In this document: positions 1 to 64,000 of the stretch, piece after piece
Layout: every line of letters begins with the position of its first letter
How positions within the stretch are numbered: the first letter of the stretch is position 1
From: Hesseltinella vesiculosa
Lineage: Eukaryota; Mucoromycota; Mucoromycetes; Mucorales; Cunninghamellaceae
Direction of reading: 5' to 3'
Assembly (NCBI GenBank): GCA_002104935.1
Contig: MCGT01000038.1
Coordinates: forward strand, 181,314 to 245,313
Length of the DNA: 64,000 bases
Notes under the pieces: generated by a model
Told to the model about the DNA's origin: nothing
The model's database searches: none
What the model saw: the letters and a program-made list of their open reading frames with translations, nothing else
Translations under genes and position numbers: made by a program

Positions 1-172
1 CTATAAATTAGATGTCTAACTTTTCATAGAGGCCACAGTTAGATTGCTGGATGAGCAGAGTTTCATTAGGTAGAAGCTCTGGTCGCTTAGAAGTATTTAA
101 GACTGTCGGTCGAAAGAAATGCATGAATAGTGTAAACAAGAAAGAAAACAGTGCTCACTTTGCCTTTATTTT

Positions 173-906
173 TCAACAATCTGAAAGAACCGTAAATGTG
201 ACCTTTCCCTTTTTGGAATTGTATCCGAGCCCGATGACTTCCTCAAAGCGTTTAGCGTCGATTGAGTTGGATGCTTTAGGATGGTCTGCAAGGAGAGCCA
301 ATGCTCTTGTCCGAAGCTCAGAGATGGACATGGCGTCCTGAAAAGAGTTATGAATACGGTGAGCTCGTGTCTTTATCTTGGGATGAAGTTGTATGATACA
401 TACCTTTCTGCCTTTCAAGAGATGTTGCAACGCTGCTTCGATTTGCTTGGATTCGCTAGTGGCCAACTTCACGGATAACCAGTCACCCTTTCTTATTTTC
501 GACTTATCTTTTTTGGCTCTCTTCATTTCATTGGCAGTGATGTCGTCGTTGGCCGATCTTTTTGCTCCGTTTGACTGCAACTGTTCCATAATGCTTGGTG
601 GCTGAATTTGACCTTGTTCCACCGTGTTTTCTTGTCTACTAACTGGTCCTGAATTCTTTTTGGGGGCTTTGTAGCCTTTGACGTATTTTTCGGTTTCAGT
701 CATGCATTGATTGTGAGCATTTATTGTGTTGCGATCGAAAGTTTGGTGACAATCAATGCAAGTAAATGGGGCATGGCATCTCATTTGGTGCGCTTTGCAT
801 TTTGGCTTTTTAACAATGTCACCGCAGCCTTCACACTGGAAACTATTTATAAACGATCAATCACTTCACAAGAAAATCATAGTGCAAATCTGTCTTACCT
901 GACCAT
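173..906 (-). CDS. LYAR: LYAR-type C2HC zinc-finger nucleolar protein
   Basis: Two exons, 906-899 and 842-173, with a 56-nt GT-AG intron. The first exon is only 8 nt (Met-Val plus two bases). Splicing completes a LYAR-type finger at the extreme N-terminus: FQCEGCGDIVKK, then RCHAPFTCIDCHQTF, the paired C2HC units of this family. A basic middle region (KRAKKDKSKIRKGDW) is followed by a C-terminal segment resembling the winged-helix part of LYAR proteins. Family members are nucleolar or nucleic-acid binding and linked to ribosome biogenesis; that role is inferred. About 225 aa, shorter than the animal proteins. The Met at 906 is chosen because the internal Met near 784 would cut the finger in half. 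It lies on the same strand as the Pop3 gene upstream but is a separate unit. Confidence 0.85.
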
Positions 907-1416
907 TTTAAGAGAAAAAGGAAAAGTATTCAAGCCTCTTAGCAACTTTCACTTAAAATTTCGAAAAGAACCTGGGTTTCAAAAAGGGAAGAGCGGAAGC
1001 ACTGGCTATCTCTTTTTGAATAGATGGTGTATTGTTGCTGATTCGGGGATCAGAGATGTAGTAACTATGTATTAAAAAGGCTTTTGGCTAGTCTCATCAT
1101 GTGGTGGCGTTGTGTTTAGCGAAAAGGGATTCCAAAGCTGCGCTTTCTCAATTACCGTGGGCGACACAAAGTAGACAATGAAATGGTGAAGATACTTTTG
1201 TCAGGCTGGATTTGCTGTCAAGAATACAGTATGAAATACAGTATTTGAAGGCGGTGACTTGCTCAGTATGTTCGTCTTCCCAGAAATGTGGTTTGACAAG
1301 GCACATTTCAAATTGAGATGAAATGACAGTATGGATATTCTCTTTGCAAAGAGTAAAAATTGCTTTGGGTTTGTAAAGAGATTTATTCACAGGTCAAAAA
1401 TAAGTCATAGAAATGG
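907..1416. other. Intergenic, nothing recognised
   Basis: About 510 bp between the start of the LYAR gene and the end of the Pop3 gene, both on the minus strand. It should hold the LYAR promoter. A short minus-strand open frame at 1148-1390 has no recognisable domain and no splice context, and I treat it as chance. Confidence 0.5.
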
Positions 1417-2222
1417 CTATTGACTCTTTGATATGATTACTTTGGTATTGAATTGTTCGTAGCCTGACTGTGAAAGCCATTTTGCATCAACAGATGGGAC
1501 GCACTCTACATCTTGGCGAAAATTTACCAACTCTGAGGAACATGCCAGCTGTAAATAAAAGTGAGAATTTTGCTACGATGAAATACATTAGCTCCGTACC
1601 TCGACAAGCATCATGGATAGTTGAGTAGTCCCTCTTCTTAATGCGATTGATATTGGCTTCTGCGCTTCTGCTGGTAACTGGACTAACTTAACACGCGCCA
1701 ATGCTGTCATTGTGAGGATATGCAAGCCTATTTGCTGGGGGAGTACATCACGCTTGCAAATAAAAACGACAGGAACATGGTCATTAGGAACAGTTGGATT
1801 GCGTATCATGCTTTCTAGGCGTTTGGTGACACTGTTAATCCCGATATGCAACAAACTACATTCTGGGGGAACAAGAGTAGAGGACGTGGCGAGATTACCA
1901 CTCTGTCGTCTGTAGCGCATTCCGCGTGCGTCTTCAGCTTTTAGTAGCCTAAATACAATGAAAAAAAAATATAATATAAGAAAATATTGTTTATGCCTAC
2001 TTGAACAAACTACATCAGCAATTGGTCAAGCAATCTCAGGGACAAATCGGCTGACAAACTGGGCCTATTAATAACTGTTATTAGACATGGAATACTTATG
2101 TGAGACATTTACCACTTGGTGATAAATGGTGTACCGAGAACACTCTTATAAACTGATCGTTTATCTTTTGATCTCTGCCTAACGCTATCGCCATTCCCGG
2201 AAGTTGATTTTGTAGGAGTCAT
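1417..2222 (-). CDS. POP3: RNase P/MRP subunit Pop3 (Rpp38-like)
   Basis: Four exons: 2222-2113, 2064-2014, 1948-1600 and 1548-1417; all introns are GT-AG and the phases agree, giving 213 aa. The product resembles Pop3 of nuclear RNase P and RNase MRP: an N-terminal YKSVLGTPF...WP motif, a central L7Ae/Rpp38-like fold with GINSVTKRLE and VPVVFICKRDVLP, and a C-terminal stretch with the family pattern V-x2-V-x-A-x-WL followed by Y...NTK. Pop3 binds the RNA of the tRNA 5'-processing and rRNA-processing ribonucleoproteins. Joining exon 1 to exon 2 creates the conserved Trp-Pro pair, which supports the junction. Without splicing only the 110-aa central exon is open. Assignment is by motif recall, not alignment. 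Confidence 0.75.
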
Positions 2223-2514
2223 CTTATAGAATAATAAAGTGGAAGAAAAAAGGTAGAAAGGTAATCCCGTAAGCCACTGCACTTTCAGTAAATCCGGAGA
2301 GCACGAATTCTAGCGTATCTCCCTTTTGCCCAGAGGACTTACCAAGCGTGGTCCCAAGTGTTAAGTCTGCTGAGTACCCACTCTGTTACTAATGTTCACA
2401 GCATCGGCTAAATTTGGTAAATCAATAACGCTTGATATCTTTCCTAGATTGCTCCTCTATGAAGATCACCTCCCAATCCATCGATTGAAAAAAGTTATCG
2501 GTCGCCTACTGAGT

Positions 2515-2790
2515 AAAGCCAGGTGCAAAAATCAATGACGTTTGGTGGCCAGTGCTGTACGACAAAGCATCTTCTAATATATGCGCTTCATTATAACATC
2601 CCGAACGATGAATTGATGCAGACACTCCCGCACTATGGCCAAGGCAAGGCAGGTATACTGTTTCAACGGACAACCACTCCACACCTCGAAAGGAACACGT
2701 GAGTCGATCAGTGGCCTCCCTCCTCTCCTGACTTGAATCCTACCGATAACATCTGACTGACCCTCCTACGGATGGCAGTATTTCTTAGTT
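2515..2790 (+). mobile_element. Decayed Tc1/mariner transposase fragment
   Basis: On the plus strand, with frameshifts, this reads like the catalytic core of a Tc1/mariner transposase: a block near 2605-2690 with ...LMQTLPHYGQGK...ILFQRTTTPHLER (compare FQQDNAPCHTSK in the family), then near 2710-2755 WPPSSPDLNPTDNI, the hallmark WPxxSPDLNPIENLW box. The expected Asp of the FQxDN motif is lost and stops intervene, so it is a dead relic. No terminal inverted repeats were found by eye. Confidence 0.6.
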
Positions 2791-2814
2791 TTGATTCGCA
2801 TACCGGCATTTTCT

Positions 2815-3745
2815 TTATTTCAGTGTGCCATTCGTCACCATTTGGAATAGGGGAAGAGGATTAGTTTGATTTTTTTCGTTACTTGTGTTGTGTTGGCTAC
2901 GAAGGCTTGCTGGAGTAAAGTACCGCGCAAAAAGGTCCTGGCTACAACCCGCTTTAAAACATGCTTGCCAATCCATTTTGCCCCTAGTCTCCATTTGTGT
3001 TTCCTTGAATGAAGTAATAAAGCGTATGCCATCCACTTTTTCATTACTGTCACCACCATTACTGCCACCAATACCACAGTTCTTGGACGATAAATTACGA
3101 ATAGGAAGAGCCACTTCAAGAGATATTTCGATCGACAAATCGCTAGTGTCACCATCATCATCACACATGGCGGAAAATCCTCTCGACTTTCTGTTGTATT
3201 CCAATGTACGGTCAATTAAGTTGCCCACCTTCGCCGTGTGTTGAACTGGTTCATCAGCGTTTGCTTGTGGTTTTCTTCAATGTGTTGTGTGGTATACGAG
3301 ATTCAAAGTGGTTATTTAATCAAGTGATTGATTGGGGGACAAGAAGAGAAAATAACAATGGAGTCCTCAGATGGTGGTGGATAAATATTGTGTTATAGGC
3401 AGGGGCTCGATAGTTGCACGAGTTATGTGAGGGCGGCTGGTTGGCTTCAAGTTCAGTTCCGATTCCACGGATTTCTTGGCGAAGGCATAAAAAGTACAAA
3501 TGAATGGGTCTTCAGGATGTGAGTGTCGCAACACGCAAGGCTGATCTTCAGTGAAGAAAATGGAGAGTGCAAGCCAAAGAGGATGCACCCGCTTGATTAG
3601 GTAACAAGATGCATTTCTTCGCCCATAGATCTGCTGCTTGGTACAGCAGGAGATATGGCTTACTTACTTCTTGTAGGCTGAGTCCAATAGAGTCTTGGGC
3701 TGGACTCGATGGACACAAAAGATCAAGACAATAAGTTCGCATTAG
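2815..3745 (-). pseudogene. Possible interrupted gene, product unknown
   Basis: Weak evidence. A 137-aa open frame (3228-2815) and two shorter segments (3742-3660 and 3573-3455) have protein-like composition, and a GTAAGT donor near 3660 could join them. The middle is occupied by the dispersed repeat R1 (3381-3455). No domain is recognised. It may be a gene broken by the repeat or chance open frames. Confidence 0.2.
3381..3455. repeat. Dispersed repeat R1, copy 1
   Basis: This 75-bp segment recurs at 30615-30689 in the same orientation with no gaps and five mismatches, all transitions. It is not part of any LINE in the window. In the second copy it directly abuts a 5'-truncated LINE end. Its nature is unknown. 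Confidence 0.8.
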
Positions 3746-4885
3746 TACCTTTCAACAGTATCGGTGCTATAACACATGTCTCGTCGTAAAAATGATGCGT
3801 TCCCTATGTGCTGAAATTAGATCATAATAGATTGCAACGAATATTGGATCGTCAAGCGAGGAATAAGAAGCAGATCCGACCGAGAATTATCTTTCCATTT
3901 ACAATCATCGACAGCAGTATGTACAATGACGGACATCCAAGAGACTTTTCGCAATTTTGTCAACAATGGCTTCGGTTTTCACAATCGCTTTGCTAAGTTT
4001 ATCGGTACTTGGAAGGTACAGGCGGCATAGCGTAAAGATTCAACGCGACTAACAAATAAGAGAGGAGAGGCACATAACTATTTCTCGAGAGCCCATTTGT
4101 TCAAATGAATCATACCGGTGCCTGAATTAGACAGTGTCATGGCCAACTGTTATGATTGTTGAACACACTCTTATGATAGTACCGCACTGTGTGGGTATGA
4201 GTTCGGTATAAAAATGAGAAAAAAAATAAGCGCGTCCACTTCATTTTAATGTACGGGCTCCGTACAGTTACGTAAATTTGGGTACTCTTGTTACGCATGG
4301 ATTGGGAGCTGGATTGGGTAGACTTGGTACATTTGGTGGCTCCAGCCACCTTCCGTCCTGTGATTAAGAAAAAGGCATTGCCACTCATTGCATCTCGCAA
4401 CGCTGAGAAATTTTCACGGGGAGAGCAATGCTGACATCGCGGGTTGTTGTTGGCGAACAAGCGCGAAAAAAGTATTGACTGGGTGCGAGGGAGATCGATG
4501 GACTGCGATGGATGTTGGCGAGTATCCTGTGGAATCCATGCAGTAGGGCGTCGATGGAAATCTAGCAAGTGTAGTGTTGGGTAGCTAATCGCACAGAGGG
4601 GAAAAAAGCAAGCATCATTTTAATGCCCTTTCCATACTTAAGCACTGTCATCATCAACGTCAACATCAACTCTATTCATCTTGTCAAAAATATGGGTTCA
4701 TGAAACGTCACCTGCTTAGTCGTTTCCAGTATATCTGAACCAAGAGCTTCGAAACATTAGTGCGAAAACCATTGATGAACATGCGAAAAATATCCTCTTA
4801 GGCCCAGCCACATCACAGCTAAAATTTCTGCAACACTTCCGCCTTTCATTCTACCTCAACTAGAAAAAAAAAAAAAAAAAGTACA
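3746..4885. other. Unassigned intergenic DNA
   Basis: About 1.1 kb with no gene I can support. A minus-strand open frame at 4568-4137 (143 aa) has a Ser/Thr/Arg-rich composition without known motifs. An A-run (4863-4880) lies just before the SETD4-like start codon. Confidence 0.4.
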
Positions 4886-6564
4886 ATGGCATTTGGCATT
4901 GACAGTAACAGGAGTGCCAAAGGCACAGGTAAATCATATTACATACACAAAAGGAAAGGCACTTAGATCTCCAAGTAGTTGTTAATGATGCAAGGCATGA
5001 AAATTTCTTGAAATGGCTAAAGAAGCATGATTTCCCTGGTACAAAATTACGATTAGCAACATTTAAAGGTAAACCATATTTGAAAAAGCATTAAATTTAT
5101 AAACACGGACATTTTATGGCAGATACGGGTCGTGGTATGATGGCTACGGATGACATCGCTACTGGTGAGGTTCTTGTGCAAGTTCCAAAACGTCTGCTGA
5201 TTTCTAGTAATCAGTTGCAGACGGTATACGGAGATCATTCACTCAGCCCGCACCAATTGCTTGCAGCTCATTTAATTTTGTTAAGAAGCGAAGTAAACAG
5301 CTGGTGGAAACCATACCTTGATCTCCTACCCAACCATTTCAAAACTCTGCCGGTCAATTTTTCTGAAGAGCATTCAGCGTTGCTGCCACCATCGCTGGCA
5401 GGTAGTCCTAAAACGGAATAGAGAGCACGGTTTGAGTTATTTACGCCATACTTTATTTTTACTTCGTTAGACGAAATCCTCCAGCAGAAGAGAAAAATCC
5501 AAGACGACTTTGACGCTGTTTTGGCGTTCTTCAAGGTAAACTGTGTTATAATCTTACCTACCTTAGATAATTATAATTGAGCAAATGTAGGGTCGACAGG
5601 ACATCTCACTTATCGCCACCGTCACATTGGACATGTTTAAATGGGCCTGGCTTTGTGGTAAGGTATAATCTTCATTCCACGATCCTATATTGAATTACTT
5701 CCGTAGTAAATACACGTAGCATCCATGTCAGATCAACTAGTAGGCGAGTAAAGGACTGCGACATCGCATTGGCTCCGCTTTTAGATTTTCTTAATCATTC
5801 AAATGAAGCTCAGGCAAGATATTTTTTATGGCAATATTGACTTCTAATTGAGACCATTAGATCGAGAGTGGACTAAATTTGCATACACAGTGCTTCGAAA
5901 TCAAAACACTTACCCCGTACAAGGCAGGCGAGCAGGTTTTTATCAATTATGGGCCACACGATAATCAAGCCATTTTCCGTGAATACGGGTTTGTCCTTCC
6001 AAAGAACGGCTACAACTTTGTCAGTGTTGATAATGAAGTTTGGAAGCTTTTTGAAGAATGCGAGTCAATTCAAGATGCAAGGAGAAAAAGGCAAATATTG
6101 TGCGACTCTGGGTAATACTGACCGTTCTGGAGTATGCTAAAGACACGCTAACATATTTTAATAGTTACGAAGGGTAATCTGTGCGATTAATTATGGGGCA
6201 TGAGAAAGAAAACTAATACTGCTTGTTTAGAGACTACACTGTTAAAATGAACGACATCTCTTACCGATTGGTGTGTGCTCTAAGACTCTTAGCTACAGGC
6301 CCAAATCATCGAAAACAGATTGACTGGCAAGAGATGATTATGGGACACGCGGAGCACATCGATGACGAAAACGAGAGAAAAGTAAACGAAATGCTCATCA
6401 CTGTGTGCAGTCGTGCGTTAGCCGATTCCAAACAAAAGCATGAGCTTCTATCAACGCAAGGTACATCCATCCACCCGCTCGGTCATTTATTCTTGAATCA
6501 AATTTGGGCGGAATCAATTGCGATTCTCGAAAACGCTGTTGAGCAATCTTCAAAATGCCTGTAG
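4886..6564 (+). CDS. SETD4-like SET-domain lysine methyltransferase
   Basis: Nine exons with consistent phases: 4886-4928, 4979-5068, 5123-5401, 5471-5535, 5591-5657, 5707-5813, 5861-6111, 6165-6173, 6231-6564; 414 aa, close to the usual length of SETD4/RuBisCO-LSMT-type proteins. SET landmarks in order: DTGRGMMATDDI (about 45-56), WLCVNTRSIH, LAPLLDFLNHS (catalytic NHS near 213) and FINYGPHDNQ (about 245-253), followed by a helical substrate-binding half. These enzymes transfer methyl from SAM to lysines of histones or other proteins. Intron 6 uses a GC donor (GCAAGA...TTAG) and exon 8 is a 9-nt microexon; both are needed to keep the frame. Start chosen at the first ATG that gives the family's NDARHENFLKWL segment after splicing. 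The product name is by motif; the substrate is unknown. Confidence 0.8.
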
Positions 6565-6795
6565 ATCGCGTTAGTATTACAGTGCCAATGTACTGTAGAA
6601 AATCAGGATTGATTAAAACCTGCATAATGCATGTCTAGAAAATACAGTTTATATACAGTAAACCAGCTTTGTAGTACATGCATGTTTGTTTAAACTGAGT
6701 CATTTTGCCTGATCACGAATATGCTCCTTCTTTCATAATAGATACCATGCATACTTGTAACCCTTTCGCTGTTTCTGTAATCTTTATCACTTTTA

Positions 6796-8571
6796 ATGAA
6801 TCTATTATTCCTGCCAAGCATTTATTCAGTAACAGTGCTGATATTATTCCTCTGTCCGCAATGCGTATTCTCAAAACTGCGCATCTATGACTTGGACATC
6901 ACCCGAGGACAAATTGATCCAGACTGCAGTGGAGTCCTTTCTGACGTGTTAATGGTTAATGGGCAATATCCTGCACCTCCATTATACGCCACAGTGAACG
7001 ACGAAATTCGCATTACTGTTCACAACTCGATGGCTTCGAACGCACCAACGACCATACATTATCATGGTATACTTCAGATTGGTACAACAGAATCTGATGG
7101 CGTACCAAATGTTACCCAAGCGCCTATCAACCCTGGCGAGGGGTTTGAGCAGAGATTTACTCTCACAAATCAATCCGGGACGTATTACTATCATGCGCAC
7201 GTGGATTTGCAAGATGATGTCATCCAGGGTCCATTTATCATATTTCCATCTGAAAACGACTGGCCAATGTCATCCAAGGAGAAACTGTCCGATGGCCGTC
7301 ATCAGTATGACGATGAGCGAATTATCCAGTTGTCTGAATGGTGGTATCAGGCCCCAGTTGATCGTCAGAATTACTATCTTGGCACAGAGTACAAGGGGTT
7401 CATAGCAGCCGATAACTACCTTGTCAATGGTCATGGAATGGCCAGGGAACCGCAAGGAGCAATTTGCCCTGGACTTACAGTATTAGATGTAACCCCTGGC
7501 AAGACATACCGGTTTCGTGTCATCGGAGCGCTAACGTTTTCCACAGTCGGTTACTCTATAGCAGAGCATAAAATGACCATTATCGAAGTGGATGGTGACT
7601 TGATTGAGCCCTATGAAAGCGACTATCTCGAGATTTCTCCTGGCCAAAGGTTCTCCTTTTTGCTTAAAACGGATAAACACCTTAACGGTTCGTACAACAT
7701 GGATATTCGCCCATTTTGGATCACCAACACAACTGGACACGGGCGAGCAATCCTCAGCTATGATGCCATTTCAAATTCTGAGTCCAGCATATTTCCACTG
7801 CGCACAACAATGAAGCCAGCTTCTGACCTAACAATACCCAATTTCCCTTCTGAAAAAAGCCAGTGGGCTTATCCCAATATGGTACCTTTGAACCATGTCG
7901 ATGGATACGATTTTGCAGCATCACCCGATCGAACGATCATTATTTTACCAGAAGAAAAAATGACACGTACGAACACAACACGCTGGCTGGTGAATGGTCA
8001 CCAAATGGAACACTGGAGTGTCCCCCTCCTTGAGCAGCTCCGCCGTCGTAAACTCAAGCGGTCCAACGATACGGTGCTGCACCTGAACCGTCAGGGGGAA
8101 TGGGACGGATATGACACTTTTACTAAAACCTATCCTATGAAATACGGTGAAGTCATCGATTTCGTTATTCACACTACAACATTGATTAATGATGGCATCT
8201 GTGCAGGTAACTAAACCGTGATTAGGGACTTAATCAGCTAAGTGTTTCATTTATGATTTCAAGCTCATCCATGGCATTCGCATGGTGTGAAACATTTCCC
8301 TATTGCGTATGGGAATGGGAAATATAATCACAATCATGACAAAAACATTCGAAACTATCCACATCCAATTGCAAGAGATACCACATTAGTTTACCCTGAT
8401 CAAGGAAGATACAATACGTCCATGGTTCCATGTGGCTGGACAAAGCTTCGAATATTTGCTGTGAACCCAGGTTTATGGGCATTCCATTGTCATATTACCG
8501 GCCATATGCTTCAAGGGATGATGATTATCATGGAAATGGCACCAGAGCGGATTACCTACTTGAGAACATAG
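6796..8571 (+). CDS. Secreted multicopper oxidase (ascorbate oxidase-like)
   Basis: Two exons, 6796-8206 and 8264-8571, giving 572 aa. An N-terminal hydrophobic signal peptide (about 1-26, ending CVFS) is followed by three cupredoxin domains. Copper motifs: HYHG (88-91), YYHAH (131-135), HPWHSHG (472-478) and FHCHITGHMLQGM near the C-terminus, whose Cys-His pair bridges T1 and T2/T3 copper and whose final Met sits at the T1 axial position. Several NxS/T sites fit secretion. Multicopper oxidases couple oxidation of phenols, ascorbate or metals to reduction of O2 to water. The HxxGH pattern of the last motif looks more like ascorbate-oxidase relatives than Fet3 or true laccases, but the substrate cannot be read from sequence. 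The third motif has Ser where Leu is usual. Confidence 0.85.
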
Positions 8572-9109
8572 TACCAAGTTGATGTACGGCACACTTTATT
8601 CTCTTTTAATCCGAATAAAATGACGGATTCACAGAATTATACGAGTAGACAAGACCTAGATTGGCCCTCCCCTCCCTTTTTCCCTTCTTTCTATTTGATA
8701 ACTTTTACACTTTTGACACTCTCTCTGACATTTATTTTTTTTTAATATATCGGAATTTAATAAAGAAAAAGTACTACACAATCTAGGTCTTGTCGCCAAT
8801 GAAGTATAATTCACAAAGTTATGTCGCAAAAAAAAAAAAGATCTAATAAAAATAGAAATATGAGGGGTAAGTTTAGAAGCGAGTGGCAAATAATAAGTGA
8901 GCTTACCAACATCAGCTGCCAAAGGGCAGGCCAGAAAAAAAAAAAGTGAGCAGAGGGCATTTCTTAAAAAAAATTAAGGTGCCACTTACGAAAATCTGTT
9001 TTCATAGAGTTGCAGGAGCCGCCTACCTCACACTCCAGAGCGTGGGTGATTGTGTCAAAAACAAAGCGTCGAGAGATGAAATTGGGGGGGGGGTGATAGC
9101 AGACCAGGT
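8572..9109. other. Intergenic with a 16-bp inverted repeat
   Basis: Low-complexity A/T runs and one striking inverted repeat (described separately). No coding segment recognised. Confidence 0.5.
8648..8794. repeat. Perfect 16-bp inverted repeat, 115-bp spacer
   Basis: GACAAGACCTAGATTG at 8648-8663 is perfectly inverted at 8779-8794. The 115-bp interior is A/T- and pyrimidine-rich. It could be a small MITE, a transposon end or a hairpin RNA; no clear target-site duplication is visible on the flanks. Confidence 0.7.
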
Positions 9110-12100
9110 TCAAAATACCACAGGGTCATTCGTCATCAGACCATAGGCGCGGAGTGCAATGCAGGTAATGAATGAATCCCGAGCAAACGAGTTCTTGCAT
9201 GCTTTGTATGATGCACAGTCAGGATTGACTCAGCAACTTGTTCCTAAATTGGCCATGCGGTTTCCATGGGTTTTCTTGGAGGGGTGGATGATTCGATGTC
9301 GGCAGAATGGACACACCATTCATGATGTCCGGAACGTCGGTGCCATTGACCACCCATTCGCAAATGGCCTTTGATTCTAGAGCCGACCCCCGTTCCTGCA
9401 TGTCCTATGGCATGGACTAATGTGCCTTGGGGGTGTTCACGTTTGGCTTCCACTACGATCTTCGTCTTGACGACCTTTGTCCGCCAAGCAATGAGGCAAC
9501 GCTGGCGTTCAAACTTGCCTTGGTGGTAAAATGCGCGGACTGCAGGAGCCAGACCACGGATGGTGTCGTATCGGTTTTGGAACGTGGGAAGATCGTAGGC
9601 TATTTACAGGCTATTGACAGGCTGCTCTTAGCAATCACCGACTCAGTTTGACTTGCAGCTTGGCCCTGAGGAGTCTAGTAAAAAAAAAAAGCCCCAGCTC
9701 TTTTCTATGCCATCCTACCTTGGCTTTGTCACGTTGTAATTTCTGATTGAACTTCCATTGGCCAGTCTTCCAAACGAGATCCCGTGAAGTGATGAGGGTG
9801 GGTTTGTTGAGCTTCACCGATCTTCCTTCTTTGATGGCTTCCAGGTCTGCTACTGAATGGGTCATGGCTGTGGCCATGGTGACGATCCCGTAGTCAGTTC
9901 CTGACACCAAAAGGTCACTGCAGTTGATCTGCAAGGCGGCATGATTTGGGTCTTCTTCCACGCGGGTTGTCTTTTTCAGGATAGTTGCTGGCACCGACGG
10001 CTCATTGCTGTTGGCTTTCTTCTTCTTGCCCTTTTTGTCTTTTATTTCCTCGGCCTTGAAAATAAAGGAGACGAGGCAAATTTCTTCCGCTTCGTCCTAT
10101 CCTTTTCAAGAATTACCTTTTGGAGGTCATACCGAATGGACCGCAACCTGGCAAGTTCGTCTTGAACAAACAACATGTGCATCCCTCGTAGCTTTCTGGG
10201 CACCATTTTTCAGGAACCGCTCCATTTCACATCGGCAAATTTTTTGGAAGGCTCGTCTGAATAAAAAAAAATTCGATGAGTAACACATGGCTTCCATGTC
10301 TTTTTTATATCCTATTTACCTTCACGGCCAGTTGGTGGGGTGTTGGATATATCTTTGGGACCAGCAGGCTTGCCATGGGCTTGACTGAGTGAAGGAGGCA
10401 TATGTTCAGAGTGATAAGCATAGTCTGTGTCCTTCATGGCGCGTCGATGCTTCATGAGTGCATTGCAGGCATCACAATTGGTCTTGGCCATGCGATTTCT
10501 TTCTTTTTCGGCTTCGGATATATCCGTTTTCAGGGTATCCAAGGTGTGCTGAGTCGATGGTGGTTGCAAGTTGGGCTTTGCTTGCTTCAATCGTTGCTCA
10601 TACATGGATACTTGACGCGGTTTCACGATCAGTCCTTGCATTGTGACATCATTGGCTGGGCTGATATCAAGACGATAGATAAAAGCGATGCCGTTCTTCT
10701 TGCAAATATCATGGATAGCATTCATGTCGAATAAACAGGCGAACACCTTTTCCTTGTTATGGCGAGCATCAATAGCAGATTTGACGCCATGATCACGCTT
10801 GATCTCCAAAGGTTTTCCAAACATCCCAAACAAGGAAGCAGCATCCATCGATAGCGAGTAAAGCGATCCAGTCGACACGTGCGGAGCGTAGAGCATAGTG
10901 AATTGATCGTACCCACAAAGGCGTAACACGGCATTGCCAAAAAAGAGGAGGTTGAGGTGACAGTAATTTGGCTGGTCTGGCAAGACAAATGGCTTCATCA
11001 CGTAATGTATTTTCTTCAGGACAAAAGTTTCATTGATCGATAAGTCCAGTTTAATCGCATATTGAGCCAGCAACTTGTCCGTCAAAACTAAGTCTGGTTC
11101 ATTCCATAAGGCTCTTTTCAGCACACCTTGAAGGCTTGCAAGCCGTCGGGCCGAGACACCGCTTTGTGCGATTGACGCTGCTACTTCGTCTTGTTCATAT
11201 CCATTTGCATCAAGGCCATCATGCAGAGCCAATTCTTCAAGATCATCTCGCACAAGGTCACCCTTTTTGGTAAAAAAAAAAAATAGCATTACATACCGGT
11301 CGCATGCAATGCTTTCATACTTCGATGACACGTTCTTCTTCGGGAGATTGTTCTGCGATGACCAAATTGTGTTCTTATTTGCTAGAATCACTGGCCTGTA
11401 GTAAAGATACAAAAAAAGTTGCAATAGGAAGATATTGAGAGGTGTGTGAGGATGTATCTGCAGATCCTGTTTGCTTCAGCTCGTCACGTTCACGCTTTAC
11501 TCCGTCCTAAACAGGCAGATCAACAGATGAGTACAGGGTATGAGCAAGTTTCGTGTAATCTTACCAGGACACTTTGTAGGTATTCGATGCGTTTATGGTA
11601 GCCATCACCTTGCCGGTTGCTGAGCTTGTTTTGCTTGGACTTCTTTTCGAGCTCCCATTTTTGCTTTCGAAGTGCATTTCGCACGTGATTCCTCCTGCCT
11701 TTCAGCTGCTTGCTCTTGGATTGGCGAACAATCTGCATGGTATTTTCACAGAGAGGAAAAAAAAGAGAGGTGAAACTTCCAGTTCCCACAAATGCGGCCC
11801 TCGTACTACCTCGCGTTTGGCAGCGTTTTCATTGGCAGCCATGATCTTGGCGGCATGATACCGCTGCTCACGGTTGGGTGCCAGGTGAAGTCGAAACAGG
11901 AGACGCAGCAGGTAACGAACCATCTTCTTGAAAGAAGGTCAAGACATGAGGTTCTTCATGTCGGTATCCAATTTGGTATTGTAGATGTCACCAACGGGTT
12001 CATTGGAGCTGGCGTCCAATTGACATCGAGATAGGACCAAACTGGGTGTTTTGAGATTGAGTTGTTTTGAAGGTGCCCGTAGTGGCACGATTTCAAATGT

Positions 12101-12740
12101 TGGATATTCCCCTTGTCAAAAAGATTTTCCTTCAGCGATTTGTTGGGTGGAGGTAGTCCAGGAAGGCAGCCACTCTGCAGCACAGACTTGTTACGACAAG
12201 CAAACTCGGGCAAGATGTCAGCAGCCTTGATGGGGGTTGGGGGCGCTGAACAAAAAAAATATCAACACGCGATTTCTCTCACCCCCCCCCTTCTCTCAAC
12301 GACTCACAGGTGTACCAATCGGCTTCAGGATGGGTGATGTGCTTGATGATAGTGGCTTGGAGCAAGGCAGACATGTCATGGGAATACTCTGTGACCGCCA
12401 GCATTGTGTCCTTGATCTTGACCATGACTGACGCTTTCAGGGTTTCGTCTTGCTTGACCTGCAGGGCGGATGGACGCCAGGGATTTGTGACAGCTTCTGA
12501 TTTCTTCTTTCATTCGATGTTGAGGTTCTTGAGACAGAGAAGTGGCATCGGCAGAAGAAGAGGCTGTGTTAGACGAGGTGGCTGCCATTGATTCAGCCAG
12601 GCCTTCAATGGAGAATGCCAGGAAGTCTTTCCACACCTCCATGTTTTTGAATTTTTTGAATTTGTTGTTGAACGATCCAGGCGTCCAGTTGTAGCTTGGC
12701 AGCAATGAGTCCACGTGGCACACACAGTCTTTCTCTCCAT
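9110..12740 (-). pseudogene. Decayed Fanzor/TnpB-like RuvC nuclease gene
   Basis: A long minus-strand gene remnant with several intron-like breaks. The 5' part (12723-12376, 12250-11540) encodes a helical, basic N-terminus; 11424-10312 encodes about 300 aa without known domain, ending in a CDACNALMKHRR segment. Then come RuvC-I-like VSGTDYGIVTMAT (about 9925-9885), a basic helical stretch (about 9600-9480) with RAFYHQGKFERQRC, IKGHLRMGGQW (about 9370-9335), and a zinc-ribbon/RuvC-III-like end with VNPDCASYKACKNSFARD (about 9220-9170). The order RuvC-I, insert, zinc ribbon, RD box matches TnpB and its eukaryotic Fanzor relatives. The last three blocks lie in different frames, and a TGA interrupts the ribbon just before VNPDC. 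Dead copy; family call rests on motif order only. Confidence 0.55.
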
Positions 12741-12904
12741 GGGTTCCGGTTTAAGTTTTTCAAGTGGCCTGCTCTTTTCCGCTCCTGCGGCTCATGTTAG
12801 TGAGATCAGCTGACTACTGATAAACATGTGGTGCAGCGCTAATACCGGTACACTAATTGGTCTTTAATCCACATTTGGCGAAGCCGCATTTATTATGGCG
12901 GTTG

Positions 12905-13860
12905 CTACAATCTATCAATCCTCTTGTCACGTTGGTTAATCCTTTGAATATTGCTGGTGCGACGAGAAAATTTTGACAAAAAGTTGTGTACAATGCTTCG
13001 ATCAAGATCTGTCCATTGAACTTTCCAATGCTCACCATTTTCAAATAGTGCCATGTCCATCCAATTTCCAAATACTGGTCGGGCATCCAAAGGTATAATC
13101 TTTTATGATATAATGTCAGTCAACTTGATATACTTGTTCGTGTTATATATTACTCTTCCTTGAGCGGTGGCGATTTTTAAAATTTTTTTGGTCCGAAACG
13201 TCGCAATGTGATGAATTTTATCCGCTAAAGATAATCCAGTCTCAGTGGGTAAGACATCGATCCAGACGCGATGTTCCTGGTTCACTGACTTGACTGTGAT
13301 TTGTCGCACTCGTCCTGTGATGAAATTCTTGTGAGTATAGTATGTAATGAATGTTTTTCAAATATTACTTTCATTTACGCTCATTTCATCCCGGTCGCTC
13401 TTCTTGGTGGATAAATGAGTGTGGCCATAGGAGGTGATCGGTTGTTTTTGGCTATTCATTGGCTGGATGTGACTGTCCATTACAAGGAATGGAAAATGCG
13501 CTTCATTAGGGCTCATCGAAAAATGCATCCCTCGTACCGCCGGCTGAGAGTCATGCAGACCACACTCATTCAAAAAAAGACTGCTCGAATGAATGGCCTG
13601 ATTGCAAACTTGCTCGTACGAAAATGCACCGGAGGGTGTCGAATGAGGGTGCATCTGTTTGTGTGCGTCGAGTGGTGGCCTAGGTAATGGTTTATGTCCT
13701 TGCTTATTGTATAATGATGTTTTCCAGAATTCATCAGTGCTTTGTTGCTGTGTACAATGGTAATTGAGAATTTCTACACAGATTTCGAGTCATCCTTCCT
13801 GTTTTAATCTTTTGTAACTAACCTTCATGAGACATTGCACTTCTTCGAATGAAAAATGTC
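12905..13860 (-). CDS. Spliced gene, product not recognised
   Basis: Three exons fit well: about 13773-13369, 13314-13154 and 13099-12905, with GT-AG introns and matching phases. A further 5' segment (13857-13822, HFSFEEVQCLMK) probably belongs to it, but its junction is unresolved because the obvious splice leaves an in-frame stop. The product has a Gln/Ser/Pro-rich region (QQQSTDEFWK, GHKPLPRPPLD), then a folded-looking part with VWIDVLPTETGLSLADKI and IPLDARPVFGNWMDMAL and a C-terminal WTDLDRS...FLSKFSRR. I do not recognise the family. It lies immediately upstream of the Fanzor-like relic but reads as an independent, less decayed unit. Confidence 0.45.
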
Positions 13861-14055
13861 GCTAACGTAAAAGAAATGTATCGCAAAACATATACCATAT
13901 TTGGCATTTTATTCGCAGACAGAACATGAAGCTTGTCGGAATCCAAAAAAATCGCATTGTAGAGCAATAACATTCAAGGCTTAGATGTCAGTAAGAAGCA
14001 ATTAAGCATTATACTTTGAGAGGTAAAACAAGTTTTAATTTCCGTTTCCGAGTGT

Positions 14056-15704
14056 CTAGTTCTGTTGGAGGACAGCATCCATGGTGTTAAGCATAATATC
14101 GGCGTGTTGTTGTTGGAACGTCAGCATGGGTCGCAAGCGAACTGTACGATCGCCACAGCCACCGATGTTGACACCATTTTGCCGCATGTTAACCAGGAAT
14201 TTGTCGCGTGCGGCAGTAGTTGGCATGTCAAAAGCAATAAAAAGGCCCTGGCCGCGGACATTCTCCAATTCCTTCAGGTGGGAGAGCTGATCTTGAACAT
14301 AAGCGCCTACGTTCTTGACATTGGATAGAAGGTTTTTGCTTTCAATTTCATTGATAATGGCGGCAGCCTGGAAAGCTCGGACAGGGTCTCCCATCCATGT
14401 ATTGTACAGGCGGTATGGTTGCGCTGGCCGTAGTCGACCGTTCAAGAAAAATCCGGCAGCTTGAAATTTCTTGGAAAAGGTGACCATGTCAGGAGAATCG
14501 GGGAGGTCCCAAGACTCATGGGCCCAGAAGGTACCAGTGCCACCAACGCCAGTTTGTACTTCATCGACGATAAAAAGCACATCATGTGCCTTGCAAATTG
14601 CTTGCAACTTTCGGAAGAAATCAGGGGAAGCTGGGAAAATGAATAGGAGTTAGAAAAAAATTGTTCCTGCTATTTGCTTTTACCGTGATTGTCCCCTCCT
14701 TCCGATTGGATAGGCTCCACAATCAGCCCAGCTATGGGTTTCTTGCTCTGTTGGATGATGGCTTCCACCGTAGCCAGCGACTCTTGTTCGACCTGACGGT
14801 TATACGACTCGTTCTTAGACAGCGGGTACTTGAGCTTTGGGAATGCTGCTTTTGGCCAGTCAAAGGCAGGAATGTCGATTTTATGGATGGCTTTGGAAGC
14901 AGTAGCCGTCAAGGAGCCAAACAACCGACCATGAAAAGCTTGAGAAAAGCTGAGGATTGCCATATCAGGGGAACCAGGAGCTTGGTTGTTCATGCAAGAG
15001 TTCAGCTCTTCCATTGTAAAACTGCTATCTCCGCGAAGTTTGGCAGCCTTGTACATGAATGCTGTTTTGAATGCATTTTCATTTGCGCAGGACCCGCACA
15101 TCACAGTGAAGACTTGGTCCAGTCCTTTAGGAGCAACCTTCATAAATGTTTCTTCGATTTGGTGAGCCCAGTCTTTATTAGGATTTACCCCCAATGCCGC
15201 TCTATGAAGAAATTGTAAGTAAAGTCTTATTACAGAATGTACATGTCGCATCGCACCGATTAGCCAATGCTGTTTGGAAGGCGGGGTTCTTCATCAAGGA
15301 ATGTAAAGCAGGGTTGTTATAACCAACGGGGATGGAAGCGATTTGAGCAAAAACGTCCAGAAGTGTGTTTCCGTCTACGTCCACGATATAGTTGCCCTTG
15401 GATTTCTCAAAATCTACCAAATTTGGGTTATTATTTCCTATCATTTTTGAGTGGTGCTTCGAAACTGGTTTTGCTGACCTGCTACAAAAAAGACTGATCT
15501 TGTGTCTTGGTACTGATCCAGATGCTTCATTGCTGACAAGGATTTCGGTCCAGGTACAGCAGAATGAACTTGAGGTTGTCTTGGCTCATCAGGGAAATAA
15601 GGAGATGGATACTTATCGGAGGTTGTGGCAAGGGTTCGATGAATCACAACGTTGCTGCTTTTGAGCAAACAATGTCTCTGTCCAGAGATCACAGCACGTA
15701 ACAT
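14056..15704 (-). CDS. 4-aminobutyrate aminotransferase (mitochondrial)
   Basis: Four exons: 15704-15479, 15413-15257, 15201-14684, 14630-14056, giving 491 aa. Class III PLP aminotransferase closest to fungal and animal GABA transaminase (yeast Uga1). Key features: [35 protein letters not shown] (PLP phosphate and ring binding), [37 protein letters not shown] (Asp holding the PLP ring) and [10 protein letters not shown], where one of Lys354/Lys355 forms the Schiff base; then a [12 protein letters not shown] region near the end. It converts GABA and 2-oxoglutarate to succinate semialdehyde and glutamate in the GABA shunt. The Arg/Ser/Thr-rich N-terminal 30-40 residues before [10 protein letters not shown] look like a mitochondrial presequence. 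The first intron (15478-15414) splices VA to [10 protein letters not shown]. Confidence 0.92.
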
Positions 15705-16109
15705 TGCTGTAGAAAAATAAGCAATCTGTAAAATAACCAGCAAAAATATAAAAAAACAGCACGATTTATATATGTTGCGTGAAATCCCTTTTGCGGCCGT
15801 GGCAATCGCCATCATTTTGTTTTTTTTGTAACAAAGTTTTTGAAACGAAAAACAAGGAAGTTGATTGGTGGTACCATGCATGTTTATCGTCGGTTACACG
15901 GTACGATCCTTACTTGGAGAGACAGAGTAGAGAAGTCAAACACGAACTATGTGAACAAAGACACAGTGGGAAGCTCGCAAGTACAAAAGCCTACAGTGTA
16001 AGAAGCCACTTCTCAGAACAAACCATGCGGATATCGAGCAACCAAAACTAAAAATGTAATTTTTTTTTTCTGGCTATTTTTTTTTCCTCAAGCGAACATT
16101 TATAAGATA
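15705..16109. promoter_or_regulatory. Shared divergent upstream region
   Basis: The 405 bp between the GABA transaminase start (-) and the YEATS gene start (+) must contain both promoters. It is A/T-rich with homopolymer T runs (16059-16085); no specific element is identified. Confidence 0.4.
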
Positions 16110-18566
16110 TGACAGCCAATGGTAAGTATGAATTCATAATTTATTGGCAACTAATCATGGCGTTACGTGCTAGAAAACGACATTCGCCGTAAAATAACTG
16201 ATGCTATCCGCCATCAGTTTGATGCAGAGGTATTTTTAAAGCATCGTGAACTTGCTGCTATTCAAATAGAGATTGAAAAAGCAGAGTCAATTATACATGA
16301 TTTAGACTTGTCTATTAAAAATGGTAAGCAAAGACGGTAGGCAGTTGTGACATGGAAGTGATTCAAACTATTCTTAGAATCATACGCAGCATTTTTACCA
16401 AATTTACCGCACTACACTCGACGAACTGCTTCTGCAATCGGCTACGGGCGAAGCGTCTCATCGAACAATAATTCAGCAAAGAGCAATACTACAAAACAGA
16501 ATCAGTCATCAGTTCTTTTTGGCCGACGCAGCGATGGGGTATACGTCAAGTAAGCTGATAGGTGTATTTATAAGGTGCCTTATTAACTCATGCACGAATT
16601 TTGTAGATTAGCATGCCCGGCTTGCCATCGAGAAAACTTCTCAAACCAGCTTGGTTTTCTGAATCATTGTCGCATATCTCATTCTTTAGAGTTTGGCCCC
16701 TACGAAAATGTAATGATACAATGTGGCACGCCTGTTGAAGAAACCGAAGTGCCTGAAGATCATCCTGTTCGAAATAGACCTTTGCCTTTACCAATATTGC
16801 CAATGTAACCAACGGAAAAAAAAATTAAGAAAAATGACTCATACATTTTGGACAAAGCAGAAAGACCAAGGGGCGGGTAGGGGCAATGTATTTTTTTGTT
16901 TGTAAAAGGTTGCTGATGTCAATGTTATATCATAGCCCATCATCAAGGAATACGAAGAACATATTAGCCTGGAATTGGATCAGTGCAATCAGGCAGCACA
17001 GCCAGGAAATGAAGAGGGCCATTCTATGAAAATCGACGATGCCACGCTCGCAATAGAGCAGCATATCTGCATACCCTCATTGGAAAATTCAGCAAAAACT
17101 GGAAGCGAATCACCACAGATTGATTCCAATTTGCGCTCAGAGAGTGAACCGACAGAAGCTTTTGTGTCAGCGATTGAAGACAAAGGATCCCGGTTTTATA
17201 TTAAGAGGCGTGTTGTGATTGGCAATGTCAGCAAATTCATCCCTGCAGGTATTTTTTGCGAACAAAAACGGCCGGCATGTTGCTGACGATGCACGGTAGA
17301 AAAACGGGACACGACTCTGATGAACTACACTCACAAATGGATGATCTACGTCGCAGAGCTTGACGGAGTAACGACCATGAAAAAAAAAAAAAACAAAAGA
17401 AATGTCGCGTTAAACTCAAATGTTGATTTGTAGGATAAGAGCGAGCCTCGGTTTGTCACTGCTGTTCGCTACCATTTACACCCTAGCTACAAACCATTCG
17501 ATATTGTGGATGTAACAGAACCACCCTTTCGTTTGACGCGGTTAGGATGGGGAGAATTTCCGATTCGATTGCAGCTCCGTTTTGTAGACACGCACAGGAA
17601 CAAAAGTGTAGATGTTATCCATCATTTGAAATTGGATTATACTCTTTCTGGACGACAGATGTTTGGTTCAGAGCGGGCTATTGACATTGAACTTGACCGC
17701 AGCACTGATTTCAATGACAAGTCGCCGATTCAACCAGCACCACCAAGTACAGCTGAAATGCAAGAAGCAAAGTCATCAACTAGACTCATACATGAAGAAC
17801 AGGAACATACTTTAGGGCCAGACGGACACCCGATGGCCCATTTACATTTCTGCCGATTTTGCGGTGCACCTGAACATCTATCAACAGACTGCCATCGGAT
17901 TCCTAATGGCTGGAGAAAACGTGGCTATGGCCTCTGCGATAGGTCATCTTTGTCCGACTCAAAGCTTTTGCTGGGTATGTTGAGTTCCTATAACCAAGAT
18001 GAAATTGCAGAAATTGATGATGATATGTACCGCTCCATTGTCCCAAAACTTGAAAGATATCGGGATTTGGCAAAGCTTATCACTAACTCAGCCGTGGTTA
18101 AAATTGAGCAAGATGCGTCGCGTCAGATGGCCCTCGATTGGATTTGGAATGTCACCAGTGAAATACGGCTGCGTACCATGGTTGGTAGCGAAATCTTCTT
18201 GGATAAACACAGCATCTTGCAACTTCCACGTTCTATGGCCCTTGAGTCGAATATATCCACAGCTATGCAGCAAAGACTAGCTGTTGGGGATCTCTTATTG
18301 CAGGTAATTACAGGATGTGTTATTGTGGCCCACGAGGAAGGATACTGAATAACACCCTTTCTTTTCAGGCGACAAAATCCTTTTTACGTCATCTTTTAAT
18401 ATCTGGAGTTGCTGTTTGTAGACAACAAAATCTGTCATCAAAGGAAACCGGCCATATGCTTGTACCATATCACATCCATGAAGCTACAAGACTTGTTAGC
18501 GAGTTTGATTTTTTATCCTGCAAGTTCATGCAAAAAACGCCAGCTGAATCGGCGAAACCAAAATAA
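16110..18566 (+). CDS. YEATS2-like YEATS-domain protein
   Basis: Exons: 16110-16122 (13 nt), 16174-16323, 16378-16549, 16607-about 16810, about 16936-17248, 17300-17367, 17434-18303, 18369-18566. Order of features: N-terminal helix (ENDIRRKITDAIRHQ), a zinc-finger-like LACPACHRENFSNQ...HCRISH, an acidic linker, then the YEATS domain: RRVVIGNVSKFIP, THKWMIYVAELDG, FVTAVRYHLHPSYKPFDIV, PPFRLTRLGWGEFPI, where the aromatic cage binds acyl-lysine. A second Cys/His cluster (FCRFCGAPEHLSTDCH) and a C-terminal histone-fold-like helix (FLRHLLISGVAV...MLVPYHI) follow, as in YEATS2 of histone acetyltransferase complexes. The exon 4-5 join is unresolved: the visible donor (GTAACC at 16809) is out of phase with CCC-ATC-ATC at 16936, so a small exon or indel is missing. 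Confidence 0.8.
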
Positions 18567-18813
18567 AACGATGACAGCTTTTTGATATTTAAAAAAGAAG
18601 AAAACGCTGGCCATCCTTACCTGACTAACGGAACACAATACAAAACAACTTCACCGTGATACTGTCCTTGACCTTTCATTTGCACAATATGGGCAGCCAG
18701 AGCTACAAATCACAAATTCAAAATATTCAAAATCCATTGATCTCTTCCAATTGTTTAACCACGGTAAGTGCATGCATTCATTTATTACAATTATTACTAT
18801 TATTACATTAAAA

Positions 18814-20562
<1,749 letters not shown>

Positions 20563-20737
20563 GAAGATGTATGTAGTAAGTAAATGTAAAATAAATAAAA
20601 AAGGTGAGAGAAAGAGAAACAAGGGTCCGAAAAATATGAGCTCACAAAACTGGACTCCATTAAAAAAATCACATGTCAATTTGCAATCGGGCTCATTGGC
20701 CGACAGCTGATTGCTTTTGCTTTATGATCATTTTTTC
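20563..20737. promoter_or_regulatory. Bidirectional promoter, ERG1 / mitochondrial kinase
   Basis: Only 175 bp separate the two divergent start codons, so core promoters must overlap or be shared. I see no sterol-regulatory or other motif I would defend. Confidence 0.4.
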
Positions 20738-21973
20738 ATGATTCGAGTTTCCAAGCGTCTCACTGGAGGTTCCAGGGCCAAAGTTTCTGAACCTCAATTT
20801 TATGCCAACAAGGCTGTTCAAGAATATGCACAATTCAAACCTACACCCATCACGCTAAGGCAGCTCCTCTTTTACGAAAGACATCGCACCAATGAAAGAT
20901 TACTGAAATCTGCAAACTATGTGCGTCAAGAACTCCCTATAAGAATTGCTCATCGGCTTAGAGACATGCAGCAGCTTCCTTTTATTGTTGGCATGAACTC
21001 CCACATCCTCACTGTGTATCAGCTCTACCTAGATGCATTTGAACGCCTTCGATGCTGCAAACCAATTGAGACCCTTGGCGACAATGCTCGGTTTTGCCAG
21101 ACTTTGCAACATTCTTTACAAGACCATCTGGTCGTCATTCCTCACCTTGCATTAGGTATGCAAGAATGTCAAGAATACATAACAATAGAAAAGCGAGACA
21201 ACTTCATGAACACTCTCCTGCGTTCACGAATTTCGCGTCGAGTCCTTGCAGAGCAGCATCTTGTACTTTCTGGGTGCCCTCCTGTGGTGACGTCTGCTGC
21301 CAACGATGATCTACCTGAATCTGGCAAAACAATGGTATTTCAGCATTGTAAGGCACAACAAATTTTGAGAAATTGTATTAGTCGACTGGAGCCGAAGTAT
21401 CCTGGTATCAAAATGATAATCCAGCAATCATGCGATGTTGAATTTTCATACGTTCTCGATCACATTGAGTACATCCTTTATCAGATTCTCCGGAACTCTT
21501 TGTGCCACACTAAATCACGTCACCCTTCTCATCTCCACGCCTGTCCTCCAATTTATATCACTGTTTGCGCAAACGATACAGACGTCTACTTCAGGATTTC
21601 TGACAAAGCTGGCGGGATTCCTGCTTCAGTGTACCCTCAATTATGGTCCTTTGGGCGGCATGGGAATTTCAAAAACGTCAAAACTTGGACTGGGACCATC
21701 AACGAACAAATCGCCAATGAAAATGACCCTGCTGCTGCCCAATTAATGCCATTAGGAATGGGTTTGCCAATGAGCAAAGTCTATGCTGAATTCTGGGGAG
21801 GTGACATTAGCATAATGACCCTTGATAACTTTGGTACAGATGCCTACGTACGGATACCAAAACTAGGGGATCAGTTGGAACACCTGGACGAAGAGTTCAG
21901 TGCTAGCGATTTGCATAGCCAAGTTGACAGCGGCTCTCTTGCTGAACACCGAAAATATTTCGTGATTAAATAA
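20738..21973 (+). CDS. Mitochondrial PDK/BCKDK-family protein kinase, divergent
   Basis: Intronless, 411 aa. ATG at 20738 is preferred because the open frame upstream starts only with TTG. It matches the pyruvate or branched-chain 2-oxoacid dehydrogenase kinase family (GHKL ATPase fold): N-terminal helical bundle starting FYANKAVQEYAQFKPTPITLRQL, H-box-like SRISRRVLAEQHLVLSG, N-box-like YILYQILRNSLCHT (about 242-255), DKAGGIP (about 289-295) and GMGLPMSKVYAEFWGGDI (about 341-358). Such kinases phosphorylate E1-alpha in the matrix and switch the complex off. The N-box has Gln where the family has the catalytic Glu (ELxKN) and lacks the usual Arg, and the first Gly of DxGxG is Ala. It may be inactive or of altered activity; pyruvate versus branched-chain specificity cannot be told. 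Confidence 0.82.
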   Translation: MIRVSKRLTGGSRAKVSEPQFYANKAVQEYAQFKPTPITLRQLLFYERHRTNERLLKSANYVRQELPIRIAHRLRDMQQLPFIVGMNSHILTVYQLYLDAFERLRCCKPIETLGDNARFCQTLQHSLQDHLVVIPHLALGMQECQEYITIEKRDNFMNTLLRSRISRRVLAEQHLVLSGCPPVVTSAANDDLPESGKTMVFQHCKAQQILRNCISRLEPKYPGIKMIIQQSCDVEFSYVLDHIEYILYQILRNSLCHTKSRHPSHLHACPPIYITVCANDTDVYFRISDKAGGIPASVYPQLWSFGRHGNFKNVKTWTGTINEQIANENDPAAAQLMPLGMGLPMSKVYAEFWGGDISIMTLDNFGTDAYVRIPKLGDQLEHLDEEFSASDLHSQVDSGSLAEHRKYFVIK

Positions 21974-22247
21974 AATACTTGCACTGTGGGTATCGAAGCC
22001 CCAAAGAAAAAAGACAAAGCTGTGATCAACGATGGCAGTACCATTTAAAAAAATAGTGTGCGGAACTCGACGTAGTCAAGAATGCTACGAAACAACTTAC
22101 AGTAAAGCCCTGAAATCCGTGTCACTGCGAATGAATGTGGTGAGCGAATCCGGCACACTCCCCCCAAAACCAAGGGCATGAGAATAATAAAAAATTGATG
22201 TTGATCACACCACGAATTCGATTTCACAGCAAATGGCCTGTGATATT

Positions 22248-23319
22248 TTAATTTTGATTGGCTGTGACATTGCTGGTTGGAAGAGCTGTGCTAGAGCTAG
22301 CCATTTGCCAGGCAGGTATGCCTGCACGGGAAGGAGATCCTATAGCAGCTGATAAACGAGGTGACATTCCATCGGTGATTGGCGAAGTAGCAGCAGAAGG
22401 GGAAGCTGAGGCCACACCACTGGCAGCCTGATCAATCAATGCAGCACCAGGGGACCGACGGTTGACCAGAAGTGACTTGAGAGACTTGATTTCGTTTTGA
22501 AGATCGTTTAACATAGCACTTTCGGCCTCCTTGTTTCTATCTATCATCTATATTAACGTAGGAATGAGACTGCACTCTTTTTTTCTTTTTAAACTAGTTC
22601 AATTCGGTCCTACCTTGGGGACTAATTCTTTCAATTGCTCTATCTCTGATTTGATACTCTTAAATTCTTCGTCCCGTTGCTCGTCGCCTTGCTTTAATTC
22701 TTTCAAGATGGTGTCCAAATTTTCAAGTGACTCTTCCACCTTGTTGGACTGCTCAGAAACAGACGCCAGCGCTTCACTTGTTTGCTCTTTGATTTCCTTA
22801 AGAGAGTTTTCCACTATGAAAAAGTTGAGCTCATACACGTGAAAAACTAGGTTATCTTACCTGCTTGAAATTGATCATCTAGTTTTTGCCTGTCCTCTTC
22901 TAATTCAGTTTGAGTTGGAACTTCAAACCAGGGCCCAAAGACTCTCTATGTGTAGGACACGATGAATAGATGAATAAAGATGCGCATATCGTATTTCTTA
23001 CCTTGGCCAAGGTCCATACACCGTAACCAACACCACCAGCAAATACAGCTGCAATAAACAGGTCCCTCCAGTCGTACTTCTGTCTCTCTGGAATAGGGGG
23101 AGGCGTTGATGATACAACAAGTCCGTTATGCTGTAATTGTTGACTTGCTGACGAATTTAAGGATGGAGAATTTCCGCTAGCCCTTGCTAATGCTTCTTCG
23201 ATTTCGTCTTTTCCCATGCCTTTTGATTCAAGAAAGGAGATTTTTTTGGCAAGTGGTGCTGATTGCACTTTGGGATCATTCAGAAAACTGATGGCTGACG
23301 TTATAAGATCTTCACGCAT
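22248..23319 (-). CDS. PEX14: Peroxisomal membrane docking protein Pex14
   Basis: Four exons: 23319-23002, 22945-22861, 22813-22614, 22547-22248; 300 aa. The N-terminal domain (MREDLITSAISFLNDPKVQ...KKISFLESKGMGKDEIEEAL) is the Pex14 three-helix domain that binds WxxxF motifs of Pex5 and Pex19. A proline-rich spacer (STPPPIPERQ) and one hydrophobic segment (DLFIAAVFAGGVGYGVWTLA, about 85-105) follow, then a coiled coil (about 120-215) and a Ser/Ala/Pro-rich tail. It docks cargo-loaded Pex5 at the peroxisome membrane. The convergent neighbour is the mitochondrial kinase, ending 274 bp away. Confidence 0.9.
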
Positions 23320-24123
23320 GTTGGAACGTTTCGTGGGCAAAAAGAAAATGATGAATCTATGGGGAGAAAAAAAAAAAGATGACAAACCTTTGAGTCCAAC
23401 TCCGACAACGAAGTGACCTGCAATTGGCTCTACACCACAGCAGCACAGTATGTCGGAGTTATGATTCTCACACAAGTGAAGTGAAAAAGAACACAAAAAA
23501 CGTGAAAAGAACGCATGAAAATGTGAAAAAAACCTGTACTACTCAGCTTACAGTACCGGTGATTTGTCTGGTAATTTTTGACGTGGCTTTGGAAAAAAAA
23601 GAAGGAAACAGTATCATAAAACCTTTAGCGCACTATTAGAGATAAAAAAATACGACACCACTGTAAGCAAGTGGTTTTGCTATACGTGCGAAGAAAAGAA
23701 AAAAAGAGGGGAAAAAAAGAGGAAAAAGAAAGTAGAGAAAGCAGAGAAAAAAGAAAGATGGAAAAAGCAAGGGGCGGGGGAAAAGACGAGAATAGGGAGA
23801 ATACTCAACACCGGTACAGTATACAGTAAAAAAAAAGTTTAGCAGGCAAAAGAAAGCCAATTCACAGGTACTGTAGTAACTTGGAAATCAATGGGCCAGT
23901 ACTAGGGTAGTTTCTGATCATCGGTACATATTTTGAGAGAGCGTACTCTTTAATGAAGTCTACAGGTTAACTTGTTGCTGTAGAAGATGCGTTAAAAACT
24001 TTGGAATCGGCACCTGCATGCTGGAAGAGAGATGAAAAATGGACCGTATTCCCTGGGCAAAGAGATACTTGACATTGCACCAGACCTAGTTACGTGAAAT
24101 TTAGGAAAGATGGAAGTAAAATG
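23320..24123. other. Intergenic with purine-rich low-complexity tract
   Basis: About 800 bp between PEX14 and ERO1. 23685-23780 is almost pure purine on the plus strand (GAAAAA/GGAAAA repeats). A minus-strand open frame through it is a Phe/Leu-rich shadow. A GTAAGT at the annotated end of ERO1 leaves open a further ERO1 exon here. Confidence 0.5.
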
Positions 24124-26054
24124 CTACATCAAACTTACTTTTTCAATTAATGATGAAGAGGGAGGTGCAATCCGGTCAGAGTATAGACGTCTAAACTTTT
24201 GAATGGCTTCCAAACTTTCAGAGAGACGATTGAATGTATTAAATAAAGCTACGATTTCACCACGTTGAAGGAGTGAGGGGTTGGTAGAATATCTATGAAA
24301 GGCATGAGCCGCATCGTTCATGTGCAAAGCAATGGTCTTACTTTAAACTTTGTTCTTCATAAGCAAAAAGTACTTTCAGTGCTGCGCCAAGCCCTGTAGT
24401 TTGAATTTTCCCCCAAAGGCGGCATTTTTCACACCCAACGCAATCCATGATCCGTGATACATTTCTGAAATGATCTCTAAATTCCACATATAACGACTGT
24501 TAAAGTAGTAGAAAGAGGTTACGTGAGCTAAACTTTGTAACAATAGAGCGTACGTGTACCTTGGCATTATCGCTTTTAAACATGGATTTTTCATCAAACG
24601 TCGGGGGGCATTCTCGGGTGCTTTTGATAAGACCATGGATCATTTCCTAAATCACAAAGGTATACTGTATCAGCTAAAATCAAAATTACCGAACTCACTA
24701 GTACCCTAGTTCTACTGTCCTCAGCGTTGTCACCAGTTTTAAACGGATACTCAGAAAAATATTCTTCAAGTTTAGCTATGGCTCGAATAACCAAAGCATA
24801 TGTAAAGTAAATATTTTGCAAACGCTCTGGATGAACGCCAATGCGATTCACAAAACACTGCAAATCAGGACCCTAAGCGAAGAAAATGATATCAGTTCTC
24901 CCCATTCATTTGCTGACTTATGTACCCAATTGCCCGTAGTACGATCAAAATGTTCATCGCAAATATGGATTGATATGGAAGAATGCAAACCGGATATCAA
25001 ACGATAGTAGACACGCTTTTCTAAACAGACTTCATTTGGATTGTCAGGGTGTGCGGCAAGGTCTTTCAGGAGAGTATCCAAATCTGCTTTGTTGGATGGA
25101 GCAGGTGCTAATCCAATTGCTTGGCTTTCATGTTGGTTCGTCGCCGCACATGTCGGGCAGCCTTCTGCCATTTTGTCCACAATGTTGAAGCAATTTTCTT
25201 CGTATATAGCCTTCCAAACTTTCCATGCAGACTCACCACTATATCCCGTAAACCGCTCAGGGTTATCTAGCAAATTCACATACACAGTGTCTAGAAAATT
25301 CGTGCATGAATTAGAAAATTCCATTAAAACCGGATTAGTTCACACCTGAATCAAGAGGATCTTCTTGCAAACAAAAATCTTGATCTTTGTACGTGCAAAC
25401 TTTGAATGGCTGAAATGTCTGTACAATAAAATAGAGCCATTAGCACAGTGAATTTAGGAAGCGCACGCATTACTGATCCAACTGGTGACATTTTCAACGC
25501 GCCGAGAGCATCTTGCCTCCACTCTTTTGGCAAAAGCGACTGAGGATGAAAAAAAAGCCGTACGATTAAAAAAACCATAAACAGTAGGAAGTGTTCTTTA
25601 CCTCGTCCGTCGTTTCTACTGCACAGTCCCTGTTCATACATAGACCATTATCGTTCCAAAATGGGCACTCTCTCCATAAATTAAGCTATAAATAATAAAG
25701 CTGTTTCACCACCCTTTCAATTTGTAATCATACTTAGCTCGTACCTTGTAGTAACGAAAAAATCTTGCTTTCATCAGTTCTTGAATCTTTGCAAAGGTGT
25801 CCCCTTGAATGCTCTCAACGCTTTGATAATCACAGCATGTATCTTTGATCTGTCCCAGTGGCTAATAAATAAAGATTACATCAATCCATCTTTTTTTTTG
25901 AACGCGATTTTACTTTGCAATAATTTTGGTCCTCAGCTAACAATACATTCACCACAAAATCCCTTCCTTCTTGTTCATTATATTCGAATTTGACACCATA
26001 AATGAGATTCGCCATCAGAATGCAAAACAGTAAAATTAGAATTGCCAATCTCAT
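24124..26054 (-). CDS. ERO1: ER oxidoreductin (Ero1)
   Basis: Ten exons in phase: 26054-25914, 25861-25745, 25685-25602, 25539-25474, 25418-25346, 25290-24926, 24872-24705, 24646-24560, 24496-24342, 24292-24124; about 474 aa. A flavoprotein oxidase that re-oxidises protein disulfide isomerase using O2, driving disulfide formation in the ER. A signal peptide ([20 protein letters not shown]) is followed by paired cysteines ([16 protein letters not shown]...CMNRDCAV), [35 protein letters not shown] (FAD site), [16 protein letters not shown] and the active site [14 protein letters not shown] (Cys386-389-392). The C-terminus may extend: the last codons overlap a strong donor (GTAAGT near 24133), so the final residues are uncertain. 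Confidence 0.92.
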
Positions 26055-26239
26055 GTTGAACAACAGCTGAAAAGAGAAGCAAAAGCTTTCCTGCGTGCCA
26101 CGTTTTTTCAATTTGCAAGTCTGAGAGCTTGAATTTCATTGGCTTGATCATTTTCTGCTTGAAGCGAATGACATTGAGAAGAAAAAAACAGCGCAACCAA
26201 TTAAATATACAGCTGCATATACGCTACTAAGCGCACAGG

Positions 26240-26960
26240 TATGATCCGCTTGCAGAAAGGAGGTTGTCGCTTCTTTCTACAACGGTGCATCGTCCAACGA
26301 TGAAGCTGCTCAGTGTAGATCGTTGGGATAATGAACTGGTCGATCGCTTCTACATGGTAGCCGTCGACCCAGGCCGCTGTGTCATCGTCACAGGAAGTTA
26401 TGGCACGCCCTATCCACTTCCTACAGTATGTTCCCTGAAACCCATAATGACGGACTCTGCTGTTGAAAAGTGAACGCTATGACGATAATGACAAGGGGTA
26501 AGCGGAAGTCGATGCACCATCCCCTGTACGTGCTTCTCTGCCTCTACACCAACAACAGGATTTTGACAACGCCATTGACAGCACTGATGTGGAACAAGAA
26601 AGTCTCAGCAGTACGCCTACGATCGGCGATACTGATCGTTAAGTGAGTTCAAAACAAGCAAGGTGAGTAAAAAGAGGCATGTCAACAGCAACGAGGTGGC
26701 TTATTCTTTTCTTTATGCATATCTGCTCTGTCTGCCATGGCCCAACCAAAAATCCGGTCATGAATGACAACAAGGTTTATGGCCTTCTACAATGCCTCTT
26801 GCGCAACCATTTTTGATCGGGATATTATGGCAGCCTGCAACTTGGTCTCCATTGGTCAACACTTTTTCCAACACAAGCAACCCCCCTGCCAGCCTTTTGC
26901 CCGCCCCGACACCTACAAACCACTCCCACCACATGGCTTTTTTAGTTTTAGTTCCCAAAA
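26240..26960 (+). pseudogene. Second Fanzor/TnpB-like RuvC relic
   Basis: A short plus-strand remnant. DRFYMVAVDPGRCVIVTG (26342-26395) resembles RuvC-I with its catalytic Asp. A zinc-ribbon half ICSVCHGPT (26720-26746) is followed, after a frameshift, by FDRDIMAACNLVSIG (26812-26856) and a basic/Pro-rich tail (QPFARPDTYKPLPP). The RD-x-MAA-x-N box after a CxxC...C ribbon is the RuvC-III signature of TnpB/Fanzor proteins. The space between RuvC-I and the ribbon (about 330 nt) is too short for an intact protein, so it is internally deleted as well as frameshifted. It differs clearly from the 9-12 kb relic. Confidence 0.45.
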
Positions 26961-27186
26961 AAGGTTACTGTCTGCTCTAGCAAGAACGCGTTTAATGCTT
27001 TTATCCAGAGTGGTGCTTTTAGCCAACACATAAACAAGCTCTGATTGGTAACGGAGTTTTCTTTTTTGGCCATTATAGAGTGACAAATTACACACAAACC
27101 CTGACAAATGTTTTCAATCTTAAAAAAAAAAAATAACCACACTCTTTTTTTTTTTTTTTCCTTCGATTTTCTGTCATATTCAATTG

Positions 27187-28335
27187 ATGACTACTGCCTT
27201 TACATTATTTGGTATGAATGTGGTTCATGACGTTGCTCCTGTGCCCTTGAAGAATGGTCCAACAACCTACCAAGAATATATTGAATTTTTGAAGAAACAG
27301 GTTCACCATCCCAATGCCGTCACTCCTTTGCTCATGGCTTCAGATAATGACATTCGCATCCAGTGTCAAGTTAGAGCAAGGATTCCTACGAATGAAGGTG
27401 GAGAAATGTATTTACACTTGTACAAAAATAATCAAGATACCAAGGAGCATTTGGCTATTGTTTATGGGGATCTGCGCTCGCGTTCCCTAGACGAAACTTG
27501 GGCCAGCGAAACTATTTTGAATCGCATTGTCCGCGGCGCATATTATGGGCGCTTGGAGGAAATAGTTGCTGAAGAAGCAGCTAAACTCACCCCAGACCAA
27601 ATGGACTATTTAGAAAGACAGCAGCAACAAGCCAAAGCGGAATGGGAAGCTCGTGTACACGACGATAAACCAGTTCCCCTTGTTCGCATTCATTCTGAGT
27701 GCTTCACCGGGGAAACAGTGCATTCAGCTCGTTGCGACTGTGGCGAGCAACTGGATGAAGCAATGCGACAGATGCAGTTGGCTGGCCGAGGTGTCATTGT
27801 ATATCTAAGACAAGAAGGCCGTGGCATTGGATTATTAGAAAAGCTGAAGTACGTAAGATTTAGAGGAGGAAAGTCCAAGACTCATCAGCTTCTTGTTTTC
27901 TCTTGAAGGGCTTATAATTTACAGGATTTGGGCCACGACACAGTAGCAGCAAATGTCTTGTTAAACCATCCTGCTGATGGACGAACCTACGGCATCGCCA
28001 ACGCTATTTTAAACGATTTGCAGGTGCCGAACGTCCACCTCCTGACAAACAACCCCGACAAAATCAAGCAGTTGGAATCTTACGGCAATATCAAGGTACT
28101 AGAACGACATGCTATGATTCCTCGATCTTGGTCTTCGACACCATCCAATGATGATAGCATTTATCAACAGCAAAAAGCTTTGGGTGGTATAGCTGGATCG
28201 CAACACCTAATGGAACGCACACCCACCTCCTCTCCCTATATACCAGACTCGCCCAAAAAAGAGCTTGATCGCTACCTTTCTGTCAAGGTAAAAAAGATGG
28301 GGCACATATTAGATTTACCAAGTTTTACACAATAA
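27187..28335 (+). CDS. RIB1: GTP cyclohydrolase II
   Basis: Two exons, 27187-27848 and 27909-28335; 362 aa. Converts GTP to 2,5-diamino-6-ribosylamino-4(3H)-pyrimidinone 5'-phosphate, formate and pyrophosphate, the first committed step of riboflavin synthesis. Diagnostic: zinc site [18 protein letters not shown] (Cys172, 183, 185), [30 protein letters not shown] (catalytic and substrate residues; spliced at Lys-Ala) and [17 protein letters not shown]. Fungal Rib1 proteins carry a similar N-terminal extension (about 100 aa here). The C-terminal tail after RHAMIPRSW is low-complexity. A long T run (about 27145-27162) precedes the start. Confidence 0.93.
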
Positions 28336-28640
28336 ATATTTCAATCACAATCGCCTTTCTGTTCCTATCCAATGAGCAGCATCTGTTTCAGGTTTCGATC
28401 TCGACTTTCACCCTTGCCCTTGGTAATTACAGTGCTGGTTAACGTTATCATCAATGTTAATGTCAGCCGTATGGTCTACACACTGGGATTGTGTGTTCAA
28501 CAACAAAACCATCCACATGAAGATGACCATATTCAAGATCCCTTCGTCCCGACTTGACTAAAGTCGCACTCTTCCCTTCGTTATGAATTGTCTCTAGGAT
28601 TTTATATGTTTCCTTTTTTTTACTGTAATTTTATCTGAAA
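28336..28640. terminator. Convergent 3' region
   Basis: 305 bp between the ends of RIB1 (+) and the molybdopterin synthase gene (-). It must hold both 3' UTRs; no coding segment is recognised. Confidence 0.4.
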
Positions 28641-28950
28641 CTATCCGCCACTGACAGGCGGGATTATCGCCAGCTCATCGAAAGGTGCAACAGGGTGCAT
28701 TTGCGAGACATACTCCATATTGATGGCATACATACAGGTCGATATTAACTGTCTGAACTCATCACCATACTTTTCAATCAGCTCCTGGATAATGTCTTGA
28801 ACTGTATTATCTTGCGCTGAGAGTTGCCAAGTTTCCTCAGCATGCTGTGTGACATCAGCGATACCTGCAAAGAAAAGAATCTACGAAAATATTAAATCTG
28901 ATAATAGATCGCTTTGAGAGATGCAATGCAACTACCTTGATTGTAACCAT
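28641..28950 (-). CDS. Molybdopterin synthase small subunit (MoaD/MOCS2A)
   Basis: Two exons, 28950-28936 (15 nt, MVTIK) and 28880-28641; 84 aa. The splice creates MVTIKILFFAGIADV, matching the start of MoaD-type ubiquitin-fold proteins. The protein ends FDELAIIPPVSGG-stop: the C-terminal Gly-Gly is activated and thiocarboxylated, and donates sulfur to cyclic pyranopterin monophosphate in molybdenum cofactor synthesis. An in-frame ATG directly upstream (28953) would add one Met. The start codons of this gene and the G-patch gene are 108 bp apart, divergent. Confidence 0.88.
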
Positions 28951-29058
28951 CATACAGTACAAAGGTTCCGCACGATGCTGGAGTTTATTTTTTCTCAAAA
29001 AAAAAAAAGAGAGAGAACGGCGACAACGCTTCTTTTCCTTTTTAAAACGTTGTCCACC

Positions 29059-29940
29059 ATGGATAAGTGGGAAGGATCATTTGCTAAATCGCAGCTGGAA
29101 AAATATGGATGGGAAAGGTAGACTACTATGGGGAAAATGCAGTTGTCATGACTTTATTATTTTTATTAAAGTGGAGGAGGCTTAGGCAAGCATGGATCTG
29201 GCATCAAAAAACATATTGCCGTTGCCAAAAAGAATGACAAGAAAGGTGTAGGTGATAGTCAAGGCAACTGGGACTTTGCATGGTGGGATCACTTGTACAA
29301 CAAAAGTGCCAGCGAAGTCACAGTGAAAAATGAAGAGAGTGGATCTATCAAGGTTGCGAAAGCTAGTCAAGGAGATGATCTACGACGATCAAAAACTGGG
29401 ATCTACAGCGCCGAGCGCCCAGTCAGTCACATCATATCAGCAAGCACGATGGCTTCTGTTGCAAATAATGCAAACGACGACGGCATGGAAGAGAAAGTCA
29501 AAGACATTCAATTTTCTCTGTCTCAGCGTATGGCTAATGATATGCTGTATGGAGGATTCGTAAAAAGTTCGACTGGTGCTTATGATCCGTATGTGCTTCT
29601 TATTACGCTTCTACTTTTTAAATCTCACTTTTTAAGTAGAACTTCATCATTGGCTACCACTCCTGAACCCGACACAAGTGAATCGGGTGGTTTCAAAGAT
29701 TACTCTATCAAAATGACCGACACCGAACTGTTTGAAGCTTGCGAAGGAAGGACAGCAAGAAAAGGGGGCCGCGGCCTTGTCGAACAAAAAGGCAAATTCA
29801 CCAGAGTCATGCAAGAATATCTACGTCCAGAAGGGTCCCTTAAACGAAAGCAAAACTCTGATGTTGTCCGAAGCGCTAGAAAGGCGAAAAAGGAGAAAAA
29901 GGAGAAAAAGAAACCAAAGAAAAAGAAGTCCAAAGACTAA
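29059..29940 (+). CDS. G-patch domain protein, GPATCH4-like
   Basis: Three exons: 29059-29117, 29172-29588, 29640-29940; 258 aa. An N-terminal G-patch (FAKSQLEKYGWESGGGLGKHGSGI) is followed by KKNDKKGVGDSQGNWDFAWWDHLYNKSA, the arrangement of GPATCH4, a nucleolar partner of DEAH helicases such as DHX15. A KDYSIKMTDTELFEACEGRTARKGGR segment and a Lys-rich tail, a probable nucleolar signal, end the protein. The second intron (29589-29639, 51 nt) is a multiple of three without stops, so its retention would insert 17 hydrophobic residues and keep the frame. Confidence 0.82.
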
Positions 29941-30251
29941 TTTTATTCTAGAAGTTTGTTTAAATAAAAGCGTTGCAAAAGAAAGATGCTGAATGTGGCA
30001 GGCCCAACCCCCCCCTCCTTTTTTTTTGTATGAAAGGAACAGTCATTTATTCACAACATGGACAATTCAATTATATACAAAGCGAGCGGGAACAAAGGAA
30101 ACCAAGCATTCTGGTTTATGGAGGGGGGGGTACAAACAACGTTGGGAGAAAACCTTTGGTGGCATCAAGACAAGGGCGGAATCAACTTTTTCAACATTAG
30201 ACTTTTTTTTTTTTTTTAACCATCAAACTCTGAGGTGACATATCGTTCACG
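29941..30251. other. Convergent intergenic, homopolymer-rich
   Basis: Contains runs of C, T and G and the 3' UTRs of the G-patch gene and the IFI6-like gene. No feature recognised. Confidence 0.4.
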
Positions 30252-30515
30252 TCATTCATACCATTTCTTAGCGGCGTATACTACACCACCCACGACGGCA
30301 CCAACTCCACCCGTTGCAACGACAGTGGATAGACCAACACCAGCCATGCCGACGCTTGTGACAGTAGCAAACAAACTACCAGCGGCAACATTACCAATTG
30401 ATGCTTGTAACGCTGCAGCTGTGGATCCAACTATGACACCACCACTACCAAATCCCATAGCTGGCAGTGCTATCGTTGTCCCTGCGAACAAACCACCTAC
30501 TGCTGATTGCAGCAC
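30252..30515 (-). CDS. IFI6/IFI27 (ISG12)-family small membrane protein, 5' end unresolved
   Basis: An 87-codon frame dominated by Gly, Ala, Val and Ser: LPAMGFGSGGVIVGSTAAAL, AAGSLFATVTSVGMAGVGL, GGVGAVVGGVVYAAKKWYE. This matches the interferon-induced 6-16/ISG12 family, small proteins with glycine-zipper helices found in animals and some fungi and usually placed in mitochondrial or ER membranes. The frame has no ATG: a possible start (ATGACATACAAAG near 30535) is in another frame, so a 5' exon joined at a CAG around 30500 or a frameshift must be assumed. Repeat R1 and LINE fragments lie right upstream, so the promoter or first exon may be damaged. Confidence 0.6.
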   Translation of the reverse strand: MLQSAVGGLFAGTTIALPAMGFGSGGVIVGSTAAALQASIGNVAAGSLFATVTSVGMAGVGLSTVVATGGVGAVVGGVVYAAKKWYE

Positions 30516-30614
30516 CGATCAAAGGTTCTTTGTATGTCATCTGTTTTTACGTATGATTATAGAATCAGGTGGGGAAGAAGAGAGAATCATAACAGAGTCC
30601 TGTGACTGTGACTA

Positions 30615-30689
30615 ATAAATATTGTGTTACAGGCAGGGGCTCGGTAGTTGCACAAGCTATGTGAGGGCGGCTGATTGGCTTCAAGTTCA
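30615..30689. repeat. Dispersed repeat R1, copy 2
   Basis: Ungapped partner of 3381-3455 (70 of 75 identical, only transitions). Its right end coincides with the 5' truncation point of LINE fragment G. Confidence 0.8.
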
Positions 30690-31002
30690 CAAGCCTTCCT
30701 TGGGTTGCAGCCCCTATCGACACAAGTCAAACAAGTAGCGCCGTACCCAGCACTGATGTTCGTCACAGAAGCCCCACGCCCCGTTTTGCTCCGTTTAAGT
30801 CGCATATTATACGTCCTTTGGCTAGCCTACTGGGCTTACGAACGAGAGAAGGTCCCTATGAAACCCCTACTATGGCTAGCTCGCTACTATAGTACCGCTC
30901 CCCGCCCCCGTCCTTTACCCCACTCGCAATAGCTCGTTTGCCTTTCCCCTTGTTGTTTAGTCTGTAATAAAAAACTCTTTCGCGTAAAAAAAAAAAAAAA
31001 AA
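30690..31002 (+). mobile_element. LINE fragment G (3' end, A-like family)
   Basis: The last ~80 codons of a LINE ORF2 (QPLSTQVKQ...ILYVLWLAYWAYEREKVPM...LLWLARYYSTA, stop at 30932), a 3' UTR and a poly(A) run (30986-31002). About three quarters of residues match the C-terminus of LINE A ORF2. Strongly 5'-truncated, as usual for target-primed reverse transcription. Confidence 0.88.
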
Positions 31003-31140
31003 CCATTGCAAGGAGTCAATAGAAGACAGCCTACACATGTTATTCCTATGCCCTGTCAAGCTGCGCTTCTGGCAAGCCTACCTTGGTTTGCAGCCTTTGT
31101 CATCACAAGTCAACCAAACAGCACCGTTCCCAGCTTTGAT
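31003..31140 (+). mobile_element. LINE F, left part (A-like)
   Basis: ORF2 zinc-finger tail (SLHMLFLCPVKLRFWQAYLG...NQTAPFPAL) cut at 31140 by LINE E. It continues at 44737-44975, and its 3' UTR end probably at 39143-39061 (inverted). GTTCCCAGCTTTGAT (31126-31140) is repeated at 44737-44751 as the TSD of LINE E. Confidence 0.8.
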
Positions 31141-31583
31141 TTTTTTTTTTTTGTATTAGATGGTGGTTTATTATGATGGGAGTCACCTCATATACATATA
31201 AAATAACATATCAGATAAAGGATAGAGATGGGAAGGATGGGATATGGACATAAGAGGAGGTCATAAGTTATAGATATGATGACATAGACACATGGTTATA
31301 AATGGGCTTAAACACTGGGGGGAGGGGCTTAATCGTGGATTAGGATTTTTGATGTAATCATCCTCTCATGTAGTTGTTTGCCATGTATTACACAGTCCCA
31401 GTGGGCAGACCATATCGCATACATGACTTTAGCTGCTAGGTCCAACTGGAAGGATTTAGCCGAGCCTGGGTTGTTCAGATTTTGCAGTATGTTTTCTTTG
31501 TGTTTAGGCGACACACTGGGGAAAAACTGGCGCCACACATTCCATTTGGGAGGGCATGATACCAGTAAGTGGTCGTCGGTTTC
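31141..31583 (-). mobile_element. LINE E, 3' part
   Basis: Starts with the T run that represents its poly(A) tail (31141-31153). The minus strand encodes the ORF2 C-terminus (LLVSCPPKWNVWRQFFPS...VMYAIWSAHWDCVIHGKQLHER, stop at 31329). It is interrupted at 31583 by LINE D, resumes at 32600-32642, is interrupted again by the LINE A block and ends at 44423-44736. The pieces join in frame across both insertions (CPIC-HQEPET-DDHLLVSC zinc finger). Confidence 0.82.
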
Positions 31584-32599
31584 TTTTTTTTTTTAAAAAA
31601 AAAACGGAGTTGTTTATTCATACTATTGTTTTGCATATTCTTAGGTTGTTCATGGTTGTCTTAGTTTCATAGGCTTAGGTGATGGGGGCAGTTGTTCTGT
31701 GTATGGCTGGCATAGATATCAGGATGGGTAACCAGATCTCGGGCTCCAAAGGTGTTTGTTCAAAGACATGGGCCCAGTGGGCCTTCCATACCCAGTGCAT
31801 GATGCTGCCTAGAGTGATTTTGCTAGTCTCATCGGTTTTGCGTCTGGCGAAAATGGACTCTAGATGTTCGGTGGCCAGGATGTTGGGGGTCTGTAAGGTG
31901 TCTACCGCTGCTTGCCAAAGCTGTTTTTTGATGGGACACAAAAAGAGCATGTGTTGCGTGTCCTCTATCGTGGGTTCACTACAGTGATTGCACCATGGCT
32001 TGATGCTATTCTTGTCCCATCGTGAGCGGACTAGGTTTGTAGGAACTTTATCATGTAGGACTCGCCACCAGACTTCCTTGGACTTGGGGTCTATTCGTCT
32101 TTTCCAGAAGGCAGTCCACCAGCTAGCATTTAGCCTATGTATGATGTGTGGCACGAAAGGGATTGTTGTTGGGTGAATGTCGTTTTTGGCCCTGGACTGG
32201 ATAGCTAGGCGTGTTTCATTGGTCGAGCCTTGCACGTACCGGTAGCTGTTTGGGTCTATATTGCTAGTGAGTCTCTGGTGGCGGTTGATCAGCCACAAGG
32301 GAGGGTGCTTGGCTTGAGAGATTGTCATTCCTGTGTTCACGATGTTCTTGGGGTCCGAAGATCGGCTGGCAGGAAGGCCACCTGACAGGGCCATGGCAAT
32401 CTTCCGAATTTTTGGGTCCTTAGAATTCATGTTGATCAAGCGGTTGACCAGGGGGGCTTGTAGGGCTATTGCCTGCGTGTCTATGTCCAGCAGACCTAGG
32501 CCACCTTCTGTTCTTGGTAAGCACAGGACAGCGTGTTGGATGGCAGGTTGTTTCCCCCATACGAATTTGTCGATTCTGCTTCTGATTTTTGTGATCGTG
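31584..32599 (-). mobile_element. LINE D, 5'-truncated, inserted in LINE E
   Basis: T run at the left (poly(A) tail on the minus strand), then the ORF2 C-terminal third (about 32590-31675): DKFVWGKQPAIQHAVLCLPR, GGLGLLDI, WWRVLHDKVPTNLVRSRWD, zinc-finger CNHC...HMLFLCP. Flanked by the 13-bp TSD GGTCGTCGGTTTC (31571-31583 and 32600-32612), which proves insertion into LINE E. Confidence 0.85.
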
Positions 32600-32626
32600 G
32601 GTCGTCGGTTTCTGGTTCTTGGTGAC

Positions 32627-32642
32627 AAATGGGGCAGATATC
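32627..32642. repeat. TSD 'a' of LINE A, partner at 44423-44438
   Basis: AAATGGGGCAGATATC occurs next to the 3' (poly-T) end of copy 1 and again next to the 5' end of copy 2. A TSD should flank a single element; here it flanks two different copies (see findings). Confidence 0.9.
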
Positions 32643-32782
32643 TTTTTTTTTTTTTTAAAATAAAAAAACAATGCTTTATTGCATACTTAAATTAAGTTAT
32701 GGTGTTGTCACAACAAACTAAGCATCAGGGAAGAAAGGCAAACAAACTATGGCGAGTGAGGTAGAGGGTAGGGGAACAAGTT

Positions 32783-35700
32783 TTACGGTCGGACGCTAGG
32801 GTGGGGGCGGGTGGCTGTGCTATGGTAGCGCGCTAACCACAGCAGGGGATCCATGGGGACCTGCTCGCGTTCGTACGCCCAGTGGGCCAGCCAGAGGACA
32901 TATAGAATGCGGCTGAACCGGATCAAGATGGGTTGTGCGGCTTTTTCAAGGAACATCAGTGCTGGGAAAGGTGCTGTTTGCTTGGCTTGTTCGGACAGAG
33001 GCTGCAGGCTGAGGTAGGCTTGCCAAAAACGCAACTTGGTCGGGCACAGGAACATCATGTGCACACTGTCTTCGGTTGGTGCATCACAGTGTGCGCACGC
33101 GGTTGACACATCGCAGGACCATTTGGCTCGGATCTTGGCTGTTGGGACCTTGTTGTGGAGGACACGCCACCATACTTCCTTGACTTTGGGTAGGCCAGGG
33201 TGTTTCCAAAACCAACGCCATTGGGCCTCCGTGACTCGATGGATAGCATGCTCTTGATTTGGGGGGTGCGTCGGGTAGATTTTGCTCTTATTCGCAGTGG
33301 CGAGCACCCTACGGATCTCACCAGTAGACATGGACCACGATAAGGCTGGGTTGGTATCCACTTCCACTAAAGCAGCGCGGGTGTTGCGCAGGCAGCCGGG
33401 GGGGCCGAGGTTGCGGGGCCATCCCCATCCCAGTAAGTCAGATGCGCGTTGTGCAAAAAGGTCCTTGGCTTCATTGGCGAGAACTCGGCGGCCGACAAAG
33501 GACCGTAGTGCTAAGGCTTGATGGATCGGGTTGATGATACCCAGCCCGCCTTCGAGTTTCGGTAGGCATGCCACATCATCTAGGAGTCTGGGTTGCTTGT
33601 TCCACACAAAATCGATCACCAAACGCCGTATTGATTTCATGCAACCAGGGGACAGGGGCGCCACACGGGCGACGTGCCACAACCGTGAGAGGATCAAAGA
33701 GTTCACCAGCAGGGACTTGCCCATGATGCTCAGGCCTCTGGGTCGCAGGACGTTGCAGTTCGACTTGGTTTTGGTCACGAGGTCATTCTCGGCGGCTGCA
33801 CGTTGCGCTGTCGATGAGGTCAAAGGGTAGCCGAGGTATACTAGGGCGTTCGCGGACGATTGGTCGTGCCATAGAGCTTCTTGACTGGCTGCGATGCGTT
33901 TCCAAGCGCCCGTCCTTTTGCCAGAGAAAGGGAAGAAAACGGTTTTCGCCTTGTTCATCTTGGCGTTGGAGGCATGGCTGTAGATCTGTATCGTGTCTAG
34001 GATACTGTCCCAACAGGCGGGGTCTTCGGCAATGATCAGTACGTCGTCAGCGTAGGCTAGAGCTATCGGTGCTGGGGGACCAGAAGGTACTGCAGCAACC
34101 AGGCGTGTAGGGCGGCGGTGGAGCAGTGTTCTTGACCTGGCTAGGCCAGGGTGGTGCCCCTGTGGGCTATCTTCATCGCTGGGTGTGGATGTGGTGGGTG
34201 GATTGTTGGGACGTCGCAGTCTGGTCAGCAGGGGCTCGATGGCTAGGTTGAACAATAGAGGGGAAAGAGGGTCCCCTTGTCGCAGGCCTCGCGCTTGATT
34301 GACTGGTTCAGAGAGCCAGCCATTGACGGAAACCAGGATTTGGTTGTCAAAAAAAAGATTTCTGATGCACTGGACGAAGGATGATGGGAAGCCATAGGCG
34401 GTCAGTGTGGCAGTGAGGTAATCTGGGTGGACTCGATCGTAAGCTTTTTCTTGATCCAGCATGATACCGTGGGCCGTTGAGCATGATCGTGGTTGTTGTG
34501 CTAGTTCCATGCACGCTGTGACATACCAGCCGTGATCGGCGATCTGTCGACCGTGCACAAACCCTTTTTGGTCGGGGTGGAGGATAAGGTCTAATGCTGG
34601 TTGGAGGCGGTTTGCCAGCATCTTGGTGAAGAGCTTGCAATCTGTGTTCAACAAGGATAATGGTCTCCAGTTGGCTAGATTGGTAGAGCAACCTTTCTTG
34701 TATAGGAGGATCAGCTTGGCCAGTTTCCAGGACTTCGGAAAAATGCCATTGGAGGCTTCTCTGAGTACATTCATGAAGAGGTTGAAGGTTCGGGGGCAAA
34801 GGTTTAGAATAGTTTTCAGTAATTCAAAGCTGATACCATCCAGACCGGGGGACTTGTCCTTGGGCGTGTGCGAGAGGGCTGACCTCAGCTCATCTTCTGT
34901 TGGCGGGGCAGATAAGGCATCGAGAGTCGAGGGACTTATCTCTCGGTGGCTTTGAGCGTATCTTGTCATGTCTGAGATGGCTGATGGATCCGTCGGTTCT
35001 TGGCGGTACAACTGGGAGTAGAAATCCCGGGTGAGCTTGTTGACTTTTCTCATCTCCGTGTACGTGGTGCCAGTGGATGGGTCGGTGATCCCTTGTAGCG
35101 TTGTTTGGCCCGTGCGCCTTTGAATGGTCCGGTAAAAAAATTTGGTGTTGCGTTCACCTTCCTCCAACCAGCGAGTGGCTGATCTGATTCGTAGGCTTTC
35201 CATATACCGTTGCGTATGCTGGTCAATGCTGTCCTCGATCTTGTCCAGGGATTTTCCAGTTTCACCTTGTCGATCCTTCGGCAAGGCTTGCAGGAGCGAT
35301 GCACGGCTTGACTGGAGGTTGGTCAGCTCCTCAGACTGGGACACCTTAAGCTTCCTTCCGATGTTGACTGCCAATATCTGGACGGATGTCTTCAAGCTCT
35401 CCCATTGTTCTTGTGGTGAGAGGTCAGGATGCTTACGACGAGTATGGAAAGCTGCCAGCAGTTTCTCTAATTGCGCCATGAAGAGTTCACTGCCAAGAAG
35501 TTGGTTATTGAAACGCCACGTACCCGGACCCATGGTGGGTCTCTGCAGAATCAGGTCCACATAAACCAGGTGGTGGTCGGTCCATAATCGTGGTAAAAAA
35601 ATTGGCCGGAGGCTTGGGCAAGTTCCGCCCCAGCGTCATTGCCAAGGACATAGTCGATGGTGGTCCGATGGAATTGTGTGGATTTGAACGTGGGTGCCGG

Positions 35701-36306
35701 CGTGTAACTGTGACGGTCTGAGGTCTTTTCAGTAGTGAGGCGTACAAGATCGTGGTGTTGTTCCCATAGGTCTGTTGCAAAGTCCCGATCCGCTCCTGGT
35801 AGAGAGGTGTCATAAAGGTGGACGTTAAAGTCCCCACAAATGATCCATGGATTGGACGGGTCCGCGACGATTGCTGGGTGAGTGAAGATATCCCTTTGTT
35901 TGCGGTGACGAGCGGTGGCTGAGGTTGGCATGTAAATAGATGCTATGTTCGTGACTGTGGTTCCTGTAGTGTTATCAATAACGGTGGCGGTTGTGATTCG
36001 TTCGTCCGTTGATATACTTTCGTTGGTGAGGGAAAAGTGGCGGTTGATGCATATTATGGCAGTTTTGGATGACGCACAATAGGATCGACCTTGGAGTAAA
36101 GATTGTAGTCGTTGTTCATTTTCGTGGGACAGGTGTGCTTGTCTGGCTAAGGGGTTTTGGACGTCTTGCAGGCAGAGGATGTCCACGTGGTGTTTTTGTC
36201 GGTTGATGATGTACTTCAGGAATTCGGATTTGGTGGTGCGGTTATGGATGGTGAGCAGACTCCTCGCGTTGAGGGTTGCTATGCGAAGACTTGGTTGTCC
36301 ACTCAT
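32783..36306 (-). pseudogene. LINE A copy 1 ORF2 (endonuclease/RT), one frameshift
   Basis: Same as copy 3 ORF2 except for a 7-A run at about 35594 where copies 2 and 3 have eight. This splits the frame into an endonuclease part (36306-35551) and an RT part (35560-32783). Otherwise all motifs are intact (LAYADDVLII, C-terminal CAHC...HMMFLC). The single homopolymer change could also be a sequencing error. Confidence 0.85.
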
Positions 36307-37763
36307 TGACGCAGATTATGATGTGCGCCGTTTTCCAGGCGCGCGGATCGGGGTCGCTGTGTTCTAGCTGGTGGATCAGCGCTGATTTTGGCTCGTGGGC
36401 TGTTAATACGTTTCGATGGAGGTGCAAGCACAGCTGCATCTTCATCAGTCGAGTCCATGAGTTCCTCGGGCTCATCTGTCTTCATAGATGTACCAATTGC
36501 GTATGATGCGTGCTTGGATGCAGCTGTTCCGTCAGGTACGTCTCGTTGCTCGTCTGTATTCTTGTACTTCGGCTTAACTAGGCTGATGAGACCGTCGTCT
36601 TCCGAGTATTCTAGCTGAATATCGTCCATCTCTTCATTGGGTTCCGTTGAGTGGATCAGGGACGTGTTTTCGAGAGTCGGTGATTCGGTGGCTGCCTCCG
36701 ACATCGTCGCCTCCATGTCATCGTCTTCCATGGTTACTGGGTCGTCCGTGACCTTTGATGTGGTGGGTACCAGAAGTGGGCTGGGGTGGTCTCTCTTGGC
36801 AGGGTGCAAGGCGATCCTCTTTTTGGCCTCCCCCGCATGTGTGGGCATGGTTCGTTTCAGCTCACCCTCACCTGGTCGGTGTATCGCCTTCGTTCGACAA
36901 TATTTCTTGATATGGCCCTGGTCACCACACTTGTAGCAAACGATGTTGGCCCTTTTCGGGCAGTCCTTTCGCATGTGGCCTGTCAAGCGGCAGTGGAAGC
37001 AGATCGAGGGGGCCCCGCTGTAGCGCACCGGTGCGAGCATGTCCCATTGCGTCAGGTACATCATTCGATTCAGAGGCAGATAGACATCCTCTGGTTCGTC
37101 TTCCCCCTCAGAAGGTTGTCGAGGGTTGGACCGGTCTACCATCACCGAGACCTCGCCTTCGAAAAAGCCGCCTCGAGTGTATTTTGAGATTTGCATCACT
37201 TGGCCATAGTTGGCGCACGAGTCCTTGAGACCTTCAATCAGTTCCTGATCTTCCACTTTAGGCACTCGACTAATATAAAGTCGAACCATTTTAGGTGGAT
37301 TCTTCCCCCCTGCGCTTGCAGGTGTGGCCTTGAATGTCATGCCTTCGATGGTGATCCCTATTTCAATGGCTTTGCGCGAGTCTGCGCTGTTCTGAAATTT
37401 GATATCCAACATTACCAAGTCCTTCTTTTGGAAGTCCCCTTGGACAGGCGAAATTCCGACCACGGGACCTAATTTATCTTGTACTACTTTGTATACTTGA
37501 ACCACATTTTCAAAAAAGCGGGTGGGTAGGGTGAGGAGCACATTGTCAGGGTCTAAAGCAGCTTCTAGGATGCGTTCAGCATCACTGATGGTCTTTCGAG
37601 CCATTAAGTCGGGTTCTTCATATAGTGTCTCGAACACTGGTTTCGTTGATCCAAAGAAATTGTCTTTTCCAGGGATCATGTCAACTCCTTTGGGGATCGT
37701 TACATTGCATGTACGTCTTGCAATTTCGACATAGGAAACGGTTTTTGTACCTCCAGCAGTCAT
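36303..37763 (-). CDS. LINE A copy 1 ORF1 protein
   Basis: Intact, 486 aa, identical as far as I can see to ORF1 of copies 2 and 3. Two CCHC knuckles (CFHCRLTGHMRKDC and CYKCGDQGHIKKYC) near residues 254-291, preceded by an RRM-like region (MVRLYISRVPKVEDQELIEGL), followed by an acidic, disordered C-terminal half. Gag-like RNA-binding protein. Its stop overlaps the ORF2 start as ATGA. Confidence 0.9.
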   Translation of the reverse strand: MTAGGTKTVSYVEIARRTCNVTIPKGVDMIPGKDNFFGSTKPVFETLYEEPDLMARKTISDAERILEAALDPDNVLLTLPTRFFENVVQVYKVVQDKLGPVVGISPVQGDFQKKDLVMLDIKFQNSADSRKAIEIGITIEGMTFKATPASAGGKNPPKMVRLYISRVPKVEDQELIEGLKDSCANYGQVMQISKYTRGGFFEGEVSVMVDRSNPRQPSEGEDEPEDVYLPLNRMMYLTQWDMLAPVRYSGAPSICFHCRLTGHMRKDCPKRANIVCYKCGDQGHIKKYCRTKAIHRPGEGELKRTMPTHAGEAKKRIALHPAKRDHPSPLLVPTTSKVTDDPVTMEDDDMEATMSEAATESPTLENTSLIHSTEPNEEMDDIQLEYSEDDGLISLVKPKYKNTDEQRDVPDGTAASKHASYAIGTSMKTDEPEELMDSTDEDAAVLAPPSKRINSPRAKISADPPARTQRPRSARLENGAHHNLRQ

Positions 37764-37910
37764 TATAGCTTCTACCAGAAGGTACTGAAAGGGCGTATGT
37801 TCGGCTTATGTAGTGGTTTGAGCGAGTTATAAAGCAAACAAAAGTTTTTATTCGTGTAATCTTTTATCCGAGCAAGTGGGGCTAGATTACACGAAAGAGA
37901 GTTTTTCGAT

Positions 37911-38892
37911 TCAAGAAATTTAAGCGAAAGTGATCTTTTTCATGTTTTTTTTTTCGTAGGCTTTTTTTTTTTTTTCTCCTTGCCATGTCACGTGTTTTTT
38001 TAGCGAAAATGGAGGCCAAAGAAAAAAAAATACGGGCGCTTAAAGTTTTAGCCAGGTAATTGCAAAAACTTGAGCGAAAGAGAGAATATTTTTTTGTCTT
38101 ACGTTGCGACACTGAGAAGATTTTTTTTTTTGCATGAAGTAGATTAAGATTTTTTTTGCCAGTATATTTTTTATTGTGAAGTTTAAAATTAAGGCAAAAG
38201 ACAAATATCAGAATCAAGCGGCAGTTAAAAACATAGATGCACCTCGGGTTCGAAAAAAAACCCAAATTTAGACATAGGTGAAAAATAGATGAATTTAAGG
38301 AAATACTTGCTAATTATAGTAATAAAAATAATTGTGAGCGATATATTTTTCTTTATATGGGTGGTGGATTTTTTGAAAAAATACTTTCCAAAAAAGTAGC
38401 AATTATACTTTTTTGGAAAGTATTTTTTCAAAAAATCCACCACCCATATAAAGAAAAATATATCGCTCACAATTATTTTTATTACTATAATTAGCAAGTA
38501 TTTCCTTAAATTCATCTATTTTTCACCTATGTCTAAATTTGGGTTTTTTTTCGAACCCGAGGTGCATCTATGTTTTTAACTGCCGCTTGATTCTGATATT
38601 TGTCTTTTGCCTTAATTTTAAACTTCACAATAAAAAATATACTGGCAAAAAAAATCTTAATCTACTTCATGCAAAAAAAAAATCTTCTCAGTGTCGCAAC
38701 GTAAGACAAAAAAATATTCTCTCTTTCGCTCAAGTTTTTGCAATTACCTGGCTAAAACTTTAAGCGCCCGTATTTTTTTTTCTTTGGCCTCCATTTTCGC
38801 TAAAAAAACACGTGACATGGCAAGGAGAAAAAAAAAAAAAAGCCTACGGAAAAAAAAACATGAAAAAGATCACTTTCGCTTAAATTTCTTGA
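37911..38892. repeat. Near-perfect palindrome, ~486-bp arms, 11-nt spacer
   Basis: The left arm 37911-38396 and right arm 38408-38892 are inverted copies that differ only by small homopolymer-length changes (for example 11 T versus 10 A at about 38121/38674). Centre TAGCAATTATA. Extremely A/T-rich and homopolymer-rich; the open frames in it are mirror copies of one Lys/Phe-rich shadow frame and I do not call a gene. Confidence 0.92.
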
Positions 38893-39060
38893 AAAAACGG
38901 CTCTTTCGCTTAAAATTCTCGAGAGGTAGGGTAGTCGCGCGTGGATTTGTAATGAATGACGGCTTTTTTTTAAAAAAAACAAAAAAATATATTCCCACAT
39001 ACAAAAAAAAAAAAAAATATTTATTCCTCATACAAAAAAATAACATCTTGGGCCATCTGG
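38893..39060. other. Spacer with LINE C-like 5' end
   Basis: 38921-38941 is identical to 50273-50293 at the 5' end of LINE C (GAGAGGTAGGGTAGTCGCGC core), followed by a degenerate GTAATGAATGACGG like the LINE C start region, then A/T homopolymers. Read with the flanks, it is a truncated LINE C-like 5' UTR in plus orientation. Confidence 0.5.
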
Positions 39061-39157
39061 AGTTTTTTTTTTTTTTAAAAAAACAATGCTTTATTGCATA
39101 CTTAAATTAAGTCTTCATAACAGGAGAGCGGGGAGAGAGGAGTGATGAAGCATACAG
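39061..39157 (-). mobile_element. 3' UTR end of LINE F, displaced and inverted
   Basis: On the minus strand this reads: TSD 'c' (39157-39144), a short unique 3' UTR, CTTAATTTAAGTATGCAATA..., then poly(A) (39075-39061), the typical end of an A-like LINE. It has no ORF2 attached here; the sequence left of TSD 'c' is found at 44737-44989, the rest of LINE F. Its orientation opposes LINE F. Confidence 0.7.
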
Positions 39158-39302
39158 TTTTTTTTTTTTTTTTTTTAAAATAAAAAAACAATGCTTTATT
39201 GCATACTTAAATTAAGTTATGGTGTTGTCACAACAAACTAAGCATCAGGGAAGAAAGGCAAACAAACTATGGCGAGTGAGGTAGAGGGTAGGGGAACAAG
39301 TT

Positions 39303-42300
39303 TTACGGTCGGACGCTAGGGTGGGGGTGGGTGGCTGTGCTATGGTAGCGCGCTAACCACAGCAGGGGATCCATGGGGACCTGCTCGCGTTCGTACGCCC
39401 AGTGGGCCAGCCAGAGGACATATAGAATGCGGCTGAACCGGATCAAGATGGGTTGTGCGGCTTTTTCAAGGAACATCAGTGCTGGGAAAGGTGCTGTTTG
39501 CTTGGCTTGTTCGGACAGAGGCTGCAGGCTGAGGTAGGCTTGCCAAAAACGCAACTTGGTCGGGCACAGGAACATCATGTGCACACTGTCTTCGGTTGGT
39601 GCATCACAGTGTGCGCACGCGGTTGACACATCGCAGGACCATTTGGCTCGGATCTTGGCTGTTGGGACCTTGTTGTGGAGGACACGCCACCATACTTCCT
39701 TGACTTTGGGTAGGCCAGGGTGTTTCCAAAACCAACGCCATTGGGCCTCCGTGACTCGATGGATAGCATGCTCTTGATTTGGGGGGTGCGTCGGGTAGAT
39801 TTTGCTCTTATTCGCAGTGGCGAGCACCCTACGGATCTCACCAGTAGACATGGACCACGATAAGGCTGGGTTGGTATCCACTTCCACTAAAGCAGCGCGG
39901 GTGTTGCGCAGGCAGCCGGGGGGCCGAGGTTGCGGGGCCATCCCCATCCCAGTAAGTCAGATGCGCGTTGTGCAAAAAGGTCCTTGGCTTCATTGGCGAG
40001 AACTCGGCGGCCGACAAAGGACCGTAGTGCTAAGGCTTGATGGATCGGGTTGATGATACCCAGCCCGCCTTCGAGTTTCGGTAGGCATGCCACATCATCT
40101 AGGAGTCTGGGTTGCTTGTTCCACACAAAATCGATCACCAAACGCCGTATTGATTTCATGCAACCAGGGGACAGGGGCGCCACACGGGCGACGTGCCACA
40201 ACCGTGAGAGGATCAAAGAGTTCACCAGCAGGGACTTGCCCATGATGCTCAGGCCTCTGGGTCGCAGGACGTTGCAGTTCGACTTGGTTTTGGTCACGAG
40301 GTCATTCTCGGCGGCTGCACGTTGCGCTGTCGATGAGGTCAAAGGGTAGCCGAGGTATACTAGGGCGTTCGCGGACGATTGGTCGTGCCATAGAGCTTCT
40401 TGACTGGCTGCGATGCGTTTCCAAGCGCCCGTCCTTTTGCCAGAGAAAGGGAAGAAAACGGTTTTCGCCTTGTTCATCTTGGCGTTGGAGGCATGGCTGT
40501 AGATCTGTATCGTGTCTAGGATACTGTCCCAACAGGCGGGGTCTTCGGCAATGATCAGTACGTCGTCAGCGTAGGCTAGAGCTATCGGTGCTGGGGGACC
40601 AGAAGGTACTGCAGCAACCAGGCGTGTAGGGCGGCGGTGGAGCAGTGTTCTTGACCTGGCTAGGCCAGGGTGGTGCCCCTGTGGGCTATCTTCATCGCTG
40701 GGTGTGGATGTGGTGGGTGGATTGTTGGGACGTCGCAGTCTGGTCAGCAGGGGCTCGATGGCTAGGTTGAACAATAGAGGGGAAAGAGGGTCCCCTTGTC
40801 GCAGGCCTCGCGCTTGATTGACTGGTTCAGAGAGCCAGCCATTGACGGAAACCAGGATTTGGTTGTCAAAAAAAGATTTCTGATGCACTGGACGAAGGAT
40901 GATGGGAAGCCATAGGCGGTCAGTGTGGCAGTGAGGTAATCTGGGTGGACTCGATCGTAAGCTTTTTCTTGATCCAGCATGATACCGTGGGCCGTTGAGC
41001 ATGATCGTGGTTGTTGTGCTAGTTCCATGCACGCTGTGACATACCAGCCGTGATCGGCGATCTGTCGACCGTGCACAAACCCTTTTTGGTCGGGGTGGAG
41101 GATAAGGTCTAATGCTGGTTGGAGGCGGTTTGCCAGCATCTTGGTGAAGAGCTTGCAATCTGTGTTCAACAAGGATAATGGTCTCCAGTTGGCTAGATTG
41201 GTAGAGCAACCTTTCTTGTATAGGAGGATCAGCTTGGCCAGTTTCCAGGACTTCGGAAAAATGCCATTGGAGGCTTCTCTGAGTACATTCATGAAGAGGT
41301 TGAAGGTTCGGGGCAAAGGTTTAGAATAGTTTTCAGTAATTCAAAGCTGATACCATCCAGACCGGGGGACTTGTCCTTGGCGTGTGCGAGAGGGCTGACC
41401 TCAGCTCATCTTCTGTTGGCGGGGCAGATAAGGCATCGAGAGTCGAGGGACTTATCTCTCGGTGGCTTTGAGCGTATCTTGTCATGTCTGAGATGGCTGA
41501 TGGATCCGTCGGTTCTTGGCGGTACAACTGGGAGTAGAAATCCCGGGTGAGCTTGTTGACTTTTCTCATCTCCGTGTACGTGGTGCCAGTGGATGGGTCG
41601 GTGATCCCTTGTAGCGTTGTTTGGCCCGTGCGCCTTTGAATGGTCCGGTAAAAAAATTTGGTGTTGCGTTCACCTTCCTCCAACCAGCGAGTGGCTGATC
41701 TGATTCGTAGGCTTTCCATATACCGTTGCGTATGCTGGTCAATGCTGTCCTCGATCTTGTCCAGGGATTTTCCAGTTTCACCTTGTCGATCCTTCGGCAA
41801 GGCTTGCAGGAGCGATGCACGGCTTGACTGGAGGTTGGTCAGCTCCTCAGACTGGGACACCTTAAGCTTCCTTCCGATGTTGACTGCCAATATCTGGACG
41901 GATGTCTTCAAGCTCTCCCATTGTTCTTGTGGTGAGAGGTCAGGATGCTTACGACGAGTATGGAAAGCTGCCAGCAGTTTCTCTAATTGCGCCATGAAGA
42001 GTTCACTGCCAAGAAGTTGGTTATTGAAACGCCACGTACCCGGACCCATGGTGGGTCTCTGCAGAATCAGGTCCACATAAACCAGGTGGTGGTCGGTCCA
42101 TAATCGTGGTAAAAAAAATTGGCCGGAGGCTTGGGCAAGTTCCGCCCCAGCGTCATTGCCAAGGACATAGTCGATGGTGGTCCGATGGAATTGTGTGGAT
42201 TTGAACGTGGGTGCCGGCGTGTAACTGTGACGGTCTGAGGTCTTTTCAGTAGTGAGGCGTACAAGATCGTGGTGTTGTTCCCATAGGTCTGTTGCAAAGT

Positions 42301-42823
42301 CCCGATCCGCTCCTGGTAGAGAGGTGTCATAAAGGTGGACGTTAAAGTCCCCACAAATGATCCATGGATTGGACGGGTCCGCGACGATTGCTGGGTGAGT
42401 GAAGATATCCCTTTGTTTGCGGTGACGAGCGGTGGCTGAGGTTGGCATGTAAATAGATGCTATGTTCGTGACTGTGGTTCCTGTAGTGTTATCAATAACG
42501 GTGGCGGTTGTGATTCGTTCGTCCGTTGATATACTTTCGTTGGTGAGGGAAAAGTGGCGGTTGATGCATATTATGGCAGTTTTGGATGACGCACAATAGG
42601 ATCGACCTTGGAGTAAAGATTGTAGTCGTTGTTCATTTTCGTGGGACAGGTGTGCTTGTCTGGCTAAGGGGTTTTGGACGTCTTGCAGGCAGAGGATGTC
42701 CACGTGGTGTTTTTGTCGGTTGATGATGTACTTCAGGAATTCGGATTTGGTGGTGCGGTTATGGATGGTGAGCAGACTCCTCGCGTTGAGGGTTGCTATG
42801 CGAAGACTTGGTTGTCCACTCAT
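39303..42823 (-). pseudogene. LINE A copy 2 ORF2, several 1-nt deletions
   Basis: Relative to copy 3, single bases are missing in at least four homopolymers: a G run near 41310, a G run near 41380, an A run near 40870 and a G run near 39920. The frame is therefore split into blocks starting 42823, 41316, 41209 and 39947. All changes are homopolymer-length changes, so consensus error is a real alternative to decay. Confidence 0.85.
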
Positions 42824-44280
42824 TGACGCAGATTATGATGTGCGCCGTTTTCCAGGCGCGCGGATCGGGGTCGCTGTGTTCTAGCTGGTGGATCAGCGCT
42901 GATTTTGGCTCGTGGGCTGTTAATACGTTTCGATGGAGGTGCAAGCACAGCTGCATCTTCATCAGTCGAGTCCATGAGTTCCTCGGGCTCATCTGTCTTC
43001 ATAGATGTACCAATTGCGTATGATGCGTGCTTGGATGCAGCTGTTCCGTCAGGTACGTCTCGTTGCTCGTCTGTATTCTTGTACTTCGGCTTAACTAGGC
43101 TGATGAGACCGTCGTCTTCCGAGTATTCTAGCTGAATATCGTCCATCTCTTCATTGGGTTCCGTTGAGTGGATCAGGGACGTGTTTTCGAGAGTCGGTGA
43201 TTCGGTGGCTGCCTCCGACATCGTCGCCTCCATGTCATCGTCTTCCATGGTTACTGGGTCGTCCGTGACCTTTGATGTGGTGGGTACCAGAAGTGGGCTG
43301 GGGTGGTCTCTCTTGGCAGGGTGCAAGGCGATCCTCTTTTTGGCCTCCCCCGCATGTGTGGGCATGGTTCGTTTCAGCTCACCCTCACCTGGTCGGTGTA
43401 TCGCCTTCGTTCGACAATATTTCTTGATATGGCCCTGGTCACCACACTTGTAGCAAACGATGTTGGCCCTTTTCGGGCAGTCCTTTCGCATGTGGCCTGT
43501 CAAGCGGCAGTGGAAGCAGATCGAGGGGGCCCCGCTGTAGCGCACCGGTGCGAGCATGTCCCATTGCGTCAGGTACATCATTCGATTCAGAGGCAGATAG
43601 ACATCCTCTGGTTCGTCTTCCCCCTCAGAAGGTTGTCGAGGGTTGGACCGGTCTACCATCACCGAGACCTCGCCTTCGAAAAAGCCGCCTCGAGTGTATT
43701 TTGAGATTTGCATCACTTGGCCATAGTTGGCGCACGAGTCCTTGAGACCTTCAATCAGTTCCTGATCTTCCACTTTAGGCACTCGACTAATATAAAGTCG
43801 AACCATTTTAGGTGGATTCTTCCCCCCTGCGCTTGCAGGTGTGGCCTTGAATGTCATGCCTTCGATGGTGATCCCTATTTCAATGGCTTTGCGCGAGTCT
43901 GCGCTGTTCTGAAATTTGATATCCAACATTACCAAGTCCTTCTTTTGGAAGTCCCCTTGGACAGGCGAAATTCCGACCACGGGACCTAATTTATCTTGTA
44001 CTACTTTGTATACTTGAACCACATTTTCAAAAAAGCGGGTGGGTAGGGTGAGGAGCACATTGTCAGGGTCTAAAGCAGCTTCTAGGATGCGTTCAGCATC
44101 ACTGATGGTCTTTCGAGCCATTAAGTCGGGTTCTTCATATAGTGTCTCGAACACTGGTTTCGTTGATCCAAAGAAATTGTCTTTTCCAGGGATCATGTCA
44201 ACTCCTTTGGGGATCGTTACATTGCATGTACGTCTTGCAATTTCGACATAGGAAACGGTTTTTGTACCTCCAGCAGTCAT
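42820..44280 (-). CDS. LINE A copy 2 ORF1 protein
   Basis: Intact 486-aa ORF1 with the same two CCHC knuckles and acidic tail as copy 3; ATGA overlap with ORF2. Conservation beside a broken ORF2 in the same copy supports a very recent origin or homopolymer errors. Confidence 0.9.
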   Translation of the reverse strand: MTAGGTKTVSYVEIARRTCNVTIPKGVDMIPGKDNFFGSTKPVFETLYEEPDLMARKTISDAERILEAALDPDNVLLTLPTRFFENVVQVYKVVQDKLGPVVGISPVQGDFQKKDLVMLDIKFQNSADSRKAIEIGITIEGMTFKATPASAGGKNPPKMVRLYISRVPKVEDQELIEGLKDSCANYGQVMQISKYTRGGFFEGEVSVMVDRSNPRQPSEGEDEPEDVYLPLNRMMYLTQWDMLAPVRYSGAPSICFHCRLTGHMRKDCPKRANIVCYKCGDQGHIKKYCRTKAIHRPGEGELKRTMPTHAGEAKKRIALHPAKRDHPSPLLVPTTSKVTDDPVTMEDDDMEATMSEAATESPTLENTSLIHSTEPNEEMDDIQLEYSEDDGLISLVKPKYKNTDEQRDVPDGTAASKHASYAIGTSMKTDEPEELMDSTDEDAAVLAPPSKRINSPRAKISADPPARTQRPRSARLENGAHHNLRQ

Positions 44281-44422
44281 TATAGCTTCTACCAGAAGGT
44301 ACTGAAAGGGCGTATGTTCGGCTTATGTAGTGGTTTGAGCGAGTTATAAAGCAAACAAAAGTTTTTATTCGTGTAATCTTTTATCCGAGCAAGTGGGGCT
44401 AGATTACACGAAAGAGAGTTTT

Positions 44423-44736
44423 AAATGGGGCAGATATCAGTGTCAAAGTGAGCTTGGCGGTCTACCATTCGTTTGCGAGAAGGTAGCTTGTTGTGTAGAT
44501 ACCGCCACCACACCGTCAGGCTACGGCCTGGGATCTTCAATTTCCATAGTGTCGTCCAGTCTCTCTCTGTGTGGACTGTGGGCCAGCAGCCTGCACGAGG
44601 GTGACTTGCGACGCGGATATCCTTTGGTTTCGCAGTGGCCAGGGGGATGGTCTTTCCTTGATGAGACGGCAGTTCTATGGACTTGCTTCTATTGGAGTAC
44701 CAGCCACAATGGAGCGGGGACTGAAGCATTAGCAAT
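44423..44736 (-). mobile_element. LINE E, 5'-truncated start
   Basis: Minus strand encodes WTTLWKLKIPGRSLTVWWRY, LHNKLPSRKRMVDRQAHFD and TDICPI, which continues at 32642 in CHQEPET. Similar to the corresponding part of LINE C ORF2. The 5' truncation point (44736) abuts the TSD shared with 31126-31140. Confidence 0.8.
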
Positions 44737-44989
44737 GTTCCCAGCTTTGATGTTCATAGAGAAAGCCTCCCGACCCACCTTGGCCCGATTCGGTCGCATT
44801 TTATACGTCCTCTGGCTGGCCCACTGGGCGTATGAACGAGATCAAGTCCCCATGGAACCTCTGCTATGGTTAGCTCGCTACCACAGCACTGCTACCCGCC
44901 CTCGCCACCACCAGAAATAGACCGTTTGCTCTGTCCTACACAGTACCATATACTGTCAGAGTTCGACTCACCTCACTGTATGCTTCATC
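44737..44989 (+). mobile_element. LINE F, right part
   Basis: Continues LINE F ORF2: FPALMFIEKASRPTLARFGR, ILYVLWLAHWAYERDQVPME, LLWLARYHSTA, stop at 44920, then 3' UTR up to TSD 'c' CTGTATGCTTCATC (44976-44989; inverted partner 39144-39157). Confidence 0.82.
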
Positions 44990-45001
44990 GAAAAACTCTC
45001 T

Positions 45002-45046
45002 TTCGTGTAATCTAGCCCCACTTGCTCGGATAAAAGATTACACGAA
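45002..45046 (+). promoter_or_regulatory. Conserved 5'-terminal hairpin of LINE A
   Basis: TTCGTGTAATCT (45002-45013) and its perfect inverse (45035-45046) with a 21-nt loop, about 10 nt from the 5' end. Present in all three full-length copies (also 37851-37895 and the equivalent end of copy 2). It may act in transcription start, RNA packaging or translation. Confidence 0.7.
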
Positions 45047-45133
45047 TAAAAACTTTTGTTTGCTTTATAACTCGCTCAAACCACTACATAAGCCGAACAT
45101 ACGCCCTTTCAGTACCTTCTGGTAGAAGCTATA

Positions 45134-46594
45134 ATGACTGCTGGAGGTACAAAAACCGTTTCCTATGTCGAAATTGCAAGACGTACATGCAATGTAACGA
45201 TCCCCAAAGGAGTTGACATGATCCCTGGAAAAGACAATTTCTTTGGATCAACGAAACCAGTGTTCGAGACACTATATGAAGAACCCGACTTAATGGCTCG
45301 AAAGACCATCAGTGATGCTGAACGCATCCTAGAAGCTGCTTTAGACCCTGACAATGTGCTCCTCACCCTACCCACCCGCTTTTTTGAAAATGTGGTTCAA
45401 GTATACAAAGTAGTACAAGATAAATTAGGTCCCGTGGTCGGAATTTCGCCTGTCCAAGGGGACTTCCAAAAGAAGGACTTGGTAATGTTGGATATCAAAT
45501 TTCAGAACAGCGCAGACTCGCGCAAAGCCATTGAAATAGGGATCACCATCGAAGGCATGACATTCAAGGCCACACCTGCAAGCGCAGGGGGGAAGAATCC
45601 ACCTAAAATGGTTCGACTTTATATTAGTCGAGTGCCTAAAGTGGAAGATCAGGAACTGATTGAAGGTCTCAAGGACTCGTGCGCCAACTATGGCCAAGTG
45701 ATGCAAATCTCAAAATACACTCGAGGCGGCTTTTTCGAAGGCGAGGTCTCGGTGATGGTAGACCGGTCCAACCCTCGACAACCTTCTGAGGGGGAAGACG
45801 AACCAGAGGATGTCTATCTGCCTCTGAATCGAATGATGTACCTGACGCAATGGGACATGCTCGCACCGGTGCGCTACAGCGGGGCCCCCTCGATCTGCTT
45901 CCACTGCCGCTTGACAGGCCACATGCGAAAGGACTGCCCGAAAAGGGCCAACATCGTTTGCTACAAGTGTGGTGACCAGGGCCATATCAAGAAATATTGT
46001 CGAACGAAGGCGATACACCGACCAGGTGAGGGTGAGCTGAAACGAACCATGCCCACACATGCGGGGGAGGCCAAAAAGAGGATCGCCTTGCACCCTGCCA
46101 AGAGAGACCACCCCAGCCCACTTCTGGTACCCACCACATCAAAGGTCACGGACGACCCAGTAACCATGGAAGACGATGACATGGAGGCGACGATGTCGGA
46201 GGCAGCCACCGAATCACCGACTCTCGAAAACACGTCCCTGATCCACTCAACGGAACCCAATGAAGAGATGGACGATATTCAGCTAGAATACTCGGAAGAC
46301 GACGGTCTCATCAGCCTAGTTAAGCCGAAGTACAAGAATACAGACGAGCAACGAGACGTACCTGACGGAACAGCTGCATCCAAGCACGCATCATACGCAA
46401 TTGGTACATCTATGAAGACAGATGAGCCCGAGGAACTCATGGACTCGACTGATGAAGATGCAGCTGTGCTTGCACCTCCATCGAAACGTATTAACAGCCC
46501 ACGAGCCAAAATCAGCGCTGATCCACCAGCTAGAACACAGCGACCCCGATCCGCGCGCCTGGAAAACGGCGCACATCATAATCTGCGTCAATGA
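45134..46594 (+). CDS. LINE A copy 3 ORF1: CCHC RNA-binding protein
   Basis: 486 aa. N-terminal half lacks clear motifs except an RRM-like stretch (MVRLYISRVPKVEDQ; FEGEVSVMVDR). Two CCHC zinc knuckles at about 254-291 (CFHCRLTGHMRKDC; CYKCGDQGHIKKYC). The C-terminal half is acidic and Ser/Pro-rich. By family knowledge it packages the LINE RNA with ORF2 into an RNP for target-primed reverse transcription. The stop TGA shares two bases with the ORF2 ATG (ATGA at 46591-46594), consistent with termination-reinitiation. Confidence 0.92.
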   Translation: MTAGGTKTVSYVEIARRTCNVTIPKGVDMIPGKDNFFGSTKPVFETLYEEPDLMARKTISDAERILEAALDPDNVLLTLPTRFFENVVQVYKVVQDKLGPVVGISPVQGDFQKKDLVMLDIKFQNSADSRKAIEIGITIEGMTFKATPASAGGKNPPKMVRLYISRVPKVEDQELIEGLKDSCANYGQVMQISKYTRGGFFEGEVSVMVDRSNPRQPSEGEDEPEDVYLPLNRMMYLTQWDMLAPVRYSGAPSICFHCRLTGHMRKDCPKRANIVCYKCGDQGHIKKYCRTKAIHRPGEGELKRTMPTHAGEAKKRIALHPAKRDHPSPLLVPTTSKVTDDPVTMEDDDMEATMSEAATESPTLENTSLIHSTEPNEEMDDIQLEYSEDDGLISLVKPKYKNTDEQRDVPDGTAASKHASYAIGTSMKTDEPEELMDSTDEDAAVLAPPSKRINSPRAKISADPPARTQRPRSARLENGAHHNLRQ

Positions 46595-49500
46595 GTGGAC
46601 AACCAAGTCTTCGCATAGCAACCCTCAACGCGAGGAGTCTGCTCACCATCCATAACCGCACCACCAAATCCGAATTCCTGAAGTACATCATCAACCGACA
46701 AAAACACCACGTGGACATCCTCTGCCTGCAAGACGTCCAAAACCCCTTAGCCAGACAAGCACACCTGTCCCACGAAAATGAACAACGACTACAATCTTTA
46801 CTCCAAGGTCGATCCTATTGTGCGTCATCCAAAACTGCCATAATATGCATCAACCGCCACTTTTCCCTCACCAACGAAAGTATATCAACGGACGAACGAA
46901 TCACAACCGCCACCGTTATTGATAACACTACAGGAACCACAGTCACGAACATAGCATCTATTTACATGCCAACCTCAGCCACCGCTCGTCACCGCAAACA
47001 AAGGGATATCTTCACTCACCCAGCAATCGTCGCGGACCCGTCCAATCCATGGATCATTTGTGGGGACTTTAACGTCCACCTTTATGACACCTCTCTACCA
47101 GGAGCGGATCGGGACTTTGCAACAGACCTATGGGAACAACACCACGATCTTGTACGCCTCACTACTGAAAAGACCTCAGACCGTCACAGTTACACGCCGG
47201 CACCCACGTTCAAATCCACACAATTCCATCGGACCACCATCGACTATGTCCTTGGCAATGACGCTGGGGCGGAACTTGCCCAAGCCTCCGGCCAATTTTT
47301 TTTACCACGATTATGGACCGACCACCACCTGGTTTATGTGGACCTGATTCTGCAGAGACCCACCATGGGTCCGGGTACGTGGCGTTTCAATAACCAACTT
47401 CTTGGCAGTGAACTCTTCATGGCGCAATTAGAGAAACTGCTGGCAGCTTTCCATACTCGTCGTAAGCATCCTGACCTCTCACCACAAGAACAATGGGAGA
47501 GCTTGAAGACATCCGTCCAGATATTGGCAGTCAACATCGGAAGGAAGCTTAAGGTGTCCCAGTCTGAGGAGCTGACCAACCTCCAGTCAAGCCGTGCATC
47601 GCTCCTGCAAGCCTTGCCGAAGGATCGACAAGGTGAAACTGGAAAATCCCTGGACAAGATCGAGGACAGCATTGACCAGCATACGCAACGGTATATGGAA
47701 AGCCTACGAATCAGATCAGCCACTCGCTGGTTGGAGGAAGGTGAACGCAACACCAAATTTTTTTACCGGACCATTCAAAGGCGCACGGGCCAAACAACGC
47801 TACAAGGGATCACCGACCCATCCACTGGCACCACGTACACGGAGATGAGAAAAGTCAACAAGCTCACCCGGGATTTCTACTCCCAGTTGTACCGCCAAGA
47901 ACCGACGGATCCATCAGCCATCTCAGACATGACAAGATACGCTCAAAGCCACCGAGAGATAAGTCCCTCGACTCTCGATGCCTTATCTGCCCCGCCAACA
48001 GAAGATGAGCTGAGGTCAGCCCTCTCGCACACGCCCAAGGACAAGTCCCCCGGTCTGGATGGTATCAGCTTTGAATTACTGAAAACTATTCTAAACCTTT
48101 GCCCCCGAACCTTCAACCTCTTCATGAATGTACTCAGAGAAGCCTCCAATGGCATTTTTCCGAAGTCCTGGAAACTGGCCAAGCTGATCCTCCTATACAA
48201 GAAAGGTTGCTCTACCAATCTAGCCAACTGGAGACCATTATCCTTGTTGAACACAGATTGCAAGCTCTTCACCAAGATGCTGGCAAACCGCCTCCAACCA
48301 GCATTAGACCTTATCCTCCACCCCGACCAAAAAGGGTTTGTGCACGGTCGACAGATCGCCGATCACGGCTGGTATGTCACAGCGTGCATGGAACTAGCAC
48401 AACAACCACGATCATGCTCAACGGCCCACGGTATCATGCTGGATCAAGAAAAAGCTTACGATCGAGTCCACCCAGATTACCTCACTGCCACACTGACCGC
48501 CTATGGCTTCCCATCATCCTTCGTCCAGTGCATCAGAAATCTTTTTTTTGACAACCAAATCCTGGTTTCCGTCAATGGCTGGCTCTCTGAACCAGTCAAT
48601 CAAGCGCGAGGCCTGCGACAAGGGGACCCTCTTTCCCCTCTATTGTTCAACCTAGCCATCGAGCCCCTGCTGACCAGACTGCGACGTCCCAACAATCCAC
48701 CCACCACATCCACACCCAGCGATGAAGATAGCCCACAGGGGCACCACCCTGGCCTAGCCAGGTCAAGAACACTGCTCCACCGCCGCCCTACACGCCTGGT
48801 TGCTGCAGTACCTTCTGGTCCCCCAGCACCGATAGCTCTAGCCTACGCTGACGACGTACTGATCATTGCCGAAGACCCCGCCTGTTGGGACAGTATCCTA
48901 GACACGATACAGATCTACAGCCATGCCTCCAACGCCAAGATGAACAAGGCGAAAACCGTTTTCTTCCCTTTCTCTGGCAAAAGGACGGGCGCTTGGAAAC
49001 GCATCGCAGCCAGTCAAGAAGCTCTATGGCACGACCAATCGTCCGCGAACGCCCTAGTATACCTCGGCTACCCTTTGACCTCATCGACAGCGCAACGTGC
49101 AGCCGCCGAGAATGACCTCGTGACCAAAACCAAGTCGAACTGCAACGTCCTGCGACCCAGAGGCCTGAGCATCATGGGCAAGTCCCTGCTGGTGAACTCT
49201 TTGATCCTCTCACGGTTGTGGCACGTCGCCCGTGTGGCGCCCCTGTCCCCTGGTTGCATGAAATCAATACGGCGTTTGGTGATCGATTTTGTGTGGAACA
49301 AGCAACCCAGACTCCTAGATGATGTGGCATGCCTACCGAAACTCGAAGGCGGGCTGGGTATCATCAACCCGATCCATCAAGCCTTAGCACTACGGTCCTT
49401 TGTCGGCCGCCGAGTTCTCGCCAATGAAGCCAAGGACCTTTTTGCACAACGCGCATCTGACTTACTGGGATGGGGATGGCCCCGCAACCTCGGCCCCCCC

Positions 49501-50115
49501 GGCTGCCTGCGCAACACCCGCGCTGCTTTAGTGGAAGTGGATACCAACCCAGCCTTATCGTGGTCCATGTCTACTGGTGAGATCCGTAGGGTGCTCGCCA
49601 CTGCGAATAAGAGCAAAATCTACCCGACGCACCCCCCAAATCAAGAGCATGCTATCCATCGAGTCACGGAGGCCCAATGGCGTTGGTTTTGGAAACACCC
49701 TGGCCTACCCAAAGTCAAGGAAGTATGGTGGCGTGTCCTCCACAACAAGGTCCCAACAGCCAAGATCCGAGCCAAATGGTCCTGCGATGTGTCAACCGCG
49801 TGCGCACACTGTGATGCACCAACCGAAGACAGTGTGCACATGATGTTCCTGTGCCCGACCAAGTTGCGTTTTTGGCAAGCCTACCTCAGCCTGCAGCCTC
49901 TGTCCGAACAAGCCAAGCAAACAGCACCTTTCCCAGCACTGATGTTCCTTGAAAAAGCCGCACAACCCATCTTGATCCGGTTCAGCCGCATTCTATATGT
50001 CCTCTGGCTGGCCCACTGGGCGTACGAACGCGAGCAGGTCCCCATGGATCCCCTGCTGTGGTTAGCGCGCTACCATAGCACAGCCACCCGCCCCCACCCT
50101 AGCGTCCGACCGTAA
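46591..50115 (+). CDS. LINE A copy 3 ORF2: AP endonuclease / reverse transcriptase
   Basis: 1174 aa, single intact frame. Endonuclease, about 1-245: IATLNARSLL, VDILCLQDVQ, WIICGDFNVHLYD, RTTIDYVLGN, LWTDHHLVYVDL. The catalytic position that is Glu in LINEs B and C (CIQE) is Asp here. RT, about 470-900: TPKDKSPGLDGISFELLK, RGLRQGDPLSPLLFNLAIEP and LAYADDVLIIAED with the YADD catalytic pair near 750. C-terminus: WWR-VLHNKVP and a CCHC finger (CAHCDAPTEDSVHMMFLC, about 1070). It nicks the target and primes cDNA synthesis. Start is fixed by the ATGA overlap. Confidence 0.94.
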   Translation: MSGQPSLRIATLNARSLLTIHNRTTKSEFLKYIINRQKHHVDILCLQDVQNPLARQAHLSHENEQRLQSLLQGRSYCASSKTAIICINRHFSLTNESISTDERITTATVIDNTTGTTVTNIASIYMPTSATARHRKQRDIFTHPAIVADPSNPWIICGDFNVHLYDTSLPGADRDFATDLWEQHHDLVRLTTEKTSDRHSYTPAPTFKSTQFHRTTIDYVLGNDAGAELAQASGQFFLPRLWTDHHLVYVDLILQRPTMGPGTWRFNNQLLGSELFMAQLEKLLAAFHTRRKHPDLSPQEQWESLKTSVQILAVNIGRKLKVSQSEELTNLQSSRASLLQALPKDRQGETGKSLDKIEDSIDQHTQRYMESLRIRSATRWLEEGERNTKFFYRTIQRRTGQTTLQGITDPSTGTTYTEMRKVNKLTRDFYSQLYRQEPTDPSAISDMTRYAQSHREISPSTLDALSAPPTEDELRSALSHTPKDKSPGLDGISFELLKTILNLCPRTFNLFMNVLREASNGIFPKSWKLAKLILLYKKGCSTNLANWRPLSLLNTDCKLFTKMLANRLQPALDLILHPDQKGFVHGRQIADHGWYVTACMELAQQPRSCSTAHGIMLDQEKAYDRVHPDYLTATLTAYGFPSSFVQCIRNLFFDNQILVSVNGWLSEPVNQARGLRQGDPLSPLLFNLAIEPLLTRLRRPNNPPTTSTPSDEDSPQGHHPGLARSRTLLHRRPTRLVAAVPSGPPAPIALAYADDVLIIAEDPACWDSILDTIQIYSHASNAKMNKAKTVFFPFSGKRTGAWKRIAASQEALWHDQSSANALVYLGYPLTSSTAQRAAAENDLVTKTKSNCNVLRPRGLSIMGKSLLVNSLILSRLWHVARVAPLSPGCMKSIRRLVIDFVWNKQPRLLDDVACLPKLEGGLGIINPIHQALALRSFVGRRVLANEAKDLFAQRASDLLGWGWPRNLGPPGCLRNTRAALVEVDTNPALSWSMSTGEIRRVLATANKSKIYPTHPPNQEHAIHRVTEAQWRWFWKHPGLPKVKEVWWRVLHNKVPTAKIRAKWSCDVSTACAHCDAPTEDSVHMMFLCPTKLRFWQAYLSLQPLSEQAKQTAPFPALMFLEKAAQPILIRFSRILYVLWLAHWAYEREQVPMDPLLWLARYHSTATRPHPSVRP

Positions 50116-50259
50116 AACTTGTTCCCCTACCCTCTACCTCACTCGCCATAGTTTGTTTGCCTTTCTTCCCTGATGCTTAGTTTGTTGTGACAACACCATA
50201 ACTTAATTTAAGTATGCAATAAAGCATTGTTTTTTTATTTTAAAAAAAAAAAAAAAAAA

Positions 50260-50274
50260 GCTTAAATTTCTTGA
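50260..50274. repeat. TSD 'b' of LINE A, inverted partner at 37911-37925
   Basis: GCTTAAATTTCTTGA follows the poly(A) of copy 3 and appears, inverted, beside the 5' end of copy 1. The same 15-mer also ends the right palindrome arm at 38878-38892. Confidence 0.88.
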
Positions 50275-51392
50275 GAGGTAGGGTAGTCGCGCGCGATCGA
50301 ACAGCCCCCCTTTTTATACTTTTTGCTCAAACCTTATTACGTTTAAAGTTAAACTCTATCCCCCTTCCAGCCGCTTCTTTTCCATTTTTGTCGAAATTCG
50401 TAATGAAGGACGACGTGATGGCGGAGACGCCCCCCGAAGACCAATTGTCATGGTCCGCTGTGGTTACCAAAGGTCGCACCAATGCAACGGTACCTAGAAT
50501 GCTAACAAGAAAGTCCCCCCTTGGACAAAAGGAACGCCTTGAACACTCGATCATCTTTGAAACTCCAGACATTCAGCAGAAATGGCTCACCCAGAGAGCC
50601 GCGGCTATTATTCAGAATTCACTGCATCCTGATACTGTTCTCTTTGAACTTCGAGCCAACGATTTTGAACATTACACAGATGCGTATCGTTTACTAATTG
50701 AGAAGATTGGCCCTCTTAAAGGGAATGGTGCCCGCCCCATCTCCCGCTTTGGTAATGCACTCAAACCAGAGCTCATTATCGAAACCAAGTTTGAAACCCC
50801 TGAACTGAACAAGAAAGCCGTGACCGAAGGATTCCAACATAAGGGTGTCCTGTACAAAGCTGTCCCGGCAGGCTCCAAAACGGAAGGAAACCGCCTGCAG
50901 ACAGTGACCATTGGCCAAATCCCGTGTTTTTTAACTGACGAAGAAATCACTGCTGGCCTCAAGAGATCGCTGCGCTTCTTCGGGGTTGTCTCGAGAATCC
51001 GCAAGACAACCAACCGCACCTTTTTCGAAGGCGAAGTCATAGTGACTTTGGATACCTCCCCTATGGAAAATATTGAGTGGCAGCCATTGTCTCGTAGTCT
51101 GTACTTGGAAGCCTGGGACGTGATCGCTCCAGCAAACTTCAAGGGGGCCCAGGCCATTTGTTACATGTGTAACCGCGAAGGCCACCTCAAACGTAACTGC
51201 CCCAGATGGGACAATATCAAGTGCTACAACTGCAACAAATTCGGTCGTCACTTTGCCAACAAATGTACTGAGATTTCATCGAAGGAGGCTAAAGCCATCG
51301 AAAAGTTACATGCCCATAACGAGGTCATGGATGATACTGGATCTGCAGCCAATGTTAATATCGTTGCGCCAACACCCCAAGCACCAGAAACC
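50275..51392 (+). mobile_element. LINE C, 5' part
   Basis: 5' UTR and the first two thirds of ORF1, interrupted at 51392 by LINE B. GCACCAGAAACC (51381-51392) is duplicated at 56597-56608. It resumes at 56597. Confidence 0.9.
50403..51392 (+). pseudogene. LINE C ORF1, split by LINE B (N-terminal part)
   Basis: ATG at 50403 (MKDDVMAETPPEDQLSW). About 330 codons up to the insertion: RRM-like region (TVTIGQIPCFLTDEEITAGL; FFEGEVIVTLD) and two CCHC knuckles, CYMCNREGHLKRNC and CYNCNKFGRHFANKC, the second with one extra residue before His. The open frame continues into LINE B and stops at 51434, but that tail is LINE B sequence. The C-terminal part lies at 56609-57091 in the same frame, so the element was intact before LINE B jumped in. 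Confidence 0.88.
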
Positions 51393-51496
51393 CAAACTCT
51401 CTTTCCGCTAAGGAACTTCAACCAACTCGGATAAACATTTACACAGACAAACCAACAACAAAACACTTTACTGCCACCTATACGCAAGCGAGACCA

Positions 51497-52978
51497 ATGG
51501 AGACGGACCAGGATGTCACCTGGACACAGGTTTCCTATCGACAAATGCTGACCAGGAACTTACCTAACGCTGAGGAGACAGTTCCTCGTACATTGAACAA
51601 ACGCACATTCGAAGGTCAAAAACAACGAATGGAGGCAACGACCTTGTGGGAAGACCATGATTTCCGTGCCACAAACATCATGGCAATTGCAGCCAGCATG
51701 TTACAGAACGATCTAACACAAGGAGCAGTACTGTTCGACTTAAACCCGGAAGACTTTGACCATCATACGGAGGCCTATGAACTGATCCAAAAACAGTTAG
51801 GACAGTTCAAAAACAGGGGAGCTAGACCCATCTTTAAATATGGTAGACCCAATGCCAGCAAAATGACAATTGAAGTTCGATTCGAAAACAGAGAAAGCAA
51901 GATGAAAGCCATCGAGGAAGGTGTGAATGTTCGTGGCATTGTTTACAAAGGTGTAGCAGTAAACAATAGCCAACAAGCCACTAGAATCAACGAGGTCACG
52001 CTAAGCCAACTGCCGTACGACATATCAGATGAGGAGATCGTGAATGGTCTGAGAAACTCGATGCGCTACTTTGGAAAGGTCCTTCGAGTCACCAAATTCA
52101 CCGATCATGGATGGTTCGAAGGGGAAGCAAAAGTCTCATTGGACACCAACCCTGTTGAGGACCAAGAGTGGGATACTCTCGAAAGACGGTTGTATTTGGA
52201 AGATTACAATCATACAGTAACAGCCTCGTGGAAAAACGCCCCGGACATCTGCTTCAAATGTCAGCGTGAAGGACACATCCGGAAGAACTGCCCTGAAATG
52301 CTTTTTTTTTTTTTTTTAAACTGCCCTGAAATGCAACGAATCACCTGCAGAGCGTGCAATCACCGAGGACACTACGCCAGGTTCTGCCCAAAAAAAACGC
52401 AGACGGATAAAGAAGCCATAGATGAATACCTACAAGCCCGCGAACGAAAATTCCCACCCTTATCCACCGTACGATCGACAAAGGACAAGAAGGAACCGGA
52501 GACGACTACGGAAACCGGAGACATGGACATGGAACCCAAGAAGCTGCCAGAGGACACTATCATGGAGACTCAAGAACAAATAACAACCCCTGGGGAGTCA
52601 GAACAGGAAACCAAAGAAAACCAAAAGGAAACCCTACCAGACGAACAGACTGACACGGATATGGACATATATGATAGTTTCGATAGCACTGACAACACCA
52701 TCCAATCTCCCGTTCCATCCAAGCTACAGATCCGGGAGAAGGATAAGAAAGGATACAGCACAGCTGAACTCAAAATCGCGGCCAGGAAACTCCCGAACAC
52801 TACGAAGACAAAAGCATTGGTATCATTCAAACACGATGCGGTGACACTATCCGACCCATCTTCTCGTGACCGATCCCGACGAGCCCATCATAAATCGATG
52901 CTAGAACGCAAGCACGAAGAAGAGGCGATTCGCATAGAAGCAAGAACCATGCAACAAAACTCTCAAGGTAGACAATAG
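51497..52978 (+). CDS. LINE B ORF1: CCHC RNA-binding protein with internal duplication
   Basis: 493 aa. Same plan as LINE A/C ORF1: RRM-like EVTLSQLPYDISDEEIVNGL and WFEGEAKVSLD, then knuckles CFKCQREGHIRKNC and CRACNHRGHYARFC, then a Glu/Thr/Lys-rich tail. Between the knuckles an 11-codon insertion (LFFFFLNCPEM) derives from a poly(T) run plus a duplicated 16-mer (52286-52334), and the frame survives. It separates the knuckles by a hydrophobic loop that may impair nucleic-acid binding. A gap of 30 nt, not an overlap, separates it from ORF2. Confidence 0.92.
   Translation: METDQDVTWTQVSYRQMLTRNLPNAEETVPRTLNKRTFEGQKQRMEATTLWEDHDFRATNIMAIAASMLQNDLTQGAVLFDLNPEDFDHHTEAYELIQKQLGQFKNRGARPIFKYGRPNASKMTIEVRFENRESKMKAIEEGVNVRGIVYKGVAVNNSQQATRINEVTLSQLPYDISDEEIVNGLRNSMRYFGKVLRVTKFTDHGWFEGEAKVSLDTNPVEDQEWDTLERRLYLEDYNHTVTASWKNAPDICFKCQREGHIRKNCPEMLFFFFLNCPEMQRITCRACNHRGHYARFCPKKTQTDKEAIDEYLQARERKFPPLSTVRSTKDKKEPETTTETGDMDMEPKKLPEDTIMETQEQITTPGESEQETKENQKETLPDEQTDTDMDIYDSFDSTDNTIQSPVPSKLQIREKDKKGYSTAELKIAARKLPNTTKTKALVSFKHDAVTLSDPSSRDRSRRAHHKSMLERKHEEEAIRIEARTMQQNSQGRQ
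52286..52334 (-). mobile_element. Bare poly(A)-tail retro-insertion with 16-bp TSD
   Basis: AACTGCCCTGAAATGC occurs at 52286-52301 and 52319-52334; between lie 17 nt, sixteen T and one A. This is what remains when target-primed reverse transcription copies only the poly(A) tail (minus orientation) before 5' truncation. Total gain 33 bp, hence in frame. Confidence 0.85.
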
Positions 52979-53008
52979 TCTGCCCTGGGAGTCCCTATAT
53001 TCAATATC

Positions 53009-56000
53009 ATGAGTATGAATCGTAACAACATAACCATCGCCACTTTGAACGTGCGTAGCATATTCAAAGACAACAATATTGAACAACAGAAACTTTTCGC
53101 TATGCACCTACGAAAACAACCTGTGGATATTCTATGCATACAGGAAACCATAGGACAAAACTCCCTATCCCCACACCTCACTACAGACCACCTAAAAACT
53201 CTCGCCACTCTATTTCCGAACACATACACGATTTTCACCAAATATTGTGGGGTAATCGTCCTCAACAAACAACTCATCATCAACGATCAAGCCATTTCTA
53301 CGAATGCACGTATGATAACATTTACTTTCCAACACAAAACCATCCCATTTGAACCGGTCCGAGTAATGAATATCTATGCCCATGCCCAACACAACCAAGC
53401 CAAGAAAGACCTGTTCAATACAATGCCTGATTGGCCGTTTCTCTCGGAACTACACACACAAGAAACCTTTCTCCTGGGTGACTTCAATGTGGATTTACAA
53501 AAACATGATCCTGCATGGCTTGCACCTTGGCAGCAATGGCGAAGATCCTATTGGAATGATATATCAAAAAGCTGTAAATACACCTTTAAACGTGGTGAGT
53601 ATCGTTCCAAAATCGACTATATACTAGTCTCTCACAGAGCCTCTCCCCACACCTCCTATGCTCAAACACGATTCATGCCTACGGAATGGACAGATCACTG
53701 CCTGCTCTCTACGGAATGGTCCCCTCCTAGGACAGACATGGGAAGGGGTACATGGCGCCTTAACCCAGCTATCCTGGCGGACGAAGACACCTTTGACCTG
53801 CTGCTAGAAGTTACAGACCAAACCCTAACTCATAAGTGGCCGGATATACAAACACAACTAACACCAATGGAAGCTATTGACACATGGGAGACGTGGAAGC
53901 GGATGATACAATCGGCAGCCAAACTGATGTCGGCTAAAACACATCAACAACGCACGTCCAAACTGACACGATTACAACACGAATTCAATGAACTGAATCA
54001 GAACGGTGTGGATTTACAGGACCCCAAGCAAATTCAGAAACTCCAAACAGTGGAAAATGAAATTGGACCTCTGACACAAACGATAACAGAGGGACTACGC
54101 AGACGTGCGGCACTTCGTTGGATGGAACAAGGAGAATGCAACAATTCTTACTTTTACAAGGTCATAAAAACGAGAAACGAACAGCAAACAATCCATGCAC
54201 TGAAGATAGCTGGTAATCGGGTCACGGAAACCCGAGACATGTTGGCCAGCGCGAAACATTTCTACAAAGATCTATATAACCCAACACCTATAGACAAGAA
54301 CTGCCTAGATGACCTCATGAGGAATATCTCTCCTCTATATGAAGATGATTCTCTCAGCGCAACGGAAAGCAAATCTCTCAACAACCCCCCAACTATAGAT
54401 GAGATAATGGACATTGTGAAACACGCCCCTACAAACAAAAGCCCTGGACTGGATGGATTACCATTCGAGCTATACAAGACCCTGTTGGGAAGGCGTCCCA
54501 AACTCCAGTTGCTACTTGCACGGATTATACACCTAGCTTGTCAAGGCATCACCCCTCAATCATGGCTGAAAACAAAAATGATCCTGCTGTACAAAAAAGG
54601 TGATCCTGAAGACCTTAAGAACTGGCGCCCTCTCTCCCTTATCAATACAGACGCCAAGATTTTCACGAAGTGGATGTCCAATCGGTTACGACCCCTCATG
54701 CCTAAACTAGTCCACCACTCGCAGAAAGGCTTCGTTGCGGGCCGTCAAATCGCTGAAAACGGATGGATACTGCAAACAACTATTGACCTGATGCGCTCTG
54801 GTAAATGCAAGATGGATAAGGACAAGTTTGCAGTGGCAGCAAGCCTGGACCAAGAGAAAGCATACGACAGAGTCCACCCTGAATATCTGGAACAGGTCCT
54901 GAGGTCTATGAACTTTCCCAGTACTTGGATCAAGGCCATCATGCATTTATTTTTCAAAACAGAAATCGCCTTGGCTATTAATGGTCACTTGGGTACAACG
55001 TTCCGACAGGGAAGAGGGCTCAGACAGGGTGATCCGTTGTCCCCCTTCCTATTCAATTTGGCATTCGAACCATTAATACGGAAACTAGCGGATGTCAACA
55101 CATGGCCTGGAATTTTTGTAAATCACAAGCCCGCCAAGGTTCACCCAATCCGTCTGCAGCAAATGTCATATGCCGATGACCTGCTTGTTTTCTTGGATGA
55201 CCCCACACAATGGCAACGATTCACCGAAATCTATGACATATATGCAAAGGCTTCGAACGCACGACTCAACGTGTCCAAGACAGTATTTATATCGCTGAAT
55301 GGACACCCACACCAACATTGGCAACAGGTATGCACCTCTATAGGTGCGACATGGCATGATAAACAGAGCTCGAACGCATTACGATACCTGGGGTACCCGA
55401 TCTACTCGTCCCGCACACAGCTAAAGACATACATGGAAGCCATGACAAATAAGATAGGCAAACACTGTCAAATCCTTAAATCACGTGGTATGTCCGTCCA
55501 AGGTTCAAGCTTGGCTGCTAACTCTCTGGTACTATCCACCCTTTGGCATGTGGCCCGTCTAACTCCTATAAATGTCACTCAATGCAACACTATCCGAAGA
55601 TATGTGCGTAACCTGGTTCTCCCCTTCTGGCCACATCCTTCATGGGAAACGGTCACCCTGCCTAAGAGAAATGGAGGACTTGACCTGATAGACCCACTTG
55701 ACCAACAACTTGCATTGCAATGGTTCTGGATACGATTATACAGGAAACAGCCTCGATCCATCATAGCCCGCATGATTGATATGGCCATACAAGCGAACTC
55801 GCTCGCGGACAATCTCCAGGAAGCAGCGACCGGTAAATATCCAGGCAAGATTGCCAATAACGCACCACGAGTATACCTCATAATCCAAGCTATGGCACGT
55901 CTCCCTGAGTGGACAACCGACAGCAAACGATCCCTTATTATGTTTGGCCCCAATACGCCAGTTCCTTTGGAAGAAGCACAACCTAGACTACTGCGATCCC

Positions 56001-56533
56001 TGTTCCACACCAAAGCTCAATGGGTATACGACCCAGCTAAACGCCCTCCAGGAAGTGAATTACAACCATTTTGGTCTATACCAATGATGACGTGGAAAGC
56101 CATATGGAAATCAAAGACACCGCACAAAAGTAAGACAATCTGGTTCCGATTCCTGCACAAGTCACTCCCAACACGAGAACGTCTAGCACGACGGAAAATA
56201 GACGGTATAACCTCCAACCTCTGCCTACTGGATGCAGAAATGCCAGAAGACGATGACCACATGCTGCTCTCTTGCCCCCACAAAAAGGCGTTATGGTCTT
56301 ACCTTTTTGCTGGCCCCGGCACGGGAGACGAAAAAGTTCTGAAAGTCCGCGAATGCCTGTATACTCCAACCAAAGCAGATGACCTAACAATTTGGAAAGT
56401 CGGATGGGGGCTACAGACACTATGGCAGCAACACTTTGCAGTCACACTTGACGGTAAAGCATGGAGTCACACGCTCACCAGGAAATCGGCAAGACTCCAG
56501 ATGGATACTTACAGCCGTATGAAGTACGATTAG
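53009..56533 (+). CDS. LINE B ORF2: AP endonuclease / reverse transcriptase
   Basis: 1174 aa, intact. Endonuclease: IATLNVRSIF, VDILCIQETIGQ (catalytic Glu present), FLLGDFNVDLQ, SKIDYILVS, WTDHCLLSTEW. RT: NKSPGLDGLPFELYK, RGLRQGDPLSPFLFNLAFEP, QMSYADDLLVFLDD. C-terminal finger region LCLLDAEMPEDDDHMLLSCP retains the His and last Cys but has a weak first half. All key motifs are intact, so ORF2 could be functional; the modified ORF1 is the doubt about autonomy. Confidence 0.93.
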   Translation: MSMNRNNITIATLNVRSIFKDNNIEQQKLFAMHLRKQPVDILCIQETIGQNSLSPHLTTDHLKTLATLFPNTYTIFTKYCGVIVLNKQLIINDQAISTNARMITFTFQHKTIPFEPVRVMNIYAHAQHNQAKKDLFNTMPDWPFLSELHTQETFLLGDFNVDLQKHDPAWLAPWQQWRRSYWNDISKSCKYTFKRGEYRSKIDYILVSHRASPHTSYAQTRFMPTEWTDHCLLSTEWSPPRTDMGRGTWRLNPAILADEDTFDLLLEVTDQTLTHKWPDIQTQLTPMEAIDTWETWKRMIQSAAKLMSAKTHQQRTSKLTRLQHEFNELNQNGVDLQDPKQIQKLQTVENEIGPLTQTITEGLRRRAALRWMEQGECNNSYFYKVIKTRNEQQTIHALKIAGNRVTETRDMLASAKHFYKDLYNPTPIDKNCLDDLMRNISPLYEDDSLSATESKSLNNPPTIDEIMDIVKHAPTNKSPGLDGLPFELYKTLLGRRPKLQLLLARIIHLACQGITPQSWLKTKMILLYKKGDPEDLKNWRPLSLINTDAKIFTKWMSNRLRPLMPKLVHHSQKGFVAGRQIAENGWILQTTIDLMRSGKCKMDKDKFAVAASLDQEKAYDRVHPEYLEQVLRSMNFPSTWIKAIMHLFFKTEIALAINGHLGTTFRQGRGLRQGDPLSPFLFNLAFEPLIRKLADVNTWPGIFVNHKPAKVHPIRLQQMSYADDLLVFLDDPTQWQRFTEIYDIYAKASNARLNVSKTVFISLNGHPHQHWQQVCTSIGATWHDKQSSNALRYLGYPIYSSRTQLKTYMEAMTNKIGKHCQILKSRGMSVQGSSLAANSLVLSTLWHVARLTPINVTQCNTIRRYVRNLVLPFWPHPSWETVTLPKRNGGLDLIDPLDQQLALQWFWIRLYRKQPRSIIARMIDMAIQANSLADNLQEAATGKYPGKIANNAPRVYLIIQAMARLPEWTTDSKRSLIMFGPNTPVPLEEAQPRLLRSLFHTKAQWVYDPAKRPPGSELQPFWSIPMMTWKAIWKSKTPHKSKTIWFRFLHKSLPTRERLARRKIDGITSNLCLLDAEMPEDDDHMLLSCPHKKALWSYLFAGPGTGDEKVLKVRECLYTPTKADDLTIWKVGWGLQTLWQQHFAVTLDGKAWSHTLTRKSARLQMDTYSRMKYD

Positions 56534-56608
56534 AATGAAATATTTTTGTAATAAATGTACACCATTGATACAAAAAAAAAAAAAAAAAAAAAAAAAGCAC
56601 CAGAAACC

Positions 56609-57091
56609 ACTGACTCGATGAGGTTGGACGACCTTATCACCAGTGACAATGAGGAAGAAGACGAATCGGCCATGACAGACCTGTCCAAGCAGCCCGAGAT
56701 CGCTGCAACAACGACGGCTAACCCACGTCCTACTGAAGAAACGGAACTTACTGCCCAAAATACCGAAATCCTCCCAGGGTTGTCTCTCACCCCTGTAATC
56801 ACTGGAACTGCCCATCCTTCGGGTAGGCATCGGCTCAGCCGCCTCACACCCAGTGAACAACGTACGGACAAGATTTCCAAAGTCACCTTTAAACGCAAAC
56901 CGACTACAACACCTCTGACCCTCGAACCATTTGCCAAGAAATCCCTAAACACAACTCAAGAAGCCCTGAAGGCGTCGAGCGCCTCAGCGGCAGTCAGAAA
57001 GAGAGCCAACTTAGCCTCTCTGAGATCAGAAACGGAACGTAGCCAGGGGGACGCCCTACCCAACTCTACTCAGTCAGTCGACCATGAGTAG
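56609..57091 (+). pseudogene. LINE C ORF1, C-terminal part
   Basis: About 160 codons in the same frame as the N-terminal part once LINE B and one TSD copy are subtracted: acidic SDNEEEDESAMTDLS, then a basic, Pro-rich tail, stop at 57091. The stop lies 8 nt inside ORF2 (ATG 57084, TAG 57089-57091). Confidence 0.88.
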
Positions 57092-60000
57092 AAAGTCCCA
57101 TACGCGTATAGCCACGTGGAACGCCCGTGGCCTCCTTAAAATCACGACAGCATCCGACCACCCATCATCCCGCAAAGAAATCGCAACCTTCTTACGCTCG
57201 CAAGACCTTGCTGCGGACATTGTTTGCATCCAAGAGGTCAAGAAACATGATTCCCTCAATGAAGCAAACCAGTCTCTCCTCGACCTAACCTACCGCCACT
57301 ATCAAACCATCTTCACCAAACACGTTGGACTCATCATCCTCAACCCACACATTGAAATCCAAGACGCTTACGTCTCCCTGGATCAAAGGACCTTATGTAT
57401 CAAAGCCTACCATAGTCACACACAGAAAAGCCTCACTGTTGTCAATGTCTATGGCCCCTCTTCCAATTCCAGGGAAGTAAAACAAAATTTCTTCAAGAAC
57501 TTCTATTCACTTCCGTTCTTCGATGAGGGCACAGACCTACAGGATCTTGTCATCTGTGGTGACCTCAATACCAGACTATATGCGAACACCCAGCCCGACT
57601 GGCTCCACTCAATCTCCAGCCGGCTTCTATCCCTCATGCACGACCCTGCACCGACGAAAGGTTCTGTAACACGTGAGGCTGGAGGCTCCTCCTCGTGTAT
57701 AGATTACTTACTCGTGTCCAAAAACCTGGCCCCCTGCGCCATCAACTTCCGCAATTGGCTCCTCCCACAACACTGGTCCGATCACCATTTATTATTCTGT
57801 GACATCCAACATCCCCGTTTGGACATCGGCCGCGGGGCTTGGCGCTTTAACCCCTTCTTGCTAAACGACAAAGATTTTGTCGACCTCTTAAGCACCTCCG
57901 TCCGCCTCCACCTTAGGGCCTTGAGTGTCAATCCTTCCCCGGCTGAAGTCATTGACTCTTGGGAGGACCTCAAGCGTATCATCAAGAACGTAGCCATGCA
58001 ACGAGGCCCATCCGCAGCCAGGCTCAGGCGACACCACCTACAGTCTCTCCAATCTCTACGCCAGGAATGCCAATCTGATGGCAACACCGACCACTCCCGC
58101 AGCCAACATATCCAGCAACAAATTGAAGAGCACATATCCCAAGACATGCAGCGACTCATATGCAGATCAGCGACACGCTGGGCTGAGAACGGCGAGCGCA
58201 GCAATAAGTACTTCTTTCGGACAATCAAGAAAAGAAATACTGAGCAGACCATCCAGTGCCTGACTGACTCAGAGGGATGCAGACTACGCGACACCAAAGA
58301 CATCCTGCAACACGCTCGCCAATATTACTCGTCATTATATCAACCTGAAACGCCGTGTCTGGACGCCATAGAGACAATGGTTAATAACCTCCCCTCTGCT
58401 GCTCATTTAAATGTATCAGACAGGGAAGCACTCACCACAGCCCCCACAGAAGAAGAGCTGGCAGACCTTTTAAAAAGTATGCCCAAAAACAGAAGCCCTG
58501 GCCTAGATGGTCTCCTCTTTGAAGTTTATCTTTTCCTCTTTGATGAAGTTCTCGAATTCCGGGATGTCTTCCTCCGCCTCTTGGCCAATGCCCTACAAGG
58601 CTCTATCCCTCCCAGTTGGCAACAGACACGTATGATCCTCCTGTACAAAAAAGGGAACCCAGAGGATCTCGACAATTGGCGTCCTCTATCCCTTATCAAC
58701 TGCGATGCCAAAGTCTTCACAAAGTGGATAGCAAACACTCTCCGCAAACAGATACGCAAACTGGTCAACCCGCTTCAGACTGGGTTCGTACCGGGTGCCA
58801 AAATCTCAGACAATGGCTGGATTCTACAATCAGTCATGGAGCAGCAAAAAGCTATCCTCCAATCCAAAGGCCACAAGGACCTACCCCCATGGATTGCGGC
58901 CTGCCTCGATCAGGAGAAGGCTTATGACCGTGTCCATCCCACATATTTCAAGGCGGTGCTCAAGAAGATTGGCTTTCCGTCATCTACCACTGACGTCTTG
59001 TCATCATTGTTTTTTGACACGAGGATTCATGTTACTATTAATGGTGTGATTGGCGCTCCAATACGGCAGGGCAGAGGTCTGCGACAGGGAGACCCTTTAT
59101 CCCCTCTCCTTTTCAACTTAATGATCGAGCCTCTGCTCCAAACCATCAATAAGTCGGATGATATCTGCGGCTACAGCCCATTCCGGGAAGGCCAAGTCAT
59201 CCCGATCGCGGCTCCCCTCTCCAGTCTGTCCTTTAAGACTATGGCATACGCCGATGATACAGTAGTTTTTCTCCGCGACCCATCAGAGTGGCAATATCTA
59301 CAGGATATTTATGAAGTATATGCCCAAGCCTCCAACGCCCGTCTCAATATCAAGAAAACGGAGATGATTTCTTTGTCTGGACACCCATGGCCACAGTGGA
59401 ACAAGACCCGCGAAAAGACCAGCGCCCGATGGCATGATAAGAGCTGCCCGAGTGCCACCCGCTACCTTGGCTTCCCAATTTACTGCAACAAGAAACAGCT
59501 TAAGAGTTTCTGGGACGAAAAGATCATCAAGATCGAGCGGCATTGCTCCATACTACGTGAACGTAACCTCACAATCAGAGGGACCAGCCTCCTATGTAAC
59601 TCTGTGATACTGTCAACATTATGGCACATATTGCGTATTACACCGATTTCCGAATCCTGGTTGCGTCCATTACGCTCGATTGTTAAGAAAATGGTCATGC
59701 CCTTCAGTCCCTCTCCCTCTTGGGTTACAGCCACACTCCCAAAACGCTTGGGCGGCCTGGGCCTTATTGATATCAGCAGTCAGCAAATAGCTCTCCAGAT
59801 TCGTCCCCTACAACGGATTCTAGAAGCCAAAGAGGACGACCTCTTTGCCAACTACGTCAAAGGAATGTGGGTACGCAGCTATGGGAACATGTCACTTTGG
59901 ACTGCCCTGGATCGACCCATCCAACCCCCTAAGCCTCCTTTTCGAAATTGGATAAATCTGCTGTCTCTCCTCCGTTCGCCGCTGACCAAAACTCGAGGAT

Positions 60001-60521
60001 GGGCCATGACATCTGACCGGATCCTGGGCATTCAACCACCAACAGGGAAGTTCGTGCCGTTCACCAAGCTCACCACCAAGGACATCCGAAACGGCCTCCA
60101 CCCCCTTATGGCCTCCGGCGGTTTCCCTTCGGAGGACTATTCAACTCCCCCTGTCTCGTCGGAGGAGTGGAAATCCTTATGGGACCTACCGTATGTCGGC
60201 AAAGCTCTAACTATTTGGTGGCGACTATTACACCGGAAATTACCTTCCCGGATGCGCTTACATACCTGGTATGGCCTACCGAATCAAGGACTTTGCCACG
60301 CCTGCCCAGACACCCCTGAAACCGACCTACACCTGATAGCCAGCTGTCCCCTAGCCTGGCAGAAATGGTCATCCTTCTTCCCAGCCAAAAATCTGGAAGA
60401 AATAGCCCGCGGCTTGCTTTCCCCGTCCAGCCTCCCAGTTGAAGATCGCCTTTCCTTTGCAAAAATCATGTCCGACGTTTGGTCAGCATACTGGGCCCGC
60501 TCCTTTGCTGCAGATACCTAA
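57084..60521 (+). CDS. LINE C ORF2: AP endonuclease / reverse transcriptase
   Basis: 1145 aa, intact. Endonuclease: IATWNARGLL, ADIVCIQEVKK (catalytic Glu), LVICGDLNTRLYA, SSCIDYLLVS, HWSDHHLLFCD. RT: NRSPGLDGLLFEVYL, RGLRQGDPLSPLLFNLMIEP, TMAYADDTVVFLRD. C-terminal CHACPDTPETDLHLIASC finger. Start chosen at the ATG overlapping the ORF1 stop. The C-terminal WWRLLHRKLPSRMRL segment is closest to LINE E in this window, so C and E belong to related lineages. Confidence 0.93.
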   Translation: MSRKSHTRIATWNARGLLKITTASDHPSSRKEIATFLRSQDLAADIVCIQEVKKHDSLNEANQSLLDLTYRHYQTIFTKHVGLIILNPHIEIQDAYVSLDQRTLCIKAYHSHTQKSLTVVNVYGPSSNSREVKQNFFKNFYSLPFFDEGTDLQDLVICGDLNTRLYANTQPDWLHSISSRLLSLMHDPAPTKGSVTREAGGSSSCIDYLLVSKNLAPCAINFRNWLLPQHWSDHHLLFCDIQHPRLDIGRGAWRFNPFLLNDKDFVDLLSTSVRLHLRALSVNPSPAEVIDSWEDLKRIIKNVAMQRGPSAARLRRHHLQSLQSLRQECQSDGNTDHSRSQHIQQQIEEHISQDMQRLICRSATRWAENGERSNKYFFRTIKKRNTEQTIQCLTDSEGCRLRDTKDILQHARQYYSSLYQPETPCLDAIETMVNNLPSAAHLNVSDREALTTAPTEEELADLLKSMPKNRSPGLDGLLFEVYLFLFDEVLEFRDVFLRLLANALQGSIPPSWQQTRMILLYKKGNPEDLDNWRPLSLINCDAKVFTKWIANTLRKQIRKLVNPLQTGFVPGAKISDNGWILQSVMEQQKAILQSKGHKDLPPWIAACLDQEKAYDRVHPTYFKAVLKKIGFPSSTTDVLSSLFFDTRIHVTINGVIGAPIRQGRGLRQGDPLSPLLFNLMIEPLLQTINKSDDICGYSPFREGQVIPIAAPLSSLSFKTMAYADDTVVFLRDPSEWQYLQDIYEVYAQASNARLNIKKTEMISLSGHPWPQWNKTREKTSARWHDKSCPSATRYLGFPIYCNKKQLKSFWDEKIIKIERHCSILRERNLTIRGTSLLCNSVILSTLWHILRITPISESWLRPLRSIVKKMVMPFSPSPSWVTATLPKRLGGLGLIDISSQQIALQIRPLQRILEAKEDDLFANYVKGMWVRSYGNMSLWTALDRPIQPPKPPFRNWINLLSLLRSPLTKTRGWAMTSDRILGIQPPTGKFVPFTKLTTKDIRNGLHPLMASGGFPSEDYSTPPVSSEEWKSLWDLPYVGKALTIWWRLLHRKLPSRMRLHTWYGLPNQGLCHACPDTPETDLHLIASCPLAWQKWSSFFPAKNLEEIARGLLSPSSLPVEDRLSFAKIMSDVWSAYWARSFAADT

Positions 60522-60616
60522 AAGAGCTTGAGCATGTTAAGAGCCCCCACTTAGTCATATGCCCTGTTATTACATGTCCACATTAAATTATCCCACATAC
60601 AAAAAAAAAATAAATA

Positions 60617-60655
<39 letters not shown>

Positions 60656-60658
<3 letters not shown>

Positions 60659-61364
60659 TATCACTCATTTATTGGCACGTCTCACATCATCGGTCCTCTC
60701 ATCCCATTCATCATCTCAGATTGCAATCTCCGTCTCCCCTATAAATTCTCAACTTCTATTACAACCTCTCTTCTTTTCCGAATCTCATTCTCGAGAATAA
60801 AAACACTACTTTTTGGTCTCACTTATTCCAAACCGTGTGTTTTTCATATTTTTTTAAGTGAATACCTTGTACTTCTTCCTGACTACATCGTTTCCTTACT
60901 TCAACAAAACATTGTTGTATTTGTCCATTGCTTCACAGCACGACAAACTTCTACACTTCTCTACCGCCTGCTACTACCGTAGCTCTGTAGACATCTTAAT
61001 CTGATCTTGCCGCCAGCTCCGCGCTCTGCAATCGATCCTTTACTCGTCCTACTGACTAGAGTTCCATCAGACAGATACACTTGTCTTGCTCGTCTTACTG
61101 ACTTGAGCCCATTCTAACACGCAATCGTCCGTATTACACAAGAAAATTTTTTCTTGTGTTCTGTTCTTATCACATCGGAATAAGCCCCAGACGCTTTTCT
61201 GCCACGTCACTGCTGAAATTTTTTTTTTTTTTCTCTTTGACCACACGCTGCACACGGAGAACTCTTCCGAAGACACACGTGCGTTCCACAGCCGAGTTTG
61301 AAATCAAATTGATACACTCCATCAATTTTCACTCAGCCTGATTTTTTTTCTCTCCCCTCGTCAA
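60656..61364 (+). repeat. Probable 5' LTR and leader of Ty3/gypsy element
   Basis: Non-coding, pyrimidine-rich 0.7 kb between the LINE C poly(A) and the gag start. It holds a TATAAA-like box (60739-60745) and AATAAA (60796-60801), as an LTR would. No 3' LTR is inside the window, so LTR borders, primer-binding site and TSD cannot be set. Confidence 0.5.
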
Positions 61365-64000
61365 ATGACTCTCACGCGTAACCAACGCAACGTAGCCCAT
61401 ACTGTGGAGAACACTCTTCCCAGTATGCGTGCAACCTATCAAGCTGATGACATCTCCAGCCCTGCTCCCATCGTCTTACCAGTCAATTCCCCTGTGGCCA
61501 TGCCTTCTCAGGAAGACGCCACTATGGAAGAAGCCCCTGTCGGTCCTTCCAATGGAGAGGCAACTGATGCTATTAACATGACCATGTCGTGTCGTTCCTC
61601 CGTCACCCCTGACACTGAACAGACCCTGGCTGAGCAGGTATCTGAACTGGAAAAGGCTATTCAGGCCCTTGCCTGCCGACTGGCTCGCGAAAGCAAAGCC
61701 AGCATCGCGCTCGCACTGCAAGACCCTCCAGTTCCTGATGAAATTTACCAACGGGCGCGAGAACGTTCCCGTTTCTTGCAACGTCAGCTATTCCTAGCCC
61801 AGGAAGATCTCGCTACCTTATGTCCCTCACGACTCCAACGAGACAGCCTCTCGTCTGAGGTTGATCATTCTTCCTACTCCTCGCATCAGACCCCAGTCGT
61901 CGTACGCGCGCATAACTACGATCTACGCAATGTGCCCGTTTTCCAATACGCTTACCAGCGTGAGGATGATTCTTTCCAGCCTCTGAAGAAGGCCTACACG
62001 ACCATTGACGAATATCTTTATGATGTTGAAGTCTTCATTTCAAGCCAAGGTCGTCAATCATACATTGACACTGAATGGGCACGCGTCGTTCAGCCTGGCC
62101 TTGCTCGTCATCAATGGTCATCTTTCACTGGTGCCATTAAGGATCGCCCCTTGCGTGAGGTCACTTGGACTCAGGCACGTCAGTTGCTCACCGAAGTATG
62201 TGGCACAGGCGCTTGCACGCAGTATCATCTCCAACGCATCGAGAATATGGTCTACCAACCTAAGACCACCACTCTGCGTTCCTACCTCTCTCAGTTCAAC
62301 CAACTGGTGATTGATGGTAACTTGCAGGACGATACTACTATCCCTGCCAAATTCGTGCAATCCTTGCATCAGCATCCTTCTCTGAAGTTGCAGCTGGGCA
62401 CTATCATTGCTACTTCCTCAGAGCAATACACCATGGGTGCACTCTTCACGACAGTGACAAATCTCATAAACTCTCCCGTTTTTGAGACAACCTTTGGCCC
62501 CAGCGATCCACATGTCGCCAATTTCCTCAAAGCTATGCCCACTGGGAACTCCCTTCCCAGAGTTGAGACATCTCGCACTCCAATGCCAAGCCGCTTACGT
62601 CCGGCCCGAGGTACTTGCCCTAATCATGGTAGTACCCCTGTGGCCCATCACGCTCATGAATGTCGACTTCGTCCACAACGGACCCTCACTACCATTACTA
62701 AGCCGTCCCGCGATGACAATCGGCGACGCAGTGATCGGAACATGACTTCCAACATGCCGCCATCTACAAGATCCCATTCCCGTCGGATGCGTCGCAGTTA
62801 CCAGCGCAAAGGCACTCCCCGTCGCACCATGGCTCCGGCCATTATGCCCTCGCAGGCTATGGTTGACGCCATCCTGGCTAATAACGCCCCTGGCCAGCCA
62901 TGTAAGCCCAGTTCCTACTCCATAAGAGCAACTAAGCGAAAAGCCATGAATATTCCATTGTTCACTGACGTGCCTTCTTCGATCCATTTTCCGATTTCCA
63001 TCAATGGACATAGCACAATAGCTCTCTTGGACACAGGGTCAGAGATCTCTGCCATCTCCCCTCTCTTCCTCAATAAATATCTGCCCACCATCACGGTGCA
63101 CGCATGTGAGGGACGCATTCATTCTGTCTTCGAAGGAGAATCTAAACAAAGATCAGGCATTACAGATCTTCTCCACGTTGTTCACAACCAACGTCCCACC
63201 GAGCACAGATTCGAGGTGATCTCAATGAACCCTAGCGACCCGCCTATCCTCATTGATATGGATCTCATTCCTAAACTAGGAATTGGCATCACAGGACTGG
63301 CCTCGCTCACTGATCCTAATTCTGACTCGCTTCATATGCAACCTCTACGTGATGATTCCCATGCATTGGACATCACTCCTCCTATAGCCAATGATTCACC
63401 AGTAGGCTCTGATAGTCAACGCGCAACCATGATGCGTCTTCTTCAACCTCTCATTGATGCTAATCAGGAAATTCCCAGCGATGCATTTTGCACTATCCCT
63501 GCATCCATCGTCAGGCTACACACAGCCCCAGGCGCCACAGCCTATCGGCGACAATATCGCACACCTCCTGCTCTCTTCCCTGTTGTCGACGAAGTTGTCC
63601 AACAATGGCTACGTGATGGCATCATCATTCAGATGACCACGCCGGATTCCCAATGGAACTCTCCCATCACTTTTGCACCAAAAAAGGATGCTGAAGGAAA
63701 CAAAACAGGCCACAGACCATGCCTTGATCCTCGTCATATCAATGCTCTCCTGCCCGACGATCGCTTCCCCATTCCTCTCGTCCAGGACATTTTTGATCAA
63801 CTTTCAGGAGCTGCCGTTTTTACCACTCTTGATCTTAAGTCGGCTTTTCATCGCTTCATGATCCATCCCGACGATCAACACAAGACTGCCTTCACACATG
63901 GCCGCAAACAATACAAATTTGTTGGATGCCCATTTGGTCTCAAACCCATCTCCAATATTTTTCAACGAGTCATGCAAACTCTCTTAGCTGACTTCGATTT
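61365..64000 (+). CDS. Ty3/gypsy-type Gag-Pol polyprotein, truncated by window edge
   Basis: One open frame from ATG 61365 to the window end (878 codons so far, no stop). Gag: coiled-coil AEQVSELEKAIQALACRLA, then an alpha-helical capsid-like region. A variant zinc motif CPNHGSTPVAHHAHEC (about residue 416) replaces the usual CCHC knuckle. Protease: IALLDTGSEISAIS (about 550-563). RT start: WNSPITFAPKK, RPCLDPRHINALLPDD, FTTLDLKSAFHRFMI, KQYKFVGCPFGLKP, where the usual APxxFQ is SNIFQRVM. Gag and Pol are fused without a frameshift. RNase H and integrase must lie beyond the edge. The start could be a nearby in-frame Met. Confidence 0.88.
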   Translation, partial: MTLTRNQRNVAHTVENTLPSMRATYQADDISSPAPIVLPVNSPVAMPSQEDATMEEAPVGPSNGEATDAINMTMSCRSSVTPDTEQTLAEQVSELEKAIQALACRLARESKASIALALQDPPVPDEIYQRARERSRFLQRQLFLAQEDLATLCPSRLQRDSLSSEVDHSSYSSHQTPVVVRAHNYDLRNVPVFQYAYQREDDSFQPLKKAYTTIDEYLYDVEVFISSQGRQSYIDTEWARVVQPGLARHQWSSFTGAIKDRPLREVTWTQARQLLTEVCGTGACTQYHLQRIENMVYQPKTTTLRSYLSQFNQLVIDGNLQDDTTIPAKFVQSLHQHPSLKLQLGTIIATSSEQYTMGALFTTVTNLINSPVFETTFGPSDPHVANFLKAMPTGNSLPRVETSRTPMPSRLRPARGTCPNHGSTPVAHHAHECRLRPQRTLTTITKPSRDDNRRRSDRNMTSNMPPSTRSHSRRMRRSYQRKGTPRRTMAPAIMPSQAMVDAILANNAPGQPCKPSSYSIRATKRKAMNIPLFTDVPSSIHFPISINGHSTIALLDTGSEISAISPLFLNKYLPTITVHACEGRIHSVFEGESKQRSGITDLLHVVHNQRPTEHRFEVISMNPSDPPILIDMDLIPKLGIGITGLASLTDPNSDSLHMQPLRDDSHALDITPPIANDSPVGSDSQRATMMRLLQPLIDANQEIPSDAFCTIPASIVRLHTAPGATAYRRQYRTPPALFPVVDEVVQQWLRDGIIIQMTTPDSQWNSPITFAPKKDAEGNKTGHRPCLDPRHINALLPDDRFPIPLVQDIFDQLSGAAVFTTLDLKSAFHRFMIHPDDQHKTAFTHGRKQYKFVGCPFGLKPISNIFQRVMQTLLADFD

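Follow-up and report, generated by a model that had tools for sequence, protein, structure and literature searches.

Among Mucorales, the Grem-LINE1 elements of Mucor are clustered, lie in pericentric regions and combine a zinc-knuckle ORF1 with an ORF2 that has endonuclease, reverse transcriptase (RT) and zf-RVT domains, according to the accessible portion of their description (PMC7377519); the LINEs described here have the domain make-up, the clustering and a Mucorales host in common with them, the likeness being one of make-up. The centromeres of Mucor circinelloides consist of a core of ~1 kb with a 41-bp motif and of gene-free flanks that hold transposons, and CENP-A is absent from Mucorales, as stated in the available part of a review that also names the centromere sequences of other Mucoromycotina as a route to understanding the loss of CENP-A (PMC9089191). 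The locus analysed here resembles them, as far as that part of the review describes them, in having a possible core of ~1 kb among transposons in an order without CENP-A, but here this core is a palindrome whose centre is common to a dispersed repeat, and the comparison is by size and setting (PMC9089191). The homogenized inverted-repeat centromeres of Candida tropicalis, in the portion of the article that could be accessed, likewise have inverted repeats that are similar between chromosomes; here, in contrast, the arms adjoin with almost no spacer and the phylum is a different one, so that the likeness is in sequence layout alone (PMC7292649).

Two further situations are comparable. NAHR inversion between inverted LINE copies leaves near-identical inverted repeats at the breakpoints and hybrid copies with mismatched target-site duplications (TSDs), as here, whereas the present case has three copies, a closed cycle and four interconvertible orders, and is known from the assembly alone. 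An assembly mis-join at long near-identical repeats has breakpoints only within the repeats, as here, and a poor local consensus, which the middle copy may have here as well. The swapped-TSD block described below is a structural anomaly of a known kind.

The window, that is, the whole stretch of 64,000 nucleotides of Hesseltinella vesiculosa that was analysed, corresponds to C32:181314-245313 and so closes the right-hand side of a contig of 245,313 bases; the assembly comprises 27.05 Mb in 85 contigs. The best named relative of its kinase gene (20711-21973) is from Gongronella butleri (69% identical), followed by other Mucorales; G. butleri is itself a member of the Mucorales and belongs to the same family as Hesseltinella vesiculosa, the Cunninghamellaceae. 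The features discussed are the following (window coordinates, strand in brackets; S1 and S3 are segments defined below).

31003-31140 (+): 5' portion of LINE F, to the left of LINE E and ending in LINE E's TSD
31126-31140 (+): left copy of the LINE E TSD, in S1, GTTCCCAGCTTTGAT
31585-32599 (-): LINE H, with its own normal TSD (31571-31584 / 32600-32613)
32627-32642 (+): TSD a, first copy, 3' side of LINE A copy 1
32643-37910 (-): LINE A copy 1
37911-37925 (-): TSD b, 5' side of copy 1, the end of the left palindrome arm
37911-38892 (no strand): near-perfect AT-rich palindrome, most of S2
38878-38892 (+): third copy of b, in the right palindrome arm, uninterrupted
39061-39143 (-): 3' part of LINE F, apart from its body
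39144-39157 (-): TSD c, 3' side of copy 2
39158-44422 (-): LINE A copy 2, with four homopolymer deletions and one substitution compared to copies 1 and 3, its 5' end without two bases
44423-44438 (+): TSD a, second copy, 5' side of copy 2
44737-44751 (+): right copy of the LINE E TSD, in S3, GTTCCCAGCTTTGAT
44737-44989 (+): body of LINE F
44976-44989 (+): TSD c, 5' side of copy 3
44990-50259 (+): LINE A copy 3, with a zinc-knuckle ORF1 (486 aa) and an open ORF2 (1174 aa; endonuclease, RT, zf-RVT)
50260-50274 (+): TSD b, 3' side of copy 3, directly adjoined by LINE C
50275-60655 (+): LINE C, with LINE B inside it (about 51393-56596)
51381-51392 / 56597-56608: normal 12-bp TSD of LINE B

The ORFs of LINE A copy 3, LINE B and LINE C matched the Pfam domains Exo_endo_phos, RVT_1 and zf-RVT, and in all three LINEs ORF1 contains a zinc knuckle and ORF2 contains endonuclease, RT and zf-RVT domains, which is the make-up of L1-like LINEs. 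Poly-A tails and TSDs of variable length, also typical of such elements, were observed directly in LINEs B and H, and in the three LINE A copies only once their TSDs were re-paired. Among named sequences, those closest to the LINE A RT (best 120 of 714, after scoring the 7,992 candidates with most words in common) are from Lichtheimia, Mucor, Rhizopus and Circinella, with 36-43% identity in the first three genera. A genome search for the initial 400 bases of LINE A, whose counts are lower bounds, gave at least six matches: three at 100%, all inside the window, and weaker ones on C60 (one at 71%) and C14 (two short). LINE B lacking a TSD was considered and ruled out, this element lying in LINE C between the two halves of its normal duplication; the LINE C tail is followed by another element.

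The initial annotation had described three LINE A copies with exchanged TSDs forming a closed cycle, and this description holds: matches exist solely between copies, the coordinates given for the TSDs were exact (a, 16 bp; b, 15 bp; c, 14 bp), and the repeats, said to be almost identical and longer than 5 kb, are 5.3-kb copies with 99.89-99.98% pairwise identity. When the 5' flanks were compared with the 3' flanks in an anchored 3x3 matrix, three of the nine cells matched (copy 2 5' with copy 1 3', 16 bp; copy 1 5' with copy 3 3', 15 bp; copy 3 5' with copy 2 3', 14 bp) and the other six, including all three same-copy pairs, scored 0. Among 20,000 random flank pairs of the window, which itself holds repeats, seven matched over 10 bp or more, the longest over 29 bp. 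Occurrence of these 14-16-mers elsewhere had been proposed as a sign of chance matching; this was observed for b and, within the window, not for a or c. The window contains exactly two occurrences each of a and c, and three of b (37911, 38878 and 50260), because the near-perfect palindrome beside copy 1 has b at both ends; b also recurs in palindrome arms on other contigs.

For the four segments bounded by the LINE A copies (S1, up to 32642; S2, 37911-39157; S3, 44423-44989; S4, from 50260) there are four possible orders in which no segment is left out or repeated and the LINE ends are respected. None of the three TSDs is paired in the assembled order, one of three is paired in each of two other orders, and all three are paired in S1-S3-S2(inverted)-S4, hereafter the restored order. 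The assembled order equals the restored order with S2 moved and turned over, the halves of LINE E keeping their orientation. By our reasoning, two inversions separate the restored order from the assembled one, both of them involving LINE A copies in opposite orientation, and inversions of this kind can turn any of the four orders into any other.

Sequences elsewhere in the genome bear on the joins of the restored order. S1 and S3, joined with a single a, match C69:14468-14760, C43:10324-10616 and C78:807908-808200 at 99-100% through the junction; these matches cover positions 208-500 of the 500 bases, differing before position 208 because LINE H is absent from those copies. S3 followed by inverted S2, with a single c, matches C52:24360-24616; the agreement runs across c and for another 7 bp before the C52 copy diverges, which is real support for this join, but short. 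No uninterrupted copy of the b-junction was found in the genome. The palindromes of C73 and C78 lie between the 5' end of LINE C and a 3' end of LINE A type; by analogy, this layout, which comes from separate insertions at other positions, fits the restored order and not the assembled one. The S1-S3 join is consequently well supported as part of the original order and the S3-S2 join is supported, while the case for S2-S4 is weaker, its b-join resting on the TSD and on the similar layouts elsewhere. LINE E is an older element interrupted by the LINE A copy inserted at a, A(a), and its TSD pairs once S1 and S3 adjoin, which is further support for the restored order; this duplication across the block is a feature that was absent from the initial annotation. 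The C52 copy of LINE F is uninterrupted at LINE E's insertion site. The displaced 3' part of LINE F, reported earlier as inverted, was found as described; no outer TSD of LINE F was found in the window.

The b site differs from the other two in its recurrent use, which, like the palindrome, had gone unnoticed in the earlier reading. LINE tails adjoin the same base at b on C32 (copy 3), on C69 and on C29/C73; the last two contigs overlap, so that theirs is a single place, where b has three changes. The LINE tail on C85 ends elsewhere. On C32, LINE C begins precisely at the opposite edge of b, and on C73, C78 and C70 it begins at other positions. To judge from the sequences, three tails used one insertion site, and perhaps LINE C of C32 did as well. 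Such shared use would account for the exact coincidence of the end of b with LINE C, and b alone is weaker evidence than a or c. The history proposed earlier, three normal insertions followed by two inversions or an equivalent exchange, stands in part: it starts from the only one of the four orders in which all TSDs are paired, an order that sequences outside LINE A also support; b is a recurrent insertion site and not a unique 15-mer.

The reading we favour, with a probability of about 0.5, is a real exchange in the cell between LINE A copies after three normal insertions. Three very young L1-like LINE copies would have inserted, each with an ordinary TSD, into a nest of LINEs around the AT-rich palindrome. 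LINE E would have received A(a), LINE F would have received A(c), and A(b) would have entered an arm of the palindrome beside the edge of LINE C. The segments would at first have stood in the order S1 - A(a) minus - S3 - A(c) plus - inverted S2 - A(b) plus - S4. Homologous exchange between inverted 5.3-kb copies could flip the DNA between them, such flips being possible because A(a) faces the other two copies, and two flips would yield the order seen. The locus would be a four-state inversion switch, of which the assembly would represent one state or a mixture. The near identity of the LINE A copies and their inverted relative orientation count for this exchange, and the breakpoints have what repeat-mediated inversion leaves, namely inverted near-identical repeats and exchanged flanks; as a rule, inverted 5-kb repeats recombine readily. 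Crossover mapping from differences between copies failed, since there is one substitution among the three.

The four orders are inversion isomers, and therefore LINE A recombination and assembler mis-joins, both named as causes in the earlier reading, give the same sequence. That the chromosome keeps the TSD-consistent order, the assembler having taken the wrong exit from each near-identical 5.3-kb copy, is a strong contender, if somewhat short of even odds: the repeat graph permits four orders of which only one is TSD-consistent, the end of the block is 14 kb from the contig end, and homopolymers have lost one base at four places in copy 2, at one in copy 1 and at none in copy 3. On the same contig no homopolymer indel was found in LINE B compared to C14 (4 substitutions, one 33-bp gap) or in element D in two comparisons with C78 (2 substitutions each, one other 1-bp indel), whereas small contigs have more; the values for the other partners were 4 missing and 3 extra (C73), 4 missing and 1 extra (C60), 1 and 1 (C69, in part) and 8 missing (C70). 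Copy 2 looks under-polished, resembling the small contigs, and its deletions suggest that reads covering this central copy are thin or conflicting, but ambiguous mapping can also give them and a correctly placed middle copy could still be under-polished. Against a misassembly, LINE B, another repeated element of about 5.2 kb in this contig, carries its correct TSD and no homopolymer indels compared to C14, so the assembly coped well with another 5-kb repeat. Long reads usually span 5.3 kb, which, as a matter of general knowledge, would also argue against wrong exits. A single copying or template-switch event moving S2 alone into the A(a) copy, instead of two inversions, would account for S2 being the segment moved and inverted while the LINE E halves keep their orientation, but the moved segment must then have LINE A boundaries that are exact at both ends, a feature that follows from ordinary exchange between copies with nothing special required, and we regard such an event as improbable. 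It is scarcely credible that the TSD matches are due to chance or to a common repeat, with no swap at all: the recurrence of b in palindrome arms, as a repeated insertion site, makes b weak when taken alone, but a and c occur in the window just as a single pair each, with their junctions uninterrupted elsewhere, and the last pair of LINE A ends can pair only via b, because the three 100% matches found to the LINE A start all lie in the window.

The palindrome itself measures 984 bp and has a GC content of 29.6%, compared to 46.1% for the window. The genome search with S2 gave at least 85 matches (40 of 113 candidates scored), and among the matches listed the 12 strongest were on six contigs (C32, C73, C14, C78, C70 and C60), all of which also have zf-RVT matches. 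In the genome as a whole there were 48 zf-RVT matches; 14 contigs with LINE groups hold 40 of them, and seven other contigs hold the remaining eight. The self-palindromes are 1,226 bp long on C73, which overlaps the end of C29 (99.1% over 2.5 kb), 1,926 bp on C14 and 1,182 bp on C78; those of C70 and C60 are shorter, with damaged left arms. LINE pieces are present in both palindrome arms on C73 and C14, which suggests that the arms copy each other. Copies of the central 315 bp, with about 82-87% identity, are present on many further contigs, a single contig having as many as three. A repeat on C45 and C3 that carries this centre at 85-86% was set aside; it is a longer dispersed repeat with a DDE_1 match just below the Pfam cut-off.

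In size and setting the palindrome fits a candidate centromere core, as judged from its sequence: palindromes of 984-1,926 bp, close to a ~1-kb core with transposon-holding flanks, lie on C32, C73, C14 and C78, contigs with LINE groups. The presence of the central 315 bp within a longer dispersed repeat, on many contigs and up to three times on one, is not centromere-like and counts against this. That the palindrome, of ~1.1 kb, is the centromere core of a Mucorales fungus, alike between chromosomes and a preferred landing site of several LINE families, with the LINE A copies letting core and flanks flip among four arrangements, is a tentative and rather doubtful proposal. Among the papers that it covered, the literature search found none combining Mucoromycota, centromere and palindrome and, by titles, no palindromic Mucorales centromere. 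At the contig ends, no TTAGGG-like repeat was seen by eye in 19 of them (140-150 bases each), and four tandem copies of TTAGGG had 0 matches in the assembly; at the start of C44 a unit of about 9 bases (TTTGAACCG) is repeated in tandem.

Inversions, or errors of order, in LINE-rich DNA have in swapped TSDs a marker that is clean and can be checked. If several of the orders are real, the locus measures recombination within a LINE cluster. The palindrome matters more than the TSD swap, as a short candidate centromere sequence from an order without CENP-A.

Within the palindrome arm, the tails of several LINEs adjoin one identical base, at site b, in the following places:

window 50260-50274: site b with abutting LINE tail
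stretch L016, 4022-4036: site b with abutting LINE tail
stretch L048, about 106-120: site b with abutting LINE tail
stretch L001 (from contig C73), 548-562: site b with abutting LINE tail

Site b is therefore a LINE insertion site that was used repeatedly. LINE C opens with 19 bases (window 50275-50293) that occur a second time at window 38922-38940, in the outer palindrome arm, and the LINE C 5' end looks as if it were derived from this arm. Parts of LINE F lie at window 31003 and 39061, its start being directly preceded by the poly-A tail of another LINE; an outer target-site duplication of LINE F was not found in the window.

Contig C73 (1-2463) overlaps C29 (5001-7468) with 99.1% identity, indicating that it is probably the continuation of C29. 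Inside the LINE C of C73 lies a processed histone H2A copy (L001, 7544-7996) that has poly-A and the flanking repeat AAACCACTGACTC; it is read as an mRNA copied by the LINE machinery.

A dispersed repeat (L022-L025 and L044-L047; contigs C45, C3, C35 and C44), at least 1.8 kb long in the comparison of C45 with C3, has a palindrome of its own and a DDE_1 scrap scoring slightly below the Pfam cut-off; its central 315 bp are similar to those of the LINE-cluster palindrome. Contig C44 (L036, 1-140) starts with a tandem repeat of approximately 9 bases, TTTGAACCG.

An AT-rich palindrome was found repeatedly on contigs bearing LINEs:

window 37911-38892: AT-rich palindrome
C73, 9122-10347: AT-rich palindrome, copied LINE pieces in both arms
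C14, 11859-13784: AT-rich palindrome, copied LINE pieces in both arms
C78, 816468-817649: AT-rich palindrome

This recurring palindrome is a candidate centromere core.
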